A stretch of DNA of 64,000 bases, from NCBI RefSeq assembly GCF_050624435.1, contig NC_134535.1, forward strand, positions 121,507,731-121,571,730. The letters run 5' to 3'. Position numbers and translations under genes: made by a program. Position 1 is the first letter of the stretch; every line of letters begins with the position of its first letter. The stretch is from Tenrec ecaudatus. Taxonomy: Eukaryota; Chordata; Mammalia; Afrosoricida; Tenrecidae. The notes under the pieces were generated by a model. It did no database searches. It had not been told where the DNA came from and worked only from the letters and a program-made list of their open reading frames with translations. Shown in pieces: positions 1-64,000 of the stretch.

Positions 1-430
1 CAGGAATTCCCCAGACCCTGGGAAGCACATACAGGATTATTATGGATCAGAATGGACTTTATGACTGTGACTTTTGTGTACATTTAGACTTTGTAGTTAC
101 ATTCTAGGTTATCAAATGCTAGCAGAAATATTTGATTTCCAGAATAGATAACAGAGTTACAAATATTAAAAATTCTGAATATTTAAAAAATTACCATGCA
201 AGTAGATGCTGCTAATAAGCAAATAACTTTAAAACTACTCAGTATATAGGAGACACCCAAATAACACGCTTTTAAAATTTCTTTTAAGATGTGCAATGTC
301 ATGTATTCACATGAAACATTAATGTATTTGACAGTTGGGTTAAATATCGTAATATTTTCAATGGGAACACTATCATTCAATTGCTTGTATATGCTATCAT
401 TAAATTTCTATTGTACATGAAAAAAAAAAA
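1..430. other. Unassigned AT-rich sequence
   Basis: No gene or recognisable repeat. It ends in an A-run (about 420-437) that lies at the left edge of the duplicated segment. Confidence 0.5.
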
Positions 431-1676
431 AGAAAAACTAATGGTAGCTGATTTACAATTTAAAATTTTCTTGAAAGTATAAATAATCAAATGGTGAAGT
501 ATTAAAATAATTTTCAAGATTTTGATCAAGATAACTAATGAAGAAATATGTTCCGATTCTGTCTATAGAGGCACTAAAATATTCCCTTGTTTAAAAAGAT
601 TTTTTTAAGCAGGATGTATTTTAGATCTCCTTAGTAATTTATCTTTATTAGTTCATGAACTTACTCAAACATTTTTAACTATTGGTATTTTGACTTTCTG
701 CTATTTATTTTGATTATATAAAAATTTTTGCATTTGATTACATAAATTCTTTTCCATGTACTAGGAATTAATATACATTTATAGTATAACTTTTTGAAAA
801 TAGAGAGATATCAGTTACTCCCTGTACTGTATAGTATGTTAAGCAATGGAAAAAAGAGTTAAGAAATAGATAGAGCCTTACTTCACAAGTGAATCTATTT
901 AGGAAGACCCATAGTTAAGAAAGTATCATATAATATATGTCCTCATTACAGTAAAACTCATGGAGTTTCAGGAATGACTTTTACTTAATCTTACTAAAGT
1001 GATAGAATTTATTAATAAAATATAACTATAAAGCCATATGACTTCACTTTTTAAACCCCAGAAAATGTTATATTATTAGAGAAGAGCCAATAAGACTATA
1101 CAAATCCAACTGATATTTATAAGTATTTCAAGAAAGAGTCATATTCCAATACCCCTTATATATGCAAATATAAAAATATGTATGTTTTTATTTCTTGCTA
1201 TATTTTGGAAATAAGTCATATCATTCCCTGATTAAAACTGAAATAAACAGTAAGATCATGTATCTTACTTAACACACAATTTAAAGATAAGGTTGGATTG
1301 GCAAGGTGTAATAATATTATCAGGAAAGCAGTTACCTTTTATCTTTCTGCCTTGTTGTGCTCTACATCTGGACAATGGACTCTACTCACAGTTGTGATAC
1401 CTTTGTAGCAGTTCCAGACAGCTTGTATAATAACCCAGAGAAATAAAAGTATCTATCTATTAATCTATCAGCAGGCAATTATTTTCTAGATACCTCTTGC
1501 AGAAGTACACTATATCTCAAATGAATTTCATTTTTTATTTGTAAAAATCTACCTAGGTGAATTGGATAGTCATTATCAAGTTATTAAAAAATCTGGAGTA
1601 GATTGGATATTGGGGAATCAATGGATATTAGAGCAACATCAACTAAAGCATTTTAAGGCTTGAGTGAATGCTAATA

Positions 1677-1705
1677 CACACACACACACACACACATATA
1701 TATAT
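1677..1705. repeat. (CA)n/(TA)n microsatellite, copy 1
   Basis: Run of CA units followed by TA units. In copy 2 the same place (44266-44287) is mainly (TA)n. Confidence 0.9.
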
Positions 1706-2279
1706 GGTACATAATTTAAAAATCCCTACTCCATTAATTGAATGATTTTATTTTCTTTTCACCGCTAACTTATACAATATTCCTACTCTTATGTGGAGCA
1801 ACTGCATGTATTATTTAATTAATTATATCCTATAATCAGTGCATATTATATAGTAGGCAAAATACCAACTATATACTTAAAGTGGTGAAAATTAGATTAA
1901 AAACAAACAAAATAATTTAGTACAAGGTGGGACATTTTATACATTGGAAGTCAGCATTACTAATCATCTCTTATATTCCTTTTGTTTTGAAACATAGAAT
2001 GTTGATACTTTACAACCATCAAATTTTAATCCCAAAATATTACATTTGAGTTGGTCTAGTTTACATGAAGAAATTGGAAAAGCTTTATTCTTTATAACAT
2101 ATCACCACTCTGTAGCATTACCAGGATTAGAGGTCTCTGCCTCCTATATACAATTGAAGGTTCTTTCAGATAATTTGGGTTAACTTTACTTTGTAGGAAC
2201 CTGAATATTAAAAGATTATGAATCTTAGATAGTTAACACATTCTTAAAATAGGTTGCACCTTTTATATCCACCAAAATT

Positions 2280-2430
2280 TAAGACAAATATGACACAATG
2301 ACCAAGAGGGGACTCAAACATGACAGCTGTGAGGGTGGTGCAGGACTGGATTGTATTTCATTCTGTTGACATAAATCAGCTGTAAGTAGAACTGACAAAG
2401 CAGCACCTAACGGCAACTATTACTGTGTCT
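2280..2430 (+). mobile_element. BovB/RTE 3'-end fragment, copy 1
   Basis: gctgtgagggtggtgcagga, ttcattctgttgacataaat, cagcacctaacggcaactat. Duplicate at 44870-45020. Confidence 0.65.
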
Positions 2431-2802
2431 TGTCATGGAGAACATATATGTCTCTATACTTAGTATTACATTTTTAGCGCAACTAGTTGGCCAAGAAAAA
2501 TACCCTGTGCAATTGAGTCAAAATCTTTGACTTCATTTAAATTATTTAGTTGTTCTTGGAGAGAGTAGTTATTTTATATTTCAGTGCAAGTCTCGGTGAT
2601 ATATGTTAAGTGGAGATAAAGGATTATTATTTTGGATTTATAAATACAGGTGTTTCCCAGGGTATCAATGCTTCTAAGTGTATCATTCTCTTCTTAAGTG
2701 TGCCTTTAAGTTGAATTCATAAGTAACTAAAAATAAGCGAAAGCTTTTCGTTTTATCCTTAGTTTATCATTTACCCGTAGTCTGCACTTTTGTTCATTTC
2801 AA

Positions 2803-3013
2803 GGCGTCCTGGTGGCATTGCGGTTATGTGTTGGGTTGCTAACCATAGGTTGGCATTTGAAAGCGCCAGTGTGTACAAAGGAGAAGACAAGGCTTTCTAC
2901 TCCTATAGAGGTACAGCTCAGAAACTCCCAGGGGTAATTCTAGCCTGCCCTACCGGGTCACTCTAAGTCAGCAGTGAATCAATGGCTGTTGGTTTGGTTC
3001 TTGGTTTTAGTTG
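2803..3013 (+). mobile_element. AfroSINE, copy 1
   Basis: ggcgtcctggtggcattgcg, tgttgggttgctaaccatag, the tRNA-like head, then gaaactcccaggggtaattc and tgccctaccgggtcactcta. Duplicate at 45383-45578. Confidence 0.85.
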
Positions 3014-3274
3014 AGTGCAGTTGGAAACCCTGCTGACTATTTGCGTTTCTATCACAGATACATGGGACAGATCCTACACTGTAATAAGACACCCAGTGAC
3101 TCTTTCAAGTCCTGTTAAAATGTACTTTCAAAAGTACCGTGGGACATCATGTATGTTGCCATGATGCTGGGGCTGTATCACCAATATTTCAAATACCTGC
3201 AGTTTTAGACATTAAAGAATTACTAAGGACCATGACCCAGGGAATCCCACCTGGCTCTTATTCAACTGGTAAGC

Positions 3275-3465
3275 TTCACTTCTCACTGCTATTGAGCCAA
3301 TTCTGACACATAGCAAGCCTAATGGATAGGGCAGAACTGCACCTACTACTATCAACAGAAGCAGAACAGCCCCTCAGGTGGTTTTAAAGTGGTGGTTGAA
3401 GGTTCTCAGCTCAACGCATAACCACCATGACAGCAGAACTCCTGAATGGCAAGCCTTGTTGCTCT
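3275..3465 (-). mobile_element. AfroSINE (antisense), copy 1
   Basis: Reverse orientation: gagccaattctgacacatag, gggcagaactgcacctacta, ctcagctcaacgcataacca, gacagcagaactcctgaatg. Duplicate at 47560-47745. Confidence 0.75.
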
Positions 3466-4422
3466 CTTTTTTCTTCTTTATTGTATTAAAATGAATAAAT
3501 GTTATTGACAAGAAAAGACTCATCTTGTAATATATGGAACATAAATGCCACAGAAAAATTCCCATTTAATAATTATACATGTGAAGTTCCTGAAGCATGT
3601 CATTGTTTTCCAAGATCTTGTACAAATTGCTAGTGACATCTATTAATGTAAAGTAATTGTATTTTAAGACAAATATTTGGGGAAAAAAGCCTAGTCTATT
3701 ATAATTCTGTTTTGTGCCCCCCCCCCCACACTCTCCCCAGGATCATCAAATATGATCCCTTTAAGGCCTCATGTTAGTGGTATCTGGGCACTATCCAGTT
3801 TCTTTCATCTCTGGGTTGTGAGGTCCATTCGTATATTGGACTAATTATTTCCATTAGTAAATGCACCTTACCTGTCTGCTTAGAAATCTTTAAGACTTCG
3901 TTTGCTCCTCACTGAAGTAGGATGTAGAACACTGCACAAGGCTTATTTCAGGTGTCAAAGAGAAAAGATGTAATTTTGAAGACAGAAGTGTACTTGACAT
4001 AAACCATACTTTCATATTCAGGTGTAAGTTGGACCATGAAAATGGGTAGATCAGAGAATAATTTATGCTTTGGACTACGGTTTTCCAAGAGAAGGTATAT
4101 ATTTGGATTATTTGTATGAAATGTATTAATTGAAAAAAATCAACCATTAGGCAACTATTTGCCAACAGTCTAGAAACTTGTGATAAAATCTCAGGACAGT
4201 GCATGACTTCTTTTGTAAGGTACTACACAGAGAATTTAAAGAGAAAAAATACTTTATTTTCTAATTGAACCAGTGAAATAATTTTAAGTCCCCTATTGTA
4301 TACTGTTGCACTCATCTCTCATGGAAATCTTTCAAGTACTTCATCACCCAAGTTTCCCTTTTCCATTGAGTTATGCTTTATGAAGTATTTCAGAGCAATC
4401 TCTTTGTGGTCTCTACTTGTAG

Positions 4423-4522
4423 CCACCCAGGAAGAGTCAAGATAAAGTGGTGTACTCAGAGCTGAAATTACCTCATGCAAAAAAACAAAAAGGGAACTCA
4501 CACATAGCTCCAAAGAGAAAAG
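4423..4522 (+). CDS. KLR copy 1, cytoplasmic-tail exon with ITIM-like VYSEL
   Basis: Pyrimidine-rich acceptor ending ttgtag (to 4422) and donor AAAAG|gtaag. The 100-nt exon reads ...SQDKVVYSELKLPHAKKQ..., with VYSEL matching the inhibitory (I/V)xYxx(L/V) pattern of NK receptors. The frame is closed upstream by TAG at 4420-4422, and there is no ATG between it and the ITIM. The codon where Ly49-type proteins start (M-S-x-x) is AAG at 4432-4434. Either the start codon was lost by ATG>AAG, or an unseen upstream exon provides it. The exon ends in phase 1 and fits the next exon. Confidence 0.65.
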
Positions 4523-7500
4523 GTAAGATTTGTCTCCTTGTTTTCTGATAATATAATGTCAAATAAAAATATAAAATTATAACAATTGCATTCATATATG
4601 TGTGATAATGCTTGGTTGCTTCAATGGTAAGAGGTATATTTAACATTCAATGATATTTGTCAACAGAATAAATATTAATGTTAAGTATTAGAACAAATGT
4701 TTACTTTGTTCTAATTTTGAGGCACTTGCTACACAAATTATATAACCCAACTTTGGATTTGTTCAGGATTTCCATGGCATATTTCTACAGTATTCCTGGG
4801 CATCGTATGTATTCTTCTGGTGGCAATCGCAGTTTTAGGATTTATGTGTGAGTATCAGATATTCATAGTTCTCTTGAGAAAATTGAATCATGACAAAATG
4901 TACAATACTGTTACTGCTGAATTGCTGTTAATGAGCACAATGGTGACCATGTGGTAATGATGATGCTTTTATTACACAGTTTTTATGCCAACCAATATAG
5001 TACAGAGTTGAACTACATTGTATTAAATAATAACACGTGGATTACACATATAGTGTTACTTAATTTTGATGTAAGATGAGGTTTACATCAATGATAGGAG
5101 ATTTGGGGAAATCTTTATTTGAGTATTGCATTCATTATTTTACTGCAAAACTGCCCAAATTATAAAGAAGCATCTTTTACATGAGATGAAAATGGTTTCC
5201 ATCAGTTTTGATGTATCTTATAAATATGTTTAAAAATGTACATTTGCTTTCAGTGTCTTTTTCTGAATGATTATGAGTTCTTTGGTTCATTCATTCAACA
5301 ACCAATATTGGGTTAGGAAATATGTATGTATACCAAAGTCATAGAAAAATAAAAATCCAAATAAACACCAATAATAAACCCAGATTTAATGACAGCAGTG
5401 GCAGGGAAAATTGTTAACATGAAATGTTGGTATAAATAAAACATATTAGTACTGTGATAATGACATGAAGAGACCAGAGGAAAGGAAAAAACGTATTGAG
5501 ATCAGGAAAATTTTTCTGTAAGATTATCGTTAGTTGCTTTCAATTGATTCTGACTCATGGCAGCCCTATGTTTAGGAGATAACAATTAATCTGAGGGTGG
5601 GTATGGATTAATCAGGAATGTGATTATCTAAAAGACTCATCCAAGTATAGTAGGCAACAATGAAAAAGATTAGATTTTTTTGTTTGTGAATTACAGATAG
5701 TTCCTTGGAGAATGAAAATTATATTATGTTATAGAAACTCAGTAAGAGCAACAAACTATTGGTTTGTTTGTTCTTTGTTCTAATAATGGTGAATCTTGAA
5801 ATTCTTGTGGTATATCTAGGATCTCTGGCAGCTCTGTTGAGTAAGCATTGGACTGTTAACAGCTAGGTCCGCAGATCAAACTCATCAGCTACCCTTTGGG
5901 GGAAAGATGAGGCTGTCTGCTCCTGTAAAAATGTACAGTCTTGGAAATCCTATACAGCTCTTTATGTGTCAGAATCCAGTGGATCCCAATGGGCTTGTTG
6001 GAATATTCAGTAGCCAAACCAGACTCACTGGGAGTAGATTAGACCGAAGACCATCTGTCTATAATTGTACCCAGTGAGATAAAATGTCTGGGAATTAAGA
6101 GAATATGTGACCTAAATTGAATGATGTTTTCATCACTAATGTAGAAAGAATCTGAAAACACTGGAGAGAAAAAAAGAGCCATTTATGCAGCGAGTTATAA
6201 ACCCAGAGAGAGTATAGTCTACTAAAAGCGGGCTCCAGGAGGATGATTTTTAGGTTACAACCACATGTGGAATTCGGTGCCTGAAGTGTCAGCGGTGAGG
6301 GTTCTGAGACCGCGGTGAGGGAGGGGGCGGAAATAAGAAACAGCAAGGCATCGAGAGAGGTGGGCTAAGAGAGTCGGGGGTTCCAAATGGCACAGGAGCT
6401 CCGTTCTCTTGTGGACCAAAGTGTGCTTAAGGCATTCTGGAAAATAGAGATTTATATTTAGTAGATTCAGCTAATTGGAGGAGTGAGTGATTAAAACCAG
6501 AATGCATTCGGTTGAAAAATCATATAGAAAGATTATATTCAGGAATGAAGTACTGAGAATGATTTAAAAAATGATTGTTAAACAAAAATTATAGCAAACA
6601 TTGAGGGGAAATGGTTCCACATGAATGAGGCCTTATATGTTTTCCAGGAAATAAACATTGGTGAAACTTGTTTGGAAAATGATTTCTATTATCTCCTATA
6701 GTTAACCACGATTAGTTATTTGTATTTTGAGAATATATTCAAGAGAAATGCTTACCCATATACACTATCACACATTTATAAGAATATTTGTGCCAGCGTT
6801 CTTTATACTATATAAAATATCACAATGATCAAAGTTACCGTTATGAGTAGAATAAATGAATCTTAGCAACATAATATGACGTGAAAAAAGTAAGCACCAA
6901 AATTTTGGCAGCCCGTGATACCGTTTCAATAACGTTAAAAATACAACACACTTCCACATGCTTCAATAATTCATAAAGTTTATACACATAAAGAAAATGA
7001 TTATGTATAATATCGCATCCCCCAAATCAAACTGAATATAGTGGTATTGATTCCTACTCATAGCAAAAGTATAGGACAGAATAGAATGGCACTTGGGACT
7101 TTTGAGACTGTAAATGTGTAGGGAGCAGACAACCTCCTCTTGTCGTTGGGGAGAGGCTGATAGGTGTGAACCACATAGTTCGCGATGTAGGAAAATATAA
7201 AATATACAAAGGGTTGATTACAGTGGATCGCATAGAGAGTTGTAGGTTTGGGAGGCAGGAGACTGGAGGAAGTGAAAGTGGCATCTAGGTGCATAAAGGT
7301 AATGGTTAGCAGCCTGGGTTTTGTTTTAGGTAATGAACAGAATGACTAAATAAATAAATGAACTAAAGTTCCCAGAGCAGAGGTGCTGAGAGCACTTCCT
7401 GAGTGAACGATTATGACTAACCTTGTTTTCACACCCAAGGTGTAAAATCTATAAAGAAAACAACCTTTGTTATACAGGGGTTAAAGAAAGAACTGAAAAT

Positions 7501-10500
7501 TGGGAAACTGGTGATTTGCGATTTTCATATGCCACAGAAAACTGCTTTGCTGGAAAAATTTTCCGTATACAGGAGAGAAGTGGAATAGTTGAAGAACATG
7601 ATTAATAGCAGTGGAATAGGGGTGGGGGAAATGAGACCGTTTGTTGTTTTTGTTAGATGCTATTGAGTTGATTGTGACCCATAAAAAGCCTGTGCACCAT
7701 GGACAGACAAACTGCACGGTCCTGTGCCATCCGCCCACTTGTTGCTACGCCGGAGCCTGTTGCTGCTGCTGCTGCGTGAATCCATGTTGCCTATGGCCTT
7801 CCCTTCCGATGCCTGTCCAATATCCCACCCTTAGTAATGGAATAATGGGAATATCCATGAATAATATTGGGAGTTGCAGTCTTATGTTGTGCGAAGTGAA
7901 ATTTTCCTCTAAAATGATGAATGGCTCGCTTTGCATTTGTAGAAGAAGAGCAGAAGAGAAGGGTATTGGTGTATAATTTCTACTATTTTTGCATGTAAAA
8001 AGAGGCCATCTTCTGAGAAGTTGGATTAAGGTGTGTTAAGTAATTTATGAAAGATTAAATAAGTACTTGAAATAAAATATAGTCTACTCAGCAGCTAGTT
8101 AATATAAATCACTTTATTATTTAAAATTATGTACAATGATTATTATAAACTGAACTTCCATTAAAGCCATTTATGATCTTGAATTTAAAATATGGATGGA
8201 AGTTTTACAGAGATCCTGTGAATGTGAAATGCCGAATAATGAAACACAAGCTGATCCAAGAGTATCACCTCTGGCACGTATGTATTGAATACTTCAGGTA
8301 ATAGTTGACAGCTTGTTTTTGTTTTTAACTTGCATTGTTCCCTTCTGTCTCATTTTAATATGTGATTTTAAAACTGCAGCTTTACCTATATCTCATTATG
8401 GTAATTTTTTTATTATATTAAAGTGAACACTTCACTTTCCTTAAAGCCAAGGGTTGTGGCTCTCTTATGTTGTCCATTTTGACGCCTTTGCTTTGCAGTT
8501 CTTCATACTGATTTGATTATTTGAATTGTTATTACTTTGGGCTTGGGGATGACTTTTTCCTAATGTGTGGAATTCCTGAAATCAATAGCGTATCACTGCT
8601 CCATAACACGGTACTTGGTTTCTAGTTGAGAATCCTAGGCTCTCAGCACAGTCTTAACAATGGCCCTGGGGTTACCCAGACAGTGCCTCCCTCACTGTAT
8701 TATCATTGACAGAACTGGAAGAAAGCTATTCGCAAACATGAAAGCTTTGGGAGACAGAGCAATCAGCCATTGTCTTAGAAGTCCTTTTGAAGCAAACAGG
8801 GAAACACACATGTGGGATGATGGTGTTGCCTTTTGTTTTCAAGAAACTGTCTGTGACTGGTGCCAAGGAAAGTGGTCCTGTTGTGGAGAAAACTGTTACT
8901 ACTTTTCAACAGAAGTGAAAACCTGGGAGGACAGTAAGAAGTCATGCGAAGGGCTGCATGCCAGTCTCATTAAGATCGATGACAAACCTGAGCAGGTGTG
9001 TTCCCTTTACTTCACCTGAGTGGGGCATTCATAGTCTGAAGTAAAATTACTGCTTAGGCTTGCCTTCAGGCTTATTTGACCCATTTGGTGGCACCACTTA
9101 TACATGATGATACTGGGGCCCACAGTCTGTTTGTCTGTCTCTATTATATTCTACAATGGCAAAGTCACTCCTGAGGTCCCATTCATTTATTGGGAATCCC
9201 ATCACCCCAATTAGGTGGTCCTTCATGAGATGTTAAAGCAAGAGTAACTACTCACCAAAATAAAATGTAGAGCTTTGTTTTTGTGAACTATATTATGTCA
9301 ATTGACCTTGTTGTCCTGTGAAATATGGTCCTGAGACACAAGTCCCAGTGTCTTAATTCCTCAAAATGTTTGATTATGCCTAAGAAATTCCATAACTTTG
9401 CCATCTGCTCGGTGGCAAACATAGTGCATATATTTGCAGTGTCCATAAGTACGGAAGTAGAAAAATAACCCGAGAAATCTATATATCTGTGGGTATGGCT
9501 CATTCTCATCCCTGCTCCTTTTCAGCGTGTGTGTGTCTCAATGATCCACAACTATATTCCTATTTGCTTGTCTGCCTTTAATGCTGTCCTCCTTCCAGGG
9601 TCATCTCCTGTAGTCATCATGTTTTGCTGACCTCCTCATTGTTTATTGCCTTTCATCATCCAGGTCAATATATCTATCCAGTAGAAATACTACCTTACTC
9701 TCCTGTCCAAAGTAAATGTCACAGGGTGTATCTTTTTCGTGTGACAATCTTTGCTTGACTCTTTAGAAGAGTGGTCTCAGATTACGTGTCTGATTGTATT
9801 CCACACACATGCTGGTCTCCTTTTAAGATCACCCATGCTATGAAGGGTTTTGCAAATCCATCCTTATTCTACATTGAGTAGTATTTCATTGTGTGTCAGT
9901 ACCACAGTTTGTCCATCAATCCTTTAACTGATGAGCATTGAGGTTGTTTTCATCTTTCTGTGATTGCGAATGGGGGTGGCATGAGCTGGGTGTGCACGTA
10001 TCTAGTCATGCAAGAGCCCCTTGTATCCAGGACATCAGCCTAGTATTGTGGTGCTGGGTCATACAGCTTGCCATTCTCCACAGTGATTGTCCAAATTTAT
10101 AGCCCCAACAGCAAAGCATGATGTGGCTTCCATAGGTGGAAAGATGAAATAAAAGAGAATGGAATTTTTCCATATATGAATTCAGGAAGCATAGAGAAAC
10201 TAACCAGTGAAATTCATCTATTTATAGCAAGTTCTTTATTATCAAGAATTAATTCCATATCAAGACGGCATGCCGGTGCAGTCCAATTCACTGCACATTG
10301 TTTATCTGTATATCTTCACATTTTTGTATATCTATTTTTGAATGTATATCTTAACATTTCATGATATTGAAGCATTTTTTCCAAACAAATACTTGGCAAT
10401 TTTCTCTGTGCTTTCTGTATTTAAAATTTTTATCCTTCTCATTTGGACTTCTACTTACACAAAGTTTTTCCTTTGGTGATGGTCTACATAACTATTTGGA

Positions 10501-13500
10501 TTATATATTCTCCTCCCCCTCGCTGCAATTGTTCCTCTAGAAGAATGGCACTGAAATGATTTGTCTTCAATCATGCGAGTTCCATTTTCCATGGATTCTA
10601 ATCTACTCTTATCCTTTCAAGTCATGCTATAGATATGAAATTTTAGTACTAACTTGTATTTTATTTGATTTAAAAGATGTTCTTGAAGTTTTAATTTCTT
10701 TTTGTCAGGTTTTTTTGCACCGTTTTCCTGAATTCTTGCATTATTTTGGATGTGCAGTCTTCAGTTTTGCTTGCTGTTTCTTTGTTCTGTTTCTCCATCT
10801 ATGAATACTACCCAAATGTCATTATTTTGAGTTCATTATCAGACCATTCTCATGCCTTTTCTACCTCAAGAAGATTTTCTGTTTTTGCCACTGCTTTGAG
10901 ACACTTTGTCTTATTTTCCTATGTGAATTGAGATTGAATGTTGTTGTGCTCTTGAATTTGCATTTCACTGGTAATCAATTGTGGTTGTGTTCTTTGGAAC
11001 TCACTGCCTTTCCCAGGAGAATGTAATGGGCTGAACGTGGTTGCGCAGTTCTCTGTTTCTTGGGTACAATTACAGGTGGAGCATATTATGCATGGGCAGC
11101 TTGGACAGAGCTCTCTCTCTCTGATCAGGAGGTCTACAAGCAGACGGTGACTCTTTATCAGTTGGTATAGTGCTGTGTATTTAGTTGTTTCTAGGTTTCA
11201 GTTTCCCAATAGATGATACAGCAAGGAAAGAACAATAACTCCAACAGAGAGAATAGGAAAAGTGATAAAAAGGATCAAAATAAAACACCAGCAATATAGA
11301 GAATGAGTTTTTAAAATAAACATTGAAACAGGAAATTTCAACATTACAAAAAAATCCTTTACAAATGTGATAACAAATCTGATTCAAATATCACCACAAA
11401 TTTTCAATAAAATGGAAAAACGAATCAACATTTTTTTGTTTCTTTCCTAGGAAAGAATCGTAGGATAAACAAAATAGTATTAAAAATTAAACAAACAAAC
11501 AAAGAAAACAAAGTAGGAGGTCTTCACTCGCAGACATTCAAACATACTATATAGACAAGGTAATAAAAAAAAATGATACTGATTCAATGACAGCTATGAA
11601 GACCAATGGAGTAGAATAGAGAATCCAGAAATACAACCAAGGTACCTCTAGGCACTATCTTTTGATAAAAATCTAACACACATTAAATGGACAAGGGATA
11701 ACCCTTTTAACAAATGGTGCTGGAAAAACTGCAAAAGAAGGAAACAAGACCCAGATCTCATTCCATCTACAAAAACAAACTCAAGTGAATCAACGACTAA
11801 ATATAAATCACACAATTATAAAAACTCTCCATGAATACATTGAGAAACACTACATTGTAGAAGAATAAAGAACTGACATTATGCACATCAAAAGACTTCA
11901 TCAAAAGAGAACCCCCAGAGGAGAAAAATATTCAGAAATAATAGATCAGGTAAAGGGACGATCTCCAAAATCTACAGAAAACTACATCATAACAAGAAAA
12001 ATACCAATAACATAGTTGAAAATACAAACAAGCCTCGAACCATTTACCATTGAGGGAGCCAGCAACCATGGGAAGAAATATCTGTAATTAGAAAAGTACA
12101 AAGGAAGCCTCGCATCCACAATGGCAACCCTCCATAACACAGGAACACGACAGAAGCCAGACACAGCAGGCAGCGATAGCAATGTTTTTACATTAGAACT
12201 TTACCACCGCTCTCAAAATCAGAATGACACATCCTCAGAAAATGCAAGGGCTCATGTAGAATGCAAATGTGTTGAGAATGATGAGGTCAACAAATGTACT
12301 AATGTGCTTGACACAATGAATATATGTATGGATTGTGATAAGAGTTGTACAAGCTCCCAGTAAAGTGATTTGTTTGAAAGGAAATGGGTCACTTTAAGGA
12401 CTAAATGAAAGCAAATATAATAGCTTTATGATCCGGTATTCTATTGCTTTATACCGTTAGGAAATCAAGAACAAAACATTACCAGACGTATGCATACCTA
12501 TTTCAATTGCAACAATTTCCACAGTAGCAAACATCTGAAAACAAACAGAATCCCAATATGGGGAAATGGTTAAAAAATTTCTTGTACACACATACTTTAG
12601 CCATCAATTAAAAACAATAACAATTCTCTTAAACACCACAAAACATGGACAACACTAGAAAACATTATGCTTAGTAAACTCAATCAATTGTGCAAAGATC
12701 ATATTTAATGTTATCATTGATAGAAGGAAAAAACAAAGAAGAAGAAACATGGCTTATACACCATTAGACAGCATGCTGATAACTGAGGAGACCAGGAACG
12801 TGGGCAGAAATAGGGAGACAGGAGGTAATGGAGACACCAAAAAATCTACACATATTTAGAGGGCTTAATATGATATTATTTTTAATTTCATATCTTGTGA
12901 TGGGCTGTGTAAATATACATATTATATTTTTCTTAAAACAAAACAAAAGAAATCAAAACCAAAAAAACTCCAGATACCTTATCCCCCAAACCTAAACAGT
13001 GATTTGGGTGGCTTAAAAAAAAATAACCCCAAAGAGGAGGAAGGGTAAAATTGCAATTGCCTGGAATCTTTAGTGGCAAACAAGTTCATCTCAATAGATA
13101 CAACAGTAAGAAGGCTAAGCACAGAAAAATAAATATATAACACAAATATAAACAAAAAAAGGGAAGTAAATGCAAGTTGGGTAAAAGAAAGTTGGTAAAG
13201 AAAAGGAGAAAGAAAAATAAAATTACAAAGGTGCTTCTCAGACTCTGGTAGAGCTGGTGCTGTGCACAGGCAGAGTGTGCCTTCAACTGCTGGATGGGTA
13301 GGTGTTGGTTGGCCTTATTTCTGTACATTGGTAAGGCGTGTGTGCTTACGTGATCCTAGTCATGTGGAACACATAATCAAGCTTCTGCCTTGATGAATGC
13401 TGGTGGCAGCAGAGCAGTTCAAAATGGCTGTCATGGAAGCCAATGATGTCTCAGTTTCAGGTGTATCCCTAGCTGCCAATGTCATTCTCCTTCGTCTCCT

Positions 13501-16433
13501 AGTTAATATTTGATGTACTGCTCTTTTCTTACCTCTGAAGCTCAGGATTCTCATCCATACCTATTGCGTTTGGTGTCTTATATCTTGGTTTGTAGAAAGT
13601 CTAGGGTGTCTGTCTGCCTAGTTGCTATGGCGTTGGAAGTTCAGAGCTATGGTTTCTAAGTCCTCTCTGCTCTCTCTTCTAATTACCTATGGGTGGAATC
13701 ACTGTGTGATGGGGCATTGTGTGATGCGGTTACCATAGCTGAAGTTTATCTTTCATGTTCTTTGAAGTGTCTTTTGTTGAAGAGGAAATCCAAATTGAGT
13801 GCAGTGTTAATAATTGTAGTTAATTGTATTTGGAGGTTTTTGCATCTTTCAAAAGATTTGACCGTCCTCTTTTTTGGCCATTTTTATTCATTTTAGAGTG
13901 ATTTAGTTATCAACACCTTTGTGTTTCCATTTCCTATCTGCACAATGGAGCTGTTTCTGCCTTTTAATTTATCATTAAGGTTTTTTCCATGAATCTTAGC
14001 ACTATTTTGAGAGAGGATTCTCATTGTCTTTATGAATGATAGTCATGGTTCTGATTTTTCCACAGGACTTTATTAGGGCCCGGATCAAGTACTTTACTTG
14101 GGTTGGATTACGAAAACTGGAAAATATCAAAAAGTGGAAATGGCTTTATGATGGCTCAGAGGTTTCTCCTCATTTGTAAGTTTCATTTTATACTCCTTGC
14201 CTTACCTTTCTGTAACTGATTCATACATTACTTGTCCAGAAAGGGAAAATAATGGGGGACCGATGACACACCAAAGAAACCAACTGAAAGATATGCTAAA
14301 TTAGAAGTCACTATCTCTGGTTAGCCTTGCACATTTGCTGTAAAATATTCTGTGGTTCCTTCAGTCACGGAAGTAACTAGGAAGAACTTGCTGTGTATGA
14401 TGGTGAGAAGCAGGTGATTCACTCTTTAATAAGGTCCCTAGAGAATGCCACTTTGAGAATGTGGCATTGATTGAATGACTTGAGGGAGATAACTGAGCAG
14501 ATCTTGTGAACTCCCTGAGGTACTAGAATCCTGTCAAGAGACCAACTCATGTGATGATGTTGAAGTGGAAGTGCATTTGGAATGCTCGAGGCTGCCAAAT
14601 ATATTTCCACTTCAACATCATTACGTGAGGTGTGGCTGGCTTGGAATGCTGGAGTCGAGTGAGGAAGGGAGAGAAGTTGGTCAGAGAGGTAACCAGGGTA
14701 ACATCATATTTATGGGTGAGGACATCATATAAACTTAAAATTTTCATGAATGTAATGTGGCTATTGGAGGGTTTTTTAAAGTAGAGTTCAAACATTGGAT
14801 TCTGTTCTTGAAGGGTTATCTTGGTTGTACTTGTGAGATGAGATTACATGACAGTGGGAGTAAAATAAATGGTTGGTTGGAATTTAGTTAAGATTCAATT
14901 GGATATAACCAGGTACAAGGTGACAGTGGCTTGATTAAAATTAGTAGATATGAAGCAGGTATAAAGTGTTCATATTTCAAATGTATGTTGAAGATGTGTG
15001 GGAGTAACATGATTTCAGGATGATTTCATGATTTTGGTTCCAGCACTGGCAAAGGTAATGTTGCTTACCTTCAAATGCAGTTCAAGATTAGGTATTAGAT
15101 TCAATGAATCTCTCAGGCAGTTTGATATCTACGGAAGCATCACAGAGATTTTGGTACCTATTTGTGAATTTCACGTGAGAGGTTTGTGCTTGGAATATTA
15201 ATCTAGCATGCATCAGTGTATGGATAAGGAGTGGAGGTAGTGCACTTGGCTGCTGTCCCAAAGGTTGTGTCTGTGAGCCCACTTAAATCATTACATTGAA
15301 CAAATGTTCGACCATTTGTTTTTGTAAGAGTATAATCATGAATATCTTTTACGACAAAGCAGTAGTTTTTTTTTCTTGCTCTTTCTTTCTGTAACTCAAT
15401 GGGTTTTTATGGATTGGAGGCTAACTTCAACCCATTTAATAACAACGGCGGTACTTTATAGGTGATCTTAATACTAGGAGTCTGGATGTAATCCTGAAAA
15501 AAAAAATCAAGGACTGAGTCTTTAGCTCCCTAATGTTTAATCCCTTGAAAAGATGAGTGTAAAGAGAATCTATTAATGTCAAAAAGTGAATAAATGCTGA
15601 AGAAGAAATCCATGATTAACTTAATAAGGAGTGTTATGGAAATAATAAACAGAATTTTTAAATGTTATCACTTATCCCAAGCAGTTTTACTTAAAATTAT
15701 TACATAGGGTCAATTAAATTCATGAATAGTTGAGGGAATTATTGTCTGGCCCTATAATTGAAATTGAGTTTCCCTATTTCTAATCAATCCCACAAAAGTG
15801 TATTTTATTTTATGTCCAAGGCTTTATTCTTAGTCAGAAAAAAGGTCAATTGTGGTTTAAATGCAGGTCAGCACCATTGATGCTGAAAGTGAAGTTAGCG
15901 GTGTATTCTCAATATTATCTCCTGAACATCAATTTGTGTGACAATAAACGGGGCTATTTTTATATCTAGTTAATTTTACTACATTTCATCACTTTGAAGA
16001 AGTTTTAGATGTTTCAGAAGAATAAGTTCCCAAATGTAAGTCCAATCTCTATATTCAGGCCTCTTCATGTATGTACTATTCTTATTGCTACCTTATCTGA
16101 TCTATTATCCTTCATTTCCAATACTATCCGTTAGCAATAAAATATTAGACATTGTGAGTTAGTCACTATCTGCTGGTCATATATTTTTTAATGGATTTTT
16201 TTGTATTTTTATATCCACTGAGATAATTACATGCACTGCTAATACTAAAATTATACATGTGAATAATTTTCTAAAATGAGTATGTTCTCTTTTGCAGAAA
16301 TACTCACCTGGTGACCAAATCTACAGGGAAATGTGGATGTATCAAGTCAGAAGTTATTATGAATGAAGTTTGCAGTAATCAGTATATGTACATTTGTGAA
16401 AAGAAGTTTCCCAGTCTTTTTAAAATAAAATAA
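4423..16433 (+). CDS. KLR-family NK-cell lectin-like receptor gene, copy 1 (multi-exon, possibly pseudogene)
   Basis: Six exon candidates in order encode the parts of a type II membrane NK receptor: a cytoplasmic ITIM-like tail, a transmembrane helix, a possible stalk and a three-exon C-type lectin-like domain (CTLD). The splice sites are good and the phases agree between the three CTLD exons and between the cytoplasmic and TM exons. Proteins of this family (CD94/NKG2, Ly49, KLRE, KLRI) sit on NK cells and bind MHC class I-like ligands. The WSCCGENCYYF and LIKIDD motifs and the PWH...LGI..LL TM segment recall Ly49 (KLRA), while the CxxCQxKW motif recalls CD94, so I leave the subfamily open. 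Odd points: no ATG at the expected position (AAG at 4432), and the TM exon does not join the stalk exon in frame. Joining TM directly to the CTLD gives TAA at the junction. It may be a pseudogene, or an exon may have been missed. Confidence 0.75.
4767..4847 (+). CDS. KLR copy 1, transmembrane exon
   Basis: Acceptor ttgttcag and donor ATGT|gtgagt. The 81-nt exon continues the frame of the previous exon (G|GA) and encodes FPWHISTVFLGIVCILL followed by VAIAVLGFM, an uninterrupted hydrophobic helix preceded by a Pro-Trp-His boundary typical of Ly49/NKG2 signal anchors. It ends in phase 1. Confidence 0.75.
5815..6010 (+). mobile_element. AfroSINE, copy 1
   Basis: gtaagcattggactgttaac, ggaaagatgaggctgtctgc, tacagtcttggaaatcctat. 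Duplicate at 50115-50300. Confidence 0.8.
7640..7795 (-). mobile_element. AfroSINE-type fragment (antisense), copy 1
   Basis: ttagatgctattgagttgat, tgacccataaaaagcctgtg, then a short GCT-rich run. Duplicate at 53070-53225. The open frame across it is incidental. Confidence 0.55.
8211..8277 (+). CDS. KLR copy 1, possible stalk exon
   Basis: Flanked by acceptor ttttacag and donor gtatgt. In the frame that joins the next exon correctly (final C + AA = CAA, Gln) it reads RSCECEMPNNETQ followed by ADPRVSPLA, a short Cys-, Pro- and Asn-containing linker with a possible N-glycosylation site (NET). At 67 nt it starts in phase 0 while the TM exon ends in phase 1, so direct joining gives TAG. Either the exon has suffered an indel, a small exon is missing, or this is not an exon. 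The splice-site context and open frame are present in both copies. Confidence 0.35.
8844..8995 (+). CDS. KLR copy 1, CTLD exon 1
   Basis: Acceptor tgttttcaag and donor GAGCAG|gtgtgt. The 152-nt exon (phase 1 in, phase 0 out) encodes the N-terminal third of the lectin domain: VCDWCQGKWSCCGENCYYF, then STEVKTWEDSKKSCEGLHA and SLIKIDDKPEQ. The paired Cys residues, the CYYF strand, the KTW..S...C helix and the LIKIDD strand are diagnostic of the NK-receptor CTLD group. The ATG-started open frame around it (8660-9019) extends into intron at both ends; only this part is exon. Confidence 0.85.
9520..10150 (-). mobile_element. Old L1 ORF2-end fragment (antisense), copy 1
   Basis: Contains gagtagtatttcattgtgtg, accacagtttgtccatcaat and gcattgaggttgttttcatc, the reverse of the L1 ORF2 C-terminal/3' region (YTMEYY ... 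segment). Diverged. Its duplicate is at 58730-59355. Confidence 0.7.
11480..12760 (+). mobile_element. Old L1 ORF2/3' fragment, copy 1
   Basis: Decayed ORF2 text such as caaatggtgctggaaaaact and aagacccagatctcattcca (FNKWCWK...QDPDLIP), and a 3' end tatgtatggattgtgataag plus agttgtacaagctcccagta at about 12325-12363. Further L1-like sequence with gggaaatggttaaaaaattt continues to 12760. An 80-codon open frame lies at 12121-12363 (see rejected). Confidence 0.7.
13080..13690 (-). mobile_element. Probable L1 leader-like fragment, copy 1 (shortened)
   Basis: Antisense, purine/pyrimidine-biased sequence continuous with a longer version in copy 2 (62310-63370). Copy 1 lacks about 480 bp after 13220. 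L1 assignment is by general resemblance to L1 5' regions and is uncertain. Confidence 0.35.
14066..14175 (+). CDS. KLR copy 1, CTLD exon 2
   Basis: Acceptor tttttccacag and donor CATTT|gtaagt. The 110-nt exon (phase 0 in, phase 2 out) encodes DFIRARIKYFTWVGLRKLEN followed by IKKWKWLYDGSEVSPH. The WVGL core and the KWKW segment are the conserved middle of NK-receptor lectin domains. As in the whole family, no Ca2+-binding EPN/QPD motif is visible. Confidence 0.85.
14546..14629. other. Long imperfect hairpin in KLR intron
   Basis: Arms 14546-14570 and 14605-14629 are inverse complements over 25 bp with two mismatches. An inner stem atttgg (14575-14580) pairs with ccaaat (14595-14600), leaving a loop of about 14 nt. 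It could be a small palindromic transposon remnant or a precursor-like RNA hairpin. Confidence 0.75.
16298..16433 (+). CDS. KLR copy 1, CTLD exon 3 and stop codon
   Basis: Acceptor ctcttttgcag. Together with the two bases of the previous exon it reads LNTHLVTKSTGKCGCIKSE, then VIMNEVCSNQYMYICEKKF and PSLFKIK, and stops at TAA 16431-16433. The last Cys pair (CSNQYMYIC) and the ICEKK ending complete the CTLD fold. An AATAAA overlaps the final codons (16424-16429), but it would have to work very close to the stop; other A/T-rich signals follow. Confidence 0.85.
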
Positions 16434-17129
16434 TTATTAAATTTTGAAGACTTAATATTGTCACGCTTTCATAGTCATTAGAAAAGAAAACCCAAGTTAG
16501 TAACATTAAGTGCTTATCTGTGCATAATCTAGGAGGAATCTTTTTCTCTCAAATTACTCCTAAGCAAGAATACAGTAAGATGCTTTACATGGAGCAGAGT
16601 TAAATAAATATCAACCCATAATGCATTATTTAAAAATATTTTGAAATGTCAAGATCCAAAAACTCAGCAAATAAATTCATTTCTCTTGTTGACTCATTAT
16701 TGAATTTTATTAATTAATTATATTTATATGCATGGGTAAGTAATATAATCACATACAGTTGTTTAAAATCATAGAGGGAAGCAATGATGCATTGTGAAAA
16801 TACATTCATACAAATTGGAACCCTTAGTCATTGAGTTCCCATCTCCACAGGCAAACATGTAATTAGTATTTTAGGACTTCTGAAATAATCTAGTAAGGTA
16901 TAGATGTTTTTATCATACTTGTGAAACCAAGTGTTGCTAGGTTCCATTGTGTTGGTTCCAACCCATAGTGACCTAATACAAAATAGAAAGAACAAAACAA
17001 TAGTCTTTCCTCTGGACCAATAGCCAAAATAATGAAAAATGGATAAAGATTAATGTTGTTAAGGATTTTATTTTGCTTGGGTCTGCACTTATTTTTTATG
17101 TAAGTGGCAGTGTAGAAACGAAGCAAAAT

Positions 17130-17660
17130 ATTAAGTTTGGCAAATGTGCTTCACACATCCTCGTTAAAGTTTTGTCGTGAAAGGATGTAGCTGTGAGGAT
17201 GAAGGTTCATCAGATGCAAGTCATGGTATTTACAAGCATCTCATGCGCAGGTGAAAGGTTTCAGATAAAGGAAGACAATCCAAGTAGACTCAATGCTTAT
17301 AAACCATGGTGCTAGTGAAGATCACTGAATATTCAAGAAGAATAAACAAATCTGTCCTTGAAGAAGGACAGACAGAATGCTCCTGAGAAGTGTGCGTGGT
17401 GTGAGACTTGATGTTAAGCACCTTTGACATTTTGTGAGGAAAGATCGAGACCTGGCAAGGGCATGAAACTTGCTAATGTACAATGGCAGCCTCAACGAAG
17501 AAGACCCTCAAGGAAATGCATTGACAAAATGGCTGCAACAATGGGCTCAGATATTACAAAAATTGTGAAGATTGTACAGGACCAACCATGTTTCATTCAG
17601 TGTGCTGTGAACTGGAAATGATTCCATGATACATATCAACAATAACAACAAATATATTCC
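17130..17660 (+). mobile_element. BovB/RTE 3'-end fragment
   Basis: Landmarks: agtgaagatcactgaatatt, agaataaacaaatctgtcct, caatgggctcagatattaca, aattgtgaagattgtacagg and a CAACAATAACAACAA tail near 17637-17651. Confidence 0.75.
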
Positions 17661-18320
17661 TTGATATTTAAAACAAACACATCGATGAATGTGGTGTAAC
17701 CTGCATTGGCAAAGCTTTGAACATGTGTCACACGCAACCAGACATTGGAAGGAGTGTGTCAGTCAGCCTGGGTGCTCATGAAGATAGACTTGGGACACCA
17801 AGGTCTACTGGCCTAGCACCGTTCACTAATAATACATCTCACACCTACTTTAGTAAATGGTCAGTGCGGTTCTAAAAGCCTGTGAGCAGCAATCTAAGGT
17901 GTATCAAGAAAAACAATGAATGTTGAAAGATATATGGCACATATGAGTCAAACAGACTAATGAATGACACAAACCTAAACTCTACAACCCAGAAACAAGA
18001 AGTATTAGATGGTGTTCTGATACCACAAGCAGTTGCTTTGATAAGGATCATAGAAAATCCTATACCAAGACAAAGAAAAATGTGCAGCAAACCCAAAGTC
18101 ATAAAAGAGCAGGCTTATGATAAGATAGAGAAAGATTTCATCATAAGAAATCATTCTTAATGTGTGGAACTAACTAGTCATTCTTCAAGTGTGGAACTAA
18201 CTCATGCCCTTGCTAGAATAATGAGCTATTTAAAATAAGAAAGCAGCCTTTATGCAAGGACAAATTGGAGACGTAAGAGAAGAGAGGAGAACAGGAGACC
18301 CAGGGAAGAAGTAGGTAAGT
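17660..18320. other. Unassigned interval before the SLC38A6 retrocopy
   Basis: No gene recognised. Short open frames on both strands (about 60-75 codons) show no familiar motif. Confidence 0.4.
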
Positions 18321-18333
18321 GAAAGTACATTGA

Positions 18334-19785
<1,452 letters not shown>

Positions 19786-20020
19786 AAGAAGTTTTTTCCC
19801 GTGTTTTATGAAGAGACACTGGGACTGAAAAATCTGAAAGCTGAGCTGCCTTTTTTGGACCAAGATACTCCCAGGCAACTTGACAGCCCCATGGTGGAAT
19901 GGAAAAAGCCCCCATTTGGGGATCAGAACAACTTGAGTTCAAATGTCAGTGACCTCACTTACTGCTTCACCTCCCTAAGCCTCAATTTTCACATCTATGA
20001 GTTGAGTTGATACTGTAGAT

Positions 20021-20228
20021 CAGTGGTTCTCAACCTTCCTAATGCCATGACCCTTTAATAAAATTCATCATGTTGTGGTGACCACCCACCTTAAAGTTAT
20101 TTTTGTTGCTACTTCATACCTATACTTTTGCTACTGTTATGAATCCTAATGTAAATAAATATCTGATATGCAGGATGTATTTTCTTTGTTACATAATTGA
20201 ACATAATTAAAGCATCGTGATTCATCAC
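20021..20228 (+). mobile_element. 5' part of a SPIN (hAT) DNA transposon within the SLC38A6 retrocopy 3' UTR
   Basis: Starts exactly at the SPIN-type terminus cagtggttctcaacct and runs through the characteristic stretch with ttgctactgttatgaatc and tctgatatgcaggatgtatt. It stops at ...attaaagcatcgtgattcatcac, directly followed by the A-tract. The transposon must have been in the parent gene's 3' UTR when the mRNA was made. Its ATTAAA (about 20212-20217) is a common poly(A) signal variant, roughly 12 nt before the tail. Family assignment is from memory of the SPIN consensus. Confidence 0.85.
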
Positions 20229-20258
20229 AAAAAAAAAAAAAGAAAGTACATTGACGGG

Positions 20259-21200
20259 ATTTAAATGGATGATTTGTAGCAAAATGTGCATGGATTGAGA
20301 AGGTAAAACTGATGATCTTGTCCGTGAACTTTTACATAAATCACAGTAAAAATTTAAAAATATATGTGGTGAGAACAAAAACCATGACCAATAAAGAGTA
20401 CAACTAGTGGAAATATATAAATCATTTACTATTGGGAGATACTCCAACATGGTTCAAATATCTCCTCATGAAAATAGTAGGAAAAAATAAATAGAGTTAT
20501 AAAATATCTGCAAAACAGAAAAATTAACAAGATCCATTGGCATATATAGAAAAGTATATTCAGTAATTCTCAGAGGACCTGAAATATTTTGAAAATGGAA
20601 CTTTATTTTCCATCATAAAGAAAGCTTTGAAAGCTCAATTTCAAAGATTGACAGAGTTAAAAATATGTCCACAGACCATATTGGAATTATGACTGTGATC
20701 AGTAGCAGAAAGATAATCAGCAGTTTTTCAGCTGCCTAGAACTGAAGGAATACATATCTTATAATTCATGAGTCAAAGAAAATATCAAAAAGCCTTTTGT
20801 TTTAACAATGATGATTTTTACAACAAATGAAATCTCTTGGGACAGAGCTTTCTACAACTTCAGGATATAGTTAAAGTTTTAATAAATGATCTAAAAGAAG
20901 AGAGATGGAAAAATAATAATGCAAATCTCTCTCAGATGAATAAAAAATCGGAAGCACCTTAAATACAGAGAGTAAACATGACAACAATTGATATAATAGA
21001 AATATGAAAGAGAAATATGTCTATCTTTCTATTTACATTGGAGAAAATGAAAGTCAAAACGCCATGCTTTGATATAGTACTCGAATTCATAACTGTGCCA
21101 GAAATAAACCAGAATGACAAGAGAGATCATGAAAATTATCTGTTTCAGGCGTGAAATTAGGAAATTCATTATGATTTTGCAGCCTCAAAAAAACAACAAA
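20259..21200. other. Unassigned AT-rich interval
   Basis: No supported gene. Some stretches resemble a very old L1, but no motif is firm. Confidence 0.4.
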
Positions 21201-21384
21201 AATATGAGTAGAGAAACCAGTTGAGGCCAACTCCTGGTGACTTTATGTCTGTCAGTGTAGAACTGCGCACCTTAGGGTCTTCAGGGATTGAATTTTTAGC
21301 GTTCTCTCACTAAGTCTTTCTTTCGGTTGACCTGAATCACTGCCCTTTAGTTAGCACCTGAATATTTGAAATATTGGAAACAGT

Positions 21385-21770
21385 CAATGTGATAGCTACA
21401 TACTCTCATGTCAACTTGAGGGTATGAAGAATGAAGGAATGGAGTTTAGCCTGTCAATCAGGTCGCTGTTTGATTGCAGGGTGACAAGATAAAATGGTTC
21501 TTTAGAGGCCAATCTCCCCTTGACCCTACTTCCCCCCAATCGCACTCTGTGTTGAACTTCCAATTGACAAGCCCTGAAGACATATGCAGCCACACTAGGC
21601 CTGTGAGAGCCCTGGAGATGCTTCCATCACCACTGGATCCACAAGACTTTGCACCCACTGCCGTGATCCTCATGCATTTCACATCATTACACATGCTGTG
21701 TGAGTCCGAAAAAGGATTTATGGACTAATATTGGATTTATGGTCTTGATCTGGACTGGGCTGGGATTCTT
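21385..21770 (+). repeat. Possible unclassified dispersed repeat
   Basis: Sequence such as catgtcaacttgagggtatg, atcaccactggatccacaag and gactaatattggatttatgg resembles dispersed repeats I have seen in other mammals (LTR- or DNA-transposon-like). It ends where the antisense L1 begins. Weakly supported. Confidence 0.3.
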
Positions 21771-21779
21771 TTAAATACA

Positions 21780-24700
21780 CCATTACTCCTTGGGATTCAG
21801 TCTGGCTGGTGTTCTTTCAGCCTCTTGAATGGTTACCTGATTTTGATTTATTAAGTTGGGGAAGTTTTCCTCTAAGAATTCCCTTGCTATTTTCGGCGTT
21901 GATATCTTTGTTGTGTCTTGTTCGGTTAGTCCAATTATTCCAATATTGTTTCTGTTCATAGCATCAGACATGGCTCTCAAGTTTTCTTCAGCTAATTTGA
22001 TTATCTTGTTTGACTGCTTTCCTCGTTTGGTGAGGTCTGATTAGTTATCCTCTAGGTCATGGTGTGCTTCTCTGCCTCCTGAAGCCTATTGGCAAGGTTT
22101 GTCACTTTGTCACTGGATTTTGTTATTTAATCCCTTATGTCTTGTATTTCCCTCTGGTGGGTTACCTTTATCTCCTCTATCATTTCATCTTTTATTCTGC
22201 ATTGCTTCCCTCATATCCTTTGTCTTCAAGCAGCTTTATGAGAATTTCTTTTTCTGTTAGGTCAATATGTGCTTCTTCTATGCACATCTTTAGGTTCCTG
22301 ACTTCTTCCGGCATTGTCTTCTGTTTTTCCTGCTTTTTTGTTGAATCTGTTAGGACTGGTTGCTGTGTACATGTTGTTTTAGAGGCACCTGGAGACATCT
22401 TCTTGAGTCGAAGAGCCCTGGTCTCTCTCTTGGGGGATTCCTATGAGTATTACTATGAACTACCTGCCAGTAGCTGTACGGAGGGTTCAGGCTATTGCTA
22501 TATCTTCCTGTGGTTTCACTCTTGTCTTAGCCATCCAGTATTCCATTACTTGGAATGTGTGTTGGATATTCCCTTCATGTGACACTAGTTGGGTTGTTGT
22601 GGGCCCATGAGGATGTTGCTTCCTTGACCAATCTCTAAGTAAGCTTCACAGTTCTTGGAGCACCTTGGCTTGCCTGTGGTCATTTCCTCTATAACCTCAT
22701 TGCTGATGAGGGTGTGTGGATGTACCTTCCTTGTTGTAGAGCTCTGTAGCTGGTAGGGTAATTACTGTAGACAGAGAGATCACCTTGGAGGATGGGTGCA
22801 TGTTCCTGCAGTAAAGTGGATCCCCACCTTTGGTGGTCAGGCGTTTCTCCCAGTCACTTTTAGGGCTTTGGGATCTAGGATGGGGTTGCCACTTCTTTGT
22901 GTAGGGGAGAACCACCTGATGCTTGGCGTGTGGAAGAGGACCGGCTTTGATTACCCAGCTGCTTGTAAAGCCAATAAATGTGGGTGGGAGCTCCCCCAGT
23001 TGGGCCTTCGGCGTTTCCCTCGTCAGAGGGGAGTGGCCTGGACGCTGCCAGTGTCTTGTGACAGGAAGGAGAATGAAAGTAACAAAAAGAGAGAAACAGT
23101 AAGACACAGGCTGGAGCAACAGCGCCAGCAACTGCCCCCACTCACAGGCACACACCTGAATTTCACAGAGCAAATAAAGTGAAAACAGGAAAGAAAGAGA
23201 AAGAAGGGAAAACAACAAAAAAGAGAACTGAATCTACTGAGGCTGTGGTAGGAACTAGAGGAGAGCTAGAAGAAGAGGAGAAAAGAAGAAAACATGAAGG
23301 AAGAACACAGAGAAAGAAAAAAGAAGAGAAAACGAAGGAGATGAAAAGAGAATTTAAAAAACAGATAAATACCTACCCCGTGCTGTGCTGTGTGTAGCAC
23401 TGACTCGTCCTGTGTGCTGCACTGTCTTACTGGGCAGGGTGCTCACTGGGAGCACAGGGTTTTCCTAGGAAGAGTGTAGGGGTTGGGTATCAGCAGCGGC
23501 ACTGGAGCGGAGTGAGAGGTAGAAGAGGGAATCATACGAGCAGAGAGAGCAATGAAGAGAACAACGACAGAGAGAGGAAAGAAAGAAGAGCAGAAAGAAA
23601 AAGATTGTCTGTGATGGTAAGGAGGGAGGTGAGAGTGAAGGAGGAAATAAAGAATAAAGGGATAGCTGTTCCCTGAATGCTTGAATGTGGGGCCAGATGG
23701 TTTTAGACTCTGCCCCACAATGGCCGGTGTGTGCCCTTTTAATTCTGGGACCCAATTGCTGGAAAGGAGTGACCTAGTTGAGATCACTTTAGAGGTCTGT
23801 TGGAGGTTTCCTCAGCAGCACAGCGCGGTGGAGATGTTTGTCCTAGCTGCCTTGTGTTGTGTACAGCAGTCCGACGTAGAGCTAGCTGGAGTTCCTCCTG
23901 CTCTTTGGGCTGATTTGCCCTAAATGGAGGGGAGTAATCTGGAAGCCAGTAGTCGCATATGATAGACAAGAGTGGGACAGAAGAGGAAAAAGAGGGAAAA
24001 AAGATGAAATAGAGAAAAAAAAAACTTCAACACAAACCTGAGCTCGTTGAGACTGTCTGTGTTGGGAAAGACAGAATGGCTAGTGAGAAGAAATAAAGTA
24101 GTGGGTAAGGAGAAAACTGAGACTTGATAACCTTTCTGTGAGGCTGGAGGAGGTCCAACTCTTCCTCAAGGTATCAGGCTGATGTACCCGTTTGACGTAG
24201 GGTTCCACAGATGCTTTGTGGGATTACTTCAAAGGCAAGATGGCACCCATGGCCAGGCATCCTTTGGGCTCTGGAATTTGCTGGTATACATGCCGTGTGC
24301 TGTATGTAGCACTGCAATAGGGGCAGTGACTGCGGTGTTTCCACATCCCTGTTTAGGGCCCCAGGACATGCAGGACCTCCCCAGCTATGTATAGAATCAC
24401 TTAGAGGGAAGCTGGGCTGATTGTCCTATCTAGACTGCTGCTGTCCTACAAGATTAAAGGACATTATTTATTTATTTTTTTTGTCCACCTGGTCAGCTAG
24501 AATCAAATTAAATAAAATTGTTTCCCACAGTCTTTAGGCTGCAGCTCCATGCTGTTTGAAGCTGACACTTCCTACAGTGGGGTTTTTTTTAAATTAAAAA
24601 AATTGCCAGGATCTGTAGCTGAGTTCTGGCATTCCTTAGGTAGTTTTCTTCTTATGCTGGTTCATGTTAAGGGCCTCCCACCTAAGTGCTCTTTATAGGC

Positions 24701-25290
24701 GAGAAACTAGACTGGGGTTAGAGTTTTAAACCAATAATATATATTTCACCCTTTTATAATTATGTCTGTGATGTGCTCTGATTTGAGGCCTGTCAGGCTG
24801 ACCCCCAGAGGTGGAGATCCAGCTTATCAGAGGGGTTGTTTCCTTCTTGGCCAATTGGAACTAAATTCGCTCTCTGGATTCCGGACTTTCCACCTGTTTT
24901 CTCCCACACCATGATCTACCTGAGAAAAAAATCTGCTTTTTCTTCTACTCTAAATTATGGCTACCCACCCACCCCCACTCCCCAGGCTGTGAGCAGACGG
25001 CAGCCAAAAGTGCGAAGAGCTCTGGCATGGGGTTCTCCTGTGTCTGGGGTTCTGTCTCCTTTAAGGCGTCAGCCTGGAGAAATCGCTGCTCCCCAGAAGG
25101 GTGCCGCTGGCGCCCTGGGCTCGCCAAAGCTAGAGCGCTTTAAAGCGTTCTGGGTTTGCTTTGTGAGTAGAAATCACACCCAAAATGGTGGTTCAGGAGA
25201 GAACCTAGTACCGTAGTTCTAATTTCTGGACTCCACCTCCCCATTTCCTTCACCTTACCTCCCAATTTTCTGGTCTGGCACCAGGAGTTC
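21780..25290 (-). mobile_element. Antisense L1 5' half: part of ORF1 and a long 5' UTR
   Basis: On the minus strand, 22398-22192 encodes an ORF1-like start (MSPGASKTTCTQQPVLTDST..., then a coiled-coil-like EEAHIDLTEKEILIKLLEDK), and 21980-21783 encodes AMSDAMNRNNIGIIGLTEQD and FLEENFPNLINQNQ, homologous to ORF1 of the L1 at 27552. The remainder up to about 25290 is GC- and purine-rich leader-like sequence. ORF2 and the 3' end are missing, so it is a deleted or rearranged copy. The outer limit of the 5' UTR is approximate. Confidence 0.7.
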
Positions 25291-25659
25291 AGAACAGGTG
25301 AGTCCTAAGGGGTAGCCATTTTTCCTCCCATTCACTTTCTTAACTTTTATCACAATATAACATACAATGCATATAATTTATTTATTGTCTTTAATTCCCT
25401 TACAATGTATGAGCCGCAAGCCATTTCTTTTTTTCTACTTCTTGAATGCTTGGCATAAAATCACATGACTTGTAGATATACATTTAATGATTGGATAATG
25501 AAGTTGTTAGTCAGATGAAGAAAAGTATTGAGAAGAAAATCCATTTAAAATGAGCATTCCTCTTCTTTAAGTAAAGTTGGTCAGAATGATGGGATAATGC
25601 AACATTTCTGCCTTGTCTGATACATACATTTTTATAACTCAATAATAAACCTACTGCCT

Positions 25660-25765
25660 ATGAAATTACTCTGACTCATACATAGTGCTTCTAAGCCTGC
25701 AAATCTTTCTGGAAGCAGACTACCTCATCTTTCTTTGACTGAGCAGCCAGTGGATTTGAAACTAA
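25660..25765 (-). mobile_element. AfroSINE fragment (antisense)
   Basis: tgaaattactctgactcata, gcagactacctcatctttct, ctgagcagccagtggatttg. Confidence 0.55.
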
Positions 25766-26109
25766 AACAAAGTTCCATAATTCCATAAGAGTGGGTCATA
25801 AATTCAAGTATACAAATTGAGCACTATCATATCTGATATGCTCCTCTAAATATAAAACTCCCATTGAGTCAATGCTGTTCATCATTTTACCTATTAAGTA
25901 AGGTAGAGCTGCTGACTGTGACCAGGAGGGGACACTTTCTGTGCAGGCATTAGTTGTTTCTCACGTTGCTTCTTTATAACTTATTTTTTTAATTAAATCC
26001 TTATTTTTTTATAAAATCCTTTTATTGTGACTTGAATGAATATTTAGAGAATGGTTAATGAGGTTTACATTAGATAATTCATATATATTATTTCATCTCA
26101 TTTTTTGCA

Positions 26110-26790
26110 GGACTTCCAGAATAAGAAAACACTTTGAAGAAGGAACCTGCTGTCCACTTCAGAGTACGTAATCATTGAAAATCATATGGAGAGCAGTTAA
26201 ACATTGTCAATTACTGAAAAGTTAATGAGCAGAAGCAGAATACTGTTAGACATGGTGCTAGAATATGAACCCCTGAAGTCAAACACTCAAAATATGACTA
26301 AGGGAGGGCTGGCTTCTCAAACTAGAGTTGGCCATAATGACAGGGAGGGAATAAACCCTGTAAGGTAGAGCTTTTGGGACCTTCATTTGCTGAAGGGACT
26401 TGACAGAAAATGAGGGGGAAAAAAGTGACAAAGATCAAGTAATAATTGGAACTTGGAACTTATGATGTGTGAATCTAGGAAAGTTGGAAGTCATTAAAAA
26501 TGAAACAGAACACATAAAGGTTGATATTCTAGATGCAAGTGGGTGGAAATAAAGTGGTATTGGCCATTTTGAATCAAAATCATGTGACTTACAATGTCAC
26601 AAATGAGACAATCAAGAGGAATGGCACTGCCTTCATTGTCAAAAAGGACACTTCAAGGTCTATCTTGAAATACAAAGCTGTCTGTGATAAGATAAAGTCT
26701 ATATGAATACATAGAAATCCAATGACTGCCACTATTCATATTTATGCACCAATCGCCAAAGCAAGTGATGAATTCGCCTGTCTTCAGTCT
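26110..26790 (+). mobile_element. BovB/RTE LINE fragment (endonuclease region)
   Basis: Matches the BovB type by tattggccattttgaatcaa, ggaatggcactgccttcatt, caaaaaggacacttcaaggt and catatttatgcaccaatcgc. This is the endonuclease-coding part, heavily decayed. No intact ORF. Confidence 0.8.
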
Positions 26791-26799
26791 GGTGTTATA

Positions 26800-27330
26800 G
26801 TGGGTCTAGCTTTAAATCAATTTAATTTAATTCTTTAAAATGGACATTTCCCTTAAAATAACCTCGAATTATGGAGGTTGCTTGCTTCTCAGAAGTGCAG
26901 AGTCTAATATGTGATTTGTCTATCTTACATTGTCTGGATCACCAAGGGTTGATCAGGAGCTAGTTCCTGATTGTACAGTTAGGAACAAATTACCAGACAT
27001 GTACCCCTCTTTGGGCTTTTACAAATAGTGTCCCACTGGGTCCATTGACAACCGAAGTGCATTTGCTCTCTCCAACAGGGGCATGAGCCCCCTTTCCCCA
27101 CTGATCTAATCTCTCAGTCAAGTGTCCTGATTATTCTTATATGATTACCTGTTAATTTGGGGTTATCATAAAGCACTGCCTTGTGGCAGTAATTTGATAG
27201 TTTTCTTCTAGAAAGGGGATTGTTACCAGTATCCAAATCCTAAGCACCCAGACTATGGAAAACTAGAGATGATAGCAGTAGCTCAAAATCCCCTTTCAGG
27301 GCCACTACATGGAATACGTCTCTGAATATC
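26800..27330. other. Unassigned interval between BovB pieces
   Basis: No open frame of note and no repeat recognised with confidence. Confidence 0.4.
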
Positions 27331-27519
27331 CAGTGCACAATGACTAGAATAGCCTAGTAGTCAGATGATGAGCTTTGTAACATTAGGCCTTGCATAAGGA
27401 AGACCTAAGTAGAATCCATGCCTTTGAATGGTACTGGAGAAGAATATTGAAAGTGTCATGGGCTGCTTAAAGGACAAACCGATCTGTATTGGCAGAAGTA
27501 TGGTTAGAGTACTCCTTAT
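27330..27519 (+). mobile_element. BovB/RTE 3' region, left part of an interrupted copy
   Basis: Has gtactggagaagaatattga, aagtgtcatgggctgcttaa and gatctgtattggcagaagta, the RTE segment before the terminal region. It breaks off at the T-run 27518-27526; the continuation is at 37178. Confidence 0.7.
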
Positions 27520-27551
27520 TTTTTTTGACCTTTAAAAAAAATCATTTATTG

Positions 27552-28722
27552 AAGATGGCGACGGAGTGACACACACCAGAGGGACTCCGCAGAATCCAGC
27601 CCAGGAGAGTTGCTCAGAGTGAAATTCAACGCCACTGGATCACAGGAGGTGCATCATAAAGATAAGTAGGCACAGATCCACGGGGTTTTGAGGGGCTGGG
27701 GGCTTTTGGCTTACCTCAGTGGAAGCCGACTGGGGCTCGACCCTAGTCCAGTTGCTGGATCTGCCCAAGCCGGGACCATTTGGAACCTGTAGCAGGGCTT
27801 GGTCTCAGCACAGCCACAGTTTTTCCCTATCTGCCTCAGGGCAGTAACAGGAAGCTTGCGGCTCCACCGGCAGGGATCGGGGTTCTTCTACATTGTTGCT
27901 TCTGTTTGCGTCTCTGCTTTATATTCCCACACAGCCTTGGAGGGCTGCGCAGGGGCTTTTTCAAGGCACAGGTGCAGCCGCAGCCGTGCCGCGTGGTCTG
28001 AGCAGGGAATAAACCCAAACCCCCACAGCTCCATAGGCAGGGATCAAGCTTCAGCTACACGGCGGCGTCTGTTAACATCTCTGCTCTCTGTCCCCCCATT
28101 TCTCTGGGGGTGGCTCAGCAGTTTTCTTGCGACCCTTCTTGGGGCTCAGCTGCGAACTACCGCTGGGGCTTGGGGCAGGGAGTAAGCCCTTGTAGATCCA
28201 CAGGCAGGGAGTGGGACTCAGCTACATAGTTTCTTTTGCTTCCCTCGCTTCCCTGTACCCCTGCACAGTCTAGTCTCACTTTTTGATTTTTCTCACCCCC
28301 CTTGTTCCTGCCCTGCTCTCTCACACTCTGTTGCGGACTTACAGGGCACTCCCATTGCCCTAGGGCATTTGTGCCTGGATCACACCCAGCTAGGTGAGCT
28401 CCAACCTGCATAGATAGCCCAAGGCTAGGGTAAGGCCTGCTTGCTCTCCAGGGGATACTCCTCAGACTTCTCACCAGGGAGTTCCTGCCTGTGTACCTGG
28501 GGACATAAGGCAGCTCAGCCAACACTTATCAATATTCAAACCAATAGCGGGAACTCCAGCCCAGCCTCTGCAACACTGGTGCAGGCAGTCGATCTGCCAT
28601 CTGGGGCACTCCCCTGATAGGGAAGCCACAGGAAGATAAAGTGGTAGGTTAATCCCATAGCAAAACAGCTGTAGGCAGATCGAAGAAGAATTCCTATAAG
28701 TCTTCCAGAGAGAGACTAGAAA
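27552..28722 (+). promoter_or_regulatory. L1 5' UTR / internal promoter region
   Basis: GC-rich, CpG-containing leader between the L1 5' end and ORF1. By analogy to other L1s it would hold the internal Pol II promoter; no specific site was assigned. Open frames seen in it are not conserved L1 genes. Confidence 0.6.
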
Positions 28723-29802
28723 ATGGCACCTGGTCCCTCAAAAACAACTCAACGCAAACAGCCATCACCCCCAACGACCTCAACGAAAAAATAGGAGAAA
28801 CAAAAGGCAAAGGAAGAAGATGTCCTGAACAAAACAACATACATAGAAGAAGCAGACATTGAGATGCCATACAAAGAAGCTCTCGGAATGGTGCTTGGAG
28901 CGATGCAGCATATGAGGGAAACACTACAGAAAAAGGATGAAATGATAGAGGAGATAAAAGACATATACCAAAGGAAAATACAGAAGCTTAAGGAGCAGGT
29001 AACGAAAAACAATAGCAGAATCATGTTCCTTGAGAATCGATTGGAGGAATCAGAGACCGCATCAGTGTCGTGGAGGACAGCCAAGCAGACTTTAATAAAC
29101 GTGAACAAAAATCTAATAAGAGCATCAGAGAAGCCGAAGAAAACCCAAGAGCTATGTCTGATGCTATGAAGCGGAACAACATTAGAATAATTGGCCTACC
29201 GGAGGAAGACACAACAAAGAAGTCATCTGCAACAATAGTGAGAGAATTCTTGGAGGAAAACTTCCCCAGCCTAATGAATGAAAACCAAGCAACCATCCAG
29301 GAGGCTGAAAGAACACCAGCACTACGGGACCCCAAGAAGAAATCACCAAGGCACATAATAGTTAAACTTTCAAACTTTGAGGAAAAGGAGAAAATCATGA
29401 GAGCAGCTAGGGAAAAGCAAGCAATCACATATAAAGGTTCCCACATAAGGATATGCTCAGACCTATCAGCAGAAACTATGAAAAAAAAGGAGAGAGTGGA
29501 GTAACATATTCCAAAAATTGAAAGAAAACAACGCAAATCCAAGAATACTCTACCCAGCCAAATTATCGATCAAGATCGATGGAGAAGTAAAAGTCTTCCC
29601 AGACAAGGAAAAACTCAAAAAATACGTTACAACAAACCCAGCCTTACAAAAGATCCTCGCCGACTCAGTATGGGCAGAAGAACAACACTCACCAAGCACA
29701 AATAAGAGACCAGCACATAGAACAACCTCACCCAGAGCACAACAAAGAGAAAACAGACCCCAAGATAGCAATGGCTTAAGGATGGAAAGAAGTCAAGAAT
29801 GA
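28723..29802 (+). pseudogene. L1 ORF1 (RNA-binding chaperone), disabled
   Basis: The frame begins MAPGPSKTTQRKQPS and hits an internal TAG at 28792-28794. A coiled-coil region follows (ATG 28864: MPYKEALGMVLGAMQHMRET...). One base is missing near 29056-29060, moving the frame. The RRM part (RIIGLPEEDTTKK, FLEENFPSL) and the C-terminal domain (HIIVKLSNFEEKEKI, YKGSHIRI) lie in the second frame. A further shift at the A-run 29479-29489 leads into NANPRILYPAKLS..., ending at 29802. Three defects make this ORF1p non-functional as it stands. Confidence 0.88.
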
Positions 29803-29868
29803 TACACACACAAAACACACACTAATGAGAAAGGAAAGTAGGAAAACTCCCAACACAAAAAGTATACA

Positions 29869-32800
29869 ATGGCATCACAGAGTCCGCACATGGAGATAAT
29901 AACCCAGAATATCAATGGCCTGAACTCAGGCATTAAAAGACTGAGACTAGCAGAATGGCTTAGAAAACACAACCCATCAATTTGCTGCCTACAGGAGACA
30001 CATCTCAAGGCTACAGACAAAAATAGGCTGAGAATCAAAGGCTGGAGAAGGACCTACCAAGCAAACAGCAATACAAAAAAAGCAGGGGTTGCAATCCTTA
30101 TCTCGGATAAAATTGACCTCAAAGTGCAAACCATAAAAAGAGATAAGGAGGGACACTATATAATGCTCAAGGGAATAATAGACAATGAACCACTAAGCAT
30201 TGTAAACATATATTCCCCGAATGAGAGACCAGCTCAATACGTGAACCAAACACTCCAAAAGATTAAGAAAGAAATCACAGACTCGACAATTATAGTGCGT
30301 GACTTCAACACACCACTCACTGAGAAAGATAGATCACAGGGAAAGAAACTCAACAAGGAGACTAGAGAGCTAAACTCCACAATTAGACAATTTGACCTAA
30401 TAGATATTTACAGAGCTTTTCATCCAAATACAAAAAATTTCACATTCTTTTCAAGTCCCCATGGCACATATTCAAAGATAGACCACATGCTGGGGCATAA
30501 GGCAAATCGACATAAATTTAAGCACATTGAAATAATACAGACCTCTCTCTCTGACCACTGTGCCATAAGACTGGAAATCAACAAAAGGAAGACAAAGAAA
30601 ATAAGAGCAAATAATTGGAGGATGAATAACTCTCTACTGCAAAAGGAGTGCATACTGGTGCAGATCCGAGACGAAATCAGGAAATTTCTAGAAACCAACG
30701 AAAATGAGCACACGACGTACCAAAACTTATGGGACACAGCAAAGGCAGTCATCAGAGGAAGGTTCATAGCAATACAAGCACACCTGAGAAAGGAAGAGAG
30801 ACTCATGACGGATACGCTGACACAAAATTTACAAAAACTAGAGCTGAGTCAGCAGGACAACCCTACTAATAGCAAAAGAAAAGAAATTATAAAAATCAGG
30901 GCTGAGATTCAGGAGAGGGAAAATAAAAAAACTATGGAAAAAATTAATATCGCTAAAAGTTGGTTCTTTGAAAAGATAAACAGGATCGATAGACCATTGG
31001 CAAACCTAACCAAAGAAAGGAGGGAACAAATCTCAATAGCAAGAATAAGGGATGAAAGAGGGGTCATTACAACAGACCCTAATGAAATCAAAAGGATAGT
31101 TACACAATACTATGAAGGATTGTACTCCAGTGAATTCAACAATTTGGAAGACATGGACAAATTCCTGGAAAAACAATCCCTCCCTAGACTATCCTTGGTG
31201 GACATCAAGAATCTCAACAGACCCATCACAATAGAAGAAATAGAAAAGGTTATCAAGGGATTACCAACAAAAAAATCTCCTGGACCAGATGGATACACTG
31301 GAGAATTCTATCAAGCATTCAGGGAAGAACTAATACCAATCCTACACAAACTTTTCCAGAACATAGAAAAAGATGGCAAACTCCCAAACTCCTTCTATGA
31401 AGCTAGTATAACTCTGATACCCAAACCGGGCAAGGATCCCACAAGAATCGAGAACTACAGACCGATATCCCTAATGAACATTGATGCAAAAATCCTTAAC
31501 AAAATACTAGCCAACAGAATACAAAAGTATATAAAACAAATAATTCACCATGACCAAGTGGGATTCATACCAGGGATGCAGGGATGGTTCAACATAGGAA
31601 AGACCATTAGTATTATTCGTCACATTGATATGAAAAAGTATAAGAATCACATGATAATATCAATAGACGCAGAAAAAGCATTCGACAACATCCAACACCA
31701 ATTCCTGTTTAAGACACTAGCGAAAATAGGAATGGAAGGAAAGTTCCTCAAGACAATACAAGCTATATATGAAAAACCAACAGCCAAAGTCATAGTCAAT
31801 AAAGAAAAGACTAACACAATCCCACTGAAAAAGGGAACCAGACAAGGATGCCCCTTGTCTCCACTCCTATTTAATATCGTGCTGGAGGTTTTAGCTAACA
31901 GCATAAGGCAAAGAAGTGACATCAAAGGTATTCGTCTGGGGAAGGAAGAGGTGAAACTATCGTCATTTGCAGATGATATGATTTTATATATGGAAAATCC
32001 CAAAAGTTCCACAAGGGGAGTACTGGAAGCAATAGAGGAGTTTGGCAGAGTGGCAGGATACAAGATCAACAAACAGAAGTCCATCGGACTGTTATACACA
32101 TCAGATAAGACCACAGAAGAAGAGATCACAAAGGTGGTACCCTACACAATAGCCAAACACAAACTGAAATATCTAGGGATACACTTGACTGAAAAAACAA
32201 AAGATCTATATAGGGAAAACTATAGAACACTATTACAAGAAACCAAGAGCGACCTCAACAAATGGAAGAATATTCCATGCTCTTGGATTGGGAGACTTAA
32301 TATAGTTAAGATGTCAGTTCTGCCAAAGGCACTATATAAGTTTAATGCTATCCCGATACAATTACCATCATCTTTCTTCAAAGAAATGGAAAAACTGATT
32401 ACCAACTTCATATGGAGAGAGAAGAAGCCCAGAATTAGCAGAGAACTCCTCAAGAAGGACACCGTGGGAGGGCTTGCTTTACCTGACTTTGGCACATACT
32501 ATGCAGCCACAGTTCTCAAAACTGCATGGTATTGGTACAATGACAGATACTCAGACCAATGGAAAAGAACTGAAAACCCAGAAATAAAAGCATCAGCATA
32601 CACACAGCTGATCTTTGACAAGGGCCCCAAAAATATCAAATGGGAAGCAGATGCCCTCTTTAACAAGTGGTGCTGGAAAAAATGGATATCAACATGCAGA
32701 AAAATGAAGCAAGACCCTTATCTCACTCCATGCACAAGAATAAACTCAAGGTGGATCACAGACCTTGAAGTTAAACCCCAAACTATTAGGGCCATCAATG

Positions 32801-33315
32801 AGGGAATTGGGACCAACTTGAGAACTTTGGCGCAGGGAATACACAGGTTATCAGAAATAGGGAAGGACACAAACACAGAGGAGGCACAAATCGACAAATG
32901 GGATATACTGAAGATAAAACACTTGTGTACATCTAAAGAATTCACCAAGAGAGTAATAAGAGAGTCCACAGACTGGGAAAACATCTTTAGCAATGACACA
33001 TCAGACAAAGGCCTTATTACTAAAATCTACAGTACTCTGCTAGCTTCCAAAAAGAAAAAAACCAATAGCCCACTTGAAAGGTGGGCAAAGGACTTGAACA
33101 GAAGTTTCACAGGGGCAGAAATCCAAATGGCCAACAAACATATGAGAAAATGTTCCCGATCTTTAGCCATAAGAGAAATGCAAATTAAAACAACAATGAG
33201 GTACCACCTGACACCCTCAAAGGTAGCCCAATTCAAAAAATCAGAAAGCAACAAGTGTTGCAGGGGCTGTGGGGAGACAGGAACTCTCATCCACTGCTGG
33301 TGGGACTGTAAGTAG
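29869..33315 (+). CDS. L1 ORF2 (endonuclease + reverse transcriptase), frameshifted near the 3' end
   Basis: 1148 codons are open. The AP-like endonuclease residues sit at N14 (NINGLN), E43 (LQETH), D145 and N147 (RDFNT), D205 (KIDHM) and H230 (SDHC), the same numbering as I know for human ORF2p. Residue 144 is Arg where Gly is usual. The RT domain has [42 protein letters not shown] and the catalytic F700-A-D702-D703. The Cys-rich motif CCRGCG...HCWWDC precedes a one-base deletion near 33312-33314; the remaining C-terminal part is in another frame to 33689. Only this lesion separates it from a full ORF. Confidence 0.93.
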
Positions 33316-33689
33316 TACAGACACTATGGAAATCAATCTGGCGATACCTAAAACAGATGGAAATAGAGTTACCATATGACCCAGCAATCCCCCTACTGGG
33401 CATATACCCAGAAGAGGCAAGAAACAAACCAAGACCAGACATCTGTGCTCCAATGTTCATTGCGGCACGGTTCACAATTGCAAGGAGTTGGAAGCAACCC
33501 AAATTTCCATCAACTGACGATTGGATTAAAAAACGGTGGTATATACATACAATGGAGTACTACGCATCACTAAAAAGCAGTGATGAACGTATGAGGTACA
33601 TAGCGGCATGGGAAGAACTGGAGGAAATCATGCTAAGCGAAGTAAGTCAGGCACAAAAGGACAAGTACAACATGAGTCCGCTGAGGTAA
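33306..33689 (+). pseudogene. L1 ORF2 C-terminal remainder in shifted frame
   Basis: After the frameshift, the second frame (ATG at 33357) carries the conserved ORF2 end: IELPYDPAIPLLGIYP, DDWIKKRWYIHTMEYYASLK and WEELEEIMLSEVSQAQKDKY, with the stop at 33687-33689. Confidence 0.88.
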
Positions 33690-36492
33690 GAATTAAAAAA
33701 AATTTTTTTAAAAGCAAAAGTGGCATAGGGAAAAAAGCTACTGTATACAAACATTTTAGGGGTGAAGACGGTGTAGTATGGAAGAGACCAGACCAAAACC
33801 AGGGATGTACATGGCAGACAATGGTGGAGGAGTTGGGGAAAGGAAAACAAAAGGATGAATACAAGGAAGAAAAGGGTAGTGGGGTCATGGGGCATTAATC
33901 CACCCAAGGGGAGGGTATTGTTTATATCTCCACAGGGAAAGTGGGACCAGACTTCAACCCAGTGTCTCAAGGTGTGAATGCAATATCCCGGCGTGGAGGA
34001 GGGAACCAGTGGAGAGGTCTGGGAGGCTGGCCCCAGCACCATAAATTAAGTGGATTCCTGCCCCTCCCCCGAAAAGAATTTGTTCCAAAGGACGACATTG
34101 ACTCTGCAGCTCCGGGAGATGGACATATCTGATCAGAGCACACGGGAGCAGATGAAGGGGCAGGAGGAGAGAGTGGAGCACAGCCTGGCCCACCAGGCTG
34201 TGATGATGATGTTCCTGAGTAGAGCAGCCAGTCCACAGAGAGAACAACATGGCTGGCCCTACTATGAGACATGATGCCCTTCAGTGACTAAGGGCGATAC
34301 AGGGGATAGCACCGGAGACACAGTGTAGGAATTGCACCTGACCTGATCCCACCACACCGAGGCAAATCACTGGGGGAGTGCAGCGGAACAGCAAGGGAAT
34401 GGAGTGGCAAGGTCCCCAGGGAATGCTGAAAGTGGACTTTGGGGCCAGGGCGTGGTGCCCCAACAGACTGGACTGGAAAACTCTCCTAAGGGCCAGCAAA
34501 CGATCCCTGAACTAACTACAAGCTTTTCTCTTGTGAACTGTTTTGTTCTGTTCTTTGTCAGTGGTTTGTTTTTGTTGTTTTGTTGTCTGGTTGTATACTG
34601 TTGCTTTGTGTTCCTCTGTCTTGTTTTCGTGCATGTTAGTGACTCCACAGGTCTGTCTGAATAGGACCGGCTGGATGAGCTATCTGGAGGAAAAACAACG
34701 GGACCGACAGTTCCGGGGGGACTTAGGGTGGGGGGATAGGGGGGTAAGGAAGTGGTGTTAACAAACCCAGGGACAAGGGAAAAACATGGGACCCCCAAAT
34801 GGTAGAGAAGGGGGAGTGGCAGGCCTGGTGGGAAATGATCAAGGGTAAGGTTGCTTAGAGAAGAGGTAAACTCTAGCCCAGGTGGCGATGAAGCATGGTA
34901 GTAGGGCAGGAGGAAAGTCAAGGGAGATGGAGGAAAGAGCTAGGAGTCAAAGGGCATTCATGGAGGTCTAGACAAAGACATGCACATGCAAATATATATA
35001 GGAGGATGGGGAAATAGATCTATGTGTCTATATTTATAAGTCAAGTATTAAGGTGGCGGAAGGACCTTGGGCCTCTACTCAAACACTCCCTCAATGCATG
35101 AATACCTTCTTTTATTAAATTGAATCTCTATGATGCTCACTCTCCCGACACAAAGGCTGGAGCCAAAGTGGGTGAACAAGTAAATGTGGTCAAGAAAGCG
35201 GATGGTGCCCGGCTATCAAAAGAGATAGTGACTGGGGTCTTAAAGGCTTGAAGATAAACAAGCAGCCATCTAGCTCAGAAGCAACAAAGTCCACATGGAA
35301 GAACACACCAGCCTGTGTGATCGAGTGGTCCCAAAGGGATCAGTTACCAGGCATCAAAGAACAAAAAATCATATCATTGACTGCACACCTCCATGATAGG
35401 ATCGCTGAAGACAAATGGGTGCATAAGCAAATGTGGTGAAGAAAGCTGATGGTGCCCGGCTATCAAAAGAGATAGTGTCTGGGGTCTTAAAGGCTTGAAG
35501 GTGAACAAGCGGCCATCTAGCTCAGAAGCAAAAAAGCCCAGATGGAAGAAGCACACCGGCCAGTGCGATCACGAGGTGCCAAGGGACCAGGTATAAGGCA
35601 TCATGCAAAAAAAACCCACAAACAACGATATAAGTGTGTGTATGTATGTGTATATATGTGTATATGTACCATATTAAATGAAGGGGGGAAGTGCAGAGTG
35701 GAGACCCAAGGCCCCAGTGTCGGCCAATGGAGATCCCCTCATAGAGGCGTTTAGGAGAGGAGATGGGTTAATTAGGGTGCGAGGTAGTACCGATGAAGAA
35801 CACAGCTTTCCCCCGATCCTGGATGCTTCCTCCCCCCAACTACCATGATCTGAATTCTACCTTGCAGTCCTGGATAGGACAGAGGCTTTACACTGGTGCA
35901 TATGAGGGCTGGAGGTACAGGGAATCCAGGGTGGATGATACCTTCAGGACCAAGGGTGTGAGGGACGATGCTGGGAGAGTGGGGGGTGAGTGGGTTGGAA
36001 AGGGGGAACAGATTACAAGGATACAGATGTGACCTCTTCCCTGGGAGAGGGACAGCAGAGAAGGGCGGGGGGAAGGGAGACTCTGGATAGGTCAAGATAT
36101 GACAAAATAACGAGGTATAAATTACCAAGGGCACATGTGGGAGGGGGGAAAGGGGAGGGAGAGGGAAAAAAAAAAGAGGACCTGATGCAAGGCGCTTAAG
36201 TGTAGAGTAAATGCCTTGAGAATGATTGGGGCAGGGAATGTATGGATGTGCTTTATACAATTGATGTATGTATATGTATGGATTGTGATAAGAGTTGTAT
36301 GAGTCCCTAATAAAATGTAAAAAAAGAAAAGAGGAGAAAAAAATGATTAGGGCAAAGACTGTACAGATGTGCTTTATACAATTGATGTATGTATATGTAT
36401 GAACTGTGATAAGAATTGTATGAGCCCCTAATAAATTGTTAAAATTAAAAAAAAGAGTTGTATGAGCCCCCAATAAAAATGATTTAAGAAAG
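33690..36492 (+). other. L1 3' UTR with internal tandem duplication and three stacked 3' tails
   Basis: Long G-rich 3' UTR with polypurine tracts. A segment beginning gatggtgcccggctatcaaa occurs at 35201 and again at 35448 (period about 247 bp). The extreme 3' end, with ttgatgtatgtatatgtatg and AATAAA, is stacked: AATAAA at 36309-36314, 36430-36435 and 36472-36477, each followed by an A-rich run. Confidence 0.85.
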
Positions 36493-36695
36493 AAAAAAAA
36501 TCATTTATTGGGGGCTCTTACAACTCTTGTTACAAATCTTACATCAATTGAATCTGACATAATCGTACATATATTCCATCATTCTTTTCTAGATATTTAC
36601 TTTCCATTGAGCCTTTGGGTTCAGCTCCTCCTCCTTTTTCCCCTCCCTCTCCACTTCTCCCAGCCCTCATGGCCCCTGATAGATTGTAGATTGTT
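36493..36695 (-). mobile_element. Inverted L1 3'-end fragment (host of the full-length L1 insertion)
   Basis: Reads as the reverse of the L1 3' end: tcatttattgggggctctta (T-run side first), then acatcaattg and pyrimidine-rich cctcctttttcccctccctc. Its T-rich start is also found left of the full-length L1 (27521-27551), so the L1 at 27552 landed in its poly(A)/AATAAA end. Confidence 0.75.
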
Positions 36696-36887
36696 AAAAA
36701 AAATCTGACTTTTAAGAGACTGCCACTATTAGTCTTCTGTGATACAGACATCAGCCTTGGTTTCGGCCTTCAATGAATACATTTAAGATAAAGCATGAGA
36801 ACATCAGCAGAGAAAAGATATAATTCATACATTAACTACGAGTTGTTTTTGAGATGTAGGATTCTGAAAAGTATTTATTTATTTCTT

Positions 36888-37177
36888 TTTTTAAAACATT
36901 TTATTAGGGGGTCATACATATGCATACTTCAATTGTATAAAGCACATCTTTACATTCTTTGCCCTCATCATTTTCAAAGCATTTTCTCTCCACTTAAGCC
37001 CCTTGCATCAGGTCCTCTTTTTTCCCCCTCCTTCCCCGCTCCCCTCCCCCATGAGCCCTCGATAATTTATAGGTGATTATTTTGTTATATCTTGCCCTAT
37101 ACGGTGTCTCCCTTCACTCCCTTTTCTGCTGTCCGTCCCCCAGGGAGGAGGTCACATGTAGATCCCTGTAATCGGTT
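36888..37177 (-). mobile_element. Second inverted L1 3'-end fragment
   Basis: Starts with a T-rich run, then attttattagggggtcatac, aattgtataaagcacatctt and ccccttgcatcaggtcctc, the reverse of the L1 3' UTR end seen at 36120-36320. It is bounded on the right by BovB sequence at about 37178. Confidence 0.8.
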
Positions 37178-37450
37178 CCCCCTTAGAGGCTAGTATGGTG
37201 AGATTTTATCTCCCATAGTTTGGACATGTTGTCACGAGAAACCAGTCCCATGTTTGGTAAAGCCTAGGGGCAGAGAAGGAAAGGAGAGCCTTCATACATA
37301 TAGGTTAACATAGTGCTTGCATCAGTGAGCTTAGTCACAGGAACAATTGTGAGGATGTCACAGGAGCGGCCAGTGTTTTATTCTGTTGTGTGTAGGTCGC
37401 TATGGGTTGGCACCAACTCGATAGCATCCAACAACAACAACCACAACAAG
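37178..37450 (+). mobile_element. BovB/RTE 3' end, right part of the interrupted copy
   Basis: Continues 27519: tttggacatgttgtcacgag, ccagtcccatgtttggtaaa, aacaattgtgaggatgtcac, tgggttggcaccaactcgat and a CAACAACAACAAC tail. Confidence 0.75.
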
Positions 37451-37971
37451 AAGGCAACAATGGGACATACTTTCAAGTGTACATAATTTTCAAAGAGCCT
37501 TTGGTGAAATTCTTTCAGCAAAGCCACCATGCTCAGATGGTGCAGGTTAATGAGAGAGAAGGTGAATTGAGAAGCATGAAGATCAGAGGCTGGTTGTTAG
37601 GGTAGCCAGCCCTGACAGAAACATGGGTCTGTAGGTTCAATTGTACGATGATAATATATAAAGATTATAGTGAAGTCATAGAAGATAGGAGAGAGAGTAA
37701 AGTAAAGGGGTCAGACACATTTCATGGTAGCATGATCACCTCAGCCACTCTTGATGGTCCACATGAAGATGGGAGATGAGAGGATAAAAGGTAATTGTTT
37801 TGATTTTCAGGTACCTTAAAAGTCTTCCAGTTTTTCTGCTCTACAGTTCCAAACTTCGTTCTGTATTTTAGGATGTGGTATTAATCTAAATTAACTTGTT
37901 TATCTCAAAGAATCAAAGTACATACAATTATGAAGCAGTACAATAGCTTATAATTTAACTTAAGTTAATTT

Positions 37972-38350
37972 TGTTAGGTAGGGTTTCCTAGAGATGTCAA
38001 ATGAGTGGCAATCATATACATATGACAAAGTAATTTATATCAAGAAGGCAGTCAATACAGCTGCATAGTGTCAGGTCCAGTTTGGCTCAAGTTTGTGGGT
38101 CAAATGGTAAGCAGAAGAACCAGGAAGCCATAAGTTCAGCCCTAGGGCCCAAGCCAGTGCAGACAGGGTTGAATGGACTGAAGCCAGGCAATATCATACT
38201 TTTATTACATTCGCAGTTGCCTGTGGAGTACAGAATCATTCAAGAGGCTGTATGCTCAGGTAGGTTAGCAATAGCTGGAATTGCAAAAGACAGTTTGCAT
38301 GTGACAAGAAGGATGGAGTTAGCTATCTTTTCTCATACCAAAGTTCTATA
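37972..38350 (+). repeat. Unclassified interspersed repeat, + orientation
   Basis: Contains ggtagggtttcctagagatg, gtctaggt-like head and cctgtggagtacagaatcat ... gcaaaagacagtttgcatgt. The last part recurs inverted at 40960-41165. Family not identified. Confidence 0.5.
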
Positions 38351-38541
38351 AATAAATGAATGATGTATCTAGCATTTTTCAAAAAGAGTTCTATGTCACA
38401 ATCAATTTTATTCAAGTCCATCATTAGAAAAAAACAGAGTAAGTGAATATAGTAACAGTCAAGGGCAGTCGATTCAGATTAGGTTAATATAGGCAGAAAA
38501 ATATTTGATAAAATTTTACCCCCATTGTGGTAAAAACTTCA

Positions 38542-38949
38542 AGGAAAATATATTTTGGATGGTCTTAGGAACTGAGACACCGCTCCGCTATCTGTCTCCA
38601 GGTGAGTCTGCCCACATACAGATATTCCCACATATGAGGACCCAGCCTGAAGACTGTTACTCATGATACAGCATGCTTCAAGACAAAATTTCATTTATGT
38701 GTAATTAAAAATAAATATTTCACAATATATAACTACATATTATTTTTGAGATCAATCACTATGCTTTATTTATGTTCAATTAAAAACAATGGAAATATAT
38801 CCTGCATATCAAGTCTTTACATTTGAATTCATAACAGTAGCAAAATTACAGTGATGAAGTAGCAATGAAAATAATTTTATAGTTTGGTTCACCACACCAT
38901 GTGGAACTGTGTTAAGTGGTCACTGTGTTAGGCAGGTTGAGAACCAGTG
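38542..38949 (-). mobile_element. SPIN (hAT) non-autonomous DNA transposon
   Basis: Contains ggatggtcttaggaactg, accgctccgctatctgtctc, gatacagcatgcttcaag, ataacagtagcaaaattaca, and ends aggttgagaaccagtg, in the inverted orientation of the copy at 20021. It covers most of the internal region, but its left inverted terminus is worn or missing. SPIN elements are known horizontally transferred hAT transposons in tenrecs, bushbabies, murids, some bats, opossums, anoles and Xenopus. Confidence 0.85.
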
Positions 38950-39019
38950 ACGTACAAAATACCTAGACGCAGCATCATAATTAATGAAAAATTCTATATA
39001 TAACATTGTGAAATTAACT

Positions 39020-39300
39020 TTAAGCAGATGTTAATTCTCCCCCAAATAAATAATTTATGCTGTCAGTGTAGTACCAGTGAAAACCTAACAATGGATATTT
39101 GAAAATTAACAATTCATTCTGGAAATTCAAAGACCCACCATGATTTAAGATAATAAAATTAACAAGCTAGACAACTTGCAACTACCAGCTCTTGAGGCTA
39201 AATATAGCTACAATAATTAAAACAGTTTAGTAATTCTATGAAGATAGAGACTCTGACCAGTGGAACATTACAGAATCCAGAAACAGTCTCATCTGTGTTG
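39020..39300 (+). mobile_element. Old L1 ORF2 fragment
   Basis: Diverged ORF2 text: ttcattctggaaattcaaag, atagctacaataattaaaac, cagtggaacattacagaatc, typical of the stretch before the FNKWCWK region. Confidence 0.55.
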
Positions 39301-39814
39301 TAAGAAAACTGCAAACTGCAGTGAAGTGCAAAGAGGGACAACCTGTCCCCCACTCACAAAGTTAAAGTGTATCTACTACTGAGTATCTATATGGAACCAA
39401 TGATTTTTGATGATGTTCTCAGTATACACTATGATTAACTTCACTTGGATTGTGGATGTAAATGTGTATGACAAGACTACAAAAAGCAGAAGTATAAATA
39501 TCACTATCACCAGTGCGGTGTGTGTGTGTAAATTTGGCTGCATTAAAATGATAAACTGCTCACAATTAGGAGAAGAAAAAGAGAACATAATAAATCTTTA
39601 AAATGAGTATTGAGAAAAAAAGTTTTGAAAATGGGCTAATAAATTTACATCTGTTAGACAGAAAACCTAACAGAAAAAATTTGAGCAAGGTAATTCAATA
39701 GACAATATAACAACATGACTAATAGAAGCATTTTGAATCTCATTACCTAACAGGGAAATGTAAAACAGAAGCGCAATTGCACAGCACTACACACTAGTAG
39801 AGCAACAGCAAAAC

Positions 39815-39993
39815 AAAGGAAGGCCTTTGATGAGATGGTTGACACAGGGGCTGCAAGAATGGGTTCAAACATACGAAATATTGTGCAGGGGTCCGCGCTG
39901 GGCAGTTTCCTTCTGTGGGACATTGGGTTGCTATGAGTCAGAATCAACTTCATGGCACCTAACAGTAACAACAACAACAACAACAACAACAAC
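39815..39993 (+). mobile_element. BovB/RTE 3'-end fragment with (CAA)n tail
   Basis: gatgagatggttgacacagg, gctgcaagaatgggttcaaa, ttgctatgagtcagaatcaa, cacctaacagtaacaacaac and an (ACA)n run to 39993. Confidence 0.78.
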
Positions 39994-39995
39994 AC
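39968..39995. repeat. (ACA)n tail
   Basis: Pure ACA run forming the tail of the BovB fragment. Confidence 0.9.
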
Positions 39996-39999
39996 ATGG

Positions 40000-40215
40000 A
40001 ACAAGAAGCCCTGGTAGTGCAGTAGTGTAAGCATTGGTCTGTTAACCAAAGGTTCGGTAGTTTGAACCCAGTAATTTCTCTATGAGAGACAGGTGAGGCT
40101 GTCTATATCCCCCAAACCTTTTGGTCTCAGAACAGCTATAAAATAATCAAATGCTGTTGTATAGGGATACTAGGAATTGAAAATGATGAGATGGCACTAG
40201 GTTTTTATATATATA
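40000..40215 (+). mobile_element. AfroSINE
   Basis: Directly after a BovB tail: aagccctggtagtgcagtag, ggtctgttaaccaaaggttc, acaggtgaggctgtctatat, gatgagatggcactaggttt. Confidence 0.8.
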
Positions 40216-40319
40216 TATCCAGCTTTATAATGTATAAAAGAGGAAACTGATTAGAAAATTAAAAAATTAGAGTGTATCAATTTATTAAAAATTTTTAATA
40301 CTGTTACTTCAAATTAAAC

Positions 40320-40690
40320 ACTTGAAATTATATTACTATTGAGCTATATTTCATACCCATTATGAAGCCTTCTTGTTAAGGAAGAAGGTAGAACAACTAG
40401 AGATGCTCATACGCTTCTGGGGAAAATCTAATTTGGTGTAACCACTTTGGAAAACGCTATAGCAATAGCTAATATAACTGACCAAATGCATAATCTATGG
40501 TTCATTAATACTCTGCTAGGTATATGTCAATCAGAAATGATTCCGTATGGTTTCCACAATTATGATAGTAGCAACTTGAAACTACATAAATGACCAGCAA
40601 TAACATAATGGACAAACATTTTTTGGTTTATTCTTCACGGAGTCTTTCTTTAACTAGAGAGTAACAATATAAATAAACCATACAAACATA
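40320..40690 (+). mobile_element. Old L1 3' fragment
   Basis: Diverged ORF2-end sequence: tggtgtaaccactttggaaa, gtagcaacttgaaactacat, taatggacaaacattttttg. No open frame. Confidence 0.5.
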
Positions 40691-40959
40691 AAATTTGATG
40701 AAAAGAAGCTTGGTAGCACAATACACACATCCCTATCTATCATCTGTGTAACTATGTATCATGTATCAATCATCTTTCATCCATCTACACATCATCTATT
40801 GCAATATTGTGCCATACGCATGCTATTTTTACCTCGTTTGAGACCATGGTGAGAAGCTGCTGCTTTACTTCTTCCTGAGCTGGAGATTCAATGCATCATG
40901 CAACTACTCTCATTGGGTTCTTATACGACACCCCCACTCTCTATACCTATACTAAGTAT

Positions 40960-41165
40960 GGTGATGTCTAACAAGGAGGGACAACTCCTACACAAGTAAG
41001 GATATGTAGTGATTCAAAATAGCTAATCTCTAGGAATCTGGAAAATATAGCTAATTTCATCCCGCTTGTCACATATAAACTGTCTTTTGCAATATCAGCT
41101 GTTGCTAACCTACCCCAGGAAACAGCCTCTTGAGGGACGCTGTACTCCACAGGGAACGGTGATTG
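40960..41165 (-). repeat. Unclassified interspersed repeat, inverted partner
   Basis: aaactgtcttttgcaatatc, ttgctaacctaccccaggaa, aacagcctcttgagggacgc, tgtactccacagggaacggt; the reverse complement of 38215-38330. Confidence 0.55.
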
Positions 41166-41376
41166 TTATAGAAGCTTTACATTTCTCTCATGATTTGTGT
41201 CTTACCATACATACTTCATGCAACATAGGATGAACATCCCTCCAAATACATGAGCACACCCACAGGATGATATATGAGGGCAAGTCAAAAGGATTGCTAT
41301 TGACATATTTATTTAATAAAGGTTTCTATGACTTCATAGCAAGGCGTTGAAAGACTTATTCTCATATGTTGCTATA

Positions 41377-41384
41377 TCTATCTG

Positions 41385-41449
<65 letters not shown>

Positions 41450-41451
41450 TC
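41377..41451. repeat. (TCTA)n microsatellite
   Basis: About 18 nearly perfect TCTA units. Confidence 0.95.
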
Positions 41452-41499
41452 TGAAAACATCAGAGCATTGGGGACCTTTAGGTTAATGTAGTTGACAGT

Positions 41500-43005
41500 G
41501 GGGAAAAAAGGGTTTTTTTTCCTCTCTAGTACTTTTTCTAGACTTAGATAAGGCCGATTGCTGCACAATGAATTAAACAAAAGCTAGTATTTAAGCCTTG
41601 ATGTAACTGTTGTGGTTATAATTAATTCAGTGAATGATTTTGATTTGGATCATTTAAAAGGCTTTATTAAATCCCATTCAATGTTTTAAGACTTTGTATT
41701 TCTGCTCTTGTTTTAATTTTATTATTTTCAGAGAAAGTATTTCCTCAACTTAGATTTGAAAACATAAAACAAAAGTTGTTATTCAAATCAGTCAACCTAA
41801 TACTGGAACGTTGTATCTTTACTGTAACCTATAAAGCCATTTGGATACACTTAGGACAAAGTATAGGGCTAAATTTATGTACAGTTCATATCAATACATT
41901 GCTACCATGTACAAGGAGGCTTCAAAATCCTATGAAAGTGTTCCATGATCTTTTAATCCTGTTTTTTTTCATGAACTTTTTGAAATCTCCCTGTGTATAG
42001 CAGTTAGGATCTACAAAGTCTATGATAGGAAAAAAATGTGTCAATTGTGCCAACTAGCATATGAATTTTTAGATTTTATTATTTTTTAAGCGCATGGTCT
42101 TTTGATGATTGGCACTTAAAAAAATCTCTAGGGTAATTGCTGAAACTCAAATTTACAATGATCCACAAAAGGTCATTCAAGTTTCATGTTTTATTTTTCT
42201 ATGTGTGGGACCCAATGAAAATATATTGCCACCAGTATGTGCTTTCTGTGGTAATATCTTGTGTCATGTGATGAAGCCACACTGAGGGCCATAACATCTA
42301 TCAACTGTCTCTTTTATCTCAAGCAGAGGTAAAAAGTCAGCAGAGACATCACATCGTTGCTGTGTTCCTCCCCAAGCTTCTCCTCCAGTTGGTGAAAACC
42401 CTGGACATGGATTCAGGCATGGTGGCCAAGGTGAGTGTGGGACTCCTGTCACTAATATCACACAGATGAGGAAGGAAGGATGAAGTGGCAGTCACGTAGT
42501 GAAGCTCTGGGAAACACTGGGAGTTTAAGATTTATAGAAATAATTTATTTTGTGGCTCCACATGAGTCAATTCCTAATGTTAACTTTGCTCTTTAAATGA
42601 AGATGGGGGTCGATCAGAATAAGAATGCAAATGTGCTGTTTTTTGGTTATTCTGAGCTGGTTGTGAAAATGTTTAATTCTTTTATAGACATTGTAAATTT
42701 GGTTTATTTAATTTTTGTCCTAGCTAGGTGTGCTACTTTACAGGTCAAAAATAGGTTATCTAAACTTCAAATTTTCTCATCATGAATTTAAACGTACCTG
42801 GATGAAATAGAATGTTTTGATAATATAAATATATTTTTGTCTAAAGAAATCGAGTTTCATACAGAAAAATATACTACCTGTTTATTTATGAGAGCTAAAC
42901 ATTCAATAGAAAAACTCTAACAAACAAGCAAAAAATAGCTTCCTATAAAAATATGTGAATTGAAAACAAGAGATGTACTATAGTTCAAAGTTGAATTAGA
43001 GAAAA
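41500..43005. other. Unassigned interval left of copy 2
   Basis: Apart from the palindromic element at 41908-41995, I recognise nothing. A GC-richer patch at 42280-42480 has no supported gene. Confidence 0.4.
41908..41995. mobile_element. Short palindromic mariner-type MITE
   Basis: The left arm aggaggcttcaaaatcctat and the right arm catgaactttttgaaatctc-cct are near inverse complements, and together they make an about 85-bp near-palindrome typical of mariner-derived miniature elements in mammals. Confidence 0.65.
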
Positions 43006-44869
43006 TTTATTGAAAAACTAATGGTAGCCAATTTCTATTTTTATATTTTTTTAAAGTATAAAATAATCAAATGGTGAAGTAATAAAATAATCTTCAAGAT
43101 TTCAATCAAGATAATTAATGAGGAAGTATGTTCCGATTCTGTGTATAGAGGCACTAAATTATTCCCTTGTTAAAAAAGGCTTTTTTCTCTTTAAGCACGA
43201 TGTATTTTAGGTCCTCTTAGTAATTTATTTTTATTAATTCACGAACATGCTCAAACATTTAAAATTAATGGTAATTTGACTTTCTGCTATTTATTTTGAT
43301 TATATGAATTTTTTGCATTTGATTACATAAATTCTTTTCCATACATTAGGAATTAATATACACTTAGAGTATAACTTTTGGAAAATAGAGAGATATCAGT
43401 TACTCCCTGTACTGTATTCTATGTTAAGCAATGAAAAAAGAGTTAAGAAATAGATAGAATCTTACTTCACAAGTGAATCTATTTGGGAAGACCCATAGTT
43501 AAGAAAGTATCATATAATTTATGTCCTCATTTCAGTAAAACTCATGGAGTTTCAGGGATGACTTTTGCTTAATCTTATTAAGGTGATAGGGTTTATTAAT
43601 AAAATATAACTATAAAGCCATATGACTTCACTTTTTAAACCCCAGAAATGTTATATTATTAAAGAAGAGCCAATCACACTACACAAATCCAACTGATATT
43701 TATAAGTATTTCAAGAAAGAGTCATATTCTAATAGCCTTTATACATGCAAACATAAAAATATGTATGTTTTTTATTTCTTGCTTTATTTTGGAAATAAGT
43801 CATATCATTCCCTGATTAAAACTGAAATAAACAGTAAGATCATGTATCTTCCTTAACACACAACTTAAAGATAAGGTTGGATTGGCAAGGTGTAATAATA
43901 TTGTCAGGAAGGCAGTTACCTTTTATGCTTTTGCCTTGTGCTCTACATCTGTACAACTAACTCTACTCACAGTTGTGATGTATTTGTAGCAGTTCCAGAC
44001 AGCTTGTATAATAACCCAGAGAAATAAAAGTATCTACCTATCTATCTATCAGCAGGCAATTATTTTCTAGAAACCTCCTGAAGAATTACACTATATCTCA
44101 TTGGTTAGAGTTGAAGCTCATATTTTATTTGTAAAAATCTACCTAGGTGAATTGGATAGTCATTATCAAGTTATTAAAAAATCTGGAGTAGAATGGATGT
44201 TGGGGAATCAATGGATATTAGAGCAACATCAACTAAAGAATTTTAAGGCTTGAGTGAATGCTACTATACATATATATATATATATTTGGTACATAATTAA
44301 AAAATCCCTACTCCATTAATTGAATGATTTTATTTTCTGTTCACCACTAACTTATATAACATCCCTACTCTGATGTGGAGCAACTGCTCGTATTATTTAA
44401 TTAATTGTATCATCTAACCAGTGCATATTATATACTATGAAAAATACTAACTATATACTTAAAGTGGTGAAAACTAGATTAAAAACAAACAAAATAATTT
44501 AGTACAAGGTGGTACATTTTATACCTTGGAGGTCAGTATTACTAATCATCACTTATATTCCTTTTGTTTTGACATGTAGAATTTTGATACTTTATAACCA
44601 TCACATTTTAATCCCAAAATATTACATTTGACATGGTCTAGTTTACATGAAGAAATTGGAAAAACTTTTTTCTTTATAACATATCATCACTCTGTAGCAT
44701 GGCCAGGATGAGAGGTCTCTGCCTCCTACATACAATTGAAGGTTCTTTCAGATAATTTGGGCTTATTTTATTTTATAGGATCCCTAATATTAAAAGATTA
44801 TGAATCTTAGATAAGTAGCATATTTTGAAAAGAGGTTGCACCTTTTATGTCCATTGAAATTTAAGACAA

Positions 44870-45020
44870 ATATGACACAATGACCAAAAGTGGACTCAAA
44901 CATAACAGCTGTGAGGATGGTGCAGGACTGGGTGGTATTTCATCTGTTGACATAAGGTCAGCTCTAAGTTAGAACTTACTCAGCAGCACCTAACAGCAAT
45001 TATAACTGTGTCTTGTTATG
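44870..45020 (+). mobile_element. BovB/RTE 3'-end fragment, copy 2
   Basis: Duplicate of 2280-2430 (gctgtgaggatggtgcagga ... agcagcacctaacagcaatt). Confidence 0.65.
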
Positions 45021-45382
45021 GAGAACATATATGTCTCTATACGTAGTATTGCCTTTTTAGCGCAGTAGTTGGCCAAGAAAAAGACCCTGTTCAATTGAAT
45101 CCAAGTCTTTGTCTTCATTTAAATTATTTAGTTGTTCTTGGAGAGAGTAGTTATTTTATATTTCAGTGCAAGTCTCACTGATATATGTTAACTGGAGATG
45201 AAGGATTATTGTTTTGGATTTATAAATAAAAGTGGTTCCCAGTTTTTCAATGCTTCCAAGGGTACCAATCTCTTCTTAAAGGTGTCTTTAAGTTGAATTC
45301 ATACGTAACTCAAAATAAGCGAAAAGTTTTCTTTTATCCTTAGTTTATCATTTACCTGTAGTCTTCACTTTTGTTCATTTCA

Positions 45383-45578
45383 AGGCGTCCTGGTGGCATT
45401 GTGGTTATGTGTTGGGTTGCTAACCACAGGTTGGCATTTGAAACCACTAGTGTGTACAAAGGAGAAGAGGAGGCTTTGTACTCCTGTAGAGGTACAGCCT
45501 CAGAAACTCCCAGGGGTAATTCTAGCCTGTCCTACTGGGTCACTCTAAGTCGGTAGTGAATCGATGGCAGATGTTTTG
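45383..45578 (+). mobile_element. AfroSINE, copy 2
   Basis: Duplicate of 2803-3013 (ggcgtcctggtggcattgtg ... ctactgggtcactctaagtc). Confidence 0.85.
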
Positions 45579-45789
45579 TTTTTTAATTTCAGTTAAGTGC
45601 ATTTGGAATCCCCGCTGAGTATTTGTGTTTCTCTCACAGATACACTGAAGCAGAGACTACACTTTAATAATACACCCAGGGGACTCTTACAAGTCCTTTT
45701 AAAATGTAGTTTCAAAAGCATTCTGTGACATCTTTTCTGTTGCCATGATGTTGGTGCTGTATCACCAATATTTCAAATACCAGCAGGAT

Positions 45790-47240
45790 GGACAGATTTT
45801 ACTGGGACGTCCACACTAAGATCAGATTTGAAAGAAGGAATATACTTCCCAAGAATCAGTCACTACAAACCTGATGAATAGCATTGGAACGTTTTCTGAT
45901 CTCGTATGGGAAGGTATTTGCTCAGGTTGGGAGTCACTGAAATATAACTAGAGAAGAACTGGCTCCTCGAAGTACCCTAGGTCGTTGTGTATGAGCTGAG
46001 TTTTTCAGCACATTTTGATGCAGTTTTTGTGGTAAAATAAGGTGCCTTGGCTGATATTTAGGTCGGCTTATACTCGAGTATATATGGTAATTTCAAGATC
46101 TTCATTAACACACAAAGCGATACTGAGAGTGAGAAGAAAGAGCTGCAAACGCCCGCTAATAATCAGCATGAAGCATGAATCTAGGAAGCTGATATGTGGT
46201 CAAATGAAATGGAGGGAATAAAGATGGTAAATCTAAGCATTAATGAACGGAAATGTACTGATGTAGGCCATTCAATGTGGGTTTACTATGCTGGGAATGA
46301 CATATTCAAGAGGACTGTTGTTATACCCATTATGGAAAAGAACATTTCAAGATCTATTTAATGTATTCTGTTGAACAGTGATGAAAATATTGAAAAATTC
46401 TACAAACGACTTTCGTCTGAAATTGGTCAAATATGCAATCCAGATTCATGGATAATGATAGGTATTTGTAAGGTGAAAGTGGGAAACAAAGGAAGAATCA
46501 ATCATTAGACAATAACCTTGGTAATGAAAGAAAAGCTGGAAATCTGGTGATAGAATTTTGCTAGACCAATGACTTATTCACAGCAAACACCTTTTTTTCC
46601 CCTTTACAACTGCATAAATTGTGACTATACACACACACACGCACACACACGCACACACACACATGGTGTTTGCCAGACAGAATACATAGCAATTCAATTG
46701 ACTCCCCCTGTGTGAGGAGACGGGGAGGAGCTCGGTATCCTCATCAGAAACAAGGCCAGCTGCGGATTGTCACACAGACCATTAATTGCTCATATGCAAC
46801 TTCAAGTTGAAGATGAAGAAAATCAAAGCAAGTCCATGGGAGCCAAACACAGCCTTGAGTCGATCCTACCTGAATTTGCAGACCATCTCGTAACTGATTT
46901 AATACAGTGAATGCTAACAACTAAGACCAGAGCAGTTGTAGAATGACATCAAGAACATGATACAAGAAGAAAGCCAAAGGACACTGAAAAGACAGGAAAC
47001 AAAGAATCCAACAATGGTTGTGCTAGAGAGGCTCTGAAGGTTGTTTTTGAATGTGGAGTAGCTAAATCAAATGGAAGAAATGACAAATAAACACCTTGAA
47101 CAGAAAACTTCAAAAGAAAGTAAAATATTATAATAAGAAGAACAGAAGTTAGAAAATCAAGAGGGAAGAACACAGTCAGCATAGCTCAAGTTGAAACACC
47201 TCATGGAAGTATACAAGCCTTATATGTGAACTAGGGGAAC
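45790..47240 (+). mobile_element. BovB/RTE LINE fragments in the copy-2-only block
   Basis: Two BovB pieces in the same orientation: an endonuclease-region piece (ctatgctgggaatgacatat, aagaacatttcaagatctat) at about 46140-46560, and a later piece (gaatgacatcaagaacatga, aggctctgaaggttgttttt, aagtaaaatattataataag) at about 46690-47240. They are separated by a CA-repeat. Decayed; the ends are approximate. Confidence 0.75.
46629..46664. repeat. (CA)n microsatellite
   Basis: CA units with two CG interruptions, between two BovB pieces. Confidence 0.9.
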
Positions 47241-47559
47241 GCTTACAGAACATATAATCAGTTTTACCTCAAACAATTCATACACATTTTCTTTCAACTA
47301 ATTCTTTGAAATCCCCTTAAAGTATCACCACTTATCCAAATTTCTCCTTGTGTTTCCTGTATCCATTTCCCTTTCTTTCCTGATCCTCCAATCCTTGTCC
47401 TTGAGTAAATACTGCCCTTTGGATCTTAAATGGTTGATTACTCTAATGGGTGGGGGGATGGGGTAGGGGATGAGTTCAGTTTTAGACATTCAAGGGTTAC
47501 TAAGGGCCATGACCCAGGGAATCCCACCTGGCTCTTATTCAACTGGTAAGTTTCACTTC

Positions 47560-47745
47560 TCACTGCTATTGAGCCAATTCTGACACATAGCAAGCCTAAA
47601 GGATTGGGCAGAACTGCACCTGCTACTATCGACAGAAGCAGAACGCCCCTCGGGTGGTTTTAAAGTGGTGGTTGAAGGTTCTCAGCTCAACACATAACCA
47701 CCATGACAGCAGAACTCCTGAATGGCAAGCCCCGTCGCTTTCTCT
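47560..47745 (-). mobile_element. AfroSINE (antisense), copy 2
   Basis: Duplicate of 3275-3465. Confidence 0.75.
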
Positions 47746-48703
47746 CTTTCTTCTTATTGTCTTAAAATGAATAAATATTATTGACAAGAAAAGATTCATC
47801 TGGTAATATATGGAACATAAATGTCACAGAAAAATTCCCATTTAATAATGATACATGTATAGTTCCTGAAGCATGTCATTGTTTTCCAAGATCTTGTACA
47901 AATTGCTAGTGACATTTATTAACGTAAAGTAATTGTATTTTAAGACAAATATTTGGGGAAAAAGCCTAGTCTATTATAATTCTGTTTTGTTCCCCTCCCC
48001 CCCACACACTCTCCCCAGGACCATCTAATATGATCCCTTTAAGGCTTCGTGTTAGTGGTAGCTGGGAACCATCCAGTTTTTCTCATCTCTGGGTTGTGAC
48101 GTCCATTCGTACATTGGACTAATCATTTCCATTAGTAAATGCACCTTATCTGTCTACTTAGAAATCTTTAAGACTTCATTTGCTCCTCACTGAAGTAGGA
48201 TGTAGAACACTGCACAAGGATTATTTCAGGTGTCAAAGAGAAAAAATCTAATTTTGAAGACAGAGGTGTGCTTCACACCCACCATGCTTTCATATTCAGG
48301 TGTAAGTTGGACTATGAAAATATGTAGATCAGAGAATAATTTATGCTTTGGACTATGGTTTTCCAAGAGAAGGTATATATTTGGATTATTTGTATGAAAT
48401 GTATTAATTGAAAAAAATCAACCATTAGGCAACTATTTGCCAACAGTCTAGAAACTTGCAATAAGGTCTCCGGCCAGTGCATGACTTTTTTTGTAAGGTA
48501 TTACACAGAGAATTTAAAGATAAAAAAATACTTTTAAAAATCTGATTGAACCAATGAAATAATTTTAAGTCCCCTATTGTATACTGTTGCACTCATCTCT
48601 CATGGAAATCTTTCAAGTACATCATCACCAAAGTTCCCCTTTTCCATTGAGTTATGCTTTATGAAGTATTTCAGAGCAATCTCTTTGTGGTCTCTGCTTG
48701 TAG

Positions 48704-48803
48704 CCCCCCAGAAAGAGTCAAGATAAAGTGGTGTGCTCAGAGCTGAAATTACCTCATTCAAAGAAACAAAAAGGGAAATCACATCCAGCTCCAAAGAGAA
48801 AAG
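48704..48803 (+). CDS. KLR copy 2, cytoplasmic exon with lost ITIM tyrosine
   Basis: Duplicate of 4423-4522, same length and same splice sites (acceptor tgcttgtag, donor AAAAG|gtaag). It reads ...SQDKVVCSELKLPHSKKQ...; the ITIM Tyr codon TAC is TGC here (48734-48736). The AAG in place of the expected start ATG is shared with copy 1. Confidence 0.6.
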
Positions 48804-51800
48804 GTAAGATTTCTCTCCTTGTTTTTTGATAATATACTGTCAAATATAAAAGTAAATATAAAATTGTTACAATTGTGTTCATATATGTGTGATAATGCTT
48901 GGTTGCTTCAATATTAAGAAGTAGATTTAACATTCAATGATATTTAACAGAATAAATATTAATGTTAAGTTCCAGAACAAATGTTTAATTTGCTCTTATT
49001 TTGAGGCACTTGCTACACAAATTATATAACCCGACTTTGGATTTGTTCAGGATTTCCATGGCATATTTCTACAGTATTCCTGGGCATCGTATGTATTCTT
49101 CTTCTTGTGGCAATTGGAGTTTTAGGATTTATGTGTGAGTATCAGATATTCATAGTTCTCTTGAGAAAATTGAATCATGACAAAATGTAAAATACTGTTA
49201 CTGATGAATTGCTGTTAATGAGCACAATGGTGACCATGCGGTAATGATGATGCTTTTATTACACAGTTTTTATGCCAACCAATATAGTACAGAGTTGACC
49301 TACATTGTATTAAATAATAACATGTGGATTACAGATATAGTGTTACTTAATTTTGATGTAAGATGAGGTTTACATCAATGATAGGAGATTTGGGGAAATC
49401 TTTATTTGAGTATTGCATTCATTATTTTACTGCAAAACTGCCCAAATTATAAAGGAGGATGAACACAGCATCTTTTATATGAGACTGAAATGGTTTCCAT
49501 CTGTCTTGATGTATCTTATAAATATGTTTAAAAATGTACATTTTCCTTCAGTGTCTTTTTCTGAATGATTATTAGATCTTTGGTTCAGTCATTCAACAAC
49601 CAACGTTGGGTTAGGAAATATGTATGTATACTAAAGTCATAGAAAAATAAAAAAGCAAATAAACACCAATAATAAACCTAGATTTCAATGAGAGCAGTGG
49701 CAGGGGCAAATTGTTGCCATGAAATGTTGTTATAAATAAAACATGTTAGTACTGTGATAATGACATGAGGAGACTAGAGGAAAGGAAATAATATATTGAG
49801 GTCAGGAAAATTTTTCTGTAAGATTATTATTATTTGCTTTCAATTGATTCTTGCTCATGGCATCTCTGTGTTTTGGAGGTAATAATTAATCTGACGGATG
49901 AGTAGGAATAAATCAGGAAAGTGATTATCTAAAAGACTCATCCAAGTATAGTAGACAACAATGGAAAAGAATAGATTTTTGTGTTTGTGAATTACAGATA
50001 GTTCCTTGGAGAATGAAAATTATGTTATAGAAACTCAGTAAGAGCAACAAACTATTGCTTTGTTTATTCTTTGTCCTAATAATGGTGAATCTTGATATTC
50101 TTGTGGTATATCTAGGGTCTCTGGCAGTTCTGTTGAGTAAGCATTGGACTGTTAACAGCGAGGTCCGCAGTTCAAACACATCAGCTACCCTTTGAGGGAA
50201 AGATGAGGCTGTCTGCTCCTGAAAAATGTACAGTCTTGGAAATCCTATACAGCTCTGTATGTGTCAGAATCCAGTGGATCCCAATGGGCTTGTTGGAATA
50301 TTCAGTAGCCAAACCAGACTCACTGGCATTGAGCCAATGCTGTGTCATAGTGACCCCCATTGAGTTTCTGTGACTGAGACTTTAACTGTTTATGGGAGAA
50401 GAAAGCTCCGTCTTCCTCCCGTGGAGCTGCTGGCTGTTTCAAACTGCCAACCATGCAGATTGTAGCCCAACATGTTAACCACTGCACCGCTAAGACTCCT
50501 ATGTACAGTAGAGATAATAAGAAAGGACTGGATGAGTTTGTGTCTTCAAAGTAAGAGTTTGGGAGTAGATATAGACCGAAAACCATCTGTCTATATTTGT
50601 ACCCGGTGAGATAAAATGTCTGGGAATTAAGAAAAATATGTGTAATGGCTGAAGACGAAAGTGTGCATGGGCAGGTGTGGTGAGGAGGGCGGATGGTGCC
50701 CGGCTGCTGAGAGATGTAGCGTCTGGGGACTTGGAGGCTTGAGGGCGGACGGGCGGCCATCTAGCCCAGAGGCAGCCGAGCCCACACGGAAGCAGCACAC
50801 CAACACAGGTGACCATGAAGGACAGAGGAGACCAGGTCTCCAACATGAAAGGTGGGGTGGTGGTGAGAATCACATCACCGTGAAAGAGGGGGAGTGCATG
50901 ATGGGGACCCAATGCCCACCTGTAGAGAGCTGAACACCCCTTCCAGAGGGGTAGTGAGGAGGAGATGGGCCACACAGGGTTCAGTGTAACAACAATGAAA
51001 CTCAAAACCTTCCTCTGGTTCCTGGACGCTTCCTCCCCTCCCAATCATCATGACCCTAATCCTACCTTGCCTCGGGACCTGGTTGTACCCGAGGATGTAC
51101 AGCGGTGCAGTGGGGATCTGAGGGCACAGGGAATCTAGGACAGACAGACCCTTCAACACCAGCGGTTGGAAAGGCGACACCAGGAGGGAAGGGCATGTAG
51201 AAAGGGAGAGCTGATCTCGGAGGTCTATGTGTAGCCTCCTCTCTGGGAGATTGTCAGGGGGGAGGCGGGTGAGGGGAGACGCCGGGGAGTGTAAGATGGG
51301 ATATAGTGGTTATTTGTAAACTATCAAGGGACCAGGGGTGGGATCGGGGAGGGAGGGGGATGGGGAAAAAAAAAAAAAGGGAAACCGAGCTGATTCCAGG
51401 AACCCAAGTGGAAGGTGAATTATGAGAGGGACGAGTACAGCGAATGTATAAGGGTGCTTTGCTCATTTGATGTGTGCACAGATTGTGATGAGAGCCTTGT
51501 GAGCCCCAATAAAAAGATTAAAAAAAAAAGAAAAATATGTGACCTAAATTTGAATGATGTTTTCATCACTAATGTAGAAAGAATGTGAAAACACTGGAGA
51601 GAAAAGAAAGAGCCATTTATGCAGCGAGTTATAAACCCAGAGAGAGTATAGTCCACTAAAAGCGGGCTCCAGGAGGATGATTTTTAGGTTACAACACTTG
51701 TGGAATTCAGTGCCTGAAGTGTCAGCGGTGAGGGTACTGAGATTGCGGTGAGGGAGGGGGCGGAAATAAGAAACAGCATGGCATCGAGAGAGGTGGGCTA

Positions 51801-54800
51801 AGAGAGTCGGGGGTTCCAAATGGCACAGGAGCTCCGTTCTACTGTGGACCAAAGTGTGCTTATGGCATTCTGGAAAATAGAGATTTATATTTAGTAGATT
51901 CAGCTAATTGGAGGAGTGAGTGATTAGAACCAGAATGCATTCGGTTGAAAATTCATATAGAAAGATTATATTCAGGAATGAAGTATTGAGAATTATTTCA
52001 AAAATGATTGTTAAACAAAAATTTTAGCAAACATTGAGGGGAAATGGATCCACATGAATGAGGCCTTATATGTTTCCAGGAAATAAACATTGGTGAAACT
52101 TGTTTGGAAAATGATTTCTATTATCTCCTATAGTTAACCACGATTAGGTTATTTATATTTTGAGGATATAATCAAGAGAAATGCTTACCCATGTACACTA
52201 TCACACATTTATAAGAATATTTGTGCCAGCGTTCTTTATACTATATAAAATATCACAATGATCAAAGTTACCGTTATGAGTAGAATAAATGAATCTTAGC
52301 AACATAATATGACGTGAAAAAGTAAGCACCAAAATTTTGGCAGCCCGTGATACCGTTTCAATAACGTTAAAAATATAACACACTTCCACATGCTTCAATA
52401 ATTCATAAAGTTTATACACATAAAGAAAATGATTATGTATAATATCGCATCCCCCAAATCAAACTCAATATAGTGGTACTGATTCCTACTCATAGCAAAA
52501 GTATAGGACAGAATAGAATGGCACCTTGGGAGTTTTGAGACTGTAAATGTGTAGGGAGCAGACAGCCTCCTCTTGTCGTTGGGGAGAGGCTGATAGGTGT
52601 GAACCACATAGTTCGCGATGTAGGAAAATATAAAATATACAAAGGGTTGATTACAGTGGATCGCATAGAGAGTTGTAGGTTTGGGAGGCAGGAGACTGGA
52701 GGAAGTGAAAGTTGCATCTAGTTGCATAAAGGTAATGGTTAGTAGCCTGGGTTTTGTTTTAGGTAATGAACTGAATGACTAAATAAATAAGTGAACTAAA
52801 GTTCCCAGAGCAGAGGTGCTGAGAGCACTTCCTGAGTGAACGATTATGACTAACCTTGTTTTCACACCCAAGGTGTAAAATCTATAAAGAAAACAACCTT
52901 TGTTATACAGGGGTTAAAGAAAGAACTGAAAATTGGGAAATGTGATTTGTGATTTTCATATGCCACAGAATACGACTTTACTGGAAAAATTTTCTGTATA
53001 CAGGAGAGAAGTGGAATAGTTGAAGAACATGATTAATAGCAGTGGAATAGGGGTGGGGGAAATGAGACCGTTTGTTGTTTTTGTTACATGCTATTGAGTT
53101 GATTGTGACCCACGAAAGCCTGTGCACCATGGACAGACAAACTGCACGGTCCTGTGCCATCCGCCCACTTGTTGCTACGCCGGAGCCTGTTGCTGCTGCT
53201 GCTGCGTGAATCCGTGTTGCCTATGGCCTTCTCTTCCTATCCCTCTCCAATATCCCACCCTTAGTAATGGAATAATGATAATATCCATGAATAATATTGG
53301 GAGTTGCAGTCTTATGTTGTGCGAAGTGAAATTTTCCTCTAAAATGATGAATGGCTCGCTTTGCATTTGTAGAAGAGGAGCAGAAGAGAAGGGTATTGGT
53401 GTATAATTTCTACTATTTTTGCATGTAAAAAGAGGCCATCTTCTGAGATGTTGGATTAAGGTGTGTTAGACAATTTATGAAAGATTAAGTAAGTACTTGA
53501 ATAAAATATAGTCTCTGCTCTGCTGCTAGTTAATATAAGTCACTTTATTATTTAAAATTATGTACAATGATTATTATAAACTGACCTTCCATTAGAGCCA
53601 TTTATTATCTTGATTTTAAAATATGGATGGAAGTTTTACAGAGATCCTGTGAATGCGAAATGCCGTATAATGAAACTCAAGCTTACCCAAATGTACCACC
53701 TCCTGCACGTATGTATTGAATACTTCAGGTAATAGTTAACAGCTTGTTTTTGTTTTAAACTTGCATTGTTCTTTTCTGTCTCATTTTAATATGTGATTTT
53801 AAAACTTTGGCTTTACCTATCTCTCATTACGTTAACATTTTATTATATTAAAGTGAACACTTCACTTCCCGAAAAGGCAAGGGTTGTGTCTCCCTTATGT
53901 TGACCATTTTTACGCCTTTGCTTTGCAGTTCTTCATATAGATTTGATTATTTGAATTGTTATTACTTTGGACTTGGGGATGACTTTTTCCTAATGTGTGG
54001 AATTCCTGAAATCAATAGTGTATCACTGCTCCATAACACAGTACTTGGTTTCAAGTTGAGAATCCTAGGTTCTCAGTGAAGTCTTAACAATGGCCCTGGG
54101 TGTTACCCAGACAGTGCCTCCCTCACTGTATTATCATCAACAGAACTGGAAGAAAGCTATTGCCAAACATGAAAGCTTTGGGAGACAGAGCAATCACCCA
54201 TTGTCTTAGAAGTTCATTTGAAGCAAACAGGGAAACACACATGTGGGATGACGGTGTTGTCTTTTGTTTTCAAGAAACTGTCTGTGACTGGTGCCAAGGA
54301 AAGTGGTCCTGTTGTGGAGAAAACTGTTACTACTTTTCAACAGAAGTGAAAACCTGGGAGGACAGTAAGAAATCATGCGAAGGGCTGCATGCCAGTCTCA
54401 TTAAGATCGATGACAAACCTGAGCAGGTGTGTTCCCTTTACTTCACCTGAGTGGGGCATTTAAGGTCCAAAGTAGAATTTCTGCTTAGGATTGCCTTCAG
54501 GCTTATTTGACCTATTTGGTGGCACCACTTATACATGATGATACAGGTGTCCCCAGAGAAGGACTATAGACATGGGAGAACCCTTTCTTTCAAATCCAGA
54601 GAAAGAGCTTGCTGTGGATGAAAAGGAATAAGTAAAAAAACCTATTTTTGTTCTGTCTCATATTTTAGTACTGGTATTAGAATGCTCAGTGTTTGGCCTA
54701 CTTTGGGGAAGAGAATCAAAAGAAAAATCACGTTCGATGACATGAGCAGGCTAAAAGCAATGAGTGGGTCCTGTTCTTCCACCAGAAATCTTTGGGAGAG

Positions 54801-57800
54801 ACGAGGCTTTGGAGGGAAAACAAATCTGTCACTGTCTTGGTCTTGGATGGAAATGCATAGCATGGAAATGAAAGTAGTAAATGTAGCTGGAATGATTCTC
54901 CACAAATGCAAATTTGCTTCATTTATAAGCAGAGTGAGAGAGAAAGCTCCACCTTTCTACATTCCTCACATTTGACATCACTTGGAAGGCTCAGGGATAG
55001 TCAATCCACCTGACACATTCTCTCCGGTGAGTCAACACAGGTACAGATATTAGTGTTAAACTAAATACTACAAATCTAATTTCTGAAGAATTACAGTATT
55101 GTTCTGTCACCGCTTAAGGAAGAACAAGTTAAAAGCCTTTATGCGAGGGGGTTTTAAAAAGTTTATGAGAAAATTCTATTAACTTTAATTTCCATAATTC
55201 ACAAACGTATAGAACCCCTTCATGTTTGCTTAATTATTGTATTATGTATTGTATCAGCCTCTCAATATGAAGAAACCAGTTTCCAGGTGAAATATATAAA
55301 AACTGAAAGAATATGTATTTGCGCAGAAAACCCCACATTTGACCACCACCCTCATCCATTTAGATCTCATTTGGAATCAATCTGAGGTCCCTTGGTGAAC
55401 AGACATTGAGTGAGCTGGCAGCTAACCAGGAGTCTGGAGGCCGGAGCTCACCCGGAGCTGCCTCAGCAAATAACCTTGGCAATACACTTGTAAAAAGTCG
55501 GGAAGCTGACGTTAACACAGAGCAAAGGTCTACTAACACACATTTAGTTGCCATATAGCGAAGTCAATTATATAGTAAATGGTTATTAATCAATTCCTAA
55601 ATGAATTGAATCTTGTTCTAGTCATTCAAAATTCCTAATTTATTTATACTGCAAAATTTTGCATGTTTCCTTTACAATCAATCCCCGTGTGGACATCAGA
55701 GTTTCAATAAAATTTGCTTATTCCTAGGACTATCTTTTACATGAGCTATTCTTTATTTTATTAATTAGTTTTTTTTAAGCTCTGATGAACACCTCATGTC
55801 ATTCAACAGTCCAGTCATATTGAGAAGAGCTGCATGGTCTTCACCACAATCAGCTCTGGAACTGTTTCTTCCTTCTCCACGCTCTCGTTTTGTGCCTCTA
55901 GGGAATCCTTATTTCAGCTACCGACTTTATAAATCAACTCCCCGACCTTCCCTATATGAAAAACATATGAAACAAGGACAGAGAAGTAACAAACAAACAA
56001 CCCAGCCACAAGGATCACATAAAACAGAGAAAGATCTCAATCTGGCAAAAAGCAGAGGATACGGAAACTTAGGGTACATCGAAAGTGAGGCCACAGGGAG
56101 ATCTGAAGACAGTGTTACACTCCAGTCCCAGGAGCGCGGCTAAGAGGCACTATGCGCTGCTCTCTGTGGTACGGGCACTTTTCACATCCCTCGGCGGTGG
56201 ACAGTGGGGATTCGGTGGGGACTCCGTCCATGCAGGTTCCCTGCACATGGATTGTGTGCTTCCACGGTCATCCAGAGCGTTCTGCAAACCTGGTGTTTAG
56301 AATTTAGACCCTGATATCGTTCCTTACTCTGGGTTTGAATCTCATTCCTTGCGATCCTCGGGTAATGCTCATCACTGTGCATCTTCTGTGTAGACTTAGC
56401 TGATTCCTCAATTAGTTGCCTGCTTGTTAAGAAACAAATCTTTCAGATCCTACACACCATGTTTCCTGATAGGCAGGCACCATCTGATTTCTTTTCTACG
56501 GCATGCATATCTTCAGTGATTGCTTATGAACTCTTCTTGGTGTTTTGAAATTTCTTGGGACTTTTGCTCTTGATTAAAGCACAAGCAGAATTCATAGATG
56601 AGGTCATAATTTGGTAATTGCCTTATTTTCAGTTCCTAAAAACTGAAAGACAAATTTATGACATTGGTGACAGACTAGTTCAAAGTATTTGACTCTTCTG
56701 GCGCCAAAGAGTACAAGAAGATACCCCCCACCAAAATCTGAATTTATTTTAAACCTATGTATTTACATTTTTTTCCCAAAAAAACCTTATCACCCTCAAA
56801 GCACTCTCGAATTACTTAACAAATATGTCAAATCTGTAATTCCATTCTTGGAAACATTTTTCAGACTCATCCGTTTGATTGGCTGAAAGCCCTCACTTGT
56901 TTTTTCTTCTCTTCTTCTCTGGACTCAAATCGCTGTCCTTTAATGTCCTTCTTCATTGGCAGAAACGAAAAGTAGTCGCACAGAGGAAGGTCAGGTGAGT
57001 TAGGTCTGTTGGCAAGAGAGGCATGCTGGTTTTTGCCAAAAAATGGTGCCATGAAATGGCTGCATGAGCAGGTGCATTTTCGTTGTGGCAAAACCAGTCT
57101 CCTGTCTACCACAAATCACGTCTTTTTTGTTGCACACTATTACACAATCATTTCAGAACCTGTAAATAGAAAATTTGATCAACAGTCCTACCTGGTGGAA
57201 TGATCTCCAAATTCAAATTGACATAAATGCATAAGTATAGGGAAATAGAATATGATTTTTATGTATTTATGAATAGGCGACTTGTCTCATAATACAGGGT
57301 CAATTTTAACTGCTAACGATACTATACTGTCGGGCAGCATACAACTTCCCCTCTGGGTCCTTGGCTGTCATTTTTTCAGAAGCAAATCATTAGGTCCTTT
57401 CTTCTGTGGAGGGGATGGTGCACAAGCAAGTGACATCTAGTTAGTAGCTGAGCCGCCCTTGACAATTTTTAAAGCAGAGCTTTTAGATATTTATCCAAAT
57501 AAAAGAATTAATTAATGAGAATTTTATTTTCGATAATCGTTATACTTTTTGAAACAAAATGTATATTCTTGGACTTCTATAAAACAAAACCAAATAATAC
57601 TCACTGTCATCAAATCAGTGCTGACTCATAGTGATCCTGTTCGGTCATGGCAGAATTGCCTCCGTGAGTTTCTGGAACTGTTAATTGGCGCAACAAAAGC
57701 ATGGGTGTTCTCACAAGGAGCGGAGCTTTATGGGTTCATTAGTCTAGTGGACAATTTATTTACATGCACCTTCAATTTTCTTCACTATCTTTACGTTGGG

Positions 57801-60800
57801 AAAGAGAGACTAATAGTGGGGTGGTAAATGGAGGGACTGGATGGGCATGCAATGTAGGTAAATTCTCTCTGCTCAAAATTATGGGTCCAGAAAGCCGACT
57901 CCAGTGGGGAAAGACCCTCAGAGTTATGAGATATAAATAAGTCTTAATGCAAGACTGAATAGTGTCCCTCCAATAACCCACCTAAAGGAAGTGCTAGAAA
58001 AAGGATGAATTATTTCTGTGTCTGGCTATTTTCTGTTCCTGGTGGTTATGTGTAGATAAGAGAAATCACGTTCTATCGCCAAACCACTGTACAATGCAGC
58101 AAACTCCTGGGGAGGACTTAGTGGGGTTGAAGGTCCACTAGCAGTAGGTCAAGATGTTGTGTTACTTCATTGCTTATTTATTGTTACTTGCTTATGATAT
58201 CACCCATAACCTTTGTGATCTGTTAGCTGTGTGATGTGCATGCCTTATGAAAGGTGTATAAGCCCCATTATATATATCCCTTGGAAATACGTTCACTCTC
58301 TCAGTCCTGAAGTGGGCCGAGGAGCCCCTGTGGCCCGTAGTCTGTTTGTCTGGCTCTATTATATTCTACGATAGCAAAGTCACTCCTGAGGTCCCATTTA
58401 TTTATTTGGGATTCCCATCACCCCAATAAGGTGGTCCTTCATGAGATGTTAAACAAGAGTAACTACTCACCAAAATTAAATGTAGAGCTTTGTTCTTGTG
58501 AACTATATCAATTGACCTTGTTGTCCTGTGAAATATGGTGCTGAGACACAAGTCCCAGTGTCTTAATTCCTCAAAATATTTGATTTTGCCTAAGAAGTTT
58601 CATAACTTTGCCACCTGCTCGGTGGCAAACATAGTGCATATATTTGCAGTGTCCATAAGTACGAAAGTAGAAAAATAACCTTAGAAATCTATATATCTGT
58701 GGGTATGGCTCATTCTCATCCCTGCTCCTTTTCAGCGTGTGTGTGTATCAATGATCCACAACTATATTCCTATTTGCTTGTCTGCCTTTAACGCTGTCCT
58801 CCTCCCAGGGTCATCTCCTGTAGTCATCATGTTTTGCTGACCTCCTTCTCATTGTTTATTGCCTTTCGTCATCCAGGTCAATATGTCTATCCAGTAGAAA
58901 TACTACCTTACTCTCCTGGCCAAAGTAAATGTCACAGGGTGTATCTTTTTCGTGTGACAATCTTTGCTTAACTCTTTAGAAGAGTGTTCTCATAGAATGC
59001 GTGTCTGATTGTATTACACACACATGCTGTTCTCTTTTAAGATCACCCATGCTATGAAGGGTTTTGCAAATCCATCCTTATTCTTTTACATTGAGTATTA
59101 TTTCATTGTGTGTCAGTACCACAGTTTGTCCATCAATCCTTTAACTGATGGGCATTGAGGTTGTTTCATCTTTCTGTGATTGCGAATGGGCGTGGCATGA
59201 GCTGGGGTGTGCACGTATCTAGTCATGCAAGAGCCCTTTGTGTCCAGGACATCAGCCTAGTACTGTGGTGCTGGGTCATACAGCTTGCCATTCTCCACAG
59301 TGATTGTCCAAATTTATAGCCCCAACAGCAACGCATGACATGGCTCCCAGAGGTGGAAAGATGAAATAAAAAGAGAATGGAATTTTTCCATATATGAATT
59401 CAGGAAGCGTAGAGAAACAAATCCATTGACATTCATCTATTTATAGCAAGTTCTTTAGTACAAGAATTAATTCCATATCAAGATGGCATGCCGGTGCAGT
59501 CCAATTCAACTGCACATTGTTAATCTGTATATCTTCACACTTTTTGTATATCTATTTTTGAATGTATATCTTCACATTTCATGATATTGAATCATTTTTT
59601 TCAAACAAATACTTGACAATTTTCTCGGTGCTTTCTGTATTTAAAAATTTTTTCCTTCACTTTTAGACTTCTACCTACACAAAGTTTTTCCTTTGGTGAT
59701 GGCCTACATAATCATTAGGATTTTATATTCTCCTCCCCCCCCCCCCTCCTGCAATTGTTCCTCTAGAGTAGTGCCAGTGAAATGGTTTGTCTTCCATCAT
59801 GCGAGTTCCATTTTCCACGGATTTTAATCTACTCTTATCCTTTCAAGTCATGCAATAGATATGAAATTTTAGTACGAACTTGTATTTTATTTGATTTAAA
59901 AGATGTTCTTGAAGTTTTTATTTCTTTTTGTCAGGTTTTTTTGCACCGTTTCCTGAATTCTTGCATTTTTTTGGATGTGCAGTCTTCAGTTTTGCTTGCT
60001 GTTTCTTGGTTCTGTTTCTCCATCTACTAATACTACCCAAATGTCATTCTTTTGAGTTCATTATCAGATAATGCTCATGCCTTTTCTACCTCAGGAAGAT
60101 TTTCTGTTTTTGCCACTCCTTTGAGACACTTTGTCTTATTTTTCTATGTGAATTGAGATTGCATGTTGTTGTGCTCTTGAATTTGCATTTCACTGGTAAT
60201 CAATTGTGGTTTTGTTCTTTGGAACTCACTGCCTTTCCCAGGAGAATGTAATGGGCTGAGCGAGGTTGTGCAGTTCTCTGTTTCTTGGGTACAATTACAG
60301 GTAGAGCATATTATGGATGGGGAGCTTGGACAGGGCTCTGTCTCTTTTTGATCAGGAGGTCTACAAGCAGACGGTGACTCTTTATCAGTTGGTATAGTGC
60401 TGTGTATTTAGTTGTTTCTAGGTTTCAGTTTCCCAATAGATGATACAGCAAGGAAAGAACAATAACTCCAACAGAGAGAATAGGAAAAGTGATAAAAAGG
60501 ATCAAAATAAAACACCAGCAATATAGAGAATGAGTTTTTAAAATCAACATTGAAACAGGAAATTTCAATATTACTAAAAAATCCTTTACAAATGTGATAA
60601 CAAATCTGATTCAAATATCACCACAAATTTTCAATAAAATGGAAAAACTAATCAACATTTTTTTGTTTCTTTCCTAGGAAAGAATCGTAGGATAAACAAA
60701 ATAGTATTAAAAATTAAACAAACAAACAAAGAAAACAAAGTAGGAGGTCTTCACTCCCAGACATTCAAACATACTATATAGAGAAGGTAATAAAAAAAAA

Positions 60801-63800
60801 TGATACTGATTCAATGACAGCTATGAAGACCAATGGAGTAGAATAGAGAATCCAGAAATACAACCAAGGTACCTCTCGGCACTATCTTTTGATAAAAATC
60901 TAACACACATTAAATGGGTAAGGGTAGCCCTTTTAACAAATGGTGCTGGAAAAACTGCAAAAGAAGGAAACAAGACCCAGATCTCATTCCATCTACAAAA
61001 ACAAACTCAAGTGAATCAACGAGTAAATATAAATCACACAATTATAAAAACTGTCCATGAATACATTGAGAAAAACTACATTGTAGAAGAATAAAGAACT
61101 GACATTATGCACATCGAAAGACTTCATCAAAAGAGAACCCCCAGAGGAGAAAAATATTCAGAAATAATAGATCAGGTAAAGGGACCATCTCCAAAATCTA
61201 CAGGAAACTACATCATAACAAGAAAAATACCAATAACATAGTTGAAAATACAAACAAGCCTCGAACCATTTACCATTGAGGGAGCCAGCAACCATGGGAA
61301 GAAATATCTGTAATTAGAAAAGTACAAAGGAAGCCTCGCATGCACAATGGCAACCCTCCATAACACAGGAACACGACAGAAGCCAGACACAGCAGGCAGC
61401 GATAGCAATGTTTTTACATTAGAACTTTACCACCGCTCTCAAAATCAGAATGACACATCCTCAGAAAATGCAAGGGCTCAAGTAGAATGCAAATGTGTTG
61501 AGAATGATGAGGCCAACAAATGTACAAATGTGCTTGACACAATGAATATATGTATGGATTGTGATAAGAGTTGTACAAGCTCCCAGTAAAGTGATTTGTT
61601 TTAAAAGAAATGGGTCACTTTAAGGACTAAATGAAAGCAAATATAATAGCTTTATGATCGGTATTCTATTGCTTTATACTGTTAAGAAATCAAGAACAAA
61701 ACATTACCAGACATATGCATACCTATTTCAATTGCAACAATTTCCACAGTAGCAAAAATCTGGAAACAAACAGAATCCCAATATGGGGAAATGGTTAAAA
61801 AATTTCTTGTATATACATACTTTAGCCATCAATTAAAAACAATAACAATTCTCTTAAACACCACAAGACATGGACAACACTAGAAAACATTATGCTTAGT
61901 AAACTCAATCAATTGTGCAAAGATCATATTTAATGTTATCATTGATAGAAGGAAAAAACAAAGAAGAAGAAACATGGCTTATACACCATTAGACAGCATG
62001 CTGATAACTGAGGAGACCAGGGACGTGGGCAGAAATAGGGAGACAGGAGGTAATGGAGACACCAAAAAATCTACACATATTTAGAGGGCTTAATATGATA
62101 TTATTTTTAATTTCATATCTTGTGATGGGCTGTGTAAATATACATATTATATTTTTCTTAAAACAAAACAAAAGAAATCAAAACCAAAAAAACTCCAGAT
62201 ACCTTCTCCCCCAAACCTAAACAGTGATTTGGGTGGCTTAAAAAAAAATAACCCCAAAGAGGAGGAAGAGTAAAATTGCAATTGCCTGGAGTCTTTAATG
62301 GCAAACAAGTTCATCTCAATAGATACAACAGTAAGAAGGCAAAGCACAGAAAAATAAATATATAAAACAAATATAAACCATAAAAGGGAAGTAAATGAAA
62401 GTTGGGTAAAAGAAAGTTGGTAAAGAAAAGGAGAAAGAAAAATAAAATAGCAATGAAAGAACTTAATTAGCAAAGGAAAGATGGGATAAAGAACAGAGAT
62501 ATGGAAGAAAATGAAAAGTAAATGTTAGAAAAGGAAACAAATAAACATAAACACAAAAATGGGAGGGCGAGAAAAGCATGGGGACAGGAGAATTTTGGGA
62601 GTAGGGGCATTTAGGACAACCAGTGTGCGTGCTTTTGCCAGCTGAGAATGCTTCTAGGGCAGGACCCCCGGTCTAGTTCATCATTCTCTGGCTGCCAAAC
62701 ATGTCCCTTGGTGCAAGATGGACCCAGTTCCTGCCACCTTCGAAGATGTGTCGCATGCGGGCACCTGGCTTTAGAAGTTTTACAATTCAAGTGAGATGGT
62801 GTAAGGATACCTTCCCCTGAAAAGGCCTCCAGTCAATGGAGGGAGTGTTGTTGTCCTGGAGGTACCTACCCAGGGTCATCCCCAAATTGTGGGTAATGTG
62901 CACTCTGTGCCCAATCCATGAAGGTGCTTCTCAGACTCTGGTAGAGCTGGTGCTGTGCACTGGCAAGGTGTACCTTCAGCTGCTGGATGGGTAGGTGTTG
63001 GTTGGCCTTATTTCTGTACATTGGTAAGGCATGTGTGCTTATGTGATCCTAGTCATGTGGAACACATTATCAAGCTTCGGCCTTGACGAAAGCTGGTGGC
63101 AGCAGAGCAGTTCAAAATGCCTGTCATGGAAGCCAATGATGTCTCAGTTCCAGGTGTATCCCTTGCTGCCAATGTCGTTCTCCTCTATCTCCTAGTTGAT
63201 ATTTGATTTACTGATCTTTTATTACCTCTGAAGCTCAGGATCCTCATCCATACCTATTGCGAATGGTGTCTTATATCTTGGTTTGTAGAAAGTCTAGGGT
63301 GTCTGTCTGCCTAGTTGCTATGGCGTTGGAAGTTCAAAGCTATGGTTTCTAAGTCTTCTCTGCTCTTTGTTCTAATTACCTATGTGTGGAATCATTGTGT
63401 GATGGGGCATTGTGTGATGCGGTCACCATAGCCGAAGTTTATCTTTCATGTTCTTTGAAGTGTCTTTTGTTGAAGAGGAAATCCAAATTGAGTGCAGTGT
63501 TAATAACTGTAATTAACTGTATTTGGAGATTTTTGCATCTTTTCAAAAGAGTTGACCATCCCCTTTTTTGGCCGTTTTTATTCATTTTACAGTGATTTAG
63601 TTATCAACACCTTTGTGTTTCCATTTCCTATCTGCACAATGGAGATGTTTCTGCCTTTTTATTTATCATTAAGGTTTTGGCCTCGAATCTTAGCACTATT
63701 TTGAGAGAGGTTTCTAATTGTCTTTATGAATGATAGTCATGGTTCTGATTTTTCCACAGGACTTTATTAGGGCCCGGATCAAGTACTTTACTTGGGTTGG

Positions 63801-63869
63801 ATTACGAAAACTGGAAAATATCAAAAAGTGGAAATGGCTTTATGATGACTCAGATGTTTCTCCTCATAT
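48704..63869 (+). CDS. KLR-family receptor gene, copy 2 (3' exon beyond window)
   Basis: This is a colinear duplicate of the copy 1 gene with the same exon order, phases and splice sites; only the last CTLD exon falls outside the window. It shares the missing ATG and the stalk phase problem, so these predate the duplication if they are defects. Changes of its own: ITIM tyrosine to cysteine, one extra in-frame Leu codon in the TM helix, a strongly altered stalk-like exon, and Gly>Asp, Glu>Asp and Leu>Met-type changes in CTLD exon 2. CTLD exon 1 encodes the same protein as copy 1. The gene is longer than copy 1 because of five extra blocks (see findings). Confidence 0.7.
49051..49134 (+). CDS. 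KLR copy 2, transmembrane exon
   Basis: Duplicate of 4767-4847 with one added codon (CTT), giving ILLLVAIGVLGFM at the end of the helix. Acceptor ttgttcag and donor ATGT|gtgagt are kept, so the frame is unchanged. The in-frame nature of the indel fits selection but is also possible by chance. Confidence 0.7.
50115..50300 (+). mobile_element. AfroSINE, copy 2
   Basis: Duplicate of 5815-6010. Confidence 0.8.
50329..50503 (-). mobile_element. AfroSINE (antisense) present only in copy 2
   Basis: ggcattgagccaatgctgtg, gtgacccccattgagtttct, cgtggagctgctggctgttt, caaccatgcagattgtagcc, taaccactgcaccgctaaga. Absent at the matching point of copy 1 (about 6032). Confidence 0.85.
50645..51528 (+). mobile_element. 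5'-truncated L1 3' UTR insertion in copy 2 with TSD
   Basis: About 0.9 kb of L1 3' UTR (ggatggtgcccggctgctga ... gattgtgatgagagccttgt, AATAAA, A-run). The flanks share AAGAAAAATATGTG at about 50630-50644 and 51529-51542. Copy 1 has the uninterrupted site (about 6095-6110, attaagagaatatgtgacct), so the insertion is younger than the duplication. Confidence 0.88.
53070..53225 (-). mobile_element. AfroSINE-type fragment (antisense), copy 2
   Basis: Duplicate of 7640-7795. Confidence 0.55.
53642..53708 (+). CDS. KLR copy 2, possible stalk exon
   Basis: Duplicate of 8211-8277, also 67 nt, with the same acceptor (ttttacag) and donor (gtatgt). It reads RSCECEMPYNETQ followed by AYPNVPPPA. About 10 of 67 positions differ from copy 1, mostly in the second half and mostly changing amino acids, yet the frame stays open. 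Same phase mismatch with the TM exon as in copy 1. Confidence 0.35.
54275..54426 (+). CDS. KLR copy 2, CTLD exon 1
   Basis: Duplicate of 8844-8995; I count one difference in 152 nt (AAG/AAA, synonymous), so the encoded CTLD segment VCDWC...KPEQ is identical. Splice sites are kept. Confidence 0.85.
56740..57215 (-). pseudogene. Mariner-like transposase C-terminal fragment
   Basis: The minus-strand frame 57112-56867 carries GKNQHASLANRPNSPDLPLC followed by DYFSFLPMKKDIKGQRFESREE. This is the transposase C-terminal signature (L..PPYSPDLAPCDYFLFP..K..LKG.RF) of Tc1/mariner elements with a D,D34D-type catalytic Asp in SPDL...CD. The N-terminal part was not found; the ends are approximate. It is a decayed remnant. 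Confidence 0.75.
57590..57745 (-). mobile_element. AfroSINE (antisense), inside the copy-2-only block
   Basis: actgtcatcaaatcagtgct, gactcatagtgatcctgttc, gcagaattgcctccgtgagt. Confidence 0.7.
58730..59355 (-). mobile_element. Old L1 ORF2-end fragment (antisense), copy 2
   Basis: Duplicate of 9520-10150, a few percent diverged, with the same internal landmarks (attgtgtgtcagtaccacag, gggcattgaggttgtttcat). Confidence 0.7.
60710..61990 (+). mobile_element. Old L1 ORF2/3' fragment, copy 2
   Basis: Duplicate of 11480-12760. Divergence here is low, roughly 1-2% by eye. Confidence 0.7.
62310..63370 (-). mobile_element. Probable L1 leader-like fragment, copy 2 (longer form)
   Basis: Duplicate of 13080-13690 with an extra 62453-62925 block of similar composition on both sides, which suggests copy 1 suffered a deletion. 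Confidence 0.35.
63760..63869 (+). CDS. KLR copy 2, CTLD exon 2
   Basis: Duplicate of 14066-14175 with the acceptor tttccacag and the donor CATAT|gtaagt. The protein is the same up to KWKWLYD, then DSDVSPH replaces GSEVSPH. The WVGL core is intact. Confidence 0.85.
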
Positions 63870-64000
63870 GTAAGTTTCATTTTATACTCCTTGCTTTACC
63901 TTTCTGCAACTGATTCATACATTAATTATGCAGAAAGGGAAAATAATGGGGGAGCGATGACACACCAAAGAAATCAACTGAAAGATATGCTAAATTAGAA

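Follow-up and report, generated by a model that had tools for sequence, protein, structure and literature searches.

A recent retrocopy in the tenrec records an mRNA 3' end that a SPIN-type DNA transposon very probably supplied

In a stretch of 64,000 nucleotides of the Tenrec ecaudatus genome (hereafter the window; contig NC_134535.1, positions 121,507,731 to 121,571,730), we found a processed retrocopy whose 3' end lies inside a transposon that we take to be SPIN. The parental gene carries the same transposon, complete, in its last exon. Judged from the genomic sequence, one account very probably covers the whole: a signal within SPIN ended the parental mRNA, and that mRNA was then recently retrocopied.

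Results

The window holds a retrocopied mRNA that ends within SPIN

The features of the window that bear on this account are listed here, with coordinates, strand and the observation behind each.

18321–18337 (+): 5' target-site duplication, GAAAGTACATTGACGGG; 17/17 nt identical to 20242–20258
18338–20241 (+): processed retrocopy between exact 17-nt target-site duplications, with an intact ORF of 456 codons and a tail of 13 A
18338–18414 (+): retrocopied 5' UTR, GC-rich, within the parent's first exon piece; the parent match begins at base 1 of the retrocopy
18415–19785 (+): intact ORF of 456 codons, amino-acid transporter family; from the ORF list and Pfam Aa_trans
19786–19814 (+): first 29 nt of the 3' UTR, up to the 3'-UTR exon junction; parent donor ATGAAGA/GTAAGT
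19815–20020 (+): 3'-UTR-only terminal exon, non-SPIN half; parent acceptor CCCACTTAG/GACACTGG
20013–20020 (+): putative 8-bp duplication from the SPIN insertion, left copy, CTGTAGAT; right flank in the parent CTGTATAG, 6/8 equal
20021–20228 (+): SPIN-type hAT element, 5' 208 nt of 479 bp; matches to other copies, complete element in the parent
20021–20035 (+): terminal inverted repeat, CAGTGGTTCTCAACC; opposite repeat CAGCGGTTCTCAACC in the parent
20206–20211 (+): ATTAAA, putative poly(A) signal, part of the SPIN consensus; 21/26 aligned copies
20228–20233 (+): putative cleavage zone, made up of C and as many as five A's that parent DNA shares; the parent reads CACAAAAATAATGTG
20229–20241 (+): poly(A) tract of 13 A, of which at least 8 are absent from parent DNA; comparison with the parent
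20242–20258 (+): 3' target-site duplication, GAAAGTACATTGACGGG; directly after the A-tract
38550–38949 (-): second SPIN-type copy in the window, outside the retrocopy; lower end judged by eye

Three hallmarks of a LINE-1-type retrocopy were found at this locus: a target-site duplication identical at 17/17 nt, introns confined to the parent, and an A-tract that goes beyond the parent's. The 3' end reads ATTAAAGCATCGTGATTCATCAC, then 13 A, then the duplication, and because the duplication directly abuts the A-tract, the SPIN piece belonged to the inserted RNA. A first-pass annotation of this DNA had placed the mRNA end about 207 nt into a SPIN element. The end lies 208 nt in (20021–20228), the A-tract follows at once and the duplications enclose the SPIN piece, which bears the claim out. 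As a control for chance repeats, random pairs of 60-nt window stretches were found to share 5.8 nt on average; the largest shared run in those 300 pairs was 34 nt, in a window that contains a long duplication. Parental sequence upstream of the retrocopy start is unlike the 17-nt duplication.

Pfam Aa_trans covers residues 46–450 of the ORF (E 1.8e-65), and we provisionally take the protein encoded at 18415–19785 to be SLC38A6, a name that follows the human protein and not a database label. Protein searches against solved structures (E up to 0.001) and a plasmid collection returned no match, and neither RNA families (at gathering threshold) nor tRNAs were found in the window. The window also includes a LINE-1 ORF2-type frame of 1157 aa with endonuclease and reverse transcriptase domains (29842–33315, 9.6 kb from the retrocopy) and, near 21220, a presumably AfroSINE-like sequence. 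The retrocopy sits between the two copies of a long direct duplication (432–14306 and 43012–64000, 89–96% identity), of which the copy at 43012–64000 holds additional inserts of up to ~3.8 kb.

The last exon of the parent carries the complete transposon

The parent was found in the window's own genome, on the minus strand of contig C109, as 16 exon pieces over 72 kb. With positions 18338–20020 as query, there were 20 matches: the window itself, the 16 pieces (C109 44093787–44165613), two on C22 and a weak one on C62. Copies of the element were searched with a 221-nt query against the same genome (3.92 Gb), 40 of 4289 first-look candidates being scored. The best match after the window itself was C109:44093571–44093786 (minus), at an identity that rounds to 100%, and the next reached 89% among the best 40 of 4289.

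The penultimate exon of the parent stops at ATGAAGA/GTAAGT, 29 nt past the stop codon, and the last exon begins after CCCACTTAG; GT–AG was read at this 3'-UTR intron, which is ~854 nt long. Since the junction lies 29 nt past the stop, the terminal exon is 3' UTR throughout. The retrocopy includes 414 nt of it, 208 of them SPIN. Inspection of the parental 3' UTR for the same SPIN had been set beforehand as a refuting test, and the last exon holds a complete element of 479 bp, which runs 271 nt beyond the point where the retrocopy switches to A. This exon supports the first-pass claim that the transposon supplied a cleavage site to the parental transcript.

At the joint the parent reads CACAAAAATAATGTG and the retrocopy CAC followed by 13 A. 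The A-tract marks the exact point of divergence (AAAAATAATGTG in the parent, 13 A in the retrocopy), and beyond the cleavage point the parent continues with CACAAAAATAATGTGTAATTCTATTTTGTGAAATATTTATTT. Because the parent holds five A's at this point, at most five A's of the tail are shared with DNA and at least eight are untemplated.

The parental exon also bears on two other origins of the joint. SLC38A6 mRNA could have been joined to a separate SPIN-ending RNA by template switching during reverse transcription, and a locus elsewhere in the genome (L040, described below) looks like such a chimaera. The parent refutes this, since that very SPIN copy occupies the same exon and begins at the identical base; the exon match continues across the joint, and outside the tail a single difference is seen. 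We give the chimaera practically no credence. SPIN could also have entered the retrocopy at its new site and been truncated later, and the genome holds many SPIN copies (40 scored of 4289 first-look candidates). Such an event is refuted by the same insertion in the parent, and its truncation point would have to be the A-tract inside the duplications, which makes it exceedingly improbable.

The element resembles SPIN

Our label for the element follows its terminal repeats and sequence, not a labelled database match. The repeats CAGTGGTTCTCAACC and CAGCGGTTCTCAACC, which bound the 479-bp element of the parent, are of the form CAGNGGTTCTCAACC, which we take to be that of SPIN termini, and the consensus built from the aligned copies apparently agrees with the SPIN sequence. 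In the parent the element is flanked by CTGTAGAT and CTGTATAG, equal at 6/8 positions, possibly an imperfect 8-bp duplication; the SPIN of another locus (L083) apparently has GTGTAAAT on both sides, as read by eye. Terminal repeats, a short non-autonomous form and many copies are features in common with SPIN elements, and the imperfect 8-bp duplication may be another.

Identity to other genomic copies was 85–89% in 38 of the best 40 of the 4289 first-look candidates. Within the window, the SPIN piece aligns over 217 nt with the second copy (minus strand, 38949 down to 38740), with 79% identity and an E of 4e-46. The Smith–Waterman score is 116, whereas 200 sequences from Markov resampling that roughly preserves dinucleotides scored 28 at most. 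This second copy extends past the poly(A) point; it has AATAAA at the place of the hexamer and CTCAAAAATAATATGTAGTTATATATTGTG where the retrocopy turns to A. Two SPIN patterns had no exact match in viral contigs, and a phage collection held no similar DNA. We provisionally set an OC1 identity aside, solely because the terminal repeat differs from that of OC1. OC1 is a hAT family that has likewise been reported in tenrec as horizontally transferred (PMC3621081), and SPIN is described as horizontally transferred 15–46 My ago, with galago, murine rodents, opossum, tenrec and vespertilionid bats as hosts (PMC5857283).

The putative poly(A) signal belongs to the SPIN consensus

The last non-A base of the retrocopy is C20228, and the tail starts 17 nt after ATTAAA, or up to 22 nt after it if five genomic A's were transcribed. 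The first-pass annotation was right about an ATTAAA before the end, while its "dozen bases" fell short of this distance. The hexamer stands at the same place in 21 of 26 aligned SPIN copies, which were taken from the 38 scored matches (window and parent excluded) by similarity rank and are thus biased towards the query; the other five carry five different one-base variants. Given its presence in 21/26 copies, ATTAAA is most likely SPIN's own and was in the element on arrival. We looked for the origin of the signal in a SPIN transposase gene, in five short stretches that lie behind five of the 147 matches obtained with Pfam's hAT dimerisation domain when 150 of 1024 candidates were scored; these belong to another hAT-like family, with SPIN matches of at most 12 nt.

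Taken alone, a nearby hexamer is weak evidence. ATTAAA or AATAAA is found 10–30 nt upstream of 50/208 positions in the SPIN piece and of 3108/63801 positions in the window. The retrocopy also contains AATAAA at 19777, 20057 and 20154, so the transcript bypassed three upstream hexamers, which counts against our reading. At 19777–19785, AATAAA overlaps the stop codon (AATAAATGA) and is a possible early poly(A) signal, unused in the retrocopied transcript. In the second window copy, the 40 nt that follow the corresponding point have a T+G content of 0.65, a value attained by 10% of window positions, and such enrichment was too weak to count as a downstream element.

The A-run at the joint allows another reading, internal priming, in which LINE-1 reverse transcriptase started at the CAAAAA run of a longer parental mRNA and the tract grew by slippage. 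At precisely this spot the parent DNA carries a run of five A's, and the majority of the aligned SPIN copies carry four or five; this retrocopy alone would be compatible with such a start. However, at least 8 of the 13 A's are absent from the parent, and ATTAAA stands at the usual distance both here and in L056, a second retrocopy described below. The tail of L056 follows ACAAT, whereas its source reads ACAATATGTAATT, with no A-run. We consider internal priming improbable.

Other RNAs may have ended at the same SPIN point

We searched the window's own genome with a pattern of 35 places, from SPIN to CAC plus 13 A, with 3 mismatches allowed. It matched 38 places, and the reversed pattern 0. In the 30 of these that were read, SPIN clearly continues in 12 and ends in 18 by a score rule, two of the latter (L055 and L057) only after a visible continuation of some 20 nt. 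In an exploratory search, direct repeats of 16 nt at L040, 11 nt at L042 and 11 nt at L056 came to light; the 14-nt repeat of L033 is nearly all A and was not counted. Control stretches in the same search had repeats of at least 11 nt in 9/30 loci (largest 21 nt), so an 11-nt repeat alone is modest evidence.

Under a stricter rule, fixed after the candidates had been seen (repeat of at least 11 nt, bound to the end of the A-tract, with at least 5 non-A bases), 3/17 SPIN-stopping loci pass, the window copy excluded, versus 0/166 control A-runs from the same loci. The window's own copy (L030) does not pass because its duplication lies outside the 1.5-kb flank taken there; in the window the duplication is seen. 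No passing repeat was found at 14/17 stopping loci; for L031, L034 and L053, an upstream search to ~5.8 kb gave no repeat of at least 11 nt.

L056 is the best of the three further cases, mainly on account of its source locus. Its 441-nt body matches L083 (C102:16902952–16903363) at 83%, and SPIN is complete there and runs on. L056 reads CACAGAAACAAT and then A's, where the source has CACAAAAACAATATGTAATT; the 11-nt repeat lies on both sides, and the end falls 26–27 nt after ATTAAA, away from any source A-run, an argument against internal priming as a general cause. Within the element the distance from hexamer to end is thus 17–22 nt in the window retrocopy and 26–27 nt in L056, both within 10–30 nt.

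The other two differ in structure. At L040 (SPIN end C121:44624609), a SPIN tail and an A-tract follow an mRNA 3' end that has an A14 tract of its own, all inside the 16-nt repeat, and the mRNA part matches C62:146399296–146399493 at 98%. It looks like a chimaera, from template switching or from read-through of an earlier insertion. L042 (SPIN end C1:62212928) consists of a retroelement, 33 nt of SPIN, an A-tract and the 11-nt repeat; the retroelement is also present in the window at 35077–36330 (81%). It has the look of a retroelement transcript that terminated at the SPIN signal, and in this it resembles LINE-1 3' transduction, from which the window retrocopy differs as a spliced mRNA.

The retrocopy is recent and younger than the SPIN insertion

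Retrocopy and parent differ at 9 of 1851 bases compared (0.49%), gap-free. The 12 raw differing positions had included two in alignment overhang at exon edges, where a further exon piece spans the base and shows no difference, and one inside the A-tail; 40 bases of one exon, N in the parent, were left out. At 0.49% the retrocopying event is recent. The parental SPIN stands at a K2P of 0.072 from the consensus of 26 other copies (range of those copies 0.046–0.084), and by this comparison the retrocopy is far younger than the insertion. The first-pass claim that the retrocopy came after SPIN is thus right, if weak (9/1851 against K2P 0.072).

Eight of the nine differences are coding, five amino-acid-changing and three silent. 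Three of the nine are C/G exchanges (18434, 18444 and 18447) that cluster oddly in a span of 14 nt in the first coding exon. In simulation, an ORF stayed open with a chance of 0.48 at 0.5% divergence with indels and 0.73 at 0.2%, so the intact frame needs no selection. We set selection on the ORF aside, chance being sufficient at 0.49% divergence and the 5 + 3 coding differences too few.

An older retrocopy records an unspliced 3' end

The two C22 matches form an older retrocopy (L011, C22:194547720–194548890) that matches the mRNA at 78–85% in two pieces. Past the 3'-UTR donor it continues with parental intron sequence for ~200 nt or more, and it diverges near an A7 run. As L011 contains intron sequence and lacks the SPIN exon, the gene also made an unspliced 3' end. 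Its noncoding part differs from the parent by a K2P of 0.119 over 174 sites, or ~0.06 per lineage. We considered L011 as proof that the SPIN exon is derived and rejected it, ~0.06 per lineage being inseparable from the 0.072 of SPIN. The divergences being comparable, we claim no order, and an ancestral end and an alternative isoform both stand. The flanks of L011 showed no clear duplication (longest match 10 nt). At ~1409–1500, L011 has ~92 extra nt at a parental exon junction, from a lost alternative exon or a later insertion.

Discussion

We propose that a SPIN-type hAT element, presumably of horizontal origin, inserted into the 3'-UTR-only last exon of the parent, where it is complete, with ATTAAA on the mRNA strand. 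The element would have brought this hexamer, which is in its consensus, an A-rich cleavage zone 17–27 nt further on and then a U/GU-containing stretch (in which enrichment is weak). Cleavage factors would have used the SPIN signal, giving an mRNA end 208–213 nt into the transposon, as two retrocopies with known sources suggest; retrocopy and parent match up to this common point. LINE-1 machinery then probably reverse-transcribed the spliced, polyadenylated mRNA, and the retrocopy has the 17-nt duplication and 13-A tail of such an event. The word "exaptation" in the first-pass annotation, implying selected use, is too strong for this 3' end.

Poly(A) sites derived from transposable elements are already known, and the SPIN case is a new and unusually well documented example. 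According to PMC3554611, some alternative poly(A) signals lie in transposable elements (citing Lee 2008), and ATRN has a terminal exon and signal supplied by L1. There, as here, an inserted element supplies the end signal of a host mRNA. The source in ATRN is a retrotransposon, whereas here it is a non-autonomous hAT DNA transposon of a horizontally transferred family, and our evidence is a retrocopy with its parent rather than RNA data. The position of the tail and the duplications likewise gave the end of the parental transcript for microRNA retrocopies (PMC7692494), but the end recorded here falls in a DNA transposon still present in the parental exon. Among the titles and abstract openings searched, which did not include the main SPIN papers, we found no SPIN-carried poly(A) site, and we claim no absence from the literature.

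SPIN may, with about even odds in our judgement, be a portable poly(A) site. A working consensus signal ~185 nt from one end would mean that horizontal invasion scattered latent 3' ends in very large numbers across the genome at once, some of them used by host genes and retroelements; to speak of "thousands" is to extrapolate from 4289 first-look candidates. Because the signal is in the SPIN consensus and at least one other retrocopy with a known source ends at it, the parallel SPIN invasions of several mammals would offer a natural experiment on how often a transposon donates a poly(A) site. If SPIN is such a portable site, 3' ends would have been remodelled in parallel in every SPIN-invaded lineage, with retrocopies as the record. 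The locus described here joins the arrival of a transposon, the probable takeover of a host 3' end and a datable copy of the mRNA whose parent can still be read.
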